From the NCBI RefSeq assembly GCF_009193255.1, contig NZ_WACG01000005.1:1-64000 (forward strand): 64,000 nt of DNA. Reading direction: 5' to 3'. Both the position numbers and the translations under genes were made by a program. The notes beneath the pieces are model-generated. The model did not search any database, had not been told where the DNA came from, and saw only the letters and a program-made list of their open reading frames with translations. Source of the stretch: Arthrobacter koreensis (GTDB lineage: Bacteria > Actinomycetota > Actinomycetes > Actinomycetales > Micrococcaceae). Below, one piece after another: positions 1 through 64,000 of the stretch; position 1 is the stretch's first letter; each line of letters starts with the position of its first letter.

Positions 1-49
1 GTGCTGCTTGCATTGCCCGCCCCCCGTTCCCGCCGTGCCTCCTGTTTTT

Positions 50-61
50 GGGGGGGGGGGG
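50..61. repeat. 12-G homopolymer
   Basis: Twelve consecutive G on the plus strand, preceded by five T. It lies just beyond the hairpin that follows the gene at 115-627. Runs of this length are prone to slippage in the cell and to miscalling during sequencing, so the exact length may not be reliable. No gene reads through it convincingly. Confidence 0.9.
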
Positions 62-92
62 TGCCGTGCGCGGCGGATGCCGCGCACGGCAC
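61..92 (-). terminator. Perfect 14-bp hairpin, probable terminator
   Basis: GTGCCGTGCGCGGC, loop GGAT, then the exact reverse complement. It sits 22 bases beyond the stop of the minus-strand gene at 115-627. On that strand it is followed by a C run and then A, not a U tract, so it is an actinobacterial-style hairpin terminator rather than a classical one. Confidence 0.65.
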
Positions 93-114
93 GAATGAAC
101 AGATGAAGCAGGTT

Positions 115-627
115 CTAGCGGATGACCTGGTCCAGCTTGTACGTGATCTTGGAGAGGTCCTGGGTTGCCTTCCGCGTGTCGTTGCCGGCGGCCTTGTTGA
201 AGGTGACGGTAGCGGTGACCAGTGCGGCACCGGAGTTGGCGGAGGTCAGGTCACGGCCCTTGAGCTCGGTGCCGGCCTGCGTGATCTTGTAGTCGTAGCT
301 CAGCTGGCTGGAGAAGCCGTTCGACGTTGCGCCGAAGTCCGGTGCCAGTGTGGCCTTGAGCTGGTCACCGCTGAGCTCGATGGTCAGGGGCTGCTCGAAC
401 TTCAGCACCTCCCCCGGGACCACCTTGTAGTTGGAGATGTTGGGAATGACGGTTCCATCCGACTTCTTCCAGACGGCGGCACCTGACTCGAGGTCCAGGT
501 TGCCGGCCACGATCGAACCGGTGGTGGCGTTGGCGGAGTCGTTCCAGATCGCCAGCGTTCCGCCGCCGCCGAGAAGCAGTGCCACGCCTACGCCGGTTGC
601 CAGTGCGCCTTTAGCCATCTTGTTCAT
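115..627 (-). CDS. Alternate-type signal peptide secreted protein
   Basis: A 170-aa exported protein of unknown function. The N-terminus is MNKMAKGALATGVGVALLLG followed by GGTLAIWNDSA, the pattern of the 'alternate-type' or SipW-dependent signal peptides found on Micrococcaceae and TasA/camelysin-like proteins. The mature part (from about residue 35) opens with a GSIVAGNLDLESG-like stretch and is rich in Thr, Ser and Asp, with predicted beta character (for example KFEQPLTIELSGDQL) and no catalytic motif. In known families such proteins are cleaved by a dedicated SipW-type signal peptidase and can form surface fibres; that role is inference here. No sipW gene is in the window, although the gene faces the left edge. 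A strong hairpin follows it. The start ATG at 627 is clear because the signal sequence begins there. Confidence 0.8.
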   Translation of the reverse strand: MNKMAKGALATGVGVALLLGGGGTLAIWNDSANATTGSIVAGNLDLESGAAVWKKSDGTVIPNISNYKVVPGEVLKFEQPLTIELSGDQLKATLAPDFGATSNGFSSQLSYDYKITQAGTELKGRDLTSANSGAALVTATVTFNKAAGNDTRKATQDLSKITYKLDQVIR

Positions 628-856
628 TCGTATCCCCTAAGAGTTGAGTGCCCGGCGGGAACTCTTCCCGCCGACATGACTAATCTGCTATCCAATTCTC
701 AAGAAACCGGGCCGTCCCGGCACAGGGTTTGGAAAACCTTGCGACAATGCTCAAGAGGTCCGCAACAAGGCCGCAAAATCTGCGCAATCCGGCCCGTGCA
801 GCCGCACCTTTGACCACATCCAGCCCCCGGAAGGGCCGCCAGGCAGCGAGGAACCG

Positions 857-1348
857 ATGGATATGCAGCCAGTTCCTGCGGCCCGCAGGTCCCGCCGCCA
901 TCTTCTGGCGCTGGGCCTGGCGGCCTATGCGGTTCTGCTGGCCGGCGTCGTTTTCTGGCCGCAGCCCGTGGACCGGGGCCTGCGCGGCTACCTGGACCAG
1001 GCGCTTGAACTGTTCCACTCCCTCGGCGCACCGGGGTGGGTCGATTACACGCTGGTTGAAGCGGTAGCCAACGTGGCACTGTTCTTCCCGGCCGGCCTGC
1101 TGCTCGCCGCCAGGCTGACTCCGCGCTGGTGCTGGCTTGCCGCCGTCGTCGGCCTCTGCGTTTCAGCGGGCATAGAAGCGGCCCAGGCTCTGCTGCTTCC
1201 CGGGCGGTACGCCACCCCGCACGACGTCATGGCCAACGGGCTGGGGGCTGCGCTGGGCACCATCGCGGTCTATGCCTGGCGCTCCCGCGGCACGAAGCGC
1301 CGCCCGTCGCGCCGCCAGCCACCGCGGAAAGCGGCCGCGGGTTCCTGA
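857..1348 (+). CDS. VanZ-like family membrane protein
   Basis: A 163-aa integral membrane protein. Hydrophobic segments lie at about residues 17-34, 65-85, 90-108 and 128-142. Between them is the VanZ-type pattern with NVALFFPAGLLLA, then SAGIEAAQALLLPGRYATPH and DVMANGLGAALG. The family is named for the teicoplanin-resistance protein VanZ, but most members are uncharacterised, so resistance should not be assumed. The start ATG at 857 has GAGGA at 848-852. The C-terminus is a short basic tail (RSRGTKRRPSRRQPPRK). It stands alone between a divergent secreted-protein gene and an aldehyde dehydrogenase with its own ribosome binding site. Confidence 0.8.
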   Translation: MDMQPVPAARRSRRHLLALGLAAYAVLLAGVVFWPQPVDRGLRGYLDQALELFHSLGAPGWVDYTLVEAVANVALFFPAGLLLAARLTPRWCWLAAVVGLCVSAGIEAAQALLLPGRYATPHDVMANGLGAALGTIAVYAWRSRGTKRRPSRRQPPRKAAAGS

Positions 1349-1437
1349 TTCGTGTCACCATCAGGCATTTTGTTTACCCGGGAGGGAGTTTCGCGGCATG
1401 ATGACATAACCCACATAAATGCGTAAGGAGTACGGAC

Positions 1438-2835
1438 GTGAGCACCACTTCCAAGACAACGGCCAGGTCCTACCGGGTAGTGAACCCCGCCACCGGTGAA
1501 CCCGGGGAAGAATTCCCGCTGGCAACCGACGCCGAGATCCAGGATGCCCTTGCAGCGTCGCAGGCAGCCTACGAGTCCTGGCGGGAGGTTCCCATCGAGG
1601 AACGCGGACGGATCGTTGCCCGCATCGGTGAGCTGTTTACCGAGCGCAAGGATGAGCTCGCGGCAATCATCACCGAAGAAATGGGCAAGCCGCTTCCGGA
1701 GTCCGCCGGCGAGGCTGAGTACTGCACGGACATCTTCAACTACTTCGCCACTGAAGGCCCTGCGCTTGCGGCGGATCAGGAAATCAAGGCAATCGGCGGC
1801 GGCCGCGCCATGATCCAGAAGCTGCCGGTTGGCCCGCTGCTCGGCATCATGCCGTGGAATTACCCGTACTACCAGGTGGCACGCTTCGCGGCGCCAAACC
1901 TGATGCTGGGCAACACGATCGTCCTCAAACACGCTGAGTCCTGCCCCAAGTCCGCCCTGGCGATCCAGAAGATCATGGACGACGCCGGAGTTCCGGCCGG
2001 TGTTTACCAGAATGTCTTCGCCAGCCATGACCAGATCGCGGACATCATCGCGGATCCCCGCGTCCAGGGTGTATCCCTCACCGGCTCCGAGCGTGCCGGT
2101 GCCATCATCGGCGAGCTCGCCGGCAAGAACCTCAAGAAGGTAGTGCTGGAACTCGGCGGCTCGGACCCGTACGTGGTACTGGACACCGAGGACGTCAAGG
2201 AATCGGCGGCCAATGCCTGGGCTACCCGGATTGAGAACACCGGGCAGGCCTGCAACTCCAACAAGCGCATGATCGTGGCGGAGGACATCTTCGACGATTT
2301 CGTGGCTGAACTGACGGACCTTGCCAAGGACCTCAAGCCCGGTGACCCCGCCGAGGCTGCCGACGGTACGTACGCTCCGCTGTCCTCCCGCGCAGCCGCC
2401 GAGGGGCTCGCCGAGCAGATCCAGGACGCCGTGGACAAGGGAGCCACCCTGCACGCCGGCGGAACCCTGCAGGACGGCCCCTCCGCCTACCTGGCTCCCG
2501 CAGTCCTGACCGGCATCACCCCGGAAATGCGTGCCTACCGCGAAGAGCTGTTCGGTCCGGTGGCAGTGGTCTACAAGGTGGGCAGCGATGAGGAAGCCGT
2601 CCGCCTTGCCAATGACTCCGATTACGGGCTGGGCGGCGCAGTCTTTTCCACGGATGAGGAGCGCGCCCGCAGGGTTGCCCAGCAGCTCCAGGTTGGCATG
2701 GCCAACGTCAACGGTGTCGGCGAGGGAGCGGACATTCCCTTCGGCGGCGTCAAGCGTTCAGGCTACGGCCGGGAACTCGGCCCGCTGGGCATGGATGAGT
2801 TCGTGAACAAGAGGCTCTTCTACATCGCCGACTAG
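1438..2835 (+). CDS. NAD(P)-dependent succinate-semialdehyde dehydrogenase family
   Basis: A 465-aa aldehyde dehydrogenase that probably oxidises succinate semialdehyde to succinate in the cytoplasm (the GABA shunt). The family signatures are intact. The substrate-loop motif GIMPWNYPYYQVARF is near residue 138. The general-base Glu is in VVLELGGSDPYVV (about 233-245). The catalytic Cys is in NTGQACNSNKRMIV (about 264-277). The C-terminal PFGGVKRSGYGRELG motif is present. The length matches the compact GabD-type clade. The start is GTG at 1438, supported by AAGGAG at 1425-1430. A strong rho-independent terminator follows, so the gene is probably monocistronic. Substrate is assigned by family resemblance. 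A second gene of this family is cut by the right end of the window. Confidence 0.85.
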   Translation: MSTTSKTTARSYRVVNPATGEPGEEFPLATDAEIQDALAASQAAYESWREVPIEERGRIVARIGELFTERKDELAAIITEEMGKPLPESAGEAEYCTDIFNYFATEGPALAADQEIKAIGGGRAMIQKLPVGPLLGIMPWNYPYYQVARFAAPNLMLGNTIVLKHAESCPKSALAIQKIMDDAGVPAGVYQNVFASHDQIADIIADPRVQGVSLTGSERAGAIIGELAGKNLKKVVLELGGSDPYVVLDTEDVKESAANAWATRIENTGQACNSNKRMIVAEDIFDDFVAELTDLAKDLKPGDPAEAADGTYAPLSSRAAAEGLAEQIQDAVDKGATLHAGGTLQDGPSAYLAPAVLTGITPEMRAYREELFGPVAVVYKVGSDEEAVRLANDSDYGLGGAVFSTDEERARRVAQQLQVGMANVNGVGEGADIPFGGVKRSGYGRELGPLGMDEFVNKRLFYIAD

Positions 2836-2850
2836 GCGTTACAGCGACCG

Positions 2851-2891
2851 CGACGGCGCATGCTCCTCTGCGGAGCAGGCGCCGTCGTTTT
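2851..2891 (+). terminator. Rho-independent terminator after the aldehyde dehydrogenase
   Basis: Outer arms CGACGGCGC (2851-2859) and GCGCCGTCG (2879-2887), inner arms TGCTCC and GGAGCA, separated by one A/G mismatch. A TTTT run follows directly. It lies 15 bases after the stop of the gene ending at 2835. Confidence 0.85.
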
Positions 2892-3113
2892 CGTGGGCCT
2901 GCAGGAATCCTCAGCAAACTTTCTGAGATCTTGAGCCTCGCCGGGGACAGTTCCTGAGCTTGGCATGGAACCGTTGGCGGTACTGATCCACCTGCCCTCC
3001 CCCAGAAGGGGACGGCTGCCCTCCAGGAGGACCCCCATGTCTCCCCGCCCAAGCACCGCGCCTCCGGGCCGCGCAACCCGCGCCCGTGCCGCTGCTTCCG
3101 CCCGTTATCCGGC

Positions 3114-3488
3114 ATGACCGCCGTGATTGACAGCCCGGTTTCCCACGTCCTGGTCTCGAGCGCTTCGCTGCGTGAGCTGAGCAGGCAGATGGGCCCGGAG
3201 ATTTGCCGCCAGTTCGTCGGCAATTACATAGACATGTGGGAAGGCCGATACCGGCGGCTGGTGAATTCGCTCGACGGCGAAGACTACCCCGGCGCCATGG
3301 ACGTGGTGCTCAGCATCAAAATTTCCAGCCACATGGCCGGAGCGAAGCGCCTCGCCGGCTACGCAGGAATAGCCCAGGAAATGGTGGGCCGAACAGATAT
3401 CCAGGGACTTCTGTCCCTGCTGGAACCCATGCAGGAGTGCGGTGCGGCCACCCTGGTGTCGCTGCGGGAAATGCTGGACGCTATCTAG
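3114..3488 (+). CDS. Hpt-like domain protein lacking the phospho-histidine
   Basis: A 124-aa all-helical protein resembling histidine-phosphotransfer (Hpt) domains. The region SIKISSHMAGAKRLAGYA (about residues 65-82) aligns with the Hpt signature in which His precedes x-L-K-G-S-S-x-x-x-G-A. In that alignment the His position is occupied by Leu (VLSIKISS); the only nearby His is four residues beyond the Lys. It is therefore probably unable to accept phosphate in the usual way and may instead bind a kinase or receiver. It lies 63 bases from the convergent response-regulator gene, beside a complete two-component pair, which supports a signalling role. No good ribosome binding site precedes ATG 3114, so the start is uncertain. 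Confidence 0.6.
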   Translation: MTAVIDSPVSHVLVSSASLRELSRQMGPEICRQFVGNYIDMWEGRYRRLVNSLDGEDYPGAMDVVLSIKISSHMAGAKRLAGYAGIAQEMVGRTDIQGLLSLLEPMQECGAATLVSLREMLDAI

Positions 3489-3526
3489 CCGCGCCCTCTC
3501 CCGGACAGCGCCTGTGGCGCAACCCG

Positions 3527-3552
3527 GCCTGCCGCTTGGTGGGGTGGCAGGC
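3527..3552. terminator. Short hairpin between convergent genes
   Basis: GCCTGCC (3527-3533) and GGCAGGC (3546-3552) with a 12-base loop lie between the Hpt-like gene and the convergent response regulator, touching the latter's stop codon. It could terminate in both directions. The stem is short and there is no T tract. Confidence 0.4.
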
Positions 3553-4334
3553 TAACTGGCCGGTGCCAGCCGGTAGCCTACGCCGCGAACCGTCTCCAGC
3601 CAGCGCGGGGACCTGGAATCGTCGCCCAGCTTGCGCCGGAGGTTGCCCACGTGGACTTCAATGGTGCGTTCATCCGATTCGCTGATGTAGGAGCCCGTGT
3701 CGTAGTCCTCGCCGCGCAGCCGGCGCACGAGGTCCGTCTTGCTCCGTACCCGGCGCCCGCTCTCCAGGAGGGCGTGCAGCAGATCGAACTCTGTGCGCGT
3801 CAGTTCAACGTCCTTGCCGGACAGCACCGTGGTGCGCGTCCCGGCGTCGAGCACCAGGCCGTTGTGGCTAAAGACGTCATCATGGTGCCCGGCAGGTGTC
3901 TCGGCTACCGGGGGCTGCGGCGCGGGGACGGCTGCTGTTTCCGGGGCGGCCGGGACCGAGTCCTTGCGGGGGCGGCGCATCATCGCCGAGATCCGGGCAC
4001 GCAGTTCCCGCGGGCGGAACGGCTTGGTAATGTAGTCGTCCGCGCCGGCCTCGAGACCCATCAGGGTGTCAAGCTCTTCTGCGCGGGCCGTCAGCATCAC
4101 AATGTAGGCGTCGCTGAAGAGACGCAGCTGCCGGATGACTTCGAAGCCGTCGATGTCCGGCAGGCCCAGGTCCAGGGTGACAACGGCAGGATTGTGCAGG
4201 CGTACCGCCTCGACTCCCTCCAGCCCGGTGGGGCTGGCGTGGACTTCAAAACCAGACTGCTGGAGTACTGCGTGAAGAAGATCGCGAATGTCCTTGTCGT
4301 CCTCGATAATGACGGCGACGCGCTGAGTTTCCAT
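3552..4334 (-). CDS. OmpR/PhoB-family response regulator
   Basis: A 260-aa two-component transcription factor. The receiver domain (about 5-120) has the acidic pair D12/D13, phospho-acceptor D55 in VVTLDLGLPDIDG, T82 and K104 in YITKPFRPRE, so it looks fully functional. A Pro/Ala-rich linker (about 123-160), longer than usual, leads to a winged-helix output domain (about 163-258) with LTRTEFDLLHALLESG and the recognition region ERTIEVHVGNLRRKLGDD. It is divergently transcribed from the sensor kinase at 4457, the expected partner, across a spacer of about 120 bases that must hold both promoters. Target genes cannot be read from the sequence. Confidence 0.9.
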   Translation of the reverse strand: METQRVAVIIEDDKDIRDLLHAVLQQSGFEVHASPTGLEGVEAVRLHNPAVVTLDLGLPDIDGFEVIRQLRLFSDAYIVMLTARAEELDTLMGLEAGADDYITKPFRPRELRARISAMMRRPRKDSVPAAPETAAVPAPQPPVAETPAGHHDDVFSHNGLVLDAGTRTTVLSGKDVELTRTEFDLLHALLESGRRVRSKTDLVRRLRGEDYDTGSYISESDERTIEVHVGNLRRKLGDDSRSPRWLETVRGVGYRLAPAS

Positions 4335-4456
4335 AGCTTCTTGGTTTTTCCTGTCCTGCGAGACCTGCTGTACCCGCTCCCCTTATTCGGCATCCTACAG
4401 CCTCAGCGCATAAACTATGGATTCCATTCACGGCGAAAATGCGAGGTACCGGGCAG

Positions 4457-6139
4457 ATGTCCAGCTTTCGGGGCAATGCCCTGTCCGTGCTTGGAATTCG
4501 CAGGGATTTCCACGAACTGAGCCTGCGCACCCGAGTCGGCCTCAGCCAGTTGCCGCTGTTCCTGGCAATGCTTGTTTCGGTTCCCATCGTTCTGCTGAAC
4601 AAACCCTCCGCGTTACAGGACCCGGTCTACCTATGGGGCCTGGGGCTCATGGTCCTGCTAACGCTGCTTTCGGCCGGGCTCCCGTGGGAAAAGTTCTTCG
4701 ACGCGGCCTACTGGGTAATTCCAATCCTGGATTTCGTAGCCATTGCGCTGCTTTTCCGCGCGGTCCAGCCTGATGTCACCGGCATGCTACTGCTCACGGT
4801 GTTCCCGGTGTTCTGGCTCGCCTGGTCCGGCTTTGCCCCCCGGGCGGCGTCAGTCCTCACCATCGCGGGATCCTTGCTGGTGGTCTGGAGTCCGTTAATC
4901 GGCACGAGCCCGGACCTTCGGGATTTTGCCCGGTCCCTGCTTGTCCCCGTCATCATGCTGCTGGTTCACAAGTCGGCCACGGTCATGACGCAGGATGCCT
5001 CGAGGCAGCAGCACGCCCTGGAAGAGAAGGACCGGGAGCTCAAGCGCAGCCTGCAGGACAGCCGCCGGCGGGCGCGGCTCCTGGACGCCGTACTGGACAC
5101 GATCGATGTGGGAGTGGTGGTCCTGGCCAAGGACGGCCACGTGATGCTGATGAACAACCGACAGCTGACCACTCACGAGCTGGCGCTTCCCTCGCACACC
5201 GGGAACTGGTCCGAGGAAGACATGCACCTCTACCTGCCCGACGGCGTTACTCCGATGCCGGCGGAAGAACGCCCCGTTGCCCGGGCCATGCGCCGCGAAG
5301 CTTATTCGGACGTCCTGGTTTCGGTGGGCCGCGGTGCGGAACAGCGGGCAATGACTGTGTCCGCCCGTCCGCTCACGGACGAGAACGGGGATTTCAACGG
5401 GTCTGTCATCGCGTTCGGTGACGTCACCGAAATGCTGCAGGCGCTGAGGGCCAAGGAGGATTTCGTGGCCAGCGTCTCCCACGAACTGCGCACGCCGCTG
5501 ACCTCCATCATCGGCTACCTGGATCTGGCCATCGGCGAAGCGGAGGAACGCAGTGACTCCGCCGCGCTGACGGCGTCACTTACCGTGGCCATACGCAACG
5601 CTGAGCGGCTGCTGGTCCTGGTCGCTGACCTGCTGACGACGGCAGCGGGCTCGGTGCACCTCGAGCCCGTAGAGCTGTCCCTCCGGGAGCTGGCTGCCTC
5701 CTCCGCCTGGTCCGCCCAGCCACGCGCCGATGCTGCCGGCGTGGAGCTGGCACTGGACATCCCTGAAGATGTGCGCGGTTTCTTTGATCCCGTCCGGGTC
5801 CAGCAGGTGCTGGACAACCTGCTTTCAAACGCCATCAAATACTCCCCCGGCGGCGGCACGGTCACCATCCGGGTGCGCGCCGAAAGCAGCATTGCCGTCC
5901 TGGAAGTCCAGGATCAGGGCATGGGCATGACCGAGGCGGAACAGGCCGAAGCGTTCAACCGGTTCTTCCGCTCGGCCGCGGTGAAGAAAGCGGCAATTCC
6001 CGGCGTCGGACTTGGCCTGGGCATTACCCGGGACATCGTCGACGCCCACGGCGGACGGATCTCCGTAGCGTCCAAGGTGGGGCGCGGAACCGTGTTCCGG
6101 GTGGAGCTGCCGCTCAGGTCGGGGCCGGCCAGCCTGTGA
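4457..6139 (+). CDS. Membrane sensor histidine kinase
   Basis: A 560-aa kinase. The N-terminal third holds several hydrophobic helices (about residues 28-165). A coiled-coil-like stretch (about 170-205) and a PAS-like region follow (about 210-330; VLDTIDVGVVVLAKDGHVML is the PAS entry). The HisKA domain has FVASVSHELRTPLTSIIGY with phospho-accepting H342. The ATPase domain has an N-box (DNLLSNAIKYSP), G1 (DQGMGM) and G2 (GVGLGLGI). All catalytic elements are intact. An in-frame ATG at 4439 would add six residues but has no ribosome binding site; GAGG upstream of ATG 4457 favours the shorter form. It is divergent from the response regulator. The membrane sensor lacks a large extracellular domain, so the signal may be membrane-derived or intracellular. 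Confidence 0.9.
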   Translation: MSSFRGNALSVLGIRRDFHELSLRTRVGLSQLPLFLAMLVSVPIVLLNKPSALQDPVYLWGLGLMVLLTLLSAGLPWEKFFDAAYWVIPILDFVAIALLFRAVQPDVTGMLLLTVFPVFWLAWSGFAPRAASVLTIAGSLLVVWSPLIGTSPDLRDFARSLLVPVIMLLVHKSATVMTQDASRQQHALEEKDRELKRSLQDSRRRARLLDAVLDTIDVGVVVLAKDGHVMLMNNRQLTTHELALPSHTGNWSEEDMHLYLPDGVTPMPAEERPVARAMRREAYSDVLVSVGRGAEQRAMTVSARPLTDENGDFNGSVIAFGDVTEMLQALRAKEDFVASVSHELRTPLTSIIGYLDLAIGEAEERSDSAALTASLTVAIRNAERLLVLVADLLTTAAGSVHLEPVELSLRELAASSAWSAQPRADAAGVELALDIPEDVRGFFDPVRVQQVLDNLLSNAIKYSPGGGTVTIRVRAESSIAVLEVQDQGMGMTEAEQAEAFNRFFRSAAVKKAAIPGVGLGLGITRDIVDAHGGRISVASKVGRGTVFRVELPLRSGPASL

Positions 6140-6169
6140 CGAGGCAGGGCCCCGCATCAACTGCCGCCG

Positions 6170-6619
6170 CTACTGCGCGGCGAGAACCGCTTCTTCCAAC
6201 GCAACCCACGCGAGCATGGCGCACTTGACCCGTGCCGGATAGCGCGAGACGCCGGAGAAGGCAGCGGCGTCGCCAAGCACTTCCTCGTCAGCTTCCACGG
6301 TGCCGCGCGAACGCATCACCTCACGGAAGTTCTCCACCAGGCTCAGCGCCTCGTTCCGGGGCATCCCGGCCATCAGGTCCGTCAGCACCGAGGCAGACGC
6401 CATGGAGATGGAACAGCCCTGCCCTTCCCAGCTGACTCCCTCCAGGGTTTCCCCGCCGAGCACTGCACGCAGGGTGATCTCATCCCCGCAGGTGGGGTTC
6501 AGCTGGTGGGACTCCCCCGCCGCCGCACCGGCCGGCGCATCCTGCAGGCCTTCGCCGTGCCTGGTCTTGGCGTGGTCCAGGATGATCTGCTGGTACAGCT
6601 GTTCCAAATCCGAGCTCAT
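6170..6619 (-). CDS. sufU: SufU-type Fe-S cluster assembly protein
   Basis: A 149-aa protein of the SufU family, the zinc-containing sulfurtransferase partner that accepts persulfide from SufS. The conserved ligands are C44 and D46 in PTCGDEI, C69 in GQGCSIS and C133 in VKCAMLAW, all in the expected order. The length is typical. It lies 2 bases after sufS, with GGAG inside the end of sufS serving as its ribosome binding site, so the two are co-translated. The rest of a SUF operon (sufB, sufD, sufC) is not in the window, which is common where sufSU sits apart. Confidence 0.93.
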   Translation of the reverse strand: MSSDLEQLYQQIILDHAKTRHGEGLQDAPAGAAAGESHQLNPTCGDEITLRAVLGGETLEGVSWEGQGCSISMASASVLTDLMAGMPRNEALSLVENFREVMRSRGTVEADEEVLGDAAAFSGVSRYPARVKCAMLAWVALEEAVLAAQ

Positions 6620-6621
6620 GG

Positions 6622-7938
6622 CTACTTCACTCCAAAGAACGGACGCACGCCGGCTACCGCGTCCAGGAACGCGTCGACGTCGTCAGTGGTGTTATACAGA
6701 TAGGTGCTGGCCCGGGTGGTGGACACCAGCCCCAGCCGGCGGTGCAGCGGCTGTGCGCAATGGTGGCCCACCCGCACTGCGATTCCCTTGTCATCCAGGA
6801 ACTGGCCCACGTCGTGCGAATGGACGCCGGCGACGTCGAACGCGGCCAGCCCAATGCGCTCAACGCCCGACGGCGGACCCACCACGTGGATACCCTCAAT
6901 GGCTTCCAGCCCGGAGACCAGGCGCTGGCCCAGTTCCATCTCCCACGCATGGATCCGGTCCATGCCGGTTTCCTGCAGGTAGTTGGCCGCCGTGCCCAGG
7001 GCCATCGCCTGGGAAATACGCTGGGTGCCGGCTTCAAAGCGCTGCGGGGCGGGCAGGTACTCGGCCTTGTCCATGGTGACGGTGGTGATCATGGAACCGC
7101 CGGTCAGGAACGGGGGCAGAGCGTTGAGCAGTTCCGACTTGCCGTACAGCACGCCGATGCCGGTGGGGCCCAGCATCTTATGCCCGGAGAACGCCGCGAA
7201 GTCCACATCCAGCGCCTTCACGTCCACGGGCAGGTGCGGCACGGACTGGCACGCATCCAGCACCACCAGCGCACCGTGCAGGCGGGCCATCGTCACCAGT
7301 TCGGACACCGGGTTGATGGTGCCCAGCACGTTGGAGGCATGGGTGAAGGACAGCACCTTGGTACGCGGGCCGATGATTTGCTCGGCCTCGTCAAGCCGGA
7401 GCGCACCGGCGTCATCCACCGGAATCCAGCGCAGCGTTGCTCCGGTGCGGGCAGCAAGTTCCTGCCAGGGAATCAGGTTGGCGTGGTGTTCCATCTCGGT
7501 GACCACAATCTCGTCCCCCTCGCCCAGCGTGAAGCGGCGGGCCGCTGCCCCGCCGCGGCCGGCGGAAGCGTTGGAGAAGGAGTAGGTGAGCAGGTTCAGC
7601 GCCTCGGTGGCGTTGGAGGTCCAGACAATCTCGTCGGGAGCAGCGTTCACAAAACCGGTGATTGCGGTGCGGGCGTCCTCGAACACGTCCGTTGCCGCGA
7701 CGGCCAGGGTGTGCGCACCGCGGTGCACGGCCGAGTTGCGCTGTTCGTAGAACTCCTGCTCGGCTTCGATCACGCTCAGCGGGTTCTGCGACGTGGCACC
7801 CGAATCCAGGTACACCAGCGGCCGGCCGTTGACGTGCTGGTCCAGGATGGGGAAGTCATTGCGGATGCGAAGCACCTCGGCGTTGTCGATCGGCCCGGCA
7901 GCGGGCTTGAGGGTCTCTGGGGTTGAAACCACAGGCAC
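6622..7938 (-). CDS. sufS: Cysteine desulfurase SufS
   Basis: A 438-aa class V aminotransferase-fold PLP enzyme that takes sulfur from L-cysteine for Fe-S cluster assembly. The PLP-binding Lys is in FAAFSGHKMLGPTGIGVLYG. The catalytic Cys is in VRVGHHCAQPLHRRLG near the C-terminus, as in group II (SufS/CsdA) enzymes. The N-terminus LRIRNDFPILDQ and DSGATSQNP also match. The start chosen is GTG at 7938, with AAGGAG seven bases upstream. A further upstream in-frame start at 7974 would add 12 residues without such a site. It is followed directly by sufU. Confidence 0.93.
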   Translation of the reverse strand: MPVVSTPETLKPAAGPIDNAEVLRIRNDFPILDQHVNGRPLVYLDSGATSQNPLSVIEAEQEFYEQRNSAVHRGAHTLAVAATDVFEDARTAITGFVNAAPDEIVWTSNATEALNLLTYSFSNASAGRGGAAARRFTLGEGDEIVVTEMEHHANLIPWQELAARTGATLRWIPVDDAGALRLDEAEQIIGPRTKVLSFTHASNVLGTINPVSELVTMARLHGALVVLDACQSVPHLPVDVKALDVDFAAFSGHKMLGPTGIGVLYGKSELLNALPPFLTGGSMITTVTMDKAEYLPAPQRFEAGTQRISQAMALGTAANYLQETGMDRIHAWEMELGQRLVSGLEAIEGIHVVGPPSGVERIGLAAFDVAGVHSHDVGQFLDDKGIAVRVGHHCAQPLHRRLGLVSTTRASTYLYNTTDDVDAFLDAVAGVRPFFGVK

Positions 7939-8166
7939 GGGAAAACTCCTTGGCTGGCCGTTGGGGATGCGCACGGGTGACCGGCACCATTACGCAACAC
8001 AAGTCTGTGCTAATCATCCCACTGCAGGACCGCGAGCGCACCTGAGCCGTGCCTTAGTTCCGGTGTCCGTCGCGCAGGAGACCCTGCAGGGCGGTGAATG
8101 GTTCGGAAATTTCGGTTACGTAATCGCTGCGGATATGCCACTATGACGCCCATTAGAGGAGGACGC

Positions 8167-9300
8167 GTGTCAACTGGGGACAATTCCGGCAGCGCAGTAA
8201 AAGAACGGCTGTCCTGGATCGATTTTTCAAAAGGTCTTTGCATGGTCTTGGTGGTCCTGTATCACCTGTCCCTGTGGATGGAGACGGAGGTCCACAGCGG
8301 CCCCGGGTTGTGGTGGGTTATCAGCGACGCGCTCAATCCCCTCAGGATGCCGCTGTTCTTTTTCATCTCGGGGTATTTGAGCGTCTCGGCGCTGCGCCGC
8401 CCGCTGGGCAGCTCCCGATCACGCACGCTCGGGTTGTACTACGTCTATGTCTTGTGGACTGCGCTGTTCCTGCTGCGCCGGTGGCTCCCGTTCCTGTCGG
8501 CCGACGCCGAACCTGAGGTGGGGCAGCTGCTCCTCAGCCTGGTGCTTCCCACATCATTCTGGTACCTGTACGCCCTGCCGGTTTTCTTCCTCGCCACGAA
8601 GTTTTTGCTGCGGATGTTGGGGAACCGCAGCGCATACGCCCTTATCCCGCTCGCCGTGATGAGTGCGTTGTCACCCCTGGTGCAGCCGTACACCCAGGGA
8701 CTGCTGACCGAACCGTTTGATGCCGCAAAAATACCCTCCGTCCTGGCGAACTTCCTCTGGTTCTATCTGGGAGTGCACGGCGCGGCGCTGTGGGCGAGCT
8801 TCAGCCGCCGTCGAAGCTATGGCGTCCTCGGACTGTCCGCGGCCCTCTACGTCGCCATCTATGCGGTCATGACGGCATTCCGCCTGGAGCTGCTGCTGGA
8901 GACCGTGCTCTCCGGCCTGGCCCTGTTCGTCACGGCGCAGCTTGTATCCCGGATTAACATGGATTCGCGGGCGGGCCGCGGCCTACGTCGGATTGGATCC
9001 CAGACATTGCCCGTCTACATCTTCCACATCGTCCTGATTTCCGCACTGAGCGCGGTAGTCAAGTTGACTGGTCTCATGCCCCTGCTGCAAAGCTCACCGG
9101 GAATGGCGGCAGCAGTCGTTCCGCCCCTGCTGGCTCTGCCGGTCATCCTGCTCTGCCTGAGCGCCGGATCGCTGATCAAACGCTCGCCCTTCCCATGGCT
9201 CCTTGACGCACCCTCCTTCCTTGTAGGAGCACGCAAGCCCAAGGAGGATGACAGCCGCGCAAAGGCCGCCGGCTCCCCGAATGCAGGGCTGAACCGGTAG
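8167..9300 (+). CDS. Acyltransferase-3 family membrane protein
   Basis: A 377-aa integral membrane acyltransferase of the OafA/WecH-like family, which moves acetyl or other acyl groups onto sugars or other envelope molecules. The first helix carries the family hallmark RLSWIDFSKGLCMVLVVLYH with the conserved His; about ten hydrophobic segments follow. There is no SGNH domain. The start is GTG at 8167 with AGGAGG four bases upstream; starts at 8098 and 8143 are in frame but lack a site. It converges on the larger SGNH-acyltransferase gene at 9397 and sits at the edge of the polysaccharide locus, so it may decorate the same polymer. The substrate is unknown. Confidence 0.85.
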   Translation: MSTGDNSGSAVKERLSWIDFSKGLCMVLVVLYHLSLWMETEVHSGPGLWWVISDALNPLRMPLFFFISGYLSVSALRRPLGSSRSRTLGLYYVYVLWTALFLLRRWLPFLSADAEPEVGQLLLSLVLPTSFWYLYALPVFFLATKFLLRMLGNRSAYALIPLAVMSALSPLVQPYTQGLLTEPFDAAKIPSVLANFLWFYLGVHGAALWASFSRRRSYGVLGLSAALYVAIYAVMTAFRLELLLETVLSGLALFVTAQLVSRINMDSRAGRGLRRIGSQTLPVYIFHIVLISALSAVVKLTGLMPLLQSSPGMAAAVVPPLLALPVILLCLSAGSLIKRSPFPWLLDAPSFLVGARKPKEDDSRAKAAGSPNAGLNR

Positions 9301-9396
9301 ATCCCGCACGGGAAGTGTTCCACCGGTCCAGCCCTCCTCCTCCCTCACAGGCGAGAGGACTTCGGGAGTCCGAAAGGTTGTTGTGGCCCCGAAGAC

Positions 9397-11619
9397 CTAC
9401 ATGACACCGAGGAGCACAGGCGCCAGGAACCGGGCATATGCCGGTGTGATGTGGGAAGTATCCACACGGACCGGGGTGCTTCCCACGAATCCCGGGCAGG
9501 CACCGGACGCGTCACAGAACCACCTGTCGGTGGCGACGTAACGTGCACCCGTGGATCCCGCTGCACCTTCCTGTGCCTGCTGCATCTGGCGCCACTGTTG
9601 AGAGACCGCGCTCACACAGTCTGTCGGCGATCCGACCCGCGTTACGCAGTCCTGGAGGTTCCGGCCGGCGGGTGGCGGTGCGAGCAGCAGCACCTCGCCG
9701 ACACTGTCCTGAACTGCTGCAATGGTGTCAGACAACCCTCCCTGCACCTCATCTACTGCAGAGGGAGTGCCGTCCCCGCCCGTTCCGGAGGCGAGGCGGG
9801 ACAGTGTGTTGTCAGCATCCGCAAGAATAAGAAGGTCCGGCTTGATGTCCCTGATCTGGGCAAGGGCCCATTCCCGATGCTCCGCGCATTCCGGATAGTC
9901 CGTGCCGCCGTCCCGCGTCACTTGGACCGATGCTGCCGGGCACTGACCTTTGGTCAGGGGTATCACCCGGAAGTTCGCGCTCTCGGCGGCGGCACGGATG
10001 CCAGGCATCCAGGCGATGGCATAGGAATCCCCCAGTACAGCTACGGTCTTGACCGGCATGGGAGGGCCCTGGGCGCAGCCGTCGAAATTGCTGGCAGTGA
10101 TCTCGGCACACCCGTCGCTGTTTACTTCCTTGATCCATGCTGAGGTGCCCAGGGACTCGACCGATGGCGAAAACTCGGGGAACTCCCTGGCGGCCAGTGC
10201 GGCTGAAACGGCTCCTGCCACCTCCTCCGCAGGCTCCGGCTTGGCAGCCGAACCGGCGCCTGCGGGTGTACCTTCTTCGGTGTCTTCGGTTGACGTGCCC
10301 GCCGCTGTTGCCAATGACGCACCGGAGGTGCTGCCGCCCCCGGGGCCGGCGGGGTTGAGGAGCAGGACTACGGCTAGCACTGCGGTGAACACGCCCTGCC
10401 CGGCAAGCGCCACGGGTTTCCAACGAGGCGGCGCCCAGTTGGACAGAGCCTGCCGGCCTCCGGGGTCCCGGGTTGTCCCAGCCCGGCCAAACAGGCGGGA
10501 ACGCCTCATGGGATCTTCCACCAGATGGAAGGAAAGGACGGAGAGAACGGTGGTCAAGGACAATACGGCAAGCGCGTAGGCCGTCCCGGACTCGGGGAAG
10601 AAAACGCGCAGCAGAATGATGGCGGGAAAGTGCCAGAGATACAGCGAGTAGGATATCTGGCCGAGGTATTGGGACACGGGGTTAGTCAGGAGCAGCATGC
10701 TTCGTGGAGTGTGTCCTGTTCCACCCGCGATCACCAGGACGGCTCCGAAGACAGGAAGCGCAGTTCCGGGAGCCGGAATCCCGCTGTCCGGATGGACTAC
10801 GAACAGGCTGGCCAGGATCATCATCAGGCCTGTGACCGCCATAGCGCTGCGCAGCCGTGCGTCCAGCCGCCCGAAAAGCGGCAGCGCCAGAGCGGCCAGA
10901 GCCCCGGCGGCGAGTTCCCAGGTGCGGGTAAACGTTGAGAAGTAGGCCCATGTCGGCGCGGCCGTCACCTGCCATAGCGCATAACCAAACGAGGCTGCTG
11001 CCACGAGGGCCATCAGCCCTGCGGTGACGGCAGTCGGGGAACGGCGTCCTGTCCTCATTCCAATAAATGCGGCGGCTATGATCAGCCAAGGCCAAAAGAG
11101 GTAGAACTGCTCCTCGACTGCCAGTGACCAGTAATGCTGCAGCGGGGATACCACTCCGTCGGTCTGCCAGTAGTCCGTACCGACGGCTGCGAAGTGCCAG
11201 TTAGCGGCGAACAGCGCCGCGAAAATGCCGTCCGTCCGGACGGAGGCACCCCTGGCCGAGTTGTAGAGCAGGTATGTGGCGGCCACCGTGACTACCACTA
11301 CCAGGAGCGCCATGGGCAGGATTCTGCGGGCCCGCCTGGCATAAAAGGCACCAAAATCGATTCTTCCGCTCGCCGCCACCTCGCGGACCAGCAGTCCCGA
11401 AATGAGGAAGCCTGAGATGACAAAGAAAACGTCCACCCCGACAAAACCGCCCGCAGGCCGCTCGAAAAGGTGATTGAGGATCACGGCTACAACAGCCAGG
11501 GCACGCAGGCCCTGGATGTCCCGCCGTTGCCGCGACACACGGTGAGTCCCAGCAGGACCAGGCGTCGCGGGGTTGCCCTCTGGCGATTTGCGCGCTCCGG
11601 ACAGTGCATGGCTGTTCAT
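9397..11619 (-). CDS. Acyltransferase-3 / SGNH fusion (OafA-like)
   Basis: A 740-aa two-domain protein. The N-terminal membrane domain (about 30-400) begins RQRRDIQGLRALAVVAVILN with the family's R-H pattern (ILNHLFERPAGGFVGVDVFF). A Gly/Ala/Glu-rich linker (about 425-465) follows. The C-terminal extracytoplasmic SGNH domain (about 515-740) has the GDS nucleophile motif in VAVLGDSYAIAW and the distal D-x-x-H in VDTSHITPAYARFL. Such proteins O-acetylate cell-surface glycans. It is the last gene of a three-gene minus-strand run, overlapping the glycosyltransferase upstream by ATGA. This supports a role in modifying the locus's polymer; the exact acyl group is not determinable. Confidence 0.9.
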   Translation of the reverse strand: MNSHALSGARKSPEGNPATPGPAGTHRVSRQRRDIQGLRALAVVAVILNHLFERPAGGFVGVDVFFVISGFLISGLLVREVAASGRIDFGAFYARRARRILPMALLVVVVTVAATYLLYNSARGASVRTDGIFAALFAANWHFAAVGTDYWQTDGVVSPLQHYWSLAVEEQFYLFWPWLIIAAAFIGMRTGRRSPTAVTAGLMALVAAASFGYALWQVTAAPTWAYFSTFTRTWELAAGALAALALPLFGRLDARLRSAMAVTGLMMILASLFVVHPDSGIPAPGTALPVFGAVLVIAGGTGHTPRSMLLLTNPVSQYLGQISYSLYLWHFPAIILLRVFFPESGTAYALAVLSLTTVLSVLSFHLVEDPMRRSRLFGRAGTTRDPGGRQALSNWAPPRWKPVALAGQGVFTAVLAVVLLLNPAGPGGGSTSGASLATAAGTSTEDTEEGTPAGAGSAAKPEPAEEVAGAVSAALAAREFPEFSPSVESLGTSAWIKEVNSDGCAEITASNFDGCAQGPPMPVKTVAVLGDSYAIAWMPGIRAAAESANFRVIPLTKGQCPAASVQVTRDGGTDYPECAEHREWALAQIRDIKPDLLILADADNTLSRLASGTGGDGTPSAVDEVQGGLSDTIAAVQDSVGEVLLLAPPPAGRNLQDCVTRVGSPTDCVSAVSQQWRQMQQAQEGAAGSTGARYVATDRWFCDASGACPGFVGSTPVRVDTSHITPAYARFLAPVLLGVM

Positions 11620-12791
11620 GCTTTCCCTTTCACGTAGGACCCGCGGGACGGCAGCAAGTGTGCGGCGATTCTGTTCCGGTACAACTCCGGGCTGTGGCGC
11701 CCGGCCGCGGTCACCGCATCAGCAGCAGCAAGGTCGCAGTACCAGCTCCACTGAGCGAGCATTTTTTCCACAGCCTCAGCGATGGCTCCCGGGTCAGACG
11801 GCGGCACCAGCCGCACGCTGCTGTAGTTACCGGCCGCTTCCCGCAACCCTGATGTATCGCTGACCACTGCCGGACGGCCCGCAAGGATTGCTTCGACGGC
11901 TGTATTGCCAAACGGTTCGTCGGCTCGGGACGGCACCAGCACAATGTCCGCCTCGGCCAAGTACGGCCAGACGTCAGGTTGGAAACCGTGCAGATGGACG
12001 CGGTCCTGTAGACCTAAGTCCCGGATGGTCTGGCGGAGCTGTTCCTCATACCCCTCGTTACCGGGATAGACGGCCCCCACTATGTCCAGGCGTGCTGCGC
12101 TGCCGGAGGCCGTGAGTTCTGCGAACGCCTCCACGGCCACATCCACGCCCTTACGATGCGCTAGACGGCCCACGTAGGTGATCCGGGCGTCGCCGTGCAC
12201 TTCCCGCCGAAGCGCCAGCGGGGTCGGGGGCCCGGGAACAGCATTGTCCACAACTGTGGTGCGGCGTCTCAGGCGCGGCTGGGCCGCATGCAGGACAGCT
12301 TCGCTGAACCGGCTGTTGACCAGGATCCGGCTGGCAAACAGCAACGGGGCAGCCAAGGCCCGCTTGATGAAGGGCCGGGCAGATTCTTCCCCCTCATGAA
12401 CGTGCGCAACCACCCTGAGTCCAAGCAGGCGCGGCAGAACCGACCACAACGGCAGGGTGAGCGTACTGACGTACACGCTTTGCGGTTTCAGTCTCCGCAG
12501 AAGCAACAGCATTCGCCAGGTTGCTGCCACGCTCGTGGGCAGCAGCATGGGCAGGGAGCGCGGGGACAGCAGTGCCTTGCGCAGAACCACCGTCCGGCAC
12601 AGCACGACTTCGGCACCGCATTCCAGCAGCTCGGAAATGAGGGGACCTTCGGCCGGAACGGTCACCACTACCCGGGCGCCGCCTTCCTGCAGACCTCGGA
12701 CGCTCTCAAGCAGCACGCGGTCGGATCCGTACAGCTCTGCGGACGGATGCGCGACCAGCACGGTGTCCTGCCGCCCGGCTACGGCATTCAT
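11616..12791 (-). CDS. GT4-family glycosyltransferase
   Basis: A 391-aa GT-B fold glycosyltransferase, cytoplasmic face. The N-terminal Rossmann half starts TVLVAHPSAELYGSDRVLLE. The C-terminal half has ARITYVGRLAHRKGVDVAVE and the donor-binding E-x7-E motif in ADEPFGNTAVEAILAGRPAV, typical of retaining GT4 enzymes. It would add one sugar to the lipid-linked intermediate; donor and acceptor cannot be read. It overlaps both neighbours by ATGA (cytidylyltransferase upstream, SGNH-acyltransferase downstream), so the three are a translationally coupled unit. AGGGG lies about eight bases before its ATG. Confidence 0.9.
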   Translation of the reverse strand: MNAVAGRQDTVLVAHPSAELYGSDRVLLESVRGLQEGGARVVVTVPAEGPLISELLECGAEVVLCRTVVLRKALLSPRSLPMLLPTSVAATWRMLLLLRRLKPQSVYVSTLTLPLWSVLPRLLGLRVVAHVHEGEESARPFIKRALAAPLLFASRILVNSRFSEAVLHAAQPRLRRRTTVVDNAVPGPPTPLALRREVHGDARITYVGRLAHRKGVDVAVEAFAELTASGSAARLDIVGAVYPGNEGYEEQLRQTIRDLGLQDRVHLHGFQPDVWPYLAEADIVLVPSRADEPFGNTAVEAILAGRPAVVSDTSGLREAAGNYSSVRLVPPSDPGAIAEAVEKMLAQWSWYCDLAAADAVTAAGRHSPELYRNRIAAHLLPSRGSYVKGKA

Positions 12792-13249
12792 CCCATGTCC
12801 CCTGCGGAGGCCTCAAGGGGCCGGGCGGCGCTCATGGCAGCCAGCGCGCGCCGGAGGGCCGTGCTGGAGGTGTGAACCGTATAGGGGAAGTAGACAACCT
12901 CCGTGCCGACGGCGGCGAAGCGCCTTTCCAGGTCACGCCCCTTGGCCGTCCCGCGCCAGTCGTCCCCCTTGAAGAAAACGTCAAACCGCAGCTCTTCCCA
13001 CGTGCTTAGCCGGTCGGATTCAACCTCTGCGTAGGCCCTGTCCACGCACTTGATGTTTCCGACAATCTCCAGGCGTTCGGCCAGGGGCACAATCGGCCGG
13101 GTGCCTTTGGTGCTTTCACACAATTCATCTGAAACCACACCTGCGATCAGGTAATCGCAATAGCTTTTTGCGTGCCTGAGGATATTTAGGTGTCCAATAT
13201 GGAACAGGTCAAATGCTCCGGCTGCGTAGCCGACGGCAAACTTTTTCAC
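12788..13249 (-). CDS. TagD-like cytidylyltransferase
   Basis: A 153-aa nucleotidyltransferase of the TagD/GCT family. The HxGH motif is in GAFDLFHIGHLNILRHAKSY, and the second signature is replaced by HTSSTALRRAL near the C-terminus. Family members make CDP-glycerol or related CDP-alcohols from CTP. The start chosen is GTG at 13249, which places VKKFAVGYAAGAFDLFH at the N-terminus, as the family begins. AGAGGG lies just upstream. An in-frame start at 13321 would add 24 unconserved residues. It is the first gene of the unit with a GT4 glycosyltransferase and an acyltransferase. A CDP-alcohol phosphotransferase occurs at 18504-19247, so a phospho-alcohol decoration of the polymer is plausible. 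Confidence 0.85.
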   Translation of the reverse strand: MKKFAVGYAAGAFDLFHIGHLNILRHAKSYCDYLIAGVVSDELCESTKGTRPIVPLAERLEIVGNIKCVDRAYAEVESDRLSTWEELRFDVFFKGDDWRGTAKGRDLERRFAAVGTEVVYFPYTVHTSSTALRRALAAMSAARPLEASAGDMG

Positions 13250-13370
13250 AGCATCCCTCTCAATAACATGTTGGCAACGAAGCCGTTTTGTGGTTGACTT
13301 CAGCAGGTCTCGATTGATCACTTTGCTCGTTTGTCTGTAGCTGGGCGGCAGGCCTACATGAGAGACCTCT

Positions 13371-15950
13371 ATGAATCCCCCTTCATCCCGTTCCCTTCAA
13401 CGCGTTCGAAAACGTGGACACCTTCCCGTTCTCACGGCTGTGCTCTTGAGCCTTGTCGCCTTTCCGGCGCCTGCCTCCGCAGCCGATCCCCCCGAATACA
13501 TTCCGGATGTCCCCCTCCTGCGCGACAGCATGTCCCGTTCGGTCCAGGACGGCTGGGGGAAGTCCGAGAATGGAACCCCCTACACCACCACCTGGCTGCC
13601 GTCCCTCGCGGTGTCCGGCGGCACGGGCACTGTGAAGATGCCGGAGCCGGGGACGTCGCGCACCGTTGAAGCAGGCGTTTCCCCCGCCGCAGACCTCTCG
13701 GCGTCCTACGGCGTTTCGGTGTCCGAACTCCCAGCGAGCGGTGGTGGAGTCCACAGCGGGCTCCAGGTGCGCTATAAAAGTGGATCCTTCTACCAAGCCA
13801 CGCTCCGGGTCCTGCCGGGCGGTGAGGCTTTCCTGGATATTTCCCGCACCAACGGCGGGCCGGAAACCAAATCCGCGCTGGCCCGCTCCGTTGCCCTGCC
13901 TTTCCGCGTTGGCGCGCGGCAGAAGGTGAACATGGAGCTGCAGGCGACCGGCAGTTCGCCCGTGGAGGTGAAGGCTCGTGCATGGCCGGCCGGCACAACA
14001 CCGGGCGAATGGCAGCAAACCGCCTCGGACTCCGGGACTGCCCGGATAACCGCTGCGGGTACGCTCCGGATCACCACCTATGTCTCCGCGACCAGCCAAC
14101 CAGCGACGGTGGCCTATGACGATTTGTCCGCGCAGACGCTGAGGAAAGAAACGGTCCCCGTCGCTCCGCCGCCGGCTCCACCTGTTCCCCCAGTGGAACC
14201 ACCGGTCAGTCCCGCACCGCCCACTGTGCCGGAGCCGCCTATTAAACCGGCGCCACCGGCAGAACCAGGCTCCCGGAACACGGCAGGTTCCGCGCCCGTC
14301 GGAAGCACCGCGTACTCGGTACCTGCACGGGCGGTTTTCGCATCGCCGGGCGGCTCGGACTCCGCTGCCGGTACGCTCGCTGCTCCGCTGCGTACCATCG
14401 GGGCGGCTATTGCCCGCGCATCCCAGGGCGGCACAGTCGTTCTCCGCGGCGGCACCTACCACGAGGAAGTAACCATCCCGGTTAACAAGCCGTTGACTGT
14501 CCAGGCTTACCCCAACGAGGCTGTGTGGCTGGATGGAAGCCGCCAGGTCAGTAATTTCGTACCGTCCGGCAAGGTCTATGCAGCCGCCGGTTGGACTCCC
14601 ACGTTCGACTCCAGCCCTACGTACCAGTGGGGAAAGCCGGGAACCGAGCACGGAGGTTCCTTCGTAGACCCGGCCTACCCCATGGCCTCGCATCCTGATC
14701 AGGTATGGATCGACAATGCGGCGCAGAAGCAGGTGGGTTCCCTGGCTGAGGTTACAGCCGGGACCTTCTACGTGGATTACGCTGCCAAGAAGCTCTACCT
14801 GGGGACAAACCCGGCAGGAAAAACCGTCCGTGCCAGCGCCCTGGCCAAGGCTATGAGCGTCCGCGCCGAGAACTCCGTGGTTCGGGGAATCGGCATTCGG
14901 AGATTTGCCACGTCGGTGCCCCACATGGGCGCTGTCACCGTTGAAAAAACCGGCGTCGTCTTTGAGAACGTGTCGATCACCGACAATTCCACTACCGGGA
15001 TTGCCGTAGGTGCCGGACGGGTCACCCTGCGCAATGTCACCTCGGCCCGGAACGGGCTGATGGGTGTCAGCGTGGTGTACGCCGATGGATTGACGGTGAC
15101 CGGGCTGGATGCCAGCGGCAACAACGTGGAGCGTTTCAAGACCGCACCGGTAGCCGGCGGCATGAAAGTCGGACGAACGCGCGGCGTCAGCGTCAAGCAA
15201 AGCACGTTCCGCAACAATGCGGGTACCGGGCTGTGGCTCGATGAGTCGGTGTACAACGCCGACCTGTCCGGCAACGCCATGACCGGCAATGCGAGTCACG
15301 GCGTCTCGGCCGAGATTTCCGCCAAAGTGCGGTTGGTGGATAACGTCATCGCCGACAACCGGAACTTCGGAGTCAAGGTCAACAACACCAGTGAGGTGGA
15401 GATTTGGAACAACACCTTCAGTGGCAATGGTCGGCAAATAAACGTTGTCCAGGACAAGCGGCGAGCCAGTAACCAGTCGACTCCCGGGCATGACCCCCGC
15501 CAACCGTTCCCTGACAGGACGATGACGTGGGTTAACGGACCGGTAACCGTCCGAAACAACATCATCGCTTCCACCTCCGCTGCCGGAAACTGCCTGCTGT
15601 GTGTGGAGGACTATTCGAGGGAGTTCACCGCTGAGCAGCTCCGCGTCACGGCCCAGGGCAATGTGTATCACCGGGTCAATGCCCAGCAACCCGGATGGGC
15701 CGTGGTGTGGTCCGGAGGTAAGTCCAACGCCCGTGTGTACACCGGTATCGCGGCATTCCGCGCGGCCACTGGCCAGGAGAAAACGCATCTGGAGATCACC
15801 GGGCCCAGCCCCCTGGCTCCAGGCACCCTCATCGCCAACCGCACGGTGCAGGACCAGGCCGGCGCAGTTGCCGTTCCGCTGCCGGCTCCTATAGCCGGCT
15901 TGGCCGGTCAGCCTACGGGAGCACGTCATCTCGGTGCCTTTACCAACTGA
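13371..15950 (+). CDS. Secreted right-handed beta-helix protein
   Basis: An 859-aa exported protein with a cleavable signal peptide (about 1-37, ending APASA). Residues about 48-256 form a beta-rich domain. Residues 257-303 are a Pro-rich linker. Residues about 310-720 form a parallel beta-helix, starting ASPGGSDSAAGTLAAPLRTI (DUF1565-like entry) with repeated N-rich turns such as NNAGTGLWLDESVYN. Such helices occur in polysaccharide lyases, epimerases and binding proteins; no catalytic set can be assigned. The N-terminal domain resembles the C-terminal domain of the 1829-aa protein at 20607-26096, so both probably face the same ligand or wall component. It is the only plus-strand gene in the polysaccharide locus and overlaps the polymerase gene tail-to-tail by 25 bases. 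Confidence 0.85.
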   Translation: MNPPSSRSLQRVRKRGHLPVLTAVLLSLVAFPAPASAADPPEYIPDVPLLRDSMSRSVQDGWGKSENGTPYTTTWLPSLAVSGGTGTVKMPEPGTSRTVEAGVSPAADLSASYGVSVSELPASGGGVHSGLQVRYKSGSFYQATLRVLPGGEAFLDISRTNGGPETKSALARSVALPFRVGARQKVNMELQATGSSPVEVKARAWPAGTTPGEWQQTASDSGTARITAAGTLRITTYVSATSQPATVAYDDLSAQTLRKETVPVAPPPAPPVPPVEPPVSPAPPTVPEPPIKPAPPAEPGSRNTAGSAPVGSTAYSVPARAVFASPGGSDSAAGTLAAPLRTIGAAIARASQGGTVVLRGGTYHEEVTIPVNKPLTVQAYPNEAVWLDGSRQVSNFVPSGKVYAAAGWTPTFDSSPTYQWGKPGTEHGGSFVDPAYPMASHPDQVWIDNAAQKQVGSLAEVTAGTFYVDYAAKKLYLGTNPAGKTVRASALAKAMSVRAENSVVRGIGIRRFATSVPHMGAVTVEKTGVVFENVSITDNSTTGIAVGAGRVTLRNVTSARNGLMGVSVVYADGLTVTGLDASGNNVERFKTAPVAGGMKVGRTRGVSVKQSTFRNNAGTGLWLDESVYNADLSGNAMTGNASHGVSAEISAKVRLVDNVIADNRNFGVKVNNTSEVEIWNNTFSGNGRQINVVQDKRRASNQSTPGHDPRQPFPDRTMTWVNGPVTVRNNIIASTSAAGNCLLCVEDYSREFTAEQLRVTAQGNVYHRVNAQQPGWAVVWSGGKSNARVYTGIAAFRAATGQEKTHLEITGPSPLAPGTLIANRTVQDQAGAVAVPLPAPIAGLAGQPTGARHLGAFTN

Positions 15951-17164
15951 GGCATGACGGGAATCGGCGGCCTGTTGACTGCCGTATAACCCCGGGCGGG
16001 AGCAGTATCTGCTGCCTCCGCCCGGGGTTCCCAAACCACTAGGGACATGGCAAAGAACAGAAGGAAAGAGGTACTGACCTCGGTCAGGCCGTTCTCCAGG
16101 AAACTCCGCAGCAGCAGAAACACCAGCATGGCCGGCAGGAATGAGTCCGGCGCCCTCCTCAGGCTGCGTGACAGGAGGGACAAAGCCCAGACTGCAAGGA
16201 CAAGCGTGCCCAGGACACCGGCTTGGGCGAGAGCCGAGATCCAGCTTGAGTCCAAGACCTGGGAATCCCAGTATTGGCCCTCGACGGCCACCGTCTTGAT
16301 TGACAATCCCCCGCCGACCCATCGCTCCCAGGTGCGGGCAGGCGTATCCAGCACGGTCTCCCACGCGAGGGTACGGGAATTCAGCGTCAGCAGGGATGCG
16401 CTCCCCGGCCGCATGACCATGTTCATCAGTGCAGGGGTATAGAGGAGCGCGGGGAGCATGACCGTCCCGAGCCCAAGTAGTCCAACAGCTACCACACGCC
16501 GCATCCTTCGGAGGGCGAGGACAATCAGGGCCACCGCCAGCGCAAGGCCCAGCAGAGCCGTCCTCGATTCAGTGGCAAGCACTGCGCCCAGCAGTATTCC
16601 GAGGAAAGTGACCCGGGCGAAGGTCCCTTTGCCCCGCAGGATGCTGTGTGCCAAGGCAATGGCAGGAACTCCACACAGCATGGCGATCGCATTGGGCCGA
16701 AGCGGTGGAATGACACCTGAAAGCCGTTGGCCCGCCAACAGCCCCGGCAAGCCAGTGGCGGCGCTCACCAGGCCTACGATCGCCATCGCCACGAGCAGCG
16801 GCTTGAGCGCGGACGGGGTGGGAGAAGCGGCCAGCAGGAATCCCACTGTCGCTGCGACCAGGAGCAGCCGCGCAGCCAGGACAACCGAGGCTCCTATGTC
16901 TCCAACAGCAACAGCACCGAGCAGCGACACCGAAACGAAAAGAAACAAGAGCAGGAAGGGCCGCCCCGGGATCTTCCGGCGCTGCGGCGCCCTGGCCGCA
17001 AGGGCGAAGGCAAGGAGGCAGGCCAGGGCCTGGCAGGCGGCCTTTGCCAGGACCACTCCATCCGCTCCGCCGTCGTAATAGAACCCTTTCCGCCAGGCCA
17101 CTGTGCTGCCCAGTAGCAAGAGCCATATCGCGTACGGGGCAGCCCTGAGGATCCACGCATTCAC
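15926..17164 (-). CDS. O-antigen ligase/polymerase-like membrane protein
   Basis: A 412-aa polytopic membrane protein with about ten to twelve hydrophobic helices and a larger extracytoplasmic loop (about residues 265-325), the layout of Wzy polymerases and WaaL ligases (O-antigen_lig family). In the locus it would polymerise lipid-linked repeat units at the outer face of the membrane. The start is GTG at 17164, overlapping the stop of the Wzz-like gene by GTGA and preceded by GGAGG seven bases upstream. Sequence in this family is poorly conserved, so polymerase versus ligase cannot be decided. An actinobacterium without LPS favours polymerase. Confidence 0.8.
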   Translation of the reverse strand: MNAWILRAAPYAIWLLLLGSTVAWRKGFYYDGGADGVVLAKAACQALACLLAFALAARAPQRRKIPGRPFLLLFLFVSVSLLGAVAVGDIGASVVLAARLLLVAATVGFLLAASPTPSALKPLLVAMAIVGLVSAATGLPGLLAGQRLSGVIPPLRPNAIAMLCGVPAIALAHSILRGKGTFARVTFLGILLGAVLATESRTALLGLALAVALIVLALRRMRRVVAVGLLGLGTVMLPALLYTPALMNMVMRPGSASLLTLNSRTLAWETVLDTPARTWERWVGGGLSIKTVAVEGQYWDSQVLDSSWISALAQAGVLGTLVLAVWALSLLSRSLRRAPDSFLPAMLVFLLLRSFLENGLTEVSTSFLLFFAMSLVVWEPRAEAADTAPARGYTAVNRPPIPVMPQLVKAPR

Positions 17165-18513
17165 TGGCGTTCCTCCGAAGCGGCAAGCGGCGCGGTCAGC
17201 CGGGGCCGCAGCACTCCCTTGAGCACGCCGGCAGGAACGTCGAGCATGACGATTCCCAGAGGTTCAATACCCTGGGAACGCATTTCCATGACCGCTGCAT
17301 CCAACTGGGCGTCAGTTGTTGATCCATAAGAGACCAAGACCAGCGCACACTCCGAGACAGCCCCCACTATGTCCGTATTGAGCGGTTCCGAGGCAGCGGC
17401 GGTGAGCGTGAGAAGTACATCGAAATCTTCCGCGAGCTCCTTGATCAGGGTTCCGGCGTTCCTGCCGGTGTCAGCTGCCGGGCGGAAAGGACCCGCCCCG
17501 GCTGCCACAGCGAACAGTGAGCCTGTGCCCACTTGGCGAACCACTTCACCTGCATCCGCTGCCCCGGTGACCAGCTCCGTGAACCCCTGGCTGTCCTGTG
17601 CCAGCCCAAAGGGAGCGCTGACGGCACCATTTCCCTGAAGGACACACACACGCCGGCCACTGTCGGCGATGAAACGGCCCCATTCCTCGAGCATCATCTC
17701 TCCGGACACCGTCGAGCGCTGGCATGATCCCGTGGCCAGCACGATACGGGGCAGCTGTCCACCGGTGCGAAGCAGAATGCGTGTCAGCAAGGAACGCAGC
17801 TCAGTGTCAGCACCCTCCTGTTTGCGCCGTGCAAAACGGGTGCTTCGGCCCAGCACCGGCATCCGCCCGATGAGTTCCACTCCGGAGGCGGTGACCACGT
17901 CTTCTGCGGAATGAAGGGCTGCACCCCTGCGGTCCACAGCAATGGCTGCAATCAGGCCGAGAAAGAGACCTCCAAAGGCGCCAAGCACGAGGTTCGTGAC
18001 GATGTCCGGTGACGCCGGGTGGGCAGGGGGTGCAGCGGGCACGGTGATTTGGGGATCAACTACGGCAGCCCGCGAGTCCTCATCGTTTTCCAGGAGTCGG
18101 ATCTGGTCAGCAAGACTTTCAGCGACAAGATTCGCGGTGGTTGACGCTTCCTTGCCCGATGCGGCAGAGGCCGTAACCCGGACATACACAGTGTCCTTGG
18201 GGTTTTCGGCACTGACGCGCCGGGCGAGGTCGGACGCAGTCATGCCATTGCCAAGTTTTTCGGCGACGGGCGCAAGAACCTGCGGACTCCTGACCAGGTC
18301 CGGGTAGTTTTTCACCCTTTGAAGGGTGAACTGCGAGTCCTCGTAGGAGGAGCTGCTGGAGGATTGCGCCTTGACGAAAAGATCCGCCCGGGCCTCGTAG
18401 GATTTCGGACTCACCCAGCTCACCAGGATCGCGGCGTCCACAGCAAGGAACACAATGAACAGGATCAGCAGCAGCCGGCGGCGGAAGAGCAGCAGGTATT
18501 CGCTTAGTTCCAC
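17161..18513 (-). CDS. Wzz-like chain-length protein with degenerate BY-kinase domain
   Basis: A 450-aa protein. VELSEYLLLFRRRLLLILFI starts the first transmembrane helix of a polysaccharide copolymerase (Wzz) domain; a periplasmic-type segment and the second helix (about 172-195) follow. The remainder (about 230-440) has the layout of a bacterial tyrosine kinase, but its nucleotide sites are eroded. Where Walker A (GxGKS/T) belongs it reads IVLATGSCQRSTVSGEMM. Where Walker A' (DxDxR) belongs it reads VCVLQGNGAVSAPFGLA. No C-terminal Tyr cluster is present. It probably controls chain length structurally rather than by phosphorylation. The GTG start at 18513 has GGAGG seven bases upstream. It overlaps both neighbours (10 bases with the CDP-alcohol enzyme, GTGA with the polymerase). 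Confidence 0.8.
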   Translation of the reverse strand: MELSEYLLLFRRRLLLILFIVFLAVDAAILVSWVSPKSYEARADLFVKAQSSSSSSYEDSQFTLQRVKNYPDLVRSPQVLAPVAEKLGNGMTASDLARRVSAENPKDTVYVRVTASAASGKEASTTANLVAESLADQIRLLENDEDSRAAVVDPQITVPAAPPAHPASPDIVTNLVLGAFGGLFLGLIAAIAVDRRGAALHSAEDVVTASGVELIGRMPVLGRSTRFARRKQEGADTELRSLLTRILLRTGGQLPRIVLATGSCQRSTVSGEMMLEEWGRFIADSGRRVCVLQGNGAVSAPFGLAQDSQGFTELVTGAADAGEVVRQVGTGSLFAVAAGAGPFRPAADTGRNAGTLIKELAEDFDVLLTLTAAASEPLNTDIVGAVSECALVLVSYGSTTDAQLDAAVMEMRSQGIEPLGIVMLDVPAGVLKGVLRPRLTAPLAASEERQ

Positions 18514-19247
18514 GACTTCACCTCCCGGTACCACTTGCCCAGAGCCAGGACGAGGAACCCGGCGGTGCAGGTGAAGAGGAACACATACAGGCCGGTAAAC
18601 AGCCAGGGAACAAAGAGCAGAAGTGCCAATACGCAGATAACCCCGAAGTCCGTAGGCAGCACTGCCAGCGAATACAGCAGTGAGGAAGAACGGCTTTCAT
18701 CCAGCGGTGCTTTCCCGGAGGCGCGGAGGCTGCGCCGCAGCTGGTCCATCAGAAGGGTGGAGAAGAAGTGGACTGTGGCGAGTACCTGGAACAGCAGAGG
18801 CAAGAGTAGCCATCTCGCATCCAGGTCATAGAACCGCCACCAGCAGACCAGGAAGGCAAGGTGAATGGAACCGACCTTGAAGGCGTCGACCGTGTGGTCC
18901 AGCCACTCCCCCGCCATCGACCCCCTGCCCGTCAGCCGGGAAAGCTGTCCGTCCGCCGAATCAAGGGCGTACCCCAGCACCAGCAGTAGAGAGACTGCGA
19001 GGGAAGACAGGAAGGTTGGCTGAACGGCAACGATCACTCCAATGCCGGTGAAGGTGGCGAGGGCGCTGAGTGCCGTCACCTGGTTTGGGCTCAATCCTGC
19101 GGTACAGGCACCTGCAGCGAGGTACCGTCCTAGGCGCCGGTTGACGTAGCGGGAGTATGCAGGTGCGCCTTTGGCGCTCTTTTGGGCAGTTGATAGTCCG
19201 TCCAGTGCTTCTCGGAAAGTTGGCTGCGCCCCAGTTCGCAGTGTCAT
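18504..19247 (-). CDS. CDP-alcohol phosphatidyltransferase family
   Basis: A 247-aa membrane enzyme. The family signature DG-x2-AR-x8-G-x3-D-x3-D is present as DGQLSRLTGRGSMAGEWLDH plus TVD, with Ser in place of the usual Ala. All metal-binding Asp residues are kept. About six hydrophobic helices surround it. Family members transfer an alcohol-phosphate from a CDP-activated donor, releasing CMP. In a polysaccharide locus that also holds a TagD-like cytidylyltransferase, it could attach a phospho-alcohol to a lipid or polymer rather than make a housekeeping phospholipid; this is inference. GAGG lies before its ATG. It sits 3 bases after the glycosyltransferase at 19251-20552 and overlaps the Wzz-like gene. 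Confidence 0.85.
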   Translation of the reverse strand: MTLRTGAQPTFREALDGLSTAQKSAKGAPAYSRYVNRRLGRYLAAGACTAGLSPNQVTALSALATFTGIGVIVAVQPTFLSSLAVSLLLVLGYALDSADGQLSRLTGRGSMAGEWLDHTVDAFKVGSIHLAFLVCWWRFYDLDARWLLLPLLFQVLATVHFFSTLLMDQLRRSLRASGKAPLDESRSSSLLYSLAVLPTDFGVICVLALLLFVPWLFTGLYVFLFTCTAGFLVLALGKWYREVKSWN

Positions 19248-19250
19248 GTA

Positions 19251-20552
19251 CTACCTCGTTCTTGTTTGGGCGGCATGAGCCGCCGGTCGTGGTTCTGGTG
19301 CAGTGGGTGGGTGTGCGAAAGCGGGTGCTGACTCCGGCATGGCGCCGCGGAGCGTTGCCGGGCGTTCAGGACCGTGTACCTTCCACCGGGAATCCGGATT
19401 GCGCCTGGCCCGGGCGTTCCGGGTGCTGCTTCCACTGGCCAGGTCCTTGGCGAGCCGCAGGTATCCTTCGGCGACGTCGTCCCAGCGGTAGGCGGCTTGC
19501 GCCCGCTCACGGGCGGCGGCGCCCATGGCTCGTGCGAGCCCCTTATCCAGGTCCAGCTCTTCAATCAGCCCGGTCAGTTGCGCCGCGCCGTCGAAGTACC
19601 GTCCTGCATCCGGACCGAGCACCTCGCGGTTGAAGACGACGTCGTATGCAAGGACCGCGGTCCCAGATCCCATGGAGCGCAGCAGGGAAGGATTGGTTCC
19701 ACCAACCGAGTGGCCATGGAGATAGGACCGGGCGTGAGAATAGAGCTGGCTCAGCAGTTCCTGGTCCCAGACCCCGCCCATCAGCCGGATGCGGTTGTCC
19801 CCTGCGGCCAGTGTTTTGATCCGTTCGGTGTACGCAGCGGCGTACGGCGCGGATCCCACGACTGCCAGGGGCAGCTGTGCCTTGCTGTTTCTGTAGCCCT
19901 CCAGGATCTGTTCAACATGGTTCTCCGGTTCGAACCGCGCCACGACCAGGTGGAAGCCGTCCGGGACCAGTCCCGCGGCGCCCAGCTTGTCTGTGGCCAG
20001 GTTGCCTTTCTCCGGTGCCCCGTAGACCAGAAGCCGGGTGTCGGCGTCGAACTCGCTGCGGTAATAGCTGGCAATACCTGCTGCATCTGCGATGAGCGCG
20101 TCCGCTCCGCGGACGGAAGCCTGTTCCGCCCAGCGGTAGTAGCTACGACCTTTGCCGCCCCATTTAGAGCGCTTCCACTCCAGCCCGTCCACGTGAACGG
20201 CCACCCCCGTTGCAGAACGACGCAGCAGCGGCAGGAACGGTGCGTTGGCAGCGTTGAACAGGAACGCCGCATCGAACTTTGGCCCGCGGAGCATGTGCAT
20301 GGCTGACAGGGCCGTGTGGCTGAGCGTTTCACCGGCTTTCAGCCGGAGCGCCGGCAGATGCACCAGTTTCATGCCGAGGTGGCGGGGAGGTCGTTCGTCA
20401 TCGTGTGGACGGCAGTAGACGGTGACGTCCACCCCCCGTTCCACCAGCCGGGATCCGATTTCTTCAATGGCCGTCTCAAACCCTCCGTAGTGTGCCGGCA
20501 CGCCGCGTGTGCCGACCATGGCCACTCGGAGCGGGCTGTGATGGGTGCTCAT
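19251..20552 (-). CDS. DUF1972-type glycosyltransferase
   Basis: A 433-aa GT-B glycosyltransferase. The N-terminus RVAMVGTRGVPAHYGGFETA is the hallmark of the DUF1972/rhamnosyltransferase-like GT4 subgroup. VDGLEWKRSKWGGKGRSYYR and LHGHSVGGTNPSLLRSMGSG are further conserved stretches, the last covering the donor-site region. Family members often add the second sugar of an exopolysaccharide repeat unit. AAGGA precedes ATG 20552. The C-terminal tail (about 375-433) is Pro/Ala/Arg-rich and probably disordered. It follows the large secreted protein gene after 54 bases and precedes the CDP-alcohol enzyme by 3 bases, consistent with one operon. Confidence 0.88.
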   Translation of the reverse strand: MSTHHSPLRVAMVGTRGVPAHYGGFETAIEEIGSRLVERGVDVTVYCRPHDDERPPRHLGMKLVHLPALRLKAGETLSHTALSAMHMLRGPKFDAAFLFNAANAPFLPLLRRSATGVAVHVDGLEWKRSKWGGKGRSYYRWAEQASVRGADALIADAAGIASYYRSEFDADTRLLVYGAPEKGNLATDKLGAAGLVPDGFHLVVARFEPENHVEQILEGYRNSKAQLPLAVVGSAPYAAAYTERIKTLAAGDNRIRLMGGVWDQELLSQLYSHARSYLHGHSVGGTNPSLLRSMGSGTAVLAYDVVFNREVLGPDAGRYFDGAAQLTGLIEELDLDKGLARAMGAAARERAQAAYRWDDVAEGYLRLAKDLASGSSTRNARARRNPDSRWKVHGPERPATLRGAMPESAPAFAHPPTAPEPRPAAHAAQTRTR

Positions 20553-20606
20553 ATTGCTGTTCCTTCTTTCGGAGAGGCAGGTGAGTGAGGAGCGGACGAA
20601 CCGGAA

Positions 20607-23600
20607 TCAAGGGCGTGGTTGGCCGGCCCAAAGGTTGTCCGAGAACGCGGTGACCGGAGCGTTCGTAGCCGATCCGGACAGGTAGCCGCCCAGGCCGATG
20701 CGGCCGGGAGACTGCAGAGCCTCCGTGGAGTCGGTCGCCGAGAGCTGCCACTGCACCGGCTCGGTCTCACCTGTCTTCCAGACCTTGGCCCGGAGGGTTG
20801 TGGGTGAGGTGCCGGTGGCCTGGACACGGACCGTGAGCCGGTCGCCGGGACGGTAGGTCAGCCCGGTGATCGTCGTTTGCGGGACCAGGTAGGCATCGCC
20901 CCGGTTTAGGCTCACTCCCACCGTGCCGTTGGACATGTACCGGATCTTTGCCGAGTAGTTGCCCTTTCCAGCGATGTCACGCGCATAGACCGACTGGTAG
21001 ACGCCGCCGCCTGTGGCTGCTTTGTCGAGTCCCAGGTCCACCTGCACTTCCGTGTCCACCGCGTTGACGCTTGACAGATACGTGGTGAGCCCGGCCCCGG
21101 CGGTGGCGAGGCGAAGGCGCCCGACTCCGTCTGACACCGTGAAATTCGCAGCCGAACCGACGAGGGTATAAGCACCGCCCTGGTCCGCGGTCAGCCAACC
21201 GCTGGTCGAAGTTCGGCCAAACGCGTCCTGGGCATAGATCCTGGGGACAGTGCTGTCGATTCGGACCTGGCCGGTCTGCTGGGCAGTAGCGCCGTCAGAA
21301 TCCGTCACGGTCAAGGTCACGGTGTACGTCCCGGCACGGGGATACGTGTGCGCCGCGGTCTTGCCGGTGCCGGACGTACCGTCGCCGAACGACCACGTGT
21401 AGCCTGCCGGCGCGGCCTCCACATCCGTTGAACCGGAGGCGTCGAAGGCCACCGAAAGCTCCGAAACCACGGAGGTGAATGCAGCAACAGGCGCGGCATT
21501 GGCAACCCGAATGTTCTGGGTCACGGTTGCCGTGGCGCCGTTGGCCGCGGTGACCGTGAGCTGCACGGCGTAATCGCCGTCAACGGCGTACAACCGCGTG
21601 GGTGTTAGCCCCGTCCCGCTGGTTCCGTCCCCGAAGTTCCAGGAATAGGTGGCACCAGCTCCCGCATCCTCTGCCGAGAATCCCGCGGACCGTCCGTTGA
21701 TACTGGAGGTAAACGCAGCCGCAGGCGCAGGGTTGCTGACCGAAATGGTCTGTGAGACGGAATCGGACAAGCCCCCGCTGTCCGTTACTGTCAGCGTGAC
21801 GATGTATTGCCCGCCCGCGGCATAGTCGTGGACCGGGTTGCGGCCGACGCCTGTAGAGCCGTCCCCGAAGTCCCAGGCGTAGGTGGTTATTGTTCCTGTG
21901 CCGGCACTCGTCGTCGCAGCGTCGAAACTGGCCCGAAGCGCGTTGACTGACGAGGTGAATGCCGCAGTGGGCCCGGCCGGCGCCGGGGCGTGCGGACTGG
22001 CTGTGGCCGTAGTTGTGCTAGCTGCCCCGCGGTTGTCCACAACAGTCAACGTGACGAGGTAGTCTCCCGGCACCGCGTAGGTGTGCGATGGATTAACTCC
22101 GGTGCCGGTGGCTCCGTCACCGAAGTCCCAGGCATACGAGCCGATAGTCCCGTCCGGATCGGTGGAGTCTGCCGCATCAAAGACGACCGTCAGGTCCCGC
22201 ACCTGGGTGGAGAAAGCTGCGGTTGGTGTCACATTGGTGCGGTCAACCTTCAGCTCGGCCTGAGCTGTGGCTTTGGCCCCCAGATTGTCCGTGACGGTCA
22301 ACGTGACCGTATAGGTTCCCGGCGCCTGATAAGTGTGGCCCGAGGTGGCGCCGGTGCCGGTGGCCCCGTCCCCGAAGTCCCAGGCGTATGAGCTGATAGT
22401 TCCGTCAACGTCCCGGGAAGCTGCAGCATCAAACGTCGCATCCAGTCCTGAGGCCGAACTTTCAAACTGCGCTGTGGGAGCGGCGTTGTCCACTGTGACA
22501 GTTTCCGTGGCGGTGGCTTCACCGTCCCTGTTATCGGTTACTACCAAGCGGACGGTGTAAGCACCCGCTGCCGCGTAAGTGTGGGCTGCCGTGACTCCGG
22601 TGCCGGTGGTGCCGTCGCCAAAGTCCCATCGATAGTCCGTGACTTCTCCATCGCTGTCGGCAGAGGCTCCGGCATCAAAGCCCACTGCCAGTCCCTGGGC
22701 CGTGGCCGTGAACGATGCCTCGGGAAGGGCATTCGGCCCGCTGGTGACGATGGTTGCCGAAGCAGTGGCCTTGGCGCCGGCGTCGTCGGTAACGGTGAGG
22801 GTGACGACGTACTCACCAGGTTCTGCGAAGACATGCTGGACCCGTTCTCCTTCGGCAGTAACACCGTTGCCCAAGTCCCACTGATAGGAAACGATCCGGC
22901 CGTCGGAGTCGGTGCTTCCTTCTCCGGAGAGCACCACGTTGGATCCGTCAACGGTGGAGGTGATCTTCGCAACCGGGGCTGCGTTGGCCAGCTCGCTGGC
23001 GTTGTAGTGGGCACGGATGCGTTCTTCGGTGAGGGCGGTGCCGTACACGGCTGCCTCGTCAATGGTTCCGCGGAAGAAGGGGCTCGAGGCGCCTCCCCAG
23101 GTGCGGTCGCCACCAATACGCCAGAAGCCGGTGTACGGTTCCGCTGCAGTCTGCGGGTTGGTGCCCGTCAGCACGCCGTCGACGTAAAGCTTCATTCCTG
23201 CTGCTGACTGAGTAGCCACCACGTGGTGCCACCGGTTGTTGTTGTAGGAGTCGGACGTGGTGATGGTGTTTTCGGATCCGGTGTAGGTGCCGAACGTCAG
23301 TCTTCCGTCATCGCGCATGTACACGTGGCGGTCGTAGCTACCGGACAACCCGGTATTGGAGTTGCCGAATCCGATGATTTTTCCGCCCGCCCTCGTGTCG
23401 GTCTTGAACCAGGCCTCGGTGCTGTACACCGACGGGTTGCTGGCCGAAGCTCCGGCCGCGGCGATGCCATCCGAGCCGTTGAAGGTGAAGTTCCCGCTTC
23501 CACCGACTCCACCGGAGGTGTTCCTCGTGACTCCCCCGGAAACCAGTGCGTCGTTCATGGACAAACTGGTGTCCAGGGCTGTTGTCGTGCCGCTGTCATT

Positions 23601-26096
23601 GAGCCGCCAAAAAATCTCAGGCGAGTCGCTGTAAACGGATTTTCCGTAGTTGTCCGTGGGGACCGCAGGGATTTTCGGGGTGCGGCCACTAGCGGTGTAA
23701 TGGTCAGCCACCCGCTGTGCGGTCAGTGCGGTCGGGTAGACGGCAACCTCATCGATGTTGCCGTTGAAGCTGCTTGTGGCGGGCTGGCCGGGCCATCCAC
23801 CCATGTTGTCGCCGCCGATCCGCCAGTACCCGTCGTATGCCTGTCCCTGAGTGTTGTCAGTCCTGAAGGCAGTGCGGACGCCGTCCACGTACAGAGCCAT
23901 GCCGGCGGCACTCATGGTGGCGGTGACATGGTGCCATTCGCCGTCGTTGTAGGACTTGGCGGAGTTGACCGTCACCGTCCGGCCGGGGTAGGCACCAAAC
24001 CAAATCCTGCCCCCGTTATCCATGTAGATCATGCGGTCGTATGAAGACGAATTGCCCGTCCTCTGGTTGCCGAAGCCCAGGATTTTTCCACCCGTGGTGG
24101 TGGTTGTCTGGAACCAGGCCTCTGCGGTGAAGGTATCCGTGCCCCGGGTGAGTGTGCGGTTTGCTATGGACGCAGTGGCGCTGCCGTCAAAGCGCGAAGC
24201 TGCGTTATTGGTGAGTGCACCCGCGGCGCCGCGGGTAATGCCGGCCCCCAGGTCGCCGTCGTCGTAGCCCACGTGGTTGTAGGCGACGGTGCCCGCCTGC
24301 TCGTCCAGGGGATAGTACAGAAGTGCGCCGTCTTCCTTGACCATTCGTGAATAGGCCGAAGGTGTGGAGTTGGATACCGTCACAGGATCGGACCGTGGGC
24401 CGATGTACTCATTTCCTGAAGGGTCCTTAACCCGGATGCGGTACGTGTGCGTGGCCCCAGGAGTGCGGCCCGTATCGGTAAAGCCCAGTGCCTGGCCCTT
24501 CCACCACACGGAGCGCGCGTCGACTGACCCTATGGCCGTGAGGCTGTTGTCCCGTAGGACTTCGTAGGTGAGGACAGCGTCGTCGTAGTCCCAGGTGTTG
24601 GGCCACGCCACACGGACATTGCCTGCGCTTGTGGAGAGGGGTGAAGGCTTGAGCGCCGTCGAGTAGACCGGCGCCACCTTGTTGGGGGCGATGGACCTCT
24701 TGGCGAAGACAGCGAGTCCCTGCTGGGCTTTGCCGTTCACCGTGGTGAACTCGCCGCCCTCGACCAGGTAATCCTCGTTGTTGTCCAGCGCCCACCCGCC
24801 CTGGTACTGGCCGGTGAAGAAGCCGGTGTTGATCGAGGGGTACCAGTGCAGCAGCGAGGGTACCGGCTGTCCGGAGTACTTGCTGTTGCTGCCCGGCGGT
24901 GCCTGGTCCGTGCCGGTGGCATAAATGGTTTCCGCCAGGCTCCTACGCCAGGTTTGTGGACTTGTTTCCGGGAATTCCCCCAGGGACGAGCAGTCATGCG
25001 CGTGCGAAACGCTGTAAAGCACTTCACCCATGACGGCTACGTCCGTGGAGGCCCCGTAGCAGTTGTCCAGCCAAACCAGGTCTCCGGTCCAGAAGTTCGC
25101 GGCAAAGCGGCCGTCGAACCAGTGACCGCCCATGCCGTTGGCCGACGCGTAGATGACGCCGTCCTTCTCAATCATCTGCGTTACCCAGGACGTGTTCTTG
25201 GTCGCGCCCTGCATCTGCGTCTGCGGGATGGGTGTGCTAATCCACGGCTGGCTGGCGCCGGATGTACCGTCCACCGCGCCGATACCGATCTTCAACGACC
25301 CGTTGAGTGTTTGGAAGCGGCCCCCCAGCACAACCCGGCTGTTGTCCGCAGACGCGATGATGCCGTGCACGATGTCGTCGGTCTGGGGCGCCCAGGGGAG
25401 CAAGGCTCCGGTGGACCGGTTGAAGGCAGCGGCGTTGCTGCGTGGCTGGTTACCGGCCTGCGTAAAGGATCCGCCCACGTAGAGTGTGGTTGCGGTGGTG
25501 TAGACGGTTTGGACGCTGCCGGCGATGCTGACGCTGAAGGGCTGGAGCGCTCCCGATGATGCGTCAAAGATCGCCAGCTTGCTGCGCGGCTGACCCCCCA
25601 CCGTAGTGAAACTGCCGCCAACAATGACCTGGGAGTTGTCCGGGCTCATTTCCACCTCCAATGCCTGCGCATTGAGGTTCGGATTCCAGGGAAGGATTTT
25701 CCCGGTGGAGATTTCGAAAGCCATAGCGTTATTGCGTACGACTTCCCCGGCACCCCCCGCAGCAACGCCCGACGGACGCGCCCGGGTAAAGCTGCCCACG
25801 GCGTAGGCCACGTTGCCATTGACCGCGGTACTCCAGACAACGCCGTTGATCTGCGGAGTGGTGAGAAGGTCGGCGCTGAGTGTCTCGGGAAGCTCCCGCT
25901 CCGGGGACCCCTCCTGTAGACCGGCGTCAGTGACTCCCGGCTGCACAACCGTCGCCGGAGCGGGGGCGGCTTGGGCCGGAGGCACCACGAGGCCCGTCAG
26001 CAGTGACGCCGACCCCAGGACTGCCAGAATTTTGACGAACTTTTTCCTGCCGGCTTCTTCCCCCCGAAAAGACTCCGCCGATTTTCCCTTACGCAT
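20607..26096 (-). CDS. Giant secreted propeller / LamG / PKD surface protein
   Basis: An 1829-aa secreted protein. Its modules, in order: signal peptide (about 1-43, ending PPAQA); a beta-propeller-like region (about 60-480) with repeats such as VIVGGSFTTVGGQPRSKLAI; an Fn3-like segment (about 490-580); two LamG/concanavalin-like domains (about 590-810 and 815-1030), each with an EAWF and WHHV core; seven PKD domains (about 1033-1613) with WDFGDG cores; and a C-terminal beta-rich domain (about 1614-1829) related to the N-terminal domain of the beta-helix protein at 13371. No LPXTG or sorting tail is seen. The start is ATG 26096, inside the flippase stop (ATGCGTAA, 8-base overlap); an upstream in-frame start would spoil the signal peptide. 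Such architecture suggests carbohydrate binding or adhesion. Its place inside the operon suggests it acts on the exported polymer. Confidence 0.85.
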   Translation of the reverse strand: MRKGKSAESFRGEEAGRKKFVKILAVLGSASLLTGLVVPPAQAAPAPATVVQPGVTDAGLQEGSPERELPETLSADLLTTPQINGVVWSTAVNGNVAYAVGSFTRARPSGVAAGGAGEVVRNNAMAFEISTGKILPWNPNLNAQALEVEMSPDNSQVIVGGSFTTVGGQPRSKLAIFDASSGALQPFSVSIAGSVQTVYTTATTLYVGGSFTQAGNQPRSNAAAFNRSTGALLPWAPQTDDIVHGIIASADNSRVVLGGRFQTLNGSLKIGIGAVDGTSGASQPWISTPIPQTQMQGATKNTSWVTQMIEKDGVIYASANGMGGHWFDGRFAANFWTGDLVWLDNCYGASTDVAVMGEVLYSVSHAHDCSSLGEFPETSPQTWRRSLAETIYATGTDQAPPGSNSKYSGQPVPSLLHWYPSINTGFFTGQYQGGWALDNNEDYLVEGGEFTTVNGKAQQGLAVFAKRSIAPNKVAPVYSTALKPSPLSTSAGNVRVAWPNTWDYDDAVLTYEVLRDNSLTAIGSVDARSVWWKGQALGFTDTGRTPGATHTYRIRVKDPSGNEYIGPRSDPVTVSNSTPSAYSRMVKEDGALLYYPLDEQAGTVAYNHVGYDDGDLGAGITRGAAGALTNNAASRFDGSATASIANRTLTRGTDTFTAEAWFQTTTTTGGKILGFGNQRTGNSSSYDRMIYMDNGGRIWFGAYPGRTVTVNSAKSYNDGEWHHVTATMSAAGMALYVDGVRTAFRTDNTQGQAYDGYWRIGGDNMGGWPGQPATSSFNGNIDEVAVYPTALTAQRVADHYTASGRTPKIPAVPTDNYGKSVYSDSPEIFWRLNDSGTTTALDTSLSMNDALVSGGVTRNTSGGVGGSGNFTFNGSDGIAAAGASASNPSVYSTEAWFKTDTRAGGKIIGFGNSNTGLSGSYDRHVYMRDDGRLTFGTYTGSENTITTSDSYNNNRWHHVVATQSAAGMKLYVDGVLTGTNPQTAAEPYTGFWRIGGDRTWGGASSPFFRGTIDEAAVYGTALTEERIRAHYNASELANAAPVAKITSTVDGSNVVLSGEGSTDSDGRIVSYQWDLGNGVTAEGERVQHVFAEPGEYVVTLTVTDDAGAKATASATIVTSGPNALPEASFTATAQGLAVGFDAGASADSDGEVTDYRWDFGDGTTGTGVTAAHTYAAAGAYTVRLVVTDNRDGEATATETVTVDNAAPTAQFESSASGLDATFDAAASRDVDGTISSYAWDFGDGATGTGATSGHTYQAPGTYTVTLTVTDNLGAKATAQAELKVDRTNVTPTAAFSTQVRDLTVVFDAADSTDPDGTIGSYAWDFGDGATGTGVNPSHTYAVPGDYLVTLTVVDNRGAASTTTATASPHAPAPAGPTAAFTSSVNALRASFDAATTSAGTGTITTYAWDFGDGSTGVGRNPVHDYAAGGQYIVTLTVTDSGGLSDSVSQTISVSNPAPAAAFTSSINGRSAGFSAEDAGAGATYSWNFGDGTSGTGLTPTRLYAVDGDYAVQLTVTAANGATATVTQNIRVANAAPVAAFTSVVSELSVAFDASGSTDVEAAPAGYTWSFGDGTSGTGKTAAHTYPRAGTYTVTLTVTDSDGATAQQTGQVRIDSTVPRIYAQDAFGRTSTSGWLTADQGGAYTLVGSAANFTVSDGVGRLRLATAGAGLTTYLSSVNAVDTEVQVDLGLDKAATGGGVYQSVYARDIAGKGNYSAKIRYMSNGTVGVSLNRGDAYLVPQTTITGLTYRPGDRLTVRVQATGTSPTTLRAKVWKTGETEPVQWQLSATDSTEALQSPGRIGLGGYLSGSATNAPVTAFSDNLWAGQPRP
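21258..22990 (-). repeat. Seven tandem PKD modules (coding repeat)
   Basis: Within the giant secreted protein, about 82-residue units repeat seven times, each with a W-(D/S/N)-FGDG or WDLGNG core followed by a Y-T-V-T-L-T-V-T-D-like strand. Units 2-4 are the most alike, and the DNA repeats (for example GGTGCCGTCGCCAAAGTCCC-like blocks) could allow recombination that changes copy number. Unit 6 is shortened and unit 1 has WDLGNG. Confidence 0.85.
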
Positions 26097-27378
26097 TCTT
26101 TTCCAGCTTTCTTTCAAGCGGCGTGCTGACGATAGTGTTTTTTGTTTCTGTGGTTCGCAGCGGGACCAAGAGGATTTGCCGGATGGCAACCCCTCCCAAT
26201 GCCGCCCCGAAGGCTGCAGCCAAAGGAGCGAGAGCAGCATTTGCGGTGAAATGTACGACGAGGACGACGGCGCCCAGGGACACCACCGTGTCGGCGGATC
26301 GGATGAGGAAGATCCGCGATGGACTGGATCTGACTGCGGCTAGGACCCCGTACGGGGTGGCGGCCGAAACCGCCGCAGTGTAGGCCAGCCAGCCGGCCAC
26401 CGCGGTCAGTTCAGGCAGGCTGCCGAGCAGGAGCGGCCCGGCAACTGGCAAAGCCGCCAAAGCCACCGCGGTACAAACCGCTGTCATGCACAACAGGGCC
26501 AGCACACCGCGGTCCGCCCGACGGAGCAACTGGCCGAGGGGAACTGTGCGGGCACGGGCAAAGGACGCAAAAAGGTATGAGGAAATGCCTCCCACCACAA
26601 GCATCGCGGGCGCAGCGTACACCCGCGCCAGCTCCAGTGCCCCGCTGGCCTCGAAGGCAACCAGCAGCACCACTGCACTCCGCAGGGCGGTCAGCAGGGC
26701 CGGTCGGAGAGCCTGCTGTGCCGCGCGCCAGCTGCCATAGGCTGCGACTGTTCGCCACTGCGCGCCCCGCAGGCTGACCAGGACCCGTTCGACGACGGGA
26801 AGCGCTACGACTCCGGCGACCGCGCCGGCGGCCTGGCCGACGGCGATGGCAGCCAGGAATGATGTCACGGTCAGCTCCGTCCGCTCTCCCAGCACCAGCA
26901 GGAGAAGCAGGGCCGCTGCTATGACTGTCAGATCCATCAGCACGATTCGTTGGAAGAGCAGGCAGGCCATATGCACGCGCCGCACCACGTCCTCGATCAA
27001 GTAGGCGGCAATGGCCAGACCCAGCAGGAAAGCCTGCATAGGGTCGACCAGGCCCAGGGCCCATACCACCAGCGGGACGGCGACGGCACACCCTGCAGAC
27101 AACAGGAACAGCCACACCTGCAGCCCCGCGCGAACCGCGTTCGACTGGCGGTTCAGCACCGTCAGTGAATCACCGACGAATCCGCTGGTAGTTGCTGCCG
27201 AGAGGACAAGCAGTCCATAGAGCACGCTCAACAGGCCAAGGCTGCCCAGGTCCAGTGAGCGGGCGGCGACAGCGAGAATCAGAAAACTGCCGAGGGCCTG
27301 GCTGGCCTGGGCCCCCACGGCCCCGACCATGGCGCCATAACGGGTGGCGCGGTGGGAAAGGACGGCCCTGCGGGTCAC
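26089..27378 (-). CDS. Wzx-like polysaccharide flippase
   Basis: A 429-aa membrane protein with about twelve to fourteen hydrophobic helices, of the polysaccharide-biosynthesis (MATE/MVF-like) flippase type. The N-terminus has ATRYGAMVGAVGAQASQALG, typical of Wzx-like proteins. In the locus it would move the lipid-linked repeat unit across the membrane for the polymerase at 15926-17164. The GTG start at 27378 overlaps the stop of the lipoprotein gene (GTGA). Its own end overlaps the start of the giant secreted protein by 8 bases. Sequence identity in this family is low, so the assignment rests on topology and context. Confidence 0.8.
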   Translation of the reverse strand: MTRRAVLSHRATRYGAMVGAVGAQASQALGSFLILAVAARSLDLGSLGLLSVLYGLLVLSAATTSGFVGDSLTVLNRQSNAVRAGLQVWLFLLSAGCAVAVPLVVWALGLVDPMQAFLLGLAIAAYLIEDVVRRVHMACLLFQRIVLMDLTVIAAALLLLLVLGERTELTVTSFLAAIAVGQAAGAVAGVVALPVVERVLVSLRGAQWRTVAAYGSWRAAQQALRPALLTALRSAVVLLVAFEASGALELARVYAAPAMLVVGGISSYLFASFARARTVPLGQLLRRADRGVLALLCMTAVCTAVALAALPVAGPLLLGSLPELTAVAGWLAYTAAVSAATPYGVLAAVRSSPSRIFLIRSADTVVSLGAVVLVVHFTANAALAPLAAAFGAALGGVAIRQILLVPLRTTETKNTIVSTPLERKLEKNA

Positions 27379-28070
27379 GGCAAGTCACCACTGAACACCA
27401 AAGGCGCGTGGGAACCGTTCAGATCGATATACAGAACGGGGTCCGTGGCACCAGCCGGCAATTGAAAGGCGTACTCGGCCTCAGTTACCGCCCCCGGTTC
27501 CAACTTTCCGGTCAGGTCGAATGCCTCAACGCCCCTGTATAGGGGCGCTGCCGACACTCGGTCTTCGCCGTAGGTCAGTGTCGGTACGACGGCGGTCAAG
27601 TCCAGGGTGTCGGAGGAGCCATTGCGCACGGAGACCGTAAACACGATGTATTCGGCTCCTGCCACCACGCCGATTCCTTCTTCGTCGACAGTCCCCCGCC
27701 GAATGTTCGATGTTGCCGCGACAACTCCGTCCTCGTAGACGGCCTCCCCGTCGAAGGAGGAGGGCTCCACCAGCACCGGATTCGCGGCGGCATCACTGCG
27801 AAGAACCGCGGGGGCACCATCGGCAGACTGTGCGTTCTCCGGCTCGAATGCGGGCCCGCCCACTGGTCCAGAACTCTCGTCCGGTTCAGGTGTAGGCCGC
27901 GGATCCGCAGTGAGGGCTTGTGCGGAGGCCGCGGGTCCGGGCGCCTGCACGGCGTCGGTGGAATTGCCGGAACAGCCCGCCAGCAGCAGCGCGGTTATGC
28001 CCACCAGCACTCCCCGATACTTGCGGAGGTTATGGCCGGGATGTGCCCCTGCCGTTGTTCTATTGCCCAT
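27375..28070 (-). CDS. Putative lipoprotein of the polysaccharide locus
   Basis: A 231-aa protein of unknown function. The N-terminus has a basic region then GVLVGITALLLAGC, a lipobox with the modifiable Cys at residue 33. A low-complexity acidic, Pro-rich stretch (about 45-80) follows, then a beta-rich domain (about 100-231) with VEYIVFTVSVRNGSSDTLDL-like strands resembling DUF4352-type immunoglobulin-like folds. It probably sits on the outer face of the membrane. It is the first gene of the run that continues into the flippase and downstream genes, overlapping the flippase by GTGA. A role in polymer export or anchoring is inference. Confidence 0.72.
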   Translation of the reverse strand: MGNRTTAGAHPGHNLRKYRGVLVGITALLLAGCSGNSTDAVQAPGPAASAQALTADPRPTPEPDESSGPVGGPAFEPENAQSADGAPAVLRSDAAANPVLVEPSSFDGEAVYEDGVVAATSNIRRGTVDEEGIGVVAGAEYIVFTVSVRNGSSDTLDLTAVVPTLTYGEDRVSAAPLYRGVEAFDLTGKLEPGAVTEAEYAFQLPAGATDPVLYIDLNGSHAPLVFSGDLP

Positions 28071-28268
28071 AACGAGGTCGCTTATCTTTTGAAATAACTG
28101 ATGTGTAGAAGTTGGAGAAACGTATCTTTCCCGGGGCGATCAGCGCTTGAGTACCGCCTACTGCCTTATCTGTTTCCGACTCCGCACCGCCGCGGTGAAT
28201 CACTTGGTTTTGGATTCGATTTACTTGTGTCCTGGATTCAGGAGACGGCTGGCCTCCGCAGGACGGCT
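28071..28268 (-). promoter_or_regulatory. Probable promoter region of the lipoprotein-flippase operon
   Basis: 198 bases between the sugar transferase stop and the lipoprotein start. The part near the lipoprotein (28080-28240) is clearly AT-richer than its surroundings, with stretches such as TTATTTCAAAAGATAAG on the minus strand. It also contains GAGTACCG at 28149-28156, similar to motifs upstream of the sugar transferase and the LuxR genes. No -10/-35 pair is certain. Confidence 0.4.
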
Positions 28269-30014
28269 CTAATAGGCGCCAGATGGACGGAACATCTGCG
28301 CCACGGTCCGCCAGAGGATAATGATGTCGCCGGCGAGGGACCAGTTCTCCACGTAGTAGAGGTCCAGCCGCACTCCGTCTTTCCAGTTAAGTTCGGACCG
28401 GCCGTTGGTCTGCCACATACCGGTGAGTCCGGGCTTGATGTAGAGGCGGCGATGGACCCGATCGCCGTACTGCGCCACCTCACGCGGCAGCGGAGGCCTG
28501 GGACCAACCAGGGACATGTGTCCCAGGAAGATATTCCAGAGCTGGGGCAGCTCGTCCAGGGAGTACCTGCGCATCCAGCGGCCGACGTCGGTTACGCGAG
28601 GATCGTGCTGCATTTTGAAGAGCAGTCCTGCACCTTCGTTACGATCCAGCAGACCGGCGAGGTCGTCTTCCGCGGTCTGAACCATGGACCGGAATTTGAG
28701 CATTTCAAAGACTTCCCCGCCGCGACCCACCCGTTCCTGGCGGAACAGGATGGGACCGGGGCTGTCACGGCGAACCAGCAGGGCGAGTACGAGGAACACG
28801 GGGGTCAAGGCCAGGAGCGCGAGTCCGGACAGGACCACATCCAACGCGCGTTTGAGCAGGTGTTTTCCTCCTGCATACTGCGGCAGCTCAACGTGCATGA
28901 GCGGCAGGCCTTCAACCGGTCGGGAATGGATGCGGGGTCCGGCGACGTTGGTCAGGCCAGTCGTCAGGATCAGCTGGACCGCCGATTCCTCGAGTTTCCA
29001 GCCCAGCTCCTGGACGTAACCACTGCCGCCCTTGGTAGGGCCGGCGACGATGACGGCGTCGGCACCATGGGTGGTGACTGCATCAACTACGTGCTCGGCA
29101 TCCGACACCACCGGCAGGCTGACCCCGTCCACGTCCAGGCTGGAGCGTGGCTTGCCGCTGACCGCCACGCCCACCACCTTGTAGGCCGCGCCCGCCTTGG
29201 CTGCGATCTGGTGAACGACGTAGCGCACGTCCTTAGGACGACCGAGCACCACCACGCGGGAGAGAAACCTTCCGCGTTGGCGTTGCCTCTTAAGCCACTG
29301 GCGCACCGTCCAGCGCGAGCAGATGAGGCCGACTGTTCCTGCTGGGAGCACAAACGCGAAATAGCCCCGTGCGACGTCGAACTGCAGGACGAAGGAAACA
29401 AACACCATTCCGGCGGTCACGGCAAACGCTGCGTTGACTAGCCGCTTATATTCGTCTGTTCCCATTCCCGTGATTCGGGGATCCCGGCTTCGGTACGCGT
29501 GCAGCGCCAGCATCCAGCCCGCCCCAAGCAACATGGAGAAAACCCAGTAGGTGGTGGCCAGGTTGCCTACGCGGAGTTCGGCTGCCTGGGTACCAAACCT
29601 GGCCACGGTTCCGGCCAGCAGAGCCAGAGCAACAACCAGGGCGTCAGTGAGGATGAGAATCCGTTCATAGCGGCGGTTCCAAAACGCTGCAGTGCTCCTC
29701 GGAACACGTGATGCGCTGGGGGAACGCGTAATGAATGGCGGGAAGACAAAGGGCTGTGTCGGCAGCGCTGCAGATGCTGCCCCGGCGGTTTCTGCCGTGC
29801 CGGCCGAAGTGGCGGGGGCTGCCGCGGGTGAGAACGCATACTGGGCCTGCAGTGTGCTGCCGGAGGCCTGCGCCTGGAAAAGTGCCTCGCCGCCTCCGTG
29901 CCTCGGGGACTGAGTATGACGCCGGATTCCGGGAGGCGCCGGGGCCTGTTCGGCAACACGTCTTGCTTCCCCCTCCAGGACCTTGCCCGGCAGCCGATGT
30001 GTATTTGCGCTCAT
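28269..30014 (-). CDS. Initiating polyprenyl-phosphate sugar transferase (WbaP/WcaJ-like)
   Basis: A 581-aa phosphoglycosyltransferase that starts repeat-unit synthesis by placing a sugar-phosphate on undecaprenyl phosphate. A variable N-terminal tail (about 1-115) is followed by four hydrophobic helices and a Rossmann-like CoA-binding-type region (about 250-370). The catalytic domain (about 385-581) starts LLKRALDVVLSGLALLALTP. It has RVGRGGEVFEMLKFRSM, the Asp-Glu dyad in SLDELPQLWNIFLG, GPRPPLP, and KPGLTGMWQTNGRSEL. The start ATG 30014 places MSANTHRLPGK first; an in-frame start at 30086 is possible. A ~600-base spacer with palindromes and a hairpin lies upstream. The sugar added is unknown. 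Confidence 0.9.
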   Translation of the reverse strand: MSANTHRLPGKVLEGEARRVAEQAPAPPGIRRHTQSPRHGGGEALFQAQASGSTLQAQYAFSPAAAPATSAGTAETAGAASAALPTQPFVFPPFITRSPSASRVPRSTAAFWNRRYERILILTDALVVALALLAGTVARFGTQAAELRVGNLATTYWVFSMLLGAGWMLALHAYRSRDPRITGMGTDEYKRLVNAAFAVTAGMVFVSFVLQFDVARGYFAFVLPAGTVGLICSRWTVRQWLKRQRQRGRFLSRVVVLGRPKDVRYVVHQIAAKAGAAYKVVGVAVSGKPRSSLDVDGVSLPVVSDAEHVVDAVTTHGADAVIVAGPTKGGSGYVQELGWKLEESAVQLILTTGLTNVAGPRIHSRPVEGLPLMHVELPQYAGGKHLLKRALDVVLSGLALLALTPVFLVLALLVRRDSPGPILFRQERVGRGGEVFEMLKFRSMVQTAEDDLAGLLDRNEGAGLLFKMQHDPRVTDVGRWMRRYSLDELPQLWNIFLGHMSLVGPRPPLPREVAQYGDRVHRRLYIKPGLTGMWQTNGRSELNWKDGVRLDLYYVENWSLAGDIIILWRTVAQMFRPSGAY

Positions 30015-30085
30015 AGAGAGTCCGTCATCCTTCGTAGCTCGCCTTCCAACGGCCACTAACCTAGGATCACGGGAGTCCACCGGCA

Positions 30086-30102
30086 CGAGTACCCGGTACT
30101 CG
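30086..30102. promoter_or_regulatory. Perfect palindrome CGAGTAC-N3-GTACTCG
   Basis: CGAGTAC (30086-30092), CCG, GTACTCG (30096-30102): a perfect 7-bp dyad 72 bases before ATG 30014. A further GCACCTACTCG lies 30 bases upstream. Position and symmetry suit a transcription-factor site for the sugar transferase. Which protein binds is unknown; the adjacent LuxR array is the obvious candidate. Confidence 0.45.
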
Positions 30103-30132
30103 CCTCACTGGACCAATCTCGCTCCCATGGAT

Positions 30133-30143
30133 GCACCTACTCG
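30133..30143. promoter_or_regulatory. Shared 11-mer GCACCTACTCG (copy 1)
   Basis: Identical to 36228-36238, in the spacer before the second LuxR gene, and close to GTACCTACCCG at 39139-39149. Here CTACCCG follows at 30149-30155, about one and a half helical turns on. Possible operator half-site. Confidence 0.35.
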
Positions 30144-30283
30144 CACGGCTACCCGCTTAAGATTCGGCACCTCATTAATCCCGCGGCGAAACCCCGGAGA
30201 CTGCTGGTCAGGGCGGAATGGACGCGGTTTCAGAAGGGAGAAAACGCCACCCGGGTCCGTGGAAGACAGGACAGCGAAGAGGG

Positions 30284-30343
30284 GGAGCCGGCGACGGCTG
30301 GGGGGAAGTCTGGGTCTCAGCAGACTTCGACGCCGCCGGCTCC
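30284..30343. repeat. Two-part hairpin, copy A of a duplicated noncoding element
   Basis: Outer arms GGAGCCGGCG (30284-30293) and CGCCGGCTCC (30334-30343) enclose inner arms AAGTCTG (30306-30312) and CAGACTT (30321-30327). The 3' side (CGACGCCG, CCGCTTCGGGAGGCCCG) resembles that of the hairpin at 44829-44885 on the other side of the LuxR array. It lies 270 bases beyond the last LuxR stop and could be a terminator, a leader structure or a dispersed repeat. Confidence 0.55.
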
Positions 30344-30613
30344 GCTTCGGGAGGCCCGCGCACACACGAGGTGCGGTCCTGACGGTCAGTGGAGAGCACC
30401 TGCGCTTAGCAGAACCAGGGTTGATGTGCCTGGCTCTTGACCTTCGCAGCTCCGCCGTACTGACAACCCCAGTCAACGGCAGGATTGTCCCCGCCACACC
30501 AGTAGTTCGCACTTCAAAAAGCGTGCGGGTCACTTAATCCGCATGTTTCCGTACCCTACGGACCGCGGCTTCTACTTGTGCCCATAGCTGGCAAGACCGG
30601 GCCGCAATGGCGG

Positions 30614-33334
30614 TTACGGCACCGCTGCAGCCTTGGGCTCTGCCTCGAGCGCCCGGTATACGGCTTCCAGCTCGGTTCTCTTGCTGATACCCAGCTTCAC
30701 GTAGATACGGTAGACATGGCCTTCCACAGTGCGCTGCGACAACGTGAACTTCGTGGCAATGTCCTTGGACCCGGCACCTTCGAGCAGAAGCTCGACGATT
30801 TCGTGCTCGCGCCTGGTCAGCCTGACCTGGTGCACGCTCGGGCTGAGGTATGCGACGGTGACCCCTGCGAGTTCTTCCCGTCGCCGCCTCAGCTGCTGGA
30901 TCAGAGCCCGCTGGCGGCGCAGGTTGTTGTGGGCACCGTAGTAGCGAATGGCATGGCCCATGCACTCGACAGCAACCAGGTACTTCCTGCGGCGCACTGC
31001 CTCGTCCGCTGCAGCGACCATCCGTTCGGGATTGTCTGCCGCGACAGCGGCAGCATATGCGTGAAGGGCCGCAGCTTCACCGCCTTCGAAAAAGCCGGTA
31101 AGGTCCATGAGGCGTTTTGACTGCTTCAGGTCACCGACGGCGAGCGCCAATTCCAGGATGTCCTTCTCAGCTGCGAACTGTCCCAAAGCACGAGCCTCCT
31201 CAGCCAGCGACCGTACCTGCGCCGGTGGTGGTTCCTCACTGCTCTGGGGAGCCAGCGCTGCCGCCGCAAACGCACGGGCTGCCAGTTGAAGCCCCTTCGG
31301 TCCCGAGTAACCTAACCCCCTCAGCTCAGCCGCGAACCTAGCCGCCGGGGAATCGTCATCCACAACAACTGCGGCATACCCTGCAACGGACATCGCATAC
31401 GGCAGCAGCCTCTCCGGGTCCTTGGATCGAAGGGCGCCGATAGCCGGCTTCAACCGGCGAAGGCCTTTACGGAACCGGCCCTGGTGAATCTCCAGGGCAC
31501 CTTCAAGCACGCCGATACTGCCGCCGTAAGCCAGCAGGCTGGCGGGTTCCGCCCTCAGCTGTCCGGCGAGCAGTTCTTCAAGTTCCGCGAAGTTTCCGCC
31601 GTGCAGCAACGCGAAGGCACGACGGACCCACACGGCTGCCCGTACTCCGCTTTGTGAATTGGGGTCAAGCTCGAGTTCCCTCTGTGCCTTGCCGGCAGCC
31701 TGCAGGGCGTCCTGAATGGCACCGGCAGCGGTGTACGCCTCGCATACCAGGGAATAGCCCAGTGCCCGAAGCTCATGCTGCCCAGCTGTCCGTCCCGGGT
31801 TCGCGGTGTCCGCATGCAGCAGGTCCCGGGTAGTGGCTTGGCTTTCTCCCGGAACCAGCAGGTCTCCGTCGGCTATCCGCGCCCAAAGAGCCAGAACGCT
31901 CTGTCCCGCCGCAACCCAATCGGTACGCGGGCTTCCGTGGTCCTGAAGCAGGGACTCCCGCTCAGCCCATTTCCGAGCCAGGTTGCGGAGCCGCTTGCCC
32001 GCAGATTCCGAACAGGCGGCAAGCTGCGCCGAAGCGAGTACTGCAAGGTCCAGGGTCTCTGCGTCCGCGGCTGCCGCAAGTGCGTCTTCCAGCCCCGCCC
32101 TGGCGTCAGCTATGTTTCCAAGCATCAGCTGGGCAACTGCCGCCTCGATGCGCGACCTTCCTCCCAGAGGACCGGGCTGGACCGCCTGGGCGAGACGGAG
32201 GGCCAGTTCGCTGTCGCCGTCGGCGTTTGCCGTCCTAGCCGCTTGCAGGAGGTCCGTATCTTTGGGCGCTTCCCCGCAGTCCAGTGCCCACGCGGCGTGG
32301 AGAGTATCCCGGTAAGGCCCGCCCGCGGGCCCACCGGAATGCATGAGCTGCCGGCGGATTTCCATACTGCGCACCGGCGGCACCAGGGAGCGGATGGCAT
32401 GGGTATGGAGTGGCTGGGCGAGCTGAAGCTGGTCGGCAGCTTCCGGAACCGGAGCGAGGTATCCATCGTCGATCAGTGCCTGCACGGACGCCGGATCCCC
32501 AAAGGCCGTCAGGATGGGACGGGGAATGGCCGTGGCCAGCGCGACTGCCTCCAGTACCGCGCGCTCCGCATCTGTCCGGCTCATGAGGAGCCGCTTGGCA
32601 AGGTCTTGGACCGTAGGCTCCAGCCCTGGGGAGAGGGCGCGGAGGTACCAGGAGCCGTTGCTCTCAAGCAGTTCGCCGCGCCTGCGTGCGCCTTCCAGAA
32701 GTGCCTTCGCGTACAGCGGGTTTCCACCCGATACCCGTGCCAGCACCCCACTGGAGGCCCGTAACACCGTGCCGCCCAGTTCCCGAACGCACAGGCGGTG
32801 GATCGCTTGCTGGGTCAGCGGTTGGAGGTCCAGCCGTGACAGCAGGCCGTCCCGTGCCAGGGAAAGGAGCTCCTGGAGGTTCGTGCTGCGGGCACGGGAG
32901 AGGACCAGCAGGCGCAGTTCCCCTGACATCGCCAGCTGGACCAGTACGTGGCTCGACGCTTCGTCCAGATGGTGGGCGTCCTCCACCACGAGCAGTGCCG
33001 GGGCGTCCCCGGCCTCTGCGCGAACACGGAAGAACCGGCGGATGTTCCGGAGGACCATCAGCGGGGAGTCCATGTCTCCAGCCAGTGCCCGTTCCATGAA
33101 CGGTGTCAGTGCTCCATAGGGAATACGGGCCAGCACCGGGCTGCTGTGGATCCGGTACGGCGTTACGATTCCTTCGAGCCGGCGCAGTACTTCCTCGGCG
33201 AGTGCGCTCTTGCCCATCCCTTCCGGAGCCATGACAATCGCCCCCCTGAGCATTGGATCCAGGAGATGGTTCGAAACCTGTTCAGCTTCGGCACTGCGCA
33301 GCATCTCCGGTGCAGCTGACGCTTGGTGGTTCAT
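30614..33334 (-). CDS. LAL-type AAA/LuxR transcriptional regulator (array member 5)
   Basis: A 906-aa regulator with an N-terminal ATPase: Walker A APEGMGKSAL near residue 38, Walker B LLVVEDAHHLDE near 115, and the IPYGALTPF element near 72 found in all five array members. A long helical middle (about 330-830) may be TPR-like. The C-terminal LuxR HTH (about 840-900) has LTRREHEIVELLLEGAGSKD and SQRTVEGHVYRIYVKLGISK. This large ATP-binding LuxR layout binds an effector and activates transcription. ATG 33334 is favoured over the overlapping GTG 33337 because AGGGGG lies seven bases before it. It overlaps the upstream LuxR stop, so the pair is coupled. Confidence 0.88.
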   Translation of the reverse strand: MNHQASAAPEMLRSAEAEQVSNHLLDPMLRGAIVMAPEGMGKSALAEEVLRRLEGIVTPYRIHSSPVLARIPYGALTPFMERALAGDMDSPLMVLRNIRRFFRVRAEAGDAPALLVVEDAHHLDEASSHVLVQLAMSGELRLLVLSRARSTNLQELLSLARDGLLSRLDLQPLTQQAIHRLCVRELGGTVLRASSGVLARVSGGNPLYAKALLEGARRRGELLESNGSWYLRALSPGLEPTVQDLAKRLLMSRTDAERAVLEAVALATAIPRPILTAFGDPASVQALIDDGYLAPVPEAADQLQLAQPLHTHAIRSLVPPVRSMEIRRQLMHSGGPAGGPYRDTLHAAWALDCGEAPKDTDLLQAARTANADGDSELALRLAQAVQPGPLGGRSRIEAAVAQLMLGNIADARAGLEDALAAAADAETLDLAVLASAQLAACSESAGKRLRNLARKWAERESLLQDHGSPRTDWVAAGQSVLALWARIADGDLLVPGESQATTRDLLHADTANPGRTAGQHELRALGYSLVCEAYTAAGAIQDALQAAGKAQRELELDPNSQSGVRAAVWVRRAFALLHGGNFAELEELLAGQLRAEPASLLAYGGSIGVLEGALEIHQGRFRKGLRRLKPAIGALRSKDPERLLPYAMSVAGYAAVVVDDDSPAARFAAELRGLGYSGPKGLQLAARAFAAAALAPQSSEEPPPAQVRSLAEEARALGQFAAEKDILELALAVGDLKQSKRLMDLTGFFEGGEAAALHAYAAAVAADNPERMVAAADEAVRRRKYLVAVECMGHAIRYYGAHNNLRRQRALIQQLRRRREELAGVTVAYLSPSVHQVRLTRREHEIVELLLEGAGSKDIATKFTLSQRTVEGHVYRIYVKLGISKRTELEAVYRALEAEPKAAAVP

Positions 33335-36120
33335 CACCGAACCCCCTGTACTGCGTTCGGCCGGATGCTGCTGTCCGCATGGCCGGCGGTTAGCAGTTTT
33401 GCCAATTCCCTTCGGCTGCCCACGTGGAGCTTCGAGTAGATCTGGTAAAGGTGCCCTTCAACGGTGCGCACCGAAATCGAGAGTTCGGTTGCGATCATCT
33501 TGTTACTGGTTCCGGCCGCTGCCTGTCTGGCGATCACCCGCTCCCGCCCAGTGAGGCCGCGCAGGCAGTCCTCGATTTCGGCGTCGTTCTCCGATTCTCC
33601 GGACTGGAGCCGCCGTGTGCGATGGATGAACCGCACCGTTGCGCGGTCCCCTGCTCCGGCGGCGATTTGCAGGGCACGTTCCCCGGTCTCACGGGACAGC
33701 AATTCGTGTCCTAGGGCCGCAGCGGCGTCGGCTGCCAGCAGCAGCAGCTGTGGGTCGCAGCTTGCTGCACCCTTCGCGTAGTCCTCGCACAGCCGGGCGA
33801 AGCGTCCCTGCAGACCGGATGCTGTGTCGAGCAGCTGCTGCGCCTGGGACAGGTCCCCCAGCCGGACGGCGCCGAGCAGGCTCAGCACGGCGTACGCCCC
33901 GGCGCCGCGTTCCTCATCCTTGGCTGCCATTTCGCTCAGCGCTTCGGCCGAATCGACTGAGCCCAGCACGTTCCCGGCAAGGACGGCGAAGTGTGCTGCG
34001 GTGCGCTGCAGCGCCCACGAAGGCGTGGCAGGAACTGAACCGGCAGTGCGAAGATGCTCTTCTGCCCTTTGATTCTGGCCCTGCAGCGCAGCAGCATATG
34101 CGGCGACGGCGCTGACCGTGTGGAGGAGGCCTCCGGGATCAGAGATTGCAAGCTGGCGGGCGGCCGGGAGCAATCGCGCGGTAGCAGCGGCTCCGCGGCC
34201 TGCGAAGGCATGCAGGACACCTTCGCAGATTTCGTGGAGTGTTCCGCCGAAGCTACCGGCGCCTTCCTTTCCCGTTGCTCGGGCAAGGAACTCGGCAGCA
34301 GAGTCGAGGGCGCCGGAAATCATCAGGACGTGGAGTATTCTGGCCTGCGCCCGGGACGCTTCCCGGGCATCCAGATCCGGCTCTTGGGCATCTGACAACA
34401 AGGGCCAGAGCGCCGCGGCGAGTTCAAGAGCATCGGACTGACGGTCCGTCATGCCCCAGGCAACGCAGAGCCACGAACCCACCAGGGCCCTGAATCCCCT
34501 GCCGTTTTCATCCCCTCGGGCATAGACCCCGGAGAGGAAATCGGCCGCCTGCCCGTACTCGCCGTGCTGTGTCAGGCACCGGGCCCGCGCCAGGATGAGT
34601 TCCCGTTCCAGCTGGGCAGACTCGCCGCGAGCGAGTCCGTCGGCGGCGAGCACGGCAAGGACCTGTTCGGCTTCCTCAAGGCGGGTACTGTGCGCTTTGG
34701 ACGATGAGCCGGCCTCGAACTGCTGCTCCGCCATCGCGCGGCAGCCGGCTTCGGCTTCGACAATGAGCAGGCGCACGGTCTCGGGAGAACGGACACCTGA
34801 CGCACCGAAGGCACGGTGCCGGGTGACGACGTCGGATGTGCCGGCCGCATCTCCTCCTGCCAGTACCGCTCGGGCCAGCTCAAGCACAGCCGCCGGCGAA
34901 GACAGATGGTTTGGATCTGCTGCGATGAACGCCGCGGCTGACAACGGATCACCTTCCGCGTTCGCAGCCCGGGCGGCTGCGAGCGCGAGCTCCGCCGGTA
35001 CTTTGGCACCCGAGGAGAGCAGCCACCGTGCTGCGTGTACCGGACATGAAACCACCGGATCCGGCGGAAGCTTCTCTAACAGTTCCCGTCGCCGGCCGGG
35101 ATCAATCCGCCCCCGCAGAACCATCCCGAGGCCGGGATCAACCAGCGAAAGCGCCGGAACTGTCCTGTGCTCCAGCTGCAACAGCCCCGCCTCCTGAAGG
35201 GCATCTACTTGTCGGCTGTCCACCCGCTCCAGGACCTGGCTGAGCGGCAGTGCACCGGCGAGAGCGAGCACGTCCAGCAGCTCGCGCTGGCCGTCAAGGA
35301 GCCCCGCCAGCTTCGTGCCCATCGCGGAAGCGAGCCGAGGGAAAGCGCACTGCCGAGCCCGGTCCAACACCCAGACACCGTCCCAAGAACGGACCCGGCC
35401 GCTTTCGCGGTAGTCCTCGGCGGCGGCGAGCAGCAGGCTGGGATTGCCGCCGCTGATCCCGGTCAGTTCTTCCGCAGCGGCCCGGCTTACCGGTCCGCGA
35501 AGTTCCGATTCCAGGAGATGGGAACATTCAGGGGGAAGCAGCGGCTCAAGATCCAGACGGGCAAGGAGGCCCTCGCGCCAAAGCCCCATGAACTCGGCCG
35601 GCGCGGCGCTGAAATCCCGGAAGGCTGCGAACATGTGGGCTGACCGGTTCGCCACCATCTGGCTGAGCACCATGGCAGAGAACTCGTCGAGCTCTTCCGC
35701 ATTGTCAACTGCCAGGATGACCTGCCGTCCCTGCGCCCGTTCACGGATCAGCTCGGTCAGACCCCGCAGTATCAGCACCGGGTGCGAAGCGGATTCCGGA
35801 TCGAGCTCGGAGAGCAGGAAAGTCAGGGCACCGAAAGCAGTCCTGCCGGCAAATGCTGAACCGCGGACGTTGACCGTGTAGGCATCCTGCCCGTACAGCG
35901 CCAGTACATGCCGCATGAGGGCGCTCTTACCGCTGCCGGCTTCCCCAATGATCAGGGACCCGGAAGCAGTCGAATCCGGGGTCAGGCACCCGGCCATGGC
36001 CTGGACAAGGGCGGTCCGGCCCAGGAAGGGCGAATCGTGTCCTTGCCGGATGGGAGCGGGCACGCCACCGGCGGTACGCGCCACAAGTGAGTAGGCGTCT
36101 GACGAATGATGCTTCTCCAC
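33334..36120 (-). CDS. LAL-type AAA/LuxR transcriptional regulator (array member 4)
   Basis: A 928-aa regulator. Walker A IIGEAGSGKSALMR is near residue 57-70 and Walker B QVILAVDNAEELDE near 133-146. The shared TAFGALTFLL element is near 94. A long helical sensor region follows. The C-terminal HTH has LTGRERVIARQAAAGTSNKM and SVRTVEGHLYQIYSKLHVGS, so it belongs to the VEGH subgroup with members 2 and 5. The start is GTG 36120 with AAGAGG seven bases upstream; an in-frame start at 36141 adds seven residues. It is preceded by a 177-base spacer containing GAGTAG/CTACTC motifs and is translationally coupled to the next LuxR gene. Confidence 0.88.
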   Translation of the reverse strand: MEKHHSSDAYSLVARTAGGVPAPIRQGHDSPFLGRTALVQAMAGCLTPDSTASGSLIIGEAGSGKSALMRHVLALYGQDAYTVNVRGSAFAGRTAFGALTFLLSELDPESASHPVLILRGLTELIRERAQGRQVILAVDNAEELDEFSAMVLSQMVANRSAHMFAAFRDFSAAPAEFMGLWREGLLARLDLEPLLPPECSHLLESELRGPVSRAAAEELTGISGGNPSLLLAAAEDYRESGRVRSWDGVWVLDRARQCAFPRLASAMGTKLAGLLDGQRELLDVLALAGALPLSQVLERVDSRQVDALQEAGLLQLEHRTVPALSLVDPGLGMVLRGRIDPGRRRELLEKLPPDPVVSCPVHAARWLLSSGAKVPAELALAAARAANAEGDPLSAAAFIAADPNHLSSPAAVLELARAVLAGGDAAGTSDVVTRHRAFGASGVRSPETVRLLIVEAEAGCRAMAEQQFEAGSSSKAHSTRLEEAEQVLAVLAADGLARGESAQLERELILARARCLTQHGEYGQAADFLSGVYARGDENGRGFRALVGSWLCVAWGMTDRQSDALELAAALWPLLSDAQEPDLDAREASRAQARILHVLMISGALDSAAEFLARATGKEGAGSFGGTLHEICEGVLHAFAGRGAAATARLLPAARQLAISDPGGLLHTVSAVAAYAAALQGQNQRAEEHLRTAGSVPATPSWALQRTAAHFAVLAGNVLGSVDSAEALSEMAAKDEERGAGAYAVLSLLGAVRLGDLSQAQQLLDTASGLQGRFARLCEDYAKGAASCDPQLLLLAADAAAALGHELLSRETGERALQIAAGAGDRATVRFIHRTRRLQSGESENDAEIEDCLRGLTGRERVIARQAAAGTSNKMIATELSISVRTVEGHLYQIYSKLHVGSRRELAKLLTAGHADSSIRPNAVQGVR

Positions 36121-36202
36121 TGCGAGACCTCTTCCTAGCAAACCGTCTGTGCCCGCGGCAGCAGGCGTTCAACACACTAGGTAGGAGGTGGGGAACCAGC
36201 CT

Positions 36203-36272
36203 GAGTAGCAACCACCAGTAATCATCAGCACCTACTCGGGTTACACCAGTGTGATTTGGGATCGCTACTTGG
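36203..36272. promoter_or_regulatory. Motif cluster before LuxR member 4
   Basis: GAGTAG (36203-36208) and inverted CTACTC (36232-36237) lie about 29 bases apart, the latter inside GCACCTACTCG, identical to 30133-30143. CGCTACTTGG follows at 36263-36272 and again at 36296-36305, 33 bases later (about three helical turns). Candidate binding sites for one of the array regulators; unproven. Confidence 0.35.
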
Positions 36273-36297
36273 TTCGCCCGCTTCAACGGCACATGCG

Positions 36298-38994
36298 CTA
36301 CTTGGAGTACTGTCCCGGTTCCCCCTTCCGGCTGTCTTTCCCGTCACCGAGCAGGCGCCTAAGCTCAGCGCGTCCAGAGACGTGCAGTTTTAGGAAGATC
36401 CGGCCGAGGTGCCAGTCCACGGTCCTCGGCGATAGGTGAAGTGCACTTCCCAGCCGGGCACTGCTTGCTCCGGAAGCAGCCCGGCGTGCCAGGTCCCGCT
36501 CAAAATCCGACAGCTTCTTCAAACGGCTTTCCAGGCTGTTGGCGTCAGCCAGCATGCGGTAGCACTCGTTCGCCACCATCCGGGCCTGCCGGCTCAGCTC
36601 CCGCCGGCTGGCGTGTTCAGCAGCTTCCCGCGCAGCGACGGCAGCCCGGTATCCGTGCAGGTAGAACCCCCGGTCCAAAAAAGCACCGGCGGCATCATAC
36701 AGATCCTGCGGCGAATTTCCGACGAGGCCGTCGCCGAGTGCCTGCCACATCCGGACGGACTCGCCCTCGCCGGTAGCCGCCGTAGTTTGCAGCATCGCAG
36801 CGGACGATGTGTCGCCGGAGAGTGCGGCGGCCGAGAGGCACAGAATCGCCGCCGGATAATTACCCCGGCGGGCCGCCCGTCGACCCGCTGTCGCAAGCTC
36901 AGCGCCTGGCTGTCCTTCGGCACTAAAGCGAAGGGCGGCGGCCCGCTGGAAATAACGGGTTGCAGTCAGCACATGCGATGCGGGTGCAGCCTTGAAACCC
37001 GGGACCGCGGCGAGGCACTCGGCCATCCGGTCCCAGTCCCCCCGCTCCGCGTGGCAGTAGCCCATGGCCGCGAGTGCCAGCGGCAGCAACCCGCCCCTGT
37101 CCTCCACCTCCAGCTGCCGGCATGCCGGAACGAGGCATTCCAGGGCCGCATCGGTTCTGCCGCACAAAGCATGGATCACTCCCGCCGGCAGCTCCGACCA
37201 TGCGCTCAGATGGGTTTCCAGGTAACGGACTTTTCCGGCCTGGTCCAGCAGCGCAAGTGCCTGCAGCGGCTCAGCGCACAGGATGTAAGTGCACAGGATC
37301 CCGTTCACGGTCTCGGCCCCGACGGTGAGTGGCAGTCCGCGGGCGTGTTTTAAGTTCTCCCAGAGCTCCGCGGCCTCCAGCAGGGCTTCCCCCGCCCTGC
37401 CCTCCAATGCCAGGAGCTGGCAGCGGCTGGCCCTCGCCGGCAGCAGCACAACGGCGGGAACTGTCCAGTCCAGGCAGAGCGCCCCGAGTTCTGCCGGCGC
37501 CAACGCCGGGTCCGACTCGAGCGCGGCGAGTGCGGCCCGTGCAGCAGTCACTTGCTGCTGTGATTGGGTCCGCAGTGGTTCCGGCAGGGACTGCGCAGCA
37601 GTCTCCGCGCGGGCCAGTGCTGCCTGCGGCGACAGCCGCGGTGAGGACACCCTCCGTGCCACCATGGCCAGCTCCAGTAGCGCCGGTACAGCGTTTGCGG
37701 AATCGCCAGAATCCAGGAGCTGCTCCAGCTCTGCTGCGGCTTGTTTCAACTCCTGGAGGGCGTGCAGTGCACGCGCGCGTTCGAGTCGGAGCCGTGGATG
37801 CGTTCCAGAAGCCTGAACGGCGCCGGCTATCCGCAGCGCGCCGGCTGGGTCTGCCTCCCTGTTCGCCGATGCACAGGCACGGGCTGCCAGCTCGGCGCTG
37901 ATGGGACTACCTGCGTCCGCAGCCCACAAAGCGTATGCCTTGGCCGCTGCGTCCGGCCAGGTCTCGGGATCCAACCCTGCTGACTGCAGCTCCTGCCAGA
38001 GTTCGAAGAAGTGGCCCATGGGTACCCGCTCAGCAACCAGCTGAGTGTAGAGCGGGTTGAGGAGATATACCGATCCTTCGCCGTGGCTTACAGTCAGCAC
38101 GCCCCGTTCTTCGAGCGCTTCAACGGATAGGGCATCTGCCACGTCCAGCAGGGCGCGCAGCGGCATCCCGGGACACAGCGACACGAAGTCCACGATTCGC
38201 TGCTCGCAGATGTCCAACTCCTGATACCACGCTTCAATCCAGTCCGAAATCTCGCCTCGGAAAGTCAGCGGACCCTCGAGGGTCCAAATTCCGCTGCGTT
38301 CCTTCAGCCGCCCGCCGTCCATCTGGTCACGGCACAGCAATGAGGTAAACAGCGGGTTTCCCCGTGCCTGGCGCCACAAGGCATGTGCCGCCAAGGCAGA
38401 CAGTTTGCCGCCGGTAATCCCTTCAATGAGCGCTAATGAAGCTGCGGAATCCAGCGGCCCCAAGTCGATCCTGCGAATCATTCCCTCGGACCACAGCCGC
38501 ACCAGTTCCTCACCGCAGCGCAGCAGATCCGGTGTAGTGGCGAGCAGTGCGGCCGAGGTCTGACGCGTCAGCTGGACCAATGCGGTCTGGCTCAGCGCAT
38601 CGAGCTCATGGACGTTATCTACGAGCAGCAGGGTCCGCCGCCCGCTGGCCTGTGCCGCCAGGTGTTCCTTGAGCGCACGCAGGACGTGCCCCGGATTTTC
38701 AAGAGATGTCTCCGGCATTTCGCTGAGCACCCAGGCCAGCGCCCCGTAGGCCGTTCCGGCAGAGACCCTGCTGCCCCGCACGTGCACTACGTGAAAGTCC
38801 TGCCGGGCCGCTCGGGCTGCAGCATTGGCCAGTGTTGTCTTGCCAATTCCCTCCGGGCCGACAATTACGGCGCCGCCGTTGGACTCGATGGCGGAGACTG
38901 CCCAGCGAAGTTCCTCCGACCGTCCGACCAGCCGGGTCTGTGCCCCGGGGTCCGCCCGGTCTCGGTATAGGGGTAGGGGTGGTGCAGAGCGCAT
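36298..38994 (-). CDS. LAL-type AAA/LuxR transcriptional regulator (array member 3)
   Basis: An 898-aa regulator. Walker A IVGPEGIGKTTLANAAA is near residue 44-60 and Walker B TLLLVDNVHELDA near 121-133. TAYGALAWVL is near 81. The middle is a long helical region. The C-terminal HTH has LSDFERDLARRAASGASSAR and SPRTVDWHLGRIFLKLHVSG, the VDWH subgroup shared with member 1. The helix before the recognition helix (SSARLGSALHL) departs from the usual K/N-x-I-A pattern. It stands alone between spacers of 177 and 244 bases, unlike the two overlapping pairs around it. ATG 38994 follows GAGGCGGG, about six bases away. Confidence 0.88.
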   Translation of the reverse strand: MRSAPPLPLYRDRADPGAQTRLVGRSEELRWAVSAIESNGGAVIVGPEGIGKTTLANAAARAARQDFHVVHVRGSRVSAGTAYGALAWVLSEMPETSLENPGHVLRALKEHLAAQASGRRTLLLVDNVHELDALSQTALVQLTRQTSAALLATTPDLLRCGEELVRLWSEGMIRRIDLGPLDSAASLALIEGITGGKLSALAAHALWRQARGNPLFTSLLCRDQMDGGRLKERSGIWTLEGPLTFRGEISDWIEAWYQELDICEQRIVDFVSLCPGMPLRALLDVADALSVEALEERGVLTVSHGEGSVYLLNPLYTQLVAERVPMGHFFELWQELQSAGLDPETWPDAAAKAYALWAADAGSPISAELAARACASANREADPAGALRIAGAVQASGTHPRLRLERARALHALQELKQAAAELEQLLDSGDSANAVPALLELAMVARRVSSPRLSPQAALARAETAAQSLPEPLRTQSQQQVTAARAALAALESDPALAPAELGALCLDWTVPAVVLLPARASRCQLLALEGRAGEALLEAAELWENLKHARGLPLTVGAETVNGILCTYILCAEPLQALALLDQAGKVRYLETHLSAWSELPAGVIHALCGRTDAALECLVPACRQLEVEDRGGLLPLALAAMGYCHAERGDWDRMAECLAAVPGFKAAPASHVLTATRYFQRAAALRFSAEGQPGAELATAGRRAARRGNYPAAILCLSAAALSGDTSSAAMLQTTAATGEGESVRMWQALGDGLVGNSPQDLYDAAGAFLDRGFYLHGYRAAVAAREAAEHASRRELSRQARMVANECYRMLADANSLESRLKKLSDFERDLARRAASGASSARLGSALHLSPRTVDWHLGRIFLKLHVSGRAELRRLLGDGKDSRKGEPGQYSK

Positions 38995-39121
38995 GGGATT
39001 CCCGCCTCAAGGTATTGAGCCTGGAACCGAGCGTAAAGAGAGGCAGTCCCTCCGCCAACACGTAGTCGTTACTGGCTTTGGACCACTTGCCGCCGGCTGC
39101 CGGGCACACCGAACACCGCGA

Positions 39122-39149
39122 CTACTTGGGGACGGAGAGTACCTACCCG
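39122..39149. promoter_or_regulatory. Motif pair before LuxR member 3
   Basis: CTACTTGG (39122-39129) and GTACCTACCCG (39139-39149) lie in the 244-base spacer before the gene starting at 38994. The first matches 36265-36272; the second matches GCACCTACTCG at nine of eleven positions. The order of the two elements is reversed relative to the other spacer. Confidence 0.3.
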
Positions 39150-39238
39150 TCCCGCGGGTGCAGCTACCGGACGGGGTGTGCACGCCGGATACACGCCCCG
39201 CCGCACGGAGGAAAGCCTGCCCATGTGACTCGCGGGGA

Positions 39239-41932
39239 TTACTCCCCCATCAGTTCAGCGGTGAGTTCCTCACGCCTGCTGATGCCGAGTTTTTCGAAGA
39301 TTCGATAGATATGGCCCTCGACGGTTCGCACGGAGAGGAAGAGCTGACCGGCTATCTCCGCGTTGCGGTACCCCCTGGCAACCAGCCCCGCGACGTCCTT
39401 CTCCCGGCGGGTCAGGGCAGGCGCGGCAGGGCTGCGTCCAGGCTCCGCGGCTGATTTGCCGATCATCCGCTGGACCCGCTGGAGCTGGGCCCGGTCGCCC
39501 GCCGTCTTGGCGATTCGGAGGGCCTCCTGCAGGGCAAGGGGCCCAAGGGCACCGGCATCGGCATCCGCCGGCTCTGACGCGAACCTTACGAGGGCCGATA
39601 CGTCCTGGTCCAGGACCGACCTGGCGAACACGTTCACGGCCCGTCCCCGCGGGCCCTGGATATCCTCGGAAAGCTTGAGCAGGCGATTCATGACAGTCGG
39701 ATCACCGGCCCTCATGCTCAGGCAGCGCAACTCGAATTCAGCCGTGGGAAGGCCATGCTCTTCAGCCTGCTCTCCGACCTCGCGCAGTGCAGCCAGCACC
39801 TTTGGATCTCCGGTCCTGGCATATCCTGCCGCCAGCCGGTTGCCCCTTGCTATGAACCTGGTGCTGAGGGTTCCGCGCGGAGGAACCCTGTCACAGTCGG
39901 CCAGCAGCTCGTCCGCCCGGTCCAGGTCTCCTGCGCCCGCATCCAGCTGGGCTGCGATGGTGAGGGCCACGGGCAGGTTGCCGTCCGGGTCATGGGTACG
40001 CATTCCCTCGATCGCAGCCATCAGCTTGGGCAGCGCCGCCTCCATGTTCCCGCGGCGCAGCTCCATGACGGCTAGGCACATATCCACGGTGCCGCCTACC
40101 CGCAGTGAACTCCGCGACACCGCCAGCAGGTCCTGGTGGACGGTGCTGAGGACCTCGTCCCAGTAGCCGGCCCACAACAGGGCCGACAGATGACGATGCA
40201 GGACGAACTGGTAGTACATAAGGAACCGGTGCTCGCTGTGGGCTACTATCCCCAGCGCCTCCCGGGTGAGTGTCACTGCGATTTCCGCTCGTCCGCTGCA
40301 GGAGTGGATTTCCCCCAGGATCGCCAGGGACACCATCACCGCTTCAGCATCCCCCGCCTGCCGGGCCTGGGCCAGCAGGTCCCGGACCGGCGCCTCCATG
40401 CCGCGGTGGTTACCCGCGGACACTTCAATCAATGCTTCCAGGAGTAATGCTCCGCGCCATGATGAGTCGAGGTCAGCCCTCAGCTCTCCGTCCAGTGTTC
40501 CGGAAGACTCCGCTGCCGTCTCAATCCGCCGGATCGCGGCTTCCCAGGCCGCACGTGCTTCCTGCAGCCCGTCCACCTCGCCCGTGAACCGCTGCAGCAG
40601 CTGCACGCGCAGCAGCGTGCCCAGTTTCGCCGTCGTCAGGTCCGCGGCGGTTTCGACTGTTCCGCTCACCAGTTCCCAGGCGGCATTGAAGTTGGCGCGG
40701 TTGTAGTGGGCACGGGCCTTCTGGATCCTCGCGGCTGGCAGCAGGGCCGGATCCTTCACTTCGCCGGCGGCGCGGAGCGCGAAATCACTGTCGAAGAAGT
40801 TGTTTGCCATATAGGCCGCCCGCAGCAGCTGGGCCTCCGGAACCGCGGCTCCGCAGTCCAGGGACCAGCCGACGCTTCGCAGCAGCCCGTCCATCGATTC
40901 CATGTCATCGGGCATGACTTCCTGGACCCGCTGACGCAGCCGGGCGCTTCGCGCTGCTGGAACCATGTGCCGCACCAGCTGGCCGTACAGCGGGTGCCGC
41001 GGCCGCAGCAGCCTGTTGCCTTCGTCCTCAACGCTGACCAGGTTTGCCGCGGTCAGGGCGTCAACCGAGCGGTGAAGACCGAGTTTGAAGGCGACCGCCA
41101 CCGGTAACGGTTCCGCGAGCGCAATGATCTCCATTGCCTCCCGCTCTGCGCTGGAAAGCCCCGAGAGGTGCGCCTTCAGCAGGTCTGCCAACCGCCCTTC
41201 GGGCGGACCGGCGTTGTTTTCCATGAGCCACACGCCGTGGCGTTCGGTCAGCGCCCCGCCCTTGCGCGCCTCAGCGACCAGCGCCAGCACGAACATGGGG
41301 TTCCCGCCGCTGCGGCTCGCAAGCTCGGCGCTGGTGGTGCTGAGCACCGGCCCGCCGAGCACCTTGGTGCAGAGTTCCTGGACCTGCGTTTCGGTCCACG
41401 GCTGAAGCTGGTGCCGTGAGATGGCGCCGCTCCATACCTGGGCCGGGATGCCTGCCGGGATGTCAGTGATGCTCCTGGTCAGCAGCAGCATCCGCACCCG
41501 TCCCGACGCCATCAGCTGGGACAGCAGGTCGGCACTGGCTTCGTCCAGGGCGTGTGCGTCGTCAACCACCAGCAGCGGCGCGGGACTGGCGTCCTGTCCC
41601 CCTGCGGGGCGCACTCTTCCCAGCAGTGCACGCATGACCGCCAGCGGAGAGTCAGTCTCATCTGCGGAGAGCACGGGCAGCAGCGGCGCGAGGGCACCGA
41701 ACGGAATACCGGTCAGCGCTGAGCTGGCATGTATACGGAATACCGGCAGCTCACGTTCGAGTTCACGGACGACGGCGTTAGCGAGTGCGCTCTTGCCCAT
41801 CCCTGCCTCTGCCACCAGCAGGGCGCCGCACAGTTCCCCCGAGCGCAGGTCGGTCAGGACCGCCTGGAGGTCGGCCTCGCGGCCAACGAGCTGCTGTGTT
41901 GCAAAACCCTGCATTTTCTCCCCAAACCTCAC
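39239..41932 (-). CDS. LAL-type AAA/LuxR transcriptional regulator (array member 2)
   Basis: An 897-aa regulator. Walker A LLVAEAGMGKSALANAV is near residue 38-54 and Walker B PLLVVDDAHALDE near 119-131. IPFGALAPLLPVL is near 76. The C-terminal HTH has LTRREKDVAGLVARGYRNAE and SVRTVEGHIYRIFEKLGISR (VEGH subgroup). It overlaps the stop of member 1 by GTGA, so the GTG at 41932 is plausible. An in-frame ATG at 41914, three bases after GGGGAG, is the alternative and would remove six residues. Effector and targets are unknown. Confidence 0.88.
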   Translation of the reverse strand: MRFGEKMQGFATQQLVGREADLQAVLTDLRSGELCGALLVAEAGMGKSALANAVVRELERELPVFRIHASSALTGIPFGALAPLLPVLSADETDSPLAVMRALLGRVRPAGGQDASPAPLLVVDDAHALDEASADLLSQLMASGRVRMLLLTRSITDIPAGIPAQVWSGAISRHQLQPWTETQVQELCTKVLGGPVLSTTSAELASRSGGNPMFVLALVAEARKGGALTERHGVWLMENNAGPPEGRLADLLKAHLSGLSSAEREAMEIIALAEPLPVAVAFKLGLHRSVDALTAANLVSVEDEGNRLLRPRHPLYGQLVRHMVPAARSARLRQRVQEVMPDDMESMDGLLRSVGWSLDCGAAVPEAQLLRAAYMANNFFDSDFALRAAGEVKDPALLPAARIQKARAHYNRANFNAAWELVSGTVETAADLTTAKLGTLLRVQLLQRFTGEVDGLQEARAAWEAAIRRIETAAESSGTLDGELRADLDSSWRGALLLEALIEVSAGNHRGMEAPVRDLLAQARQAGDAEAVMVSLAILGEIHSCSGRAEIAVTLTREALGIVAHSEHRFLMYYQFVLHRHLSALLWAGYWDEVLSTVHQDLLAVSRSSLRVGGTVDMCLAVMELRRGNMEAALPKLMAAIEGMRTHDPDGNLPVALTIAAQLDAGAGDLDRADELLADCDRVPPRGTLSTRFIARGNRLAAGYARTGDPKVLAALREVGEQAEEHGLPTAEFELRCLSMRAGDPTVMNRLLKLSEDIQGPRGRAVNVFARSVLDQDVSALVRFASEPADADAGALGPLALQEALRIAKTAGDRAQLQRVQRMIGKSAAEPGRSPAAPALTRREKDVAGLVARGYRNAEIAGQLFLSVRTVEGHIYRIFEKLGISRREELTAELMGE

Positions 41933-44535
41933 TCTGCGGAGCGGAAAGCATCCCGCAACTCAGTTCTTCCCGACACGTGCAGCTTCCGAAACAGTTTGTT
42001 CAGGTGCCAGTCAACGGTGCGCGGCGAGAGGCGCAGCTCCTCCGCAATGTGGTTCCTGGACGCTGTCCCGGCTGCTAGCCGCACCAACCGCGCGTCGAAG
42101 TCGCTGAGTCCTGCCAGCAGGTTCTCCATGGTGTTTTCCCGCAGGAGCCTGCGGTACGCAGCATTCTCCACAGCGGCGGCGCGGCGGGCTATGCTGCCGC
42201 CGCCGGCCGCAGTCATGGTGCGGACCATGCCCGCGGCGTGGTGGGCCAGCAGATGGTGGCCCAGCTGTGCAGCCCCTTCGGCAGCTTCCAGCAGGACCCA
42301 GGGGTCGCTGCTGAGCAATCCCTTGGCGTAAGAGCCCAGGGCCTCGGCCCATCGTCCCGTCGCGGTGGATGCCAAGCGCCCCAGGTGCGCTGCTGCGGCC
42401 AGGTCTCCCCTCGTGGCAGCAGCTTCGTAGCAGCCCAGGGCGAAGGAAACGTTTCCAAGGGCTTCTGCGTCCTCCGCCATCTGCACCAGGCTGCGTGCTG
42501 CGGTTTCCCTCTCCCGGCCCTGCCGGGCAAGTATCCGGAAGAACTCCGTGACTCGTGCGGCATGCCAGAACGGACGGTTGCGGAACCGCGGCGCGAGCTT
42601 CTGGTAAATGCCGGCTCGGGCGGCGTTTCCGCTCAGCCCGTGGGCGTAGGACAACAGTGCTGCGGCAAGGGGAAGCAGGTCCTGGGGATCCCGGTACCGC
42701 AGCTGGCTCACTGCCGGTTCGAGTGCCTCGACGGCGGCGTCGGATTCTCCGGCTGCCGCACGGACCACGCCCCAGACCAGCTCGCCGGCGGTCCCGCGGT
42801 AGGCACCATCAGTGCCGTCGGTGTTGTCGCGGATAAAGCGGAGTGCGCGCTCCAGGTCGCCGGCAGCGTAGAAAGTGTAAACGAGGCGGTTGAGGATAAC
42901 ACCCTGGTCCGGTGCCGGCAGCGGAGCACGCAGCACTTCCCGGTGTTCTTCCACCAGGCGCAGTGCTGCCCTGGCGTCACCGGTCACCGCAAGGGCTTCA
43001 GCTGCGGCCGCTGCCGCCAGGGCGCGTGTCCTGACCGCTATGTCCCGGCGGCGGGCCAGTGCTGCCAGGGGCTGAACGGCTCCAGCGCAGTTTCCTTCAG
43101 CGAGCTGGAGTTCGGCCCTGGCGTAGTCGATTTCAGCAGAGATGTGGGGGGTGTCGGCAACGCCGGAAGGAAGGTCCAGGCTGTCCAGGACCCGGGCCGG
43201 GTCATCCGACTTCGAAATGCTGCGCAGCAGCGCAGCCTTCTGGATCATGACGGCAACCCAGGTGTCCCGGTTGTCCGGATCCAGTCCGGCTTCGGCGGCC
43301 GTCAGGACGCTAAGGGCTTTCTGGTTCTCCCCCAGTGCCATAAGTGCCCGGATCTCCTCGAGGACCAGACCGTCCTCACGGCTCCCGGGCACGGCCGAAC
43401 CAACAATCTCCAGTGCCAGGGACTGCTTGCCGGAATCATTGGCATACGCAGCGGCCCTGCGGAGAAGCCCGGGGCCAGGATCCGTTTGGCAGTCCAGCGA
43501 CCATGTGACGAATCCGGCCAGCGCGGCGGGGGCCAGGCTTCCCGGGTCCTGAAGAACCTCCGTCAGTTCCTTCCACAGCTCATGGCTGCGGCCCAGCCGC
43601 ATGTTGGCAGCCACCACCGAGGCAAAGAGCGAGTTCGACAGCATCACGGCCGGCTGTGTACCGCGTTCCAGCATCACCGTGCCGTTTTCTTCCAACGCAT
43701 CCACTGTTTCCGCAGGCACCAGCTGCAGAGCCGTGGCCAGCGGCAGCGGACTAACCCGGGAGAGGACTTCGACCAGTTTGCGATGCTCTGCGGGTAACCT
43801 GGCCAGCTGCGTATCAAAAAGCTCCGCAACGGCCCCGGTGTGCACATAGGCCCCGGCGCGGACCCAGGTATGGTCGGAGAGGACCAGCCGGCCCTGCCGC
43901 ACCTGCTCAGCTGTCATCAACAGGGTAAAGTGCGGATTGCCGCGGGTCTCCGCCCACATGCTCCGCGCCGCAGGTTCAGAGACCGCCCCGCTGAGGAACC
44001 CCTCCATCAGTGTCCGGGTTTCGGCTTGGCCGAGGGGCTCGACGTCGACCCTCACCAGGTGCCCCTCCGCCCAGAGCGACAAGACTTCCGGTTCAGCCTG
44101 CACCAGGTCCGTGGCCGTGGCAGCAACCGTGGCTTCCCCACCCCGCACCAGCTGGGCGATGACCTGCACCGAAAGCTCGTCGAGTTCATCGACGTCGTCA
44201 ATCACCAGCAGCAGCGGCAGGCCGGCGGCCCGTGCGCGCAGGAGCCGGCGTACTTCGTGGAGCGCGGTCACAGGATTCAGTCCTCCGGCCAGAGGCAGCT
44301 CGCTCAACAGCGGCGCCAAAGCGCCGTAGGGGGTGCGCCGCGAAACCCTTGTGCCGTACAAGGCTTCGATCCGGTGTCCCCGGGCGCGGTCGGCCAGGGC
44401 CTGCACCAGGGCGCTCTTGCCAATTCCCTGTGGCCCGGCGATGAGGGCCCCCCGCCCTTCCGCCAAGGCAGATTCCATGCGTCCAAGGAGAGCGTCCCGG
44501 CCCACAAGTCCCGCCAATGGCCTGGGCAGCCTCAT
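41929..44535 (-). CDS. LAL-type AAA/LuxR transcriptional regulator (array member 1)
   Basis: An 868-aa regulator, the first gene of the array in the direction of transcription. Walker A LIAGPQGIGKSALVQAL is near residue 31-47 and Walker B LLLVIDDVDELDE near 108-120. TPYGALAPLLSEL is near 68. The C-terminal HTH has LSDFDARLVRLAAGTASRNH and SPRTVDWHLNKLFRKLHVSG (VDWH subgroup). No ribosome binding site is visible before ATG 44535, so it may be leaderless or start elsewhere. It is coupled to member 2 by a GTGA overlap, which pairs one VDWH-type with one VEGH-type protein. Confidence 0.87.
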   Translation of the reverse strand: MRLPRPLAGLVGRDALLGRMESALAEGRGALIAGPQGIGKSALVQALADRARGHRIEALYGTRVSRRTPYGALAPLLSELPLAGGLNPVTALHEVRRLLRARAAGLPLLLVIDDVDELDELSVQVIAQLVRGGEATVAATATDLVQAEPEVLSLWAEGHLVRVDVEPLGQAETRTLMEGFLSGAVSEPAARSMWAETRGNPHFTLLMTAEQVRQGRLVLSDHTWVRAGAYVHTGAVAELFDTQLARLPAEHRKLVEVLSRVSPLPLATALQLVPAETVDALEENGTVMLERGTQPAVMLSNSLFASVVAANMRLGRSHELWKELTEVLQDPGSLAPAALAGFVTWSLDCQTDPGPGLLRRAAAYANDSGKQSLALEIVGSAVPGSREDGLVLEEIRALMALGENQKALSVLTAAEAGLDPDNRDTWVAVMIQKAALLRSISKSDDPARVLDSLDLPSGVADTPHISAEIDYARAELQLAEGNCAGAVQPLAALARRRDIAVRTRALAAAAAAEALAVTGDARAALRLVEEHREVLRAPLPAPDQGVILNRLVYTFYAAGDLERALRFIRDNTDGTDGAYRGTAGELVWGVVRAAAGESDAAVEALEPAVSQLRYRDPQDLLPLAAALLSYAHGLSGNAARAGIYQKLAPRFRNRPFWHAARVTEFFRILARQGRERETAARSLVQMAEDAEALGNVSFALGCYEAAATRGDLAAAAHLGRLASTATGRWAEALGSYAKGLLSSDPWVLLEAAEGAAQLGHHLLAHHAAGMVRTMTAAGGGSIARRAAAVENAAYRRLLRENTMENLLAGLSDFDARLVRLAAGTASRNHIAEELRLSPRTVDWHLNKLFRKLHVSGRTELRDAFRSAE

Positions 44536-45048
44536 GTTGTGTCAGCAGGCCGCAGGCGCGGACCGCTGACAGGACCGTATGAATCAGGCCCTCCCATAAT
44601 TCTCCCCCAGATCCCCGATTCACTGTCTGACTCGGTTCGTTTGCACCGTTGCGACAGATCAAACCACTGCGGAAAGAGTACGCTCCAACGGCGTCCATAG
44701 GAAGCTATTTAAGGGCGCGGTTGTTTTGCCGGAGCTGTGGAACGGCTTCCCGGAGCGTCTTGGATTGGGGGCGGACCTGTGCCGCGAAGCGAACTGCCGA
44801 AGCCTGTAGGGAATTGGAGGATTGATAAGGGACCGGCGCCGGGATGGGGGTGGCCCAGTCTCGGAGGCCTCCCGACGCCGGCCCCGCTTCAGGAGCCCGA
44901 AGGCTACCGCCAGTGTAGGCCCGCCTCCGGGGCCAAACAATGCTCGCCTGCCGTGCTGTGGACACGGGTTCCATACCTAAATATTCCGCAGGCGCTACTC
45001 GGTGCCGGTGACCTGCGGTTATGTCCGCAGCATCGAGGCAGCGGCCGC
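44536..45048. other. 513-base noncoding spacer before the LuxR array
   Basis: No supported gene. It holds the pth transcript end, a strong hairpin (44829-44885), CTACTCGG at 44995-45002 related to the motifs elsewhere around the array, and presumably the promoter of LuxR member 1. AT-richer patches occur at 44585-44605 and 44975-44985. Confidence 0.55.
44829..44885. repeat. Strong hairpin, copy B of a duplicated noncoding element
   Basis: Arms GGGACCGGCGCCGGGA (44829-44844) and TCCCGACGCCGGCCCC (44870-44885) pair over 16 positions with two wobble or mismatch positions; GGCC/GGCC can pair inside the loop. Sequence on the 3' side (CGACGCCG, CCGCTTCAGGAGCCCG) resembles copy A at 30284-30343. 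It lies 164 bases beyond the pth stop, so termination of the housekeeping operon is one possible role. Confidence 0.55.
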
Positions 45049-45633
45049 TCAGGCTCCGCTGTGGAACTTCTGCTGAGCGGCCAGGAGCCCCTCAGTGACC
45101 AGTAACTCGACGGCGTCTGCGCCGTCGGATACAAGGAATGGCAGCTCCTTGGACTCCGCGGTCCCGAAGTTTTTCAGGACCCAGTCCGCCGTGTCCATCC
45201 GGCCCGGCGGCCGGCCCACGCCCACGCGGACCCGGAGGTAGTCCTTGGTGCCCAGGGCCTTGCTGATGTCCCGGAGCCCGTTGTGTCCGCCTTCTCCCCC
45301 GCCGCGTTTGAGCTTCACGGTGTTGAACGGGATGTCGATCTCGTCGTGCACGGCCACGATGTTTTCCGGTTCGATCCCGTAGAAGCGTGCCAGCGCCGAA
45401 ACCGGCCCGCCGGAGAGGTTCATGTAGGTGAGCGGCTTGGCCAGGATGACGCGCGGCCCGCCGATGCCAATCCGGCCTTCGGCGACCTGTGCCCGGGACT
45501 TGTGCGACTTGAAGCTGCCGCCTGTGCGCGATGCGAGTTCATCGAGGACCATCTGGCCAACATTGTGCCGGTTACGGCTGTAGCCGGGCCCGGGATTCCC
45601 GAGCCCGGCTACTAGCCAGGTGTTGCTGGTCAA
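45049..45633 (-). CDS. pth: Peptidyl-tRNA hydrolase
   Basis: A 194-aa enzyme that releases tRNA from prematurely terminated peptidyl-tRNA. The conserved N-terminus [20 protein letters not shown] contains the catalytic-His region (NRHNVG) and the usual Asn. [17 protein letters not shown] and [20 protein letters not shown] plus GGHNGLRDI complete the active-site signatures. The start is TTG at 45633, six bases after the rplY stop; no ATG or GTG fits the family N-terminus. Its position after rplY (general stress protein Ctc/L25) is a conserved actinobacterial arrangement. Confidence 0.95.
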
Positions 45634-45639
45634 GAAGGA

Positions 45640-46230
45640 CTACGCCTCTTCGGCAGCCGGAGCAGCCTCAGCGGCATCGTCTTCGACCGGTGCGGTCGAT
45701 TCAGAGATGTTGATGACCATGGTCTCGGGATCGAGCAGCAGCTCAACGCCGGCCGGCAGTTCGAGGTCACCGGCGTGGATGTGCTCGCCGGCCTTGCGGC
45801 CTTCGATGCTCACGGTGATGGTTTCCGGCAGGTTGGTGGCGTCAGCGGAGACCAGCACGGTGTTGGCTTCCTGGTTGAACACGTTGGCGCCCGGCGCGAG
45901 TTCGCCTTCAACGTGGACGTTGACCTCAACCTCAACCTTTTCGCCCTTGCGGACGGTCAGGAGGTCGATGTGCTCGATGATCTGCTTGATCGGGTCACGC
46001 TGGATGTCCTTGGCCAGGGCCAGGTGCGCTTCGCCGTCGACGTCGATCTCCAGCAGGGCGTTGGGGGTACGGACAGCCAGGGTAGTGGCCTTGGCGGGCA
46101 GCAGGATGTGCAGAACATCGGCGCCGTGGCCGTAGATGACAGCGGGGATCTTGCCGGCGACGCGGGCCTTGCGGGCTGCGCCCTTGCCGAATTCGGTGCG
46201 GGTGGTTGCTGCGAGCTTCTGCTCAGACAT
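45640..46230 (-). CDS. rplY: 50S ribosomal protein L25/general stress protein Ctc
   Basis: A 196-aa ribosomal protein that binds 5S rRNA. The N-terminal L25 domain (about 1-95) starts KLAATTRTEFGKGAARKARV and has KIPAVIYGHG. The C-terminal TL5/Ctc domain (about 100-185) and an acidic Ala/Glu-rich tail (AAEAAPAAEEA) make it the long form typical of Gram-positives. AGGAG lies six bases before ATG 46230. A 345-base leader with two hairpins precedes it. It is followed by pth after six bases. Confidence 0.95.
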   Translation of the reverse strand: MSEQKLAATTRTEFGKGAARKARVAGKIPAVIYGHGADVLHILLPAKATTLAVRTPNALLEIDVDGEAHLALAKDIQRDPIKQIIEHIDLLTVRKGEKVEVEVNVHVEGELAPGANVFNQEANTVLVSADATNLPETITVSIEGRKAGEHIHAGDLELPAGVELLLDPETMVINISESTAPVEDDAAEAAPAAEEA

Positions 46231-46376
46231 TGCTAACTCCTGTGATGGTTCTTCCGGGATTTCAGTTGCCTATTCGGCGCCGGTATCGGAACGAACCAGC
46301 TGCATCATCCGCTTCGGTCAGCAGAAACTGATCAGGAGCGGGTGCAGTTGAGAAGTTGCCAGCCACCGTCGATAAC

Positions 46377-46406
46377 GGAGGTCCTCCGGAAAATTCCGGG
46401 GCCTCC
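46377..46406 (-). other. Hairpin in the rplY leader
   Basis: GGAGG...CCGGAA and TTCCGG...CCTCC pair around an AA turn, about 150 bases before the rplY start. It could be an attenuator, a processing site or chance. No U tract follows on the minus strand. Confidence 0.35.
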
Positions 46407-46480
46407 CTCGCCTAGGCATCGGAAACAATGCTACCAGCAACACGGCGTCGGGCTTTCCACTCTCCTCCCCGCCCCTCAAC

Positions 46481-46542
46481 CACCGAGAGGCCAGTTACGG
46501 CTGGTTTGAGCATTCAAACCGGCCGTAACTGGCCTCTCGGTG
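46481..46542. terminator. 29-bp near-perfect hairpin between prs and rplY
   Basis: Arms at 46481-46509 and 46514-46542 pair over 29 positions with one wobble-capable difference and a GCAT loop. The outer end reads CACCGAGAGGCCAGTTACGG. It begins 33 bases beyond the prs stop. It is far longer than a typical terminator and has no T tract. It may stop glmU-prs transcription, or be a dispersed palindromic element. Confidence 0.6.
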
Positions 46543-46575
46543 ACAGGTAGGAGTGATGAAAGCGGGGGTTGAGGA

Positions 46576-47559
46576 CTAAGCCTTGCCGTCGAAGAGGCTC
46601 GTCACGGAACCGTCTTCGAAGACCTCGCGGATGGCGCGGGCGATCAGCGGAGCGATAGAGAGCACAGTGAGCTGCTCGAAGCGCTTGTTGACCGGGATCG
46701 GCAGCGTGTTCGTCACTACGACTTCGCGGGCACCGGACTCGGCCAGGGTGCGGGCAGCCGGGTCGGAGAACACGGCGTGCGTCGCGGCGATGATGACGTC
46801 CTTTGCCCCGGCTTCCTTGAGGACGCGCACGGCGCCGGCAATGGTTCCGCCGGTGTCGATCATGTCATCGATCAGCACGCAGGTGCGGCCTTCGATCTGG
46901 CCTACAACCTGCTTGGAAACAGCCTGGTTGGGCACTGTCAGGTCGCGGCTCTTGTGCACGAAGGCCAGCGGAGCGCCACCCAGGCGCTCGGCCCACTGTT
47001 CGGCAACGCGGACGCGGCCGGTGTCCGGGGAAACGACGGTGACGTTCGAAACGTCCACCCGGGTCCGGATGTAGTCGGCAAGCAGCGGGATCGCCATCAG
47101 GTGGTCAACGGGGCCGTCGAAGAAGCCCTGGATCTGCGAGGTGTGCAGGTCCACGCTCATGATGCGGTCCGCTCCGGCGGTCTTGTACAGGTCTGCCACC
47201 AGGCGGGCGGAGATCGGCTCGCGTCCGCGTCCCTTCTTGTCCTGTCGCGCGTACGGGTAGAACGGGGAGACCACGGTGATGCGCTGGGCCGAGGCACGCT
47301 TGAGCGCATCGATCATGATGAGCTGTTCCATCAGCCAGTTGTTCAGCGGTGCCGGGTGTGCCTGGATGACGAAGACGTCCTTGCCGCGGACGCTCTCTCC
47401 GGGACGCACGTAGATCTCGCCGTTGGCGAAGTCATAGGCAGCGAGCGGCAGCAGTTCGGTGTCGAGGCACTTGGCCACTTCCTCCGCCAGCTCAGGGTGT
47501 GCCCGTCCCGTGGCTAGGACAAGCCTTTTTTCACCTTGTGCGGTGATTACGCTGCTCAT
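46576..47559 (-). CDS. prs: Ribose-phosphate pyrophosphokinase
   Basis: A 327-aa cytoplasmic enzyme that makes PRPP from ribose-5-phosphate and ATP for nucleotide, His and Trp synthesis. The Mg/ATP region DRIMSVDLHTSQIQGFFDGP and the PRPP-binding loop TCVLIDDMIDTGGTIAGAVR are intact. The flexible-loop motif KKGRGREPISARLVADL is present. The length is standard. ATG 47559 overlaps the glmU stop by ATGA, so the two are coupled, an arrangement conserved in many Gram-positives. A 29-bp hairpin follows. Confidence 0.96.
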   Translation of the reverse strand: MSSVITAQGEKRLVLATGRAHPELAEEVAKCLDTELLPLAAYDFANGEIYVRPGESVRGKDVFVIQAHPAPLNNWLMEQLIMIDALKRASAQRITVVSPFYPYARQDKKGRGREPISARLVADLYKTAGADRIMSVDLHTSQIQGFFDGPVDHLMAIPLLADYIRTRVDVSNVTVVSPDTGRVRVAEQWAERLGGAPLAFVHKSRDLTVPNQAVSKQVVGQIEGRTCVLIDDMIDTGGTIAGAVRVLKEAGAKDVIIAATHAVFSDPAARTLAESGAREVVVTNTLPIPVNKRFEQLTVLSIAPLIARAIREVFEDGSVTSLFDGKA

Positions 47560-49073
47560 GACTGTTCGCTTTCTCGCGTGGGGTTATCAGTACCGGAGAG
47601 GGAAGTCTGTGTCTGGGCGCGCCCGGCGGCCTCCGCTGCAGCGGAACCGGGGCGGTTGGCCGCCACCCAGTTTTCGAGGTTGCGCTGGGGCGCCACGTTG
47701 ATGGCCAGCGAGCCCGCCGGAACGTCCTTGCGGATCACCGTTCCAGCTCCACTGTACGCCCCGTCCCCTACCGTGACGGGCGCCACGTACATGTTGTCGC
47801 TGCCCATGCGAACGTGCGATCCAACCGTGGTGTGGTGCTTCTTTTCGCCGTCGTAATTGACGAAAACGGAGGCGGCGCCGATGTTCGAGTGCTCGCCGAT
47901 GGTGGCATCCCCCACATAGGAAAGATGCGGAACCTTGGAGCCGGTGCCGATCTGCGCGTTCTTCGTTTCCACGAACGTGCCGATCTTCCCGCGCTCACCG
48001 AGGTGGGTGCCCGGGCGCAGGTAGGCAAAGGGTCCGACGTCGGCACCCGCGCCGATCACGGCGTCGGATCCGTGGGTGCGGATCACCTTGGCGCCCTCGC
48101 CGATGACCACGTTGGTGAGGGTCGTATCCGGGCCGACGACGGCGTCGCGCGCCACCGTGGTGGTGCCGTGGAGCTGGGTGCCCGGCAGGATGGTGACGTC
48201 TTCGTCGAGGGTGACGGTCGAGTCGATCCAGGTCGTCGCCGGGTCGACGATGGTGACGCCGGCGCGCATCCAGCTGACCAGGGTGCGGCGGTTGTGCTCG
48301 GCGTTCAGTGCTGCGAGCTGAACCCGGTCATTGGCGCCTTCGACCTGCCACTGGTCGGTTGTCTCCACTGCCGCCACGCGCCCGCCGGCTGCCCGGGCGA
48401 TGGCCAGGACATCGGTCAGGTACATCTCGCCCTGTGCGTTGTCCGTGCTGACCCGGGACAGGGCAGAACGGAGCACGGCGGCGTCGAAGGCATAGATGCC
48501 GGAGTTGATTTCGTTCACGGCCAGCTGCTCGGCAGTGGCATCCTTCTGCTCCACGATGCCGGTGACCGTTCCGTCCCCGGCGCGCAGCACCCGGCCGTAG
48601 CCGGTGGGGTCCACAACCCGGGCGGTGAGCACGGTGACAGCGTTGGAGTCCACGTTGTGGACGGCCACCAGCTCGCGCAGGGTGCCCGCTTCCAGCAGCG
48701 GAACGTCGCCATAGGTCACCACGACCGTCCCCTCGAGCGGGGTCAGGGCGTCAATGGCCTCGACGGCGGACTGGACGGCGCGGCCGGTACCGGGAACCTC
48801 GTCCTGGTCCACGATCATGGCGCCGGGCATCAACGAGGCAATGTGGTCCGCGACCGTTTCGCGTTCGTGGCGGACGACGACGGCGAGGGTGCGCGGGCGC
48901 AGGGCTTCCGCTGCGTTCAGGGCGTGTCCCACCATGGAGATGCCGCCCACGGGATGGAGGATCTTTGGCGTGCGGGACTTCATTCGGGTACCTGCTCCGG
49001 CTGCGAGGACGATGACCGCAGCTGGTGCGGTGCCTTCGTTTGGTCCGGTTCCCTGCGTATCCTGCATGCTCAC
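47556..49073 (-). CDS. glmU: Bifunctional GlmU uridylyl/acetyltransferase
   Basis: A 505-aa enzyme that acetylates glucosamine-1-phosphate and couples it to UTP, giving UDP-GlcNAc for peptidoglycan and surface polymers. The N-terminal pyrophosphorylase domain (about 1-245) has VIVLAAGAGTRMKSRTPKIL. The C-terminal left-handed beta-helix (about 265-475) has the hexapeptide repeats and NYDGEKKHHTTVGSHVRMGS with the acetyltransfer His. A Ser/Thr-rich tail extends beyond residue 480. The start is GTG 49073 with AGGAG nine bases upstream. It is coupled to prs. UDP-GlcNAc from here could also feed the nearby polysaccharide locus. Confidence 0.96.
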   Translation of the reverse strand: MSMQDTQGTGPNEGTAPAAVIVLAAGAGTRMKSRTPKILHPVGGISMVGHALNAAEALRPRTLAVVVRHERETVADHIASLMPGAMIVDQDEVPGTGRAVQSAVEAIDALTPLEGTVVVTYGDVPLLEAGTLRELVAVHNVDSNAVTVLTARVVDPTGYGRVLRAGDGTVTGIVEQKDATAEQLAVNEINSGIYAFDAAVLRSALSRVSTDNAQGEMYLTDVLAIARAAGGRVAAVETTDQWQVEGANDRVQLAALNAEHNRRTLVSWMRAGVTIVDPATTWIDSTVTLDEDVTILPGTQLHGTTTVARDAVVGPDTTLTNVVIGEGAKVIRTHGSDAVIGAGADVGPFAYLRPGTHLGERGKIGTFVETKNAQIGTGSKVPHLSYVGDATIGEHSNIGAASVFVNYDGEKKHHTTVGSHVRMGSDNMYVAPVTVGDGAYSGAGTVIRKDVPAGSLAINVAPQRNLENWVAANRPGSAAAEAAGRAQTQTSLSGTDNPTRESEQS

Positions 49074-49149
49074 GAAAAGGCGCTCCTACACGTTGTCCGG
49101 CCACGGCAGCGGGGCAGTTCCAAGCTTGCGGCGCGGCTGCATCCCAGCG

Positions 49150-49221
49150 TTCCGCCCATAGGATTCGAACCTATACTCCACGGCTCCAAAGGCCGGGGTG
49201 CTGCCGTTACACCAGGGCGGA
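49150..49221 (-). tRNA. tRNA-Gln (TTG)
   Basis: On the minus strand the acceptor arm TCCGCCC pairs with GGGCGGA. The D arm is GTGTAACGGCAGCAC. The anticodon loop CTTTGGA carries TTG at positions 34-36. The T arm ATAGG-TTCGAAT-CCTAT is perfect. The discriminator is A and CCA is not encoded. It lies just upstream of glmU, 77 bases from its GTG, as in related actinobacteria. Confidence 0.93.
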
Positions 49222-49337
49222 AAATGTGTGGCTGATGCCGCACACAAGAGTCCAGTTTGCCATGCCCGAACCCCGCTCCGCGACTCGGTGTCCGGGCGGC
49301 CCGCGGGCCGGCGCGTGCCAGTGCGTAGACTGGGACG

Positions 49338-50432
49338 GTGGCGAGAATAACAACTGCGCGGTCACGGCCGCGTATGACAGGAGTCCAGCGGCGGGCCCAG
49401 CTGATCGGAGTCGCCCGCTCCCTTTTCGCCCTGCGGGGACTTGAAGGCGCGACCATCGAGGACATCGCGGCCGGGGCCGGAGTGTCCAAGCCGGTGGTCT
49501 ACGAACACTTCGGTTCCAAGGAAGCGCTGTATACCGAGGTAGTGGATACGGAGTTCGACCGGCTGCTGGCAGCCATTACGCAGGCGCTGGGCGCCGACGC
49601 GGGCCCCCGGGTGCTGCTGGAACGGGCCGCCTATTCACTGCTCGACTACATTGAGAACCACACGGACGGTTTCCGGATCCTGGTCCGCGACGCTCCGCCG
49701 TCGCAGCCCGAAGGCACCTTCTCAACCCTGCTTTCCCGCATTGCCGCGGACGTTGAGCACATCCTCTCCAAGGAATTCGGCAGCCGCGGCCTGAGCGCGG
49801 AGGTAGGCGGCATGTACGCCCAGATGCTGGTGGGCATGGTTGCCATGACCGGCCAGTGGTGGCTCGATGCCCGCACCCCGGACAAGGCCACCGTGGCCGC
49901 CCACCTGGTCAACCTGTCCTGGAACGGTCTGACCGGACTGCAGAAGGAACCGGCCCTGGGGTACATTCCCGGCGGCGGAGCGCCGCTGGTGCTGACCCTC
50001 TCCGCAGTCCTGGTCCGTGACTCGGACGGACGCATCCTGCTGGTCCGCAAGCGCGGCACCCGGAAGTTCATGCAGCCCGGCGGCAAGCTGGAGGCCGGCG
50101 AGGACTTCCGCACCGCTGCCGCCCGCGAAGTGAACGAGGAACTCGGGCTGGCCGTGGCCCCCGGGGATCTCGCGGACATTGGCCGCTGGTACGGGCCTGC
50201 AGCAAATGAGGCCAACACCTACATCGACGCAGGACTGTTCTCCCTCAACCTCGAGGGACCCCGTGGAACCGGCAGGGCCGTCGTCCCGCAGGCCGCGGCG
50301 GAGATCGAGGAAACGCTCTGGCTCACCCCGGCCGAAGCGTTCGCCCGCAACGACATTTCGCCGCTGCTGCGCGACCATGTGCTGCCCGAGCTGCTGGCCA
50401 CCGAAAGCCCGGCGGCCGGCGTCGACGGCTAG
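49338..50432 (+). CDS. TetR regulator fused to a NUDIX hydrolase
   Basis: A 364-aa single open frame. Residues about 15-205 are a TetR-family regulator: the HTH has TIEDIAAGAGVSKPVVYEHF followed by GSKEALY, and the rest is the helical ligand domain. Residues about 213-345 are a NUDIX domain with a complete NUDIX box (GKLEAGE, seven residues, REVNEELGL), so hydrolase activity is expected. The join (GLQKEPALGYIPGGGAPLVL) is short and Gly/Pro-rich. TetR proteins usually end near 200 residues, so this looks like a true fusion of ligand-sensing and nucleotide-diphosphate hydrolysis. The GTG start at 49338 has only a weak site. It converges on the ABC-F gene across a terminator. Confidence 0.85.
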   Translation: MARITTARSRPRMTGVQRRAQLIGVARSLFALRGLEGATIEDIAAGAGVSKPVVYEHFGSKEALYTEVVDTEFDRLLAAITQALGADAGPRVLLERAAYSLLDYIENHTDGFRILVRDAPPSQPEGTFSTLLSRIAADVEHILSKEFGSRGLSAEVGGMYAQMLVGMVAMTGQWWLDARTPDKATVAAHLVNLSWNGLTGLQKEPALGYIPGGGAPLVLTLSAVLVRDSDGRILLVRKRGTRKFMQPGGKLEAGEDFRTAAAREVNEELGLAVAPGDLADIGRWYGPAANEANTYIDAGLFSLNLEGPRGTGRAVVPQAAAEIEETLWLTPAEAFARNDISPLLRDHVLPELLATESPAAGVDG

Positions 50433-50458
50433 TTCCCCAGCTCCCAGCCATCGAAATC

Positions 50459-50500
50459 ACAGAAACTGCCCGTACCAGCGCTGATACGGGCAGTTTCTGT
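50459..50500. terminator. Bidirectional terminator, 16-bp stem
   Basis: ACAGAAACTGCCCGTA (50459-50474) and its perfect complement (50485-50500) with a 10-base loop, between the convergent TetR-NUDIX and ABC-F genes. The AGAAA/TTTCT ends give T-rich sequence after the stem in both directions. Confidence 0.85.
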
Positions 50501-50513
50501 CATCTGGATGGGA

Positions 50514-52370
<1,857 letters not shown>

Positions 52371-52393
52371 TCGGAGCTACTTTCGTCGGTGGT

Positions 52394-53365
52394 TCAGGTT
52401 TTGCTGGCCGTGCGCTGCGCCCCGGCAACAGGGCCGTGGACGGCGAGGGCATTGTGCCCCTCGGACCGCAGGGCGGCTTCGAGATGCGCGGCGGACGCGG
52501 CGTCCGCGGCCAGGAAAGCGAGGGTGGGACCGGATCCGGAAACGATTCCGGCCAAAGCGCCGAGGGCGCGTCCCCGGTCCAGGACAGGAACAAGCTCCGG
52601 GGCGAGGGACAGGGCCGCTGGCTGGAGGTCATTGGAGATAACGTCCGCCAGTGCCGCAGCGTTCCCGGTGCGCAGTGCCTCGAGCACACGAGGGTCGGCC
52701 GCGTAGGGCTCGGGCGCCGGGTCTGCACCCCCGGATTCGGCCTCTGAGCGCAGCGCGTCCAACCGGCCGTAGACCGCGGGGGTGGACAGGCCAGCGCCGG
52801 AGGAGGCCACGAGGACCCAGTGCAGCGGGGTTCCCGCGGGTGCTTCGGTGAGCAGGTCCCCTACCCCGAGCCCGACGGCGGCACCGCCTTCCAGCGCAAA
52901 CGGAACATCCGCACCGAGCCCGGCTGCCAGCGTTCTGAGTTCGGCGGCGTCCAATCCGGATCCCCAGAGCAGGTTACAGGCCAGCAGTGCGGCCGCGGCG
53001 TCGGCCGAGCCGCCGCCCATGCCTCCGGCGACCGGAACGCGTTTGGTGATGGTCAGTTCCACCGCCGGATCGGCTATGCCGGCGTGTTCGGCCAGCGCCG
53101 CGGCGGCACGGGCCACCAGGTTGTCCGGTCCCAGGGGAATGCCGGCCACGGGAATCCGCAGCGGGCCGCCTCCCGTCACGGACACGGCGATGCCCGGCTT
53201 CGGGGCGGCCGTGGCCGTTACGTCTTCGCGAAGGCTGAGGGCCAGGTAGACGCTGGCCACGGCATGGTAGCCGTCCGGGCGCAGCGGGCCCACCTGGAGG
53301 GAAACATTGATCTTCCCCGGCGCGCTGACCGTCACGGAGGCCGGGGTCTGGGCGGTGGTGCTCAC
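52394..53365 (-). CDS. ispE: 4-diphosphocytidyl-2-C-methyl-D-erythritol kinase
   Basis: A 323-aa GHMP-family kinase of the MEP isoprenoid pathway; it phosphorylates CDP-methylerythritol. [20 protein letters not shown] is the N-terminal signature. The ATP-binding GHMP motif is [19 protein letters not shown]. The C-terminal [14 protein letters not shown] motif is intact. The GTG start at 53365 overlaps the rsmA stop by GTGA. This ksgA-ispE order is conserved in actinobacteria, where rpfB usually precedes it. Confidence 0.95.
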
Positions 53366-54240
53366 GGGGCAGTCTTCGCCTCGGCGATCCGGGTGTAGGC
53401 GGCAATATCCAGAACCTCGCCGCGGGCGCTGGGGTCCACTCCGGCGGCGCGGAGCGCGGTTTCCGCAGCGGCTGGGCTCCCGGCCCAGCCGGCGAGCGCA
53501 GCGCGCAGCGTCTTGCGGCGCTGGGCGAAAGCTGCATCGATGACCGCGAAGACTTCCTCGCGGGTGGCCGTTGTGGCAGGCGGCTCGTGGCGTTCGAACC
53601 CAACCAGGCCGGAGGCGATCTTAGGGGCCGGCCAGAAGACGTTCATGCCAATGACCCCGGCCTTGCGCATGGTGCCGTACCAGGCGGCCTTGACGGACGG
53701 CACTCCGTACGTCTTGGACCCAGGGCGCGCGGCGAGCCGGTCAGCCACCTCGTCCTGGACCATGACCAGGCCGTGGCGCAGGCTGGGGAACGTTTCAAGC
53801 AGATGCAGTACCACGGGAACGGCAACGTTGTAGGGCAGGTTCGCCACCAGGGCGGTGGGCTGGGCCGGCAGCTCGGTGACGCGCATGGCGTCCGCGAGGA
53901 CTACGTGCAGGTTCTCCGCTTGTTCCGGACGCCACGTCTGCACGGTCTGCGGCAGGCGTGCGGCCAGGACCGGGTCGATCTCCACTGCCACTACTTCCCG
54001 GGCAGCGTCGAGCAGTCCCAGGGTGAGCGAGCCGAGGCCGGGACCAACTTCCAGCACGGTCTCCGAGGGATCCAGCGACGCGGCGGCGACGATCCGGCGG
54101 ATCGTGTTTCCGTCAATGACGAAGTTCTGTCCAAGGGTCTTGGTTGGACGTACGCCAAGTTCATCTGCCAGCGCGCGGATATCGGAGGCACCAAGGAGCG
54201 GTTTGGGCCGCGGAACGGGCGCAGAAACGGATTCAGTCAC
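53362..54240 (-). CDS. rsmA: 16S rRNA dimethyladenosine transferase RsmA/KsgA
   Basis: A 292-aa methyltransferase that dimethylates two adjacent adenines near the 3' end of 16S r[23 protein letters not shown], the SAM-binding [18 protein letters not shown] and the catalytic [15 protein letters not shown] motif are all present. The GTG start at 54240 follows GAGG closely. It overlaps ispE by GTGA. Upstream, instead of rpfB directly, an oppositely oriented regulator gene (54473-55708) intervenes. Confidence 0.95.
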
Positions 54241-54472
54241 TGCCTCATACTAGCGCCCGCAGCCGTCCCGGACCGTGTCGGCCGGTGTAGCCGCTAGTCA
54301 GGCCAGTCCCCCACGCAGGGCTTGGGAGCCGGGTGGAAAGGTGTCTTGAAAAGACTCATCGGATTCCCTCCACGCTTTCGCAATTGCTCTGCCGCAGCCG
54401 CGAGCGGGACTGTAGCGTCCCTTACCGCGGCTGATCCAAGTTTGGCGCACCGGGAGAACGGCGGTAACGGTC

Positions 54473-55708
54473 ATGGGCAAAACCTTTGGGAAAAGGCTTC
54501 GAACAAACCGGCAGGAGAGGCTGCTCAGCCGCAGGGACCTCGGGGAACCCGGGCTGGCTGAGCGGGAGGTCTCACTGCTTGAAAGCGGGAGGCGGGAGCC
54601 GGGACAGCAGATGCTCAGCCACCTCGCAGCCCGGCTCGCGTCTGCGCCGGGGTGCCCGCCACGCCCGGGCGGCCCGAACGGCGCCCTCTACCTGGGCCTC
54701 TGCGCGAGCCAGGCCTGGGATGAGAGAAGCTACTTTGAGTGCCTTGAGACCGCGGTGGCTGCTGCGGCCGCGGCTCGGGCGGAGGGCGACGGCGAAGACT
54801 GGTTCGAGCTGTCCCTGCTGGCAGGAAACGCGCGGTTGAAGCTCGGCCACTACCGCTTCTGCATCCGGCAGGCTTCTGCGCTCGCACGGCATCCGCAGGC
54901 CCGCGGCCGCGCGGAGTTGAGGGCCAGGGCCCTGGAGCTGCTCGCCCGGGCTTGCCAGGGGGCGGGCCGGCTGCCCGCAGCGGTCCGCCACGGCCGGGAG
55001 GCGGTCGATTCGGCGCAGGAGGGACCTGTGCCGGCAGAGGTGAGCCTTGCCGCCTGCCTAAGCCTGGCCGCAGCGCTGACCGAGAGCGGCAGGGTTTCCC
55101 AGGCCTGGGAGTACTGCCGGGTCATGCTGCTTCCGCTGGCGGAGGCAGTGCCGGACACGCTGCTGGCCGGCAAGGCCTTCTGGGCCGTGGGGAACGTGGC
55201 CTTCCGGCGCGGGGATGCCGCCGCGGGTGTCCGGTACCACCAGCGTGCGGCGGCGCTGCTCAGCCCTCGGCTCGACGTCGGGCTGTGGGCTTCGTTCAAC
55301 AAGGCCTCGGCGAGCATGCGACTTGCCTCCGGACTGCACGATGAGCAGACGTTCACCTGTATCCGCAGGGCGGAAGCCGCCCTCGCCGTCGTCGGCGCGT
55401 CCCCCGGTGATGCGCTGGACATCATCCACGCCCACGGGCGCTGGCAGCATCTGAACGGCAACTACGCACGTGCCGTGGACCTGCTTTCGGAAGTCTGGGA
55501 CGCGCGGGGCCTGCTCTCTCCCCAAACGGCAGCAGAAGTGGCCCTCCAGCTCGGCCTCAGCCTCGGGCGCCTGGGCCAGGCAGAGGCCTCCAGGCGTCAC
55601 CTGGAGGAAAGCGAGTCGTTGTTCCGCCTGGCCGGCGCACCTGACCGTTCGGGACACGTTCGGACCCTGGCGGATGCGCTGGCGGAGCATCCCGGTCCGG
55701 CTCGCTGA
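54473..55708 (+). CDS. HTH / helical-repeat regulator inserted beside rsmA
   Basis: A 411-aa protein. The N-terminal ~60 residues resemble an XRE-type helix-turn-helix (GKRLRTNRQERLLSRRDLGE, then REVSLLESGRREPGQQMLSH), with the usual E-x-G-R-R-x-P box present as ESGRREPG. The remainder (about 75-405) is all helical with TPR-like alternation, as in TPR regulators that bind peptides or partner proteins. Target and ligand are unknown. It is divergent from rsmA and separated from rpfB by a bidirectional terminator, so it breaks the usual rpfB-ksgA adjacency. The ribosome binding site before ATG 54473 is weak. Confidence 0.7.
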   Translation: MGKTFGKRLRTNRQERLLSRRDLGEPGLAEREVSLLESGRREPGQQMLSHLAARLASAPGCPPRPGGPNGALYLGLCASQAWDERSYFECLETAVAAAAAARAEGDGEDWFELSLLAGNARLKLGHYRFCIRQASALARHPQARGRAELRARALELLARACQGAGRLPAAVRHGREAVDSAQEGPVPAEVSLAACLSLAAALTESGRVSQAWEYCRVMLLPLAEAVPDTLLAGKAFWAVGNVAFRRGDAAAGVRYHQRAAALLSPRLDVGLWASFNKASASMRLASGLHDEQTFTCIRRAEAALAVVGASPGDALDIIHAHGRWQHLNGNYARAVDLLSEVWDARGLLSPQTAAEVALQLGLSLGRLGQAEASRRHLEESESLFRLAGAPDRSGHVRTLADALAEHPGPAR

Positions 55709-55727
55709 CACCGCATCTGCGCCAGGC

Positions 55728-55764
55728 ATGGAAAAAGCCGGCCACAGGGACCGGCTTTTTCCAT
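55728..55764. terminator. Bidirectional terminator, 14-bp stem
   Basis: ATGGAAAAAGCCGG (55728-55741) and its perfect complement (55751-55764), loop CCACAGGGA, between the convergent HTH gene and rpfB. The TTTTT/AAAAA segments lie inside the stem, giving T-rich 3' ends in both directions. Confidence 0.88.
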
Positions 55765-55780
55765 CTGTGTGCTGGCTGGG

Positions 55781-56917
55781 CTAGAGCAGTCCCAGCTTGC
55801 TGGCGCAGGAGGGCCAGTGGCCCCATCCACCGTTGGCACGCAGGTTTTCGGCGACGGCAATCTGCTGCTCAGGGGTAGCCTCGCTTGCCACCGGGGCGTA
55901 GGCGCCGCCGCCGGCACCAAGCCAGCTTTGGGTGCTGAACTGCAGGCCGCCGTAGTAGCCGTTGCCGGTATTGATGTGCCAGTTGCCGCCGGACTCGCAC
56001 TGGGCAAGCGCCGCCCAGGCACCCCCGGCGGGTGCCGAACCGGATGCGGCACTGGACGCAGCTGCTGCTGCGGGACGCTTCTTGGTACCGACGGCGACCG
56101 TCTCGGCAACCGGTTCACGCGTAACGCTTTCGCTGGCCAGGACACGGCTGACTTCGCGGCCGTCCACCACCACGGTGTTGAAGATCCGGGTGCGCTCGCC
56201 GGCCACGCCGGGCTCGGTGACCTTCTTTTCGCCCTCGAAGAGCTCCGCGTCATCCACCGTGCGGGTTTCGAACGGCACTGGCTCGGTCACGGTGTCCTGG
56301 GTGTCTGCGGCCACCCGTGTCACCTTCAGCGTCATGCCGTCAGCAATCGCCGCCCGGGCCGGGACTGAAATCCGGTCCGACGCTCCGAGGGTCACTCCGG
56401 CCTCAGCCAGGAGTTCCTCGACACTCGACGCGGTGGTCTCCAGCTGCGTGGTCTTGCCGTCTGCGAGCAGGGTAACGGTCTTGGGAGTGGAGATTGAGAG
56501 TCCGCGGACGGAGACCAGGGAGGCGTCCAGCGAGGCGGAGACCGAAGACTTCGCGGAGACCCGCAGTTCGGAAATCAGGTCTGCCACCGTGGAGCCGGTG
56601 GTCTGGACGGTGTGGCCGGTGCCGTCAACGTTGACGTTGACCGTCTTGGCCGTGGTCACTTCAATCGTGGTGCCGTCCCGGACCTCGGTGTCCGGGGCGG
56701 GAACCACACGGTCTGCTGCTGCAAGCTGCACGTCGGCCTTCGCGAGGACATCCTCAACGGTGCCGCCGAAGGTCATGATGTCGCTTGTCTCACCGTCCAC
56801 GTTCAGGACGACGGACTTGTTGGTGCCGACGAAGGCCACGAGTCCCAGGATGAGGGCCACCATGACGGCGGCCTGGCCTCCGAGCTTCAGCCCGCGCCTC
56901 ATGAGTGAAGTTGCCAC
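55781..56917 (-). CDS. rpfB: Resuscitation-promoting factor, RpfB-type
   Basis: A 378-aa secreted cell-wall hydrolase that cleaves peptidoglycan and promotes regrowth of dormant cells. In order: a membrane or signal helix (about 12-32), three DUF348 repeats (each with a V-x-V-D-G or L-x-A-D-G turn, about 33-165), a G5 domain (about 205-265), an Ala/Ser-rich linker, and the C-terminal Rpf transglycosylase-like domain (about 300-378) with the catalytic Glu in LAQCESGGNWHINTGNGYYG and GGLQFSTQSWLGAGG. The start is GTG 56917, with GGAA five bases before it; ATG 56902 is the alternative. The gene neighbours tatD, as rpfB does elsewhere. Confidence 0.92.
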   Translation of the reverse strand: MATSLMRRGLKLGGQAAVMVALILGLVAFVGTNKSVVLNVDGETSDIMTFGGTVEDVLAKADVQLAAADRVVPAPDTEVRDGTTIEVTTAKTVNVNVDGTGHTVQTTGSTVADLISELRVSAKSSVSASLDASLVSVRGLSISTPKTVTLLADGKTTQLETTASSVEELLAEAGVTLGASDRISVPARAAIADGMTLKVTRVAADTQDTVTEPVPFETRTVDDAELFEGEKKVTEPGVAGERTRIFNTVVVDGREVSRVLASESVTREPVAETVAVGTKKRPAAAAASSAASGSAPAGGAWAALAQCESGGNWHINTGNGYYGGLQFSTQSWLGAGGGAYAPVASEATPEQQIAVAENLRANGGWGHWPSCASKLGLL

Positions 56918-57175
56918 GGAATTCCAAACTTTTTGAGCTTCCGGGCACGGGGACTTGGGCGCACCCCGGGCAGGGCTCCGGGTCTCACGGAGTGCCGGCG
57001 CGCGCAGGCAGGGACCATCGCCGTCGTGGCTACACCGGCTGCCGAGGCAGGGCATGGTTCTCTAAGGCGGTAGTTATTAGTCCGGAAGCCTTCCCCGACC
57101 CCGGCTAATAGGTCCCTACCGTAACCGAACCGTGATCTCCGGGCAAACTCCGGTTTCGGCCCGAAGCATTGACAG

Positions 57176-58093
57176 CTAGTCCCAGGACCCGTAAACGGCG
57201 GTGGTGTTTGCTGCTATCGAGGAGCAGAAATCAGCCAGGTCCGCACCCCGGATTTCGGCCATGGCCCGCACCGTATAGGGAACCATGTAGCTTGCGTTGT
57301 TCCGTCCGCGGAAGGGGTGCGGGGTGAGGAACGGGGCGTCGGTTTCAACCAGTATCAAGGACGGATCCGCCACTGCCAGGGCGTCCCGGATCCCTTCTGC
57401 GTTGCGGAAGGTCACGGTTCCGGCAAAGGACATGTACCACCCGTGTTCGTTACAAATGCGGGCCAGGCCAGCGTCGCCGGAGAAGCAGTGGAAAACGACG
57501 GCCGGCGGAAGCTGTTCTTTCCCGAGGATGCGCACAACGTCCTCATGCGCGTCGCGGTCGTGGATCTGTACGGCAATCCCCGCCTGCCGCGCAATGCCGA
57601 TGTGCCGGCGGAATGAATACTTCTGGGCATCCACGCCTTCGGGGCCGGTGCGGAAGTAGTCCAGCCCCGTCTCCCCCACCGCCCTGACCCGGGGACGGGC
57701 CGCGAGCGCTCCTATCTCTTCGAGGGCCGCGTCCAGAGTTCCGTCCCGGGCAAGCTCCGGCGCATCGTTGGGATGGATGGCAACGGCCGCCAGGAGCCGC
57801 GGGTCCTCTTCGGCAAGCCGCGCGGCTTCCCGGGACGATTCGAGGTCCGTTCCCACCTGGACGGCGCCCTGCACGCCCGCGGCGGCTGCGGCGTCGAGCG
57901 CTGCGGAGGCCGTCCGGGCACCCGGAACGCCGAAGTCCAGGTGTGTGTGGTTGTCCATGACCGGAACGGGCAGCGGCTCCGGCGCGGGGGCGAACGCCCT
58001 TTCGGCGCTGCGGCCTTCCTCTCGCTGGCTGTGTCCGCGGGCAAGGTAGGTCTGCGGTATTTCACCCGGAACGTATGCGCCGTCGATAGTCAT
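57176..58093 (-). CDS. tatD: TatD-family metal-dependent DNase
   Basis: A 305-aa TIM-barrel hydrolase. The metal-binding HxH is H49/H51 in VMDNHTHLDFG. The bridging Glu is in RAVGETGLDYFRTGP, another His in VQIHDRDAHEDVV, and the last Asp in LVETDAPFLTPHPFRGRNN. Homologues are 3'-5' exonucleases acting in DNA repair or fragmentation. The first ~44 residues (Pro- and Glu-rich) precede the usual family start, so translation might begin at the later ATG encoding MDNHTHLD. It lies upstream of rpfB in the conserved order, with a 258-base gap. Confidence 0.92.
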   Translation of the reverse strand: MTIDGAYVPGEIPQTYLARGHSQREEGRSAERAFAPAPEPLPVPVMDNHTHLDFGVPGARTASAALDAAAAAGVQGAVQVGTDLESSREAARLAEEDPRLLAAVAIHPNDAPELARDGTLDAALEEIGALAARPRVRAVGETGLDYFRTGPEGVDAQKYSFRRHIGIARQAGIAVQIHDRDAHEDVVRILGKEQLPPAVVFHCFSGDAGLARICNEHGWYMSFAGTVTFRNAEGIRDALAVADPSLILVETDAPFLTPHPFRGRNNASYMVPYTVRAMAEIRGADLADFCSSIAANTTAVYGSWD

Positions 58094-58275
58094 GTCTTTA
58101 AGCCTAAGTGAGCTTGTACCCTGTACGTACTAAGTGCCCCGGCGGCTGCCGGGAACGGTGTTGGCGGTGCCGGTGCGGCCCCGCGCGCCGCAGGCCCGGC
58201 AGCCCATGGGGCACTCAACCGCCGGCCGGGACTGGGCTCTTCCCCGGCCCACGAGCCGAGCCCTGGAGGGTATCC

Positions 58276-59331
58276 ATGGACACCCGCAACACATCTGCTG
58301 CCACCGCAGGATTCGATGCGCCGGGCGCCGTGGCGCCGTTCGCCGGGAGCGCGGCCGGGGAGGCGGATTCGTTCCTTTCCGTCAGCACGCGGATCCTCGA
58401 TGCAATCAACACGGTGATTGACGGCAAGGACGAGGCAGCCCGCCTGGTGCTCACGGTCCTCCTGGCGGAGGGACATGTGCTGCTGGAGGACGTACCGGGT
58501 GTCGGGAAGACCATGCTGGCCAAGACCCTTGCACGTGCTGTGGACTGCTCAGTAACGCGCATCCAGTTCACCCCGGACCTTCTCCCCTCGGATGTGACGG
58601 GGGTGTCGATCTACAACCAGGACGCCCACCGGTTCGAATTCAGGCAGGGCCCGGTCTTCGCCAACATCGTGATCGGCGACGAGATCAACCGCGCCTCGGC
58701 CAAGACGCAGTCCGCCCTCCTGGAGTGCATGGAGGAACGGCAGGTCACGGTCGACGGCGGCACTTACCGGCTCGCGGAGCCCTTTATGGTGGTCGCCACC
58801 CAGAATCCCCTGGAGATGGAAGGGACCTACGCACTTCCGGAGGCCCAGCGGGACCGGTTCATGGCACGTATTTCCCTGGGCTACCCGGACACCGCCTCAG
58901 AGATCGAAATGCTCGAAACCCACCAGTCCGTCTCTCCCCTGGAGTCGATAGTTCCGGTGGCTTCAGTGCGGGACATCGCTGCCATGACGGCTAAGGTGCG
59001 GGACGTCTACGTGTCCGCTGCGGTCAAGGAGTACACCGTAGCCATCGGAGCGGTGACGCGTGAGCACCCGTTCATCCGGCTCGGTGCCAGCCCCCGGGCG
59101 CTGCTGCAGCTGCTCCGCGCCTCCAAGGCCCGCGCCGCGCTGGAGGGCCGGGATTTCGTCCTGCCCGACGACGTCGCGCGCCTGGCCGGATCGGTGCTGC
59201 CGCACCGGCTGATCCTCGAGCGGCAGGCGCTGGGCGCCGGTGAAACCCCTGCCTCGCTGTTGGCGGCTGTTCTCTCCAAGGTGCCCGTTCCGCGGCCTCC
59301 GGGTGCCCGGGCCGGAATGACGCGGCCGTAG
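58276..59331 (+). CDS. MoxR-family AAA+ ATPase
   Basis: A 351-aa ATPase with Walker A LLEDVPGVGKTMLAKTLA, Walker B FANIVIGDEINRASAKTQSA, and the MoxR features LPEAQRDRFM and RLGASPRALLQLLRA. MoxR ATPases act as chaperones that assemble or activate envelope or metal-containing partners, commonly with DUF58 and transglutaminase-like proteins, as here. The start is ATG 58276 with GGAGGG five bases upstream; an in-frame start at 58108 lacks a site. It is followed 3 bases later by the DUF58 gene. Confidence 0.93.
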   Translation: MDTRNTSAATAGFDAPGAVAPFAGSAAGEADSFLSVSTRILDAINTVIDGKDEAARLVLTVLLAEGHVLLEDVPGVGKTMLAKTLARAVDCSVTRIQFTPDLLPSDVTGVSIYNQDAHRFEFRQGPVFANIVIGDEINRASAKTQSALLECMEERQVTVDGGTYRLAEPFMVVATQNPLEMEGTYALPEAQRDRFMARISLGYPDTASEIEMLETHQSVSPLESIVPVASVRDIAAMTAKVRDVYVSAAVKEYTVAIGAVTREHPFIRLGASPRALLQLLRASKARAALEGRDFVLPDDVARLAGSVLPHRLILERQALGAGETPASLLAAVLSKVPVPRPPGARAGMTRP

Positions 59332-59334
59332 CCG

Positions 59335-60801
59335 GTGAGGAAACCCGGACAGCCCGCAGCCAGCAGGCCCGTGCTCACCGGACGCGGCTGGGGACTGGTA
59401 GCAGCCGGAGTCGTGTCGCTGCTCGGCGCGCAGGTATTGGGCCGGCGTGACCTGCTGCTGCTGGGAGTGTTCCTGATCCTGACGCCGCTGGCCTCTGCAC
59501 TGGCACTTCGGCTGCTGAAGCCGCAGTTCAGCGTGCAGCGGTCCTTTCGTCCGTCCACCGCAAAGACCGGGATACCGGTAAGCGTGGGACTAACGGTGCG
59601 GCCGGTGAAACCCTTCGGCGGAACGGCCCGCATGACGGAGGAACTGCCGGCCCGTTTCGGCACCAGCCCCGAGTTCCTGTTCCCTGCCGCGCGGGCGGAC
59701 GGCCTGGCCAGCCGGTACGAGTACCGGCTGGTCTCCTCCCGGCGGGGCCTCTACCGCATTGGCCCGGTCAGCGCAGGTTTCCTGGATCCCTTCGGACTCG
59801 CACTGGCACGGCACACCATTGGGGGCACGGATGACCTCATTGTGAAGCCAGTGCCGGTGGAACTCCCTGCCGCGGTGCTGGACGGACTGCGCGGCAGCGA
59901 CGGATCGGTTGCCACGAGGGTCCAGGGAGTCCCCAGCCAGGACGATGTGACAACCCGCGAATACCGGCACGGAGATCCGATGCGCAGGGTGCATTGGTCC
60001 GCCACGGCCCGCCACGGCGAGCTGATGGTCCGCCAGGAGGAAACGGTGGCAACGCCCCGCGCAACCCTCGTGCTGGACCAGCGGGAATCCAGTTATGATC
60101 AGGGATTTCTTTCACCCTTTTGGGCCGAAACCGCAGACGACGCCGCTCCTGCCAGCTCAGAATCGTTCGAATGGGCGGTCGCTGCCGTCATGTCCATCGG
60201 CGCTGATCTTTTGGAGCGCGGGTTTGCCGTGCGGCTCCTGGACGCCCAGGCCCGTCCCGGCCTGCAGCGTTCACCCTCCAGCGCCGATCCGCGGGCAGCG
60301 GTCTTCAGCGGAGCGGCGGCTGCCGGAGACCTCGGCGAGGGGCTGGCCGCCCTCGGGCTGGAAGAGGCAGCGGCAGCATCCGGGCCCCGTCCCCGGCACG
60401 GTTCCCGTACACGGCGAACCCTCCGCAGGCCCGGCAGGCCGGCTCCATCCGGCGCCAGCCCGCGCCCGGATCGGAGCACACACCCCGGACAGCACCAGCC
60501 TTTCGGCGACGCCCTGCTCGAAGCCCTGCTGGACGCCCGCCACCGGGGACCGCTTGTGGTCATCACCGGCGCGCTCAGCGAAGAAGATGCCCGCAGGCTC
60601 GCACCGGCCGCAGACGCGGTGCCGTCCGCCCTTGTCCTGCTGGTTACCGAACGGCCGGCAGCCGCCGCAGCGCAGCTGGCGCTCCTCCGGTCAGCGGGCT
60701 GGACTGCCGAAGCCGCAGCCCCCTCCCAGCCGGTGGCCGCCGCGTGGTCCGGTGCAGCGGAACACGCGGCAGCACTCGCGCAGCAGGGGCTTAGGCCATG
60801 A
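59335..60801 (+). CDS. DUF58 membrane-associated protein
   Basis: A 488-aa protein. Two hydrophobic helices lie at about residues 18-55. The DUF58 core contains TTREYRHGDPMRRVHWSATA with RHGELMVRQEE (about 205-235). The C-terminal part holds a von Willebrand-like region interrupted by a basic, Pro-rich insertion (about 345-385). It starts with GTG 3 bases after moxR and overlaps the transglutaminase gene by ATGA. In this widespread trio, DUF58 proteins are thought to be MoxR partners at the membrane; their biochemical role is unknown. Confidence 0.9.
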   Translation: MRKPGQPAASRPVLTGRGWGLVAAGVVSLLGAQVLGRRDLLLLGVFLILTPLASALALRLLKPQFSVQRSFRPSTAKTGIPVSVGLTVRPVKPFGGTARMTEELPARFGTSPEFLFPAARADGLASRYEYRLVSSRRGLYRIGPVSAGFLDPFGLALARHTIGGTDDLIVKPVPVELPAAVLDGLRGSDGSVATRVQGVPSQDDVTTREYRHGDPMRRVHWSATARHGELMVRQEETVATPRATLVLDQRESSYDQGFLSPFWAETADDAAPASSESFEWAVAAVMSIGADLLERGFAVRLLDAQARPGLQRSPSSADPRAAVFSGAAAAGDLGEGLAALGLEEAAAASGPRPRHGSRTRRTLRRPGRPAPSGASPRPDRSTHPGQHQPFGDALLEALLDARHRGPLVVITGALSEEDARRLAPAADAVPSALVLLVTERPAAAAAQLALLRSAGWTAEAAAPSQPVAAAWSGAAEHAAALAQQGLRP

Positions 60802-63200
60802 CGGCGACGCTCGCTCCGCCGGAGCCCCGGCAGTCGGAGCCACGCCCGCGCCGACGCCGGACGGGAGATGCCCAGTGGGTGGGCGGAGCGGTTTGCGCTG
60901 CGGCCGTGCTGCTGTGCGCGCTGAGTATCCACGGGGTGCTCGACGGGTTCGCCTGGGTGTGGCCGCTTGGGACTGCGCTCGCTGCGGTCGCAGCAGGAAC
61001 GGCGCTCGCCCGGTGGTTCAGGCTGCCCACTGCGCTGGTACCGGCAGCAGGGATGGCTGCGCTGGCCCTCATCCTCACGGTGATGTTCTCAGCTGACGCC
61101 GCGTTCCTGGGGATCCTTCCCACGGGTGCCACGCTCGGCCGGGCACAGGCACTGCTCTCGGCCGCCCAAACCACGGTGATTACCCAGGTCATCCCCGTCA
61201 ACCCGGACGCCGGCGTGGTGTTCGTCGCCTGTCTTGCGGTGGGACTGATCGCCGTCCTGGTGGATACGCTGGCAGTCACCCTTCGGATGCCCGCAGCCAG
61301 CGGATTTGGCCTGTTCACCGTCCTGCTGGTTCCCGCAATCATCAAGCCGCAGAGCGTGGGAGTGGCAGGCTTCACGGCGGCAGCGGCCGGCTACCTCCTG
61401 ATCCTGGCTGCCGGAACCTGGCAGGAGCGGCGGGAACGGTCTGCGGCGCATGCGGCACCGGACGTCCCAACCCGCCCCAGCGGCGCCCAGGCCGCAGGTG
61501 CCGCGGGAATCGGTGCGGCGGCCGTGGTGGCAGCCCTGCTGGTTTCCCTCGCCATTCCGGGTTTCAATGCAGGCGCCTTTCCCCAGGGCGCACGGTTCAA
61601 CTTCCTGAACGGTTCCACCGGGCTGAACCCCGTGGTGTCCCTGGGCAATGACCTGCGCCAGCCAACCGCAACCGGACGGATCACCTACGCCACGGACTCA
61701 ACCCGGCCGGTCTACCTCCGTTCAACCACCCTGGAAGACTTCTCCGGCACCCGCTGGGCTCCGGATACCCGGGAAAACGAGCGGAAGTCGCTGGCAGGAG
61801 AAATGGCCCCGGCAGGTTCCGCGGATCCCGCCATCCCCACGGAGACCGTGCGCACCCTGATCAGCTCTCCGAGTTACGCCAGCCCCTGGCTGCTGGCTCC
61901 CTACGCGCCATCCTCCGTGTCCGGGCTGGACGGCGCCTGGACCTGGGATCCCACCACCATGACCATCCTGTCCGGCAGCGGCAGTTCGGAACCGCGTTCC
62001 GGGTATGAAGTCGTCAGTGAGTCTCCCGTGGTGACCAGCGAGGCCCTCTCCGGGCTCCGGGCTGCTCCCGCGGATGCGGTGGAACCCAGGTTCACGGACC
62101 TCCCGGGCGACCTCCCGCAAATCATCCGGGACACGGCCCGGGAAGCAGTGGCGGGCGCCGACGGCCCCTATGCCCAGGCGCTGGCCCTTCAGTCCTACCT
62201 CCGCGGTCCGCAGTTCGACTACTCGCTGGAGGCCCCCGTCGAGGGCGGTTATGACGGCAACGGTATGGGCGTGCTGTCCAGGTTCCTCGAACAGAAGTCC
62301 GGCTACTGCATCCATTTCGCCTCCGCCATGGCCGTCATGGCCCGCGAGGTTGGCATCCCCAGCCGGATGGGCCTGGGCTACGCTCCCGGACGGGCGACGG
62401 GCAATACCCTCCCCGGTCCGGACGGCACGGAGCTGGATGAGTACGCGGTTGACGCGCGCGATGCGCATGCCTGGCCCGAACTCTACTTCGAAGGTGCCGG
62501 ATGGGTGCGTTTCGAGCCCACGCCGTCCCGCGGCGTCGTGCCCTCCTACGCCGTCCAGCGGCAGCAGAACGCCGCGTCCGCCGCGCAGGCCGACGCCGAT
62601 CCGCGGGATATGCGGAACCCGGCACCGCCGGCGCTTCCCTCAGCCGCTCCCGAGCCCGATGCCCAGTCCCAGCCCCTCGAGCCGGGGGAAACTGCCGCGG
62701 CTCCGTGGGCCGGCGTTGGAATAGGCCTGTTGGTGGCCGGGGCAGCGGTACTCACGCCGTGGGCCCTGCGCCGGAGAAGGACCGGGCTGCGCAGGAGCGA
62801 ACATGCCGGGTCGGGCCGTGCGGCTCCGGTCTGGTCCGAGGCCACGGACCTGGCACAGGATTTCGGTTACCGTGCCAGGACCGCTGACAGTCCGCGGTCC
62901 TACGCGGAGCGCCTTAGCTCGCAGGCGGGGCTGCCGCAGCCGGCGGCGAACGCGCTGGCCCGGCTGCGCGCCGCTTACGAAGCCGAGGCCTACGCCGACC
63001 CGGCGGGGCCTGGCCCCGCCGGGAAGCCGCCCGCGGACTGGCAGGACGTGGAGACCGTTCGCACCGCGCTGCGCGGGTCCGTGACCGTTCCGGCGCGGCT
63101 CCGGGCTGTCTTCGTTCCGGCGTCGTTGTTTCCGGCCCAACGCACCGGGCCCACGCCGGCCGCGTCCCGGGAACCGGCGAAACCGTCTTCCCGGCGTTAA
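60798..63200 (+). CDS. TgpA-like membrane transglutaminase-domain protein
   Basis: An 800-aa protein with about seven N-terminal hydrophobic helices (about 28-250) and a large extracytoplasmic region. Its transglutaminase-like core (about 485-600) has Cys near 503 in SGYCIHFASAMAVMAREVGI, His near 556 in DARDAHAWPELYFEGAGW, and an acidic residue in WVRFEPTPSRG (Glu where many members have Asp). A further membrane helix lies near 635-655 and a cytoplasmic DUF4129-like tail follows. TgpA-family proteins are peptide- or protein-modifying or protease-like enzymes at the cell surface. It is the last gene of the MoxR-DUF58 operon, joined by ATGA overlap; a 16-bp terminator follows at once. Confidence 0.9.
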   Translation: MTATLAPPEPRQSEPRPRRRRTGDAQWVGGAVCAAAVLLCALSIHGVLDGFAWVWPLGTALAAVAAGTALARWFRLPTALVPAAGMAALALILTVMFSADAAFLGILPTGATLGRAQALLSAAQTTVITQVIPVNPDAGVVFVACLAVGLIAVLVDTLAVTLRMPAASGFGLFTVLLVPAIIKPQSVGVAGFTAAAAGYLLILAAGTWQERRERSAAHAAPDVPTRPSGAQAAGAAGIGAAAVVAALLVSLAIPGFNAGAFPQGARFNFLNGSTGLNPVVSLGNDLRQPTATGRITYATDSTRPVYLRSTTLEDFSGTRWAPDTRENERKSLAGEMAPAGSADPAIPTETVRTLISSPSYASPWLLAPYAPSSVSGLDGAWTWDPTTMTILSGSGSSEPRSGYEVVSESPVVTSEALSGLRAAPADAVEPRFTDLPGDLPQIIRDTAREAVAGADGPYAQALALQSYLRGPQFDYSLEAPVEGGYDGNGMGVLSRFLEQKSGYCIHFASAMAVMAREVGIPSRMGLGYAPGRATGNTLPGPDGTELDEYAVDARDAHAWPELYFEGAGWVRFEPTPSRGVVPSYAVQRQQNAASAAQADADPRDMRNPAPPALPSAAPEPDAQSQPLEPGETAAAPWAGVGIGLLVAGAAVLTPWALRRRRTGLRRSEHAGSGRAAPVWSEATDLAQDFGYRARTADSPRSYAERLSSQAGLPQPAANALARLRAAYEAEAYADPAGPGPAGKPPADWQDVETVRTALRGSVTVPARLRAVFVPASLFPAQRTGPTPAASREPAKPSSRR

Positions 63201-63205
63201 CGCCG

Positions 63206-63244
63206 CAGGCCCCGCACCGGGGGTTCTCCGGTGCGGGGCCTGCG
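63206..63244. terminator. Bidirectional terminator, 16-bp stem
   Basis: GCAGGCCCCGCACCGG (63206-63221) and its perfect complement (63229-63244) with loop GGGTTCT, between the convergent TgpA-like gene and the dehydrogenase at the right edge. It has no T tract. Confidence 0.8.
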
Positions 63245-63266
63245 AACGCCGCTCAGCGGCCGGGAA

Positions 63267-64000
63267 CTATGCCGTGGGGTCAGCGATTCCGATGTACTGC
63301 GTGTACAGGTATTCCTCGATGCCTTCGTCGCCGCCTTCGCGGCCCAGGCCGGACTGCTTGACGCCGCCGAAGGGGGCGGCGGCGTTGGACACGACGCCGG
63401 CGTTGAGGCCGAGCATGCCGGTCTCCAGCTTCTCGCCGATCCGCAGGCCGCGGTTCAGGTCCTCGGTGAAGACGTAGGCGATCAGGCCGTACTCGGAGGC
63501 GTTGGCCAGCTTCACGGCTTCGGCTTCGGTGGAGAAGGTGATCACCGGAGCCACCGGGCCGAAGATCTCCTCCTGCAGGATCCGGGCGCCGGCGGGAACG
63601 TTTTTCAGCACGGTTGGTGCGTAGAAGTAGCCCGGTCCGTCCACGGGCGCACCGCCGACTACCGCAGTGGCGCCGCCGTCGATCGCGTCTTCCACCAGGG
63701 AGTGGACCTTGTCGCGGGACTTTGCATCGATCAGCGGGCCAACCTTGGACTCGTCCTCGGTTCCGCGGGCGGTGGTCATGGCGCCGACCTTGGCCGCGAA
63801 CTTCTCGGAGAACTCGTCGGCAATGTCCTCGTGCACAATGAACCGGTTGGCGGCGGTGCAGGCTTCGCCCATGTTCCGCAGCTTGGCCGCCATGGCGCCT
63901 TCAACCGCCTTGTCGATATCGGCATCCTCGAACACCACGAACGGCGCGTTGCCGCCCAGTTCCATGGAGGTGCGCAGCACCTTGTCCGCGGCATCGCGGA
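63267..64000 (-). CDS. Succinate-semialdehyde dehydrogenase, C-terminal part (cut by window edge)
   Basis: At least 244 codons of an aldehyde dehydrogenase whose start lies beyond the right edge; the frame is open to base 64000. Visible parts are the general-base Glu in RTSMELGGNAPFVVFEDADI, the catalytic Cys in MGEACTAANRFIVHEDIADE, the late E-x-F-G-P-V motif (LQEEIFGPVAPVITF) and the C-terminal FGGVKQSGLGREGGDEGIEE. These match the long GabD clade, distinct from the shorter enzyme at 1438-2835. It would oxidise succinate semialdehyde in GABA degradation. No partner gene (gabT) is within the window. Confidence 0.88.
   Translation of the reverse strand, partial: RDAADKVLRTSMELGGNAPFVVFEDADIDKAVEGAMAAKLRNMGEACTAANRFIVHEDIADEFSEKFAAKVGAMTTARGTEDESKVGPLIDAKSRDKVHSLVEDAIDGGATAVVGGAPVDGPGYFYAPTVLKNVPAGARILQEEIFGPVAPVITFSTEAEAVKLANASEYGLIAYVFTEDLNRGLRIGEKLETGMLGLNAGVVSNAAAPFGGVKQSGLGREGGDEGIEEYLYTQYIGIADPTA

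Follow-up and report, generated by a model that had tools for sequence, protein, structure and literature searches.

Does the open reading frame at positions 49338 to 50432 encode a genuine two-domain protein, a TetR regulator joined to a NUDIX hydrolase, and what might the enzyme do for the regulator that carries it? We analyzed the frame within a 64,000-nucleotide stretch of an Arthrobacter koreensis contig (the window), in which the features below bear on the answer.

49338..50432 (+), TetR-NUDIX fusion gene; GTG start, 364 aa, stop included
49404..49541 (+), TetR_N DNA-binding domain, residues 23-68 (Pfam PF00440; pN/pS calculated for residues 20-65)
49575..49937 (+), TetR C-terminal (effector/dimer) domain, residues 80-200 (Pfam PF19344, PF21943; FasR-like fold)
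49953..49988 (+), linker, residues 206-217; length and sequence differ between species, pLDDT <50 at residues 211-213
49989..50387 (+), NUDIX domain, residues 218-350 (Pfam PF00293; Nudix fold)
50082..50150 (+), Nudix box, residues 249-271; catalytic G, E, RE, and EE positions invariant in 29/29
50187..50210 (+), X-loop WYGPAANE, residues 284-291; P287 at +16 from the box
49326..49331 (+), TAGACT, likely -10 element of a leaderless promoter, 6 bases 5' of the GTG
49149..49221 (-), tRNA-Gln (ttg), found by ARAGORN; marker of the syntenic site
47556..49073 (-), glmU, divergent neighbor and synteny marker; named from its translation
50514..52370 (-), ABC-F ATPase, convergent neighbor; Pfam ABC_tran in 2 stretches, the ABC-F class being our reading
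50460..50499 (no strand), perfect 15-base inverted repeat between the fusion gene and the ABC-F gene; read from the sequence

The earlier note on this DNA had described one frame that joins a full TetR protein to a NUDIX domain with a perfect catalytic box, and the domain searches bear this out. TetR_N (PF00440) covers residues 23-68 with 57.2 bits against a cut-off of 24; the two TetR C-terminal models, PF19344 and PF21943, score 33.7 and 32.2 bits (cut-off, 27) and span residues 80-200 and 91-196; and NUDIX (PF00293) covers residues 223-338 with 52.6 bits against 21.1. The Nudix box of the window protein, GKLEAGEDFRTAAAREVNEELGL (residues 249-271), is a strict match to GX5EX7REUXEEXGU. Thus, the first half can be assigned to the TetR family by its helix-turn-helix (HTH) and its alpha-helical C-terminal domain, both over the Pfam cut-off, and the second half can be assigned to the Nudix hydrolases by its fold and box, with predicted pyrophosphohydrolase activity. 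A predicted model of the protein (mean pLDDT, 81; pTM, 0.55) consists of two folded units with a low-confidence join; when it was used in a fold search, the best matches were FasR for the TetR half and Nudix proteins for the C-terminal half.

A single frame in every genome sampled from the genus

We searched a family draw of 395 genomes, 29 of which (the source and 28 others) belong to the source's own genus, g1, one group of Arthrobacter that may hold more species than were sampled. Both halves were matched in all 29 (as two pieces in one of them, G323), and the frame was open through the TetR/NUDIX join in every one of the 29 loci read. The fused proteins, whose carriers include Arthrobacter sp. 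Edens01 and A. gandavensis JCM 13316, align with 74-97% identity to the window protein, and the stops counted within some search matches sit at the C-terminal end, away from the join. Because one open frame is kept in 29/29 genomes, the fusion is no sequencing error. The earlier note had held that relatives with separate genes and a frameshift or sequencing error near 49970-49990 would speak against a fusion; only half of this was found. Separate genes do exist in other genera, where the NUDIX relative stood by itself in all 29 loci read elsewhere in the family, but the frameshift is absent. An artefact of assembly or sequencing that joined two genes would be consistent with the genes standing apart in relatives from other genera, yet we consider it next to impossible, given that the joined gene is present without a frameshift in 29/29 genomes, which come from different species and in several cases hold it in one contig. 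No reversal of the fusion was seen among these genomes; as far as sampled, the fused gene is fixed in the genus. A NUDIX protein with its own start inside the fusion gene was considered and rejected, as the codon of V218 is GTC in 23/29 genomes, GTG in 5, and GTT in 1.

Within the genomes and records searched, the fusion seems to be confined to this genus. Among the matches listed, with five candidates scored per genome, none outside the genus covers both halves without a stop, either in the 395 family genomes or in a class search of 394 genomes. No plasmid record (15 matches listed of 162 records matched) and no phage record (8 listed of 10 matched) covers 80% of the fusion protein. Two apparent candidates were rejected: genome G004, with matches to both halves and three stops, has only a TetR gene at the locus and its NUDIX gene on another contig, and plasmid match H6 (74% of the protein, 26% identity) is, by annotation, a TetR gene plus a carboxyl transferase gene. 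No TetR-Nudix fusion was found in the literature searched, while the architecture may be listed in InterPro already; the Nudix clan review (PMC5389931) does not use the word TetR in its main text. These searches agree with the earlier note's remark that the pair is not a standard architecture. We regard the protein as familiar parts in a new, stable combination, in which the domain combination is new and the parts are ordinary.

Origins of the two halves

Outside the genus, 78 named loci, whose hosts range from Arthrobacter to Streptomyces, Knoellia, and Cellulomonas, hold TetR orthologues 58-75% identical to the fused TetR half. Within the stretch read, a divergent glmU lies upstream of tetR in 45 of these 78 loci, and several Streptomyces loci are without it. 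A NUDIX match lies beside the stand-alone tetR in none of the 78; among 80 loci, only two from genus g1 have one. At 1e-30, the fusion profile used in the class search finds 249 of 394 genomes; the top scorers align through the TetR half only, and some of these matches may be other TetR or NUDIX genes. Judging by these comparisons, the TetR half is an old, widespread actinobacterial regulator, often found beside glmU.

More distant relatives hint at the company that this regulator may once have kept. In seven loci of a family taken to be the mycobacteria and their kin (f11, Mycobacteriaceae), a tetR gene whose product is 47-58% identical is followed by mfd in 7/7 and mazG in 6/7, with glmU on the opposite side in 6/7; mazG was not found in locus L185, nor glmU in locus L186. 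Three genomes of genus g49, taken to be Mycobacterium, encode a TetR protein 56-57% identical in the order glmU (divergent)-tetR-mfd-mazG. In M. tuberculosis, we take Rv1018c to Rv1021 to have the gene order seen in f11. By position and sequence, then, the TetR half can be classed as an Rv1019-type regulator, with Rv1019 itself set beside it by gene order and description. The parts of a review used here describe Rv1019 as a negative regulator of mfd, with a citation to a paper whose title concerns the mfd-mazG operon, and link mfd to the frequency of resistant mutants (PMC9579286). The fusion gene shares with this type the TetR orthologue found in the g49 gene order and differs in two respects: the orthologues read have no NUDIX match beside them, and mfd and mazG lie elsewhere. 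The source genome has mfd on a different contig and mazG at a distance of ∼77 kb (C8:22121 and C9:127538); since neither is adjacent to the fusion gene, the ancestral targets may no longer apply. No ligand of an Rv1019-type regulator was found in the literature searched. The closest solved structure is that of FasR (87 bits by sequence; TM-score to the target, 0.84; ∼32% identity). FasR of M. tuberculosis shares the TetR fold and differs in having no NUDIX domain, and the fusion protein does not reach the NCBIfam FasR equivalog (100.5 bits versus a cut-off of 330).

The NUDIX half has its own relatives. A stand-alone NUDIX protein from genus g8, a neighbor genus in the same family with 9 genomes in the draw, matches 335 of the 395 family genomes at 1e-15 (up to nine candidates scored per genome), the weaker matches perhaps being other NUDIX genes. 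Among the matches listed, each genome of genus g1 has exactly one at this threshold, the fused copy (29/29). Stand-alone relatives in the same family are 54-72% identical. A tree was built from 29 rows of each kind, fused and stand-alone, the stand-alone ones having been selected from 306 non-genus genomes with a match. In it, the fused domains make up one side of a branch with support of 96/87; several of the stand-alone rows have long branches. Twelve of the 29 stand-alone proteins start with V/M-P-x-V/I/L-L (in part of the loci read, the start codon was chosen as the one nearest to the match), and P-x-V-L stands at the join in 27/29 fused proteins, the pattern predicted for read-through from tetR into a complete NUDIX gene with its start. 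Most likely, a NUDIX gene was first placed directly behind tetR; the stop codon of tetR then disappeared, and the linker derives from what had been intergenic sequence.

Genus g8 bears on this history. Seven of its nine genomes have the NUDIX gene; G007 and G085 have neither the NUDIX nor the TetR orthologue. In two genomes, G151 (L241:2755-3390) and G038 (L245), a stand-alone NUDIX gene lies directly behind tRNA-Gln/glmU, the site of the fused gene; in the five others, it is on the glmU contig, divergent to glmU and ∼9, 10, 14, 14, and 37 kb off. No TetR orthologue was found among the matches listed at 1e-20 in the nine genomes, none lies within 1.5 kb of glmU in any of them, and none was found in G062 and G176 when all candidates were scored, the best other TetR reaching 63 bits. 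The presence of NUDIX at the tRNA-Gln/glmU site both with and without TetR implies either a fused or tandem ancestor followed by loss of TetR in g8 or a segment that moved between lineages. Simple common ancestry of the g1 and g8 loci was set aside: the GlmU tree does not join the two genera (0% of bootstraps; the g1 rows are partial, from 17/29 genomes), though an AU test on the NUDIX data does not reject a g1-plus-g8 clade (p 0.26). The GlmU tree thus complicates a simple history of the join. As a side observation, an AAA/LuxR pair lies beside the stand-alone NUDIX gene of G062 and, from translations, is similar to the tandem LuxR-type regulators of the window described below.

What the hydrolase may do for the regulator

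Selection acts differently on the parts of the fused protein. Mean pN/pS over all pairs is 0.131 for TetR residues 13-205 (0.083 for the HTH and 0.150 for the TetR C-terminal part), 0.305 for NUDIX, and 0.738 for the linker, which differs in length and sequence across species in the alignment of the fused proteins. Both domains are under purifying selection; the linker is weakly constrained and drifting. The Nudix box matches the loose pattern in 29/29 genomes of the genus and the strict one (U = I, L, or V) in 21/29; among the non-strict boxes, seven have Met at one U and one has Met there plus Ser for the last Gly. WYGPAANE is invariant in 29/29 fused proteins versus 5/29 stand-alone NUDIX relatives, and the proline at +16 from the box is present in 29/29 versus 13/29. 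Because the catalytic positions and WYGPAANE are both invariant, the NUDIX active site has not decayed after fusion. The fold alignment included 22 of the 28 other fused proteins, 36 stand-alone TetRs, and 9 stand-alone NUDIX proteins. In the effector domain, 36 positions are invariant in the 36 stand-alone TetRs; all 23 fused proteins compared retain 32 of them, and the other four vary in, or differ from, the fused set. In the HTH, 19 of 20 such positions are kept. The TetR effector domain, as judged from these positions, has not been rebuilt after fusion.

The substrate can be narrowed from motifs and neighbors, which permit a guess at its class. No equivalog cut-off that would place the NUDIX half in a substrate family was reached; for MutT (NCBIfam), the score was 24.2 bits against 97.9. 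Stand-alone MutT/NudJ/YfcD-like hydrolases share its fold and box, and the fused NUDIX differs from them in being joined to TetR. CoA pyrophosphatases are recognized by the motif LLTXR(SA)X3RX3GX3FPGG, which occurs in 0/29 fused and 0/29 stand-alone NUDIX proteins; acyl-CoA, a substrate suggested by the likeness to FasR, was rejected as a candidate on this ground. In ADP-ribose diphosphatases, the loop proline is spaced exactly 16 residues from the Nudix box. A proline in the loop downstream of the box is described as common to these enzymes in the part of the Nudix clan review used here (PMC5389931). P287 agrees with the loop rule, a weak pointer to ADP-ribose-type substrates from which we file the domain under no subgroup.

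Two plasmid contexts of NUDIX relatives help here. On a Cutibacterium modestum plasmid (L242:2782-3951), a NUDIX domain ∼45% identical to the fused one is N-terminal to a LOG/Lysine_decarbox domain (TIGR00730) in a protein of 389 aa; it resembles our protein in placing a related NUDIX in a two-domain chain and differs in that the partner is LOG/Lysine_decarbox, not a regulator, and in that the NUDIX domain comes first. A match on a C. acnes plasmid (L244) shows the same arrangement, Pfam having been run on the C. modestum protein only. On a Tsukamurella tyrosinosolvens plasmid (L243:2995-4553), the gene of a NUDIX relative (49%) shares 4 bases with the beginning of an AlkZ/YcaQ-type DNA glycosylase gene. 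The LOG fusion and the AlkZ overlap are two contexts out of many; most stand-alone NUDIX neighbors read in the family are, judging by their translations, transporters or regulators that lack a link of this kind. Nucleoside monophosphates (NMPs) are the compounds on which LOG-type enzymes act, and a NUDIX that sets NMPs free would thus supply such enzymes with substrate. These contexts and the repair link of Rv1019 together suggest nucleotide house-cleaning.

We propose, at about an even chance, that the protein is a conserved Rv1019-type repressor carrying a tethered, predicted active nucleotide hydrolase on a flexible linker, the enzyme not being its sensor. The TetR half would bind DNA as a dimer and repress its targets, ancestrally mfd-mazG-type DNA-repair and nucleotide-sanitation genes, and would leave the DNA on binding the same small ligand as the stand-alone orthologues. 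The NUDIX half would cleave a nucleoside-diphosphate-type compound with release of an NMP, serving as a co-expressed, co-localized house-cleaning enzyme rather than as a sensor. Because the model has two folded units with a low-confidence join and supports no fixed contact, the enzyme would be carried by the regulator and work beside it. The fusion thereby hints at the regulator's pathway: the attached hydrolase may act on, or near, the regulator's ligand, which turns the question of the Rv1019-type ligand into a short list of testable nucleotide compounds, in Arthrobacter instead of pathogens.

The earlier note raised the possibility of a tighter bond, in which the TetR half binds as its ligand a compound that the attached NUDIX domain consumes or produces. 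In such an arrangement, the enzyme would remove or generate the signal and thereby reset the switch. The retention of both halves in one polypeptide in 29/29 genomes with catalytic positions intact, the X-loop, and the +16 proline, the last two invariant here and patchy in stand-alone relatives, all fit such a self-limiting regulator. A nucleotide signal would also suit an Rv1019-type TetR, one of which reportedly represses mfd; the same operon includes mazG, the gene of a nucleotide pyrophosphohydrolase. Yet the effector domain is largely that of orthologues without a NUDIX match in 78/78 named loci (32/36 positions), the closest solved relative, FasR, binds acyl-CoA while the CoA-hydrolase motif is missing from all 29 fused proteins, the linker is weakly constrained, and the two g8 genomes with NUDIX at the same spot and no TetR orthologue found argue against tight coupling; we therefore think the self-limiting arrangement unlikely. 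Improbable, too, is a reader-eraser in one chain, in which TetR would sense a nucleotide-type stress metabolite and induce repair or sanitation genes while NUDIX would destroy that metabolite; if true, it would be a one-component regulator that hydrolyzes its own inducer and has a built-in reset.

Another view, that the domains serve unconnected functions and that chance, or common expression alone, fixed the fusion, draws on the variable linker, on the g8 genomes in which NUDIX persists although no TetR orthologue was found (in two of these genomes, at the site of the fused gene), and on the existence of both as separate genes in other genera. We find such a passive join doubtful in light of the retention of the fusion in 29/29 genomes with no reversal seen and the invariance of the X-loop in the fused clade. 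A known system offers a further comparison: the NrtR family also unites Nudix and a DNA-binding domain in a one-chain regulator (described in the parts of PMC9503650 and PMC6800001 used here), with Nudix N-terminal and HTH C-terminal (PMC6800001), whereas in our protein TetR is N-terminal, NUDIX is C-terminal, and the box is intact. The Nudix domain of NrtR can sense ADP-ribose (PMC6800001, PMC9503650), and the fused NUDIX has an ADP-ribose diphosphatase-type proline in the corresponding loop (PMC5389931), so one could imagine NUDIX as a sensor that binds, e.g., ADP-ribose and controls TetR DNA binding with no need of catalysis. This is very unlikely, however: MsNrtR of M. smegmatis has lost catalytic residues and, in the part of PMC6800001 used here, is described as having a degenerate box and no detected activity, as opposed to the invariant catalytic positions of the fused proteins; an effector domain is already present in the TetR half; and a fixed interface finds no support in the model (pTM, 0.55).

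Gene surroundings and promoter

In the window, glmU, prs, ispE, and ksgA were named from translations, and ribosomal L25 and the ABC ATPase were confirmed by Pfam. The 15-base inverted repeat at 50460-50499 is probably a terminator shared by the two convergent genes. Farther off, at 30614-44535 on the minus strand near rplY, the window contains five tandem large LuxR-type regulators of 868-935 aa with AAA_16 domains.

Upstream of the fusion gene, no conserved operator-like palindrome was seen by eye, and only the -10 and start region are conserved among the columns tabulated. Autoregulation was rejected as a candidate on these grounds, no common palindrome being visible farther up. Dyads outnumber those of a mononucleotide shuffle (131 versus 84; SD, 13), in the other loci as well (473 versus 361; SD, 22), the shuffle ignoring dinucleotides and the adjoining tRNA. 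In the part of a published motif search used here, Rv1019 has an E-value of 1.9E-17, weaker than the authors' cut-off (PMC4482099).

TAGACT or TACACT stands 6 bases 5' of the GTG in 29/29 genomes of the genus, which supports the GTG start and is consistent with a leaderless transcript of the fusion gene. Leaderless transcripts are common in actinobacteria. A -10-like box a few bases before the start codon also seems, by eye, to be present in several actinobacterial tetR orthologues (loci L034-L111 and family f11), so that leaderless starts might be usual for this TetR regulator.
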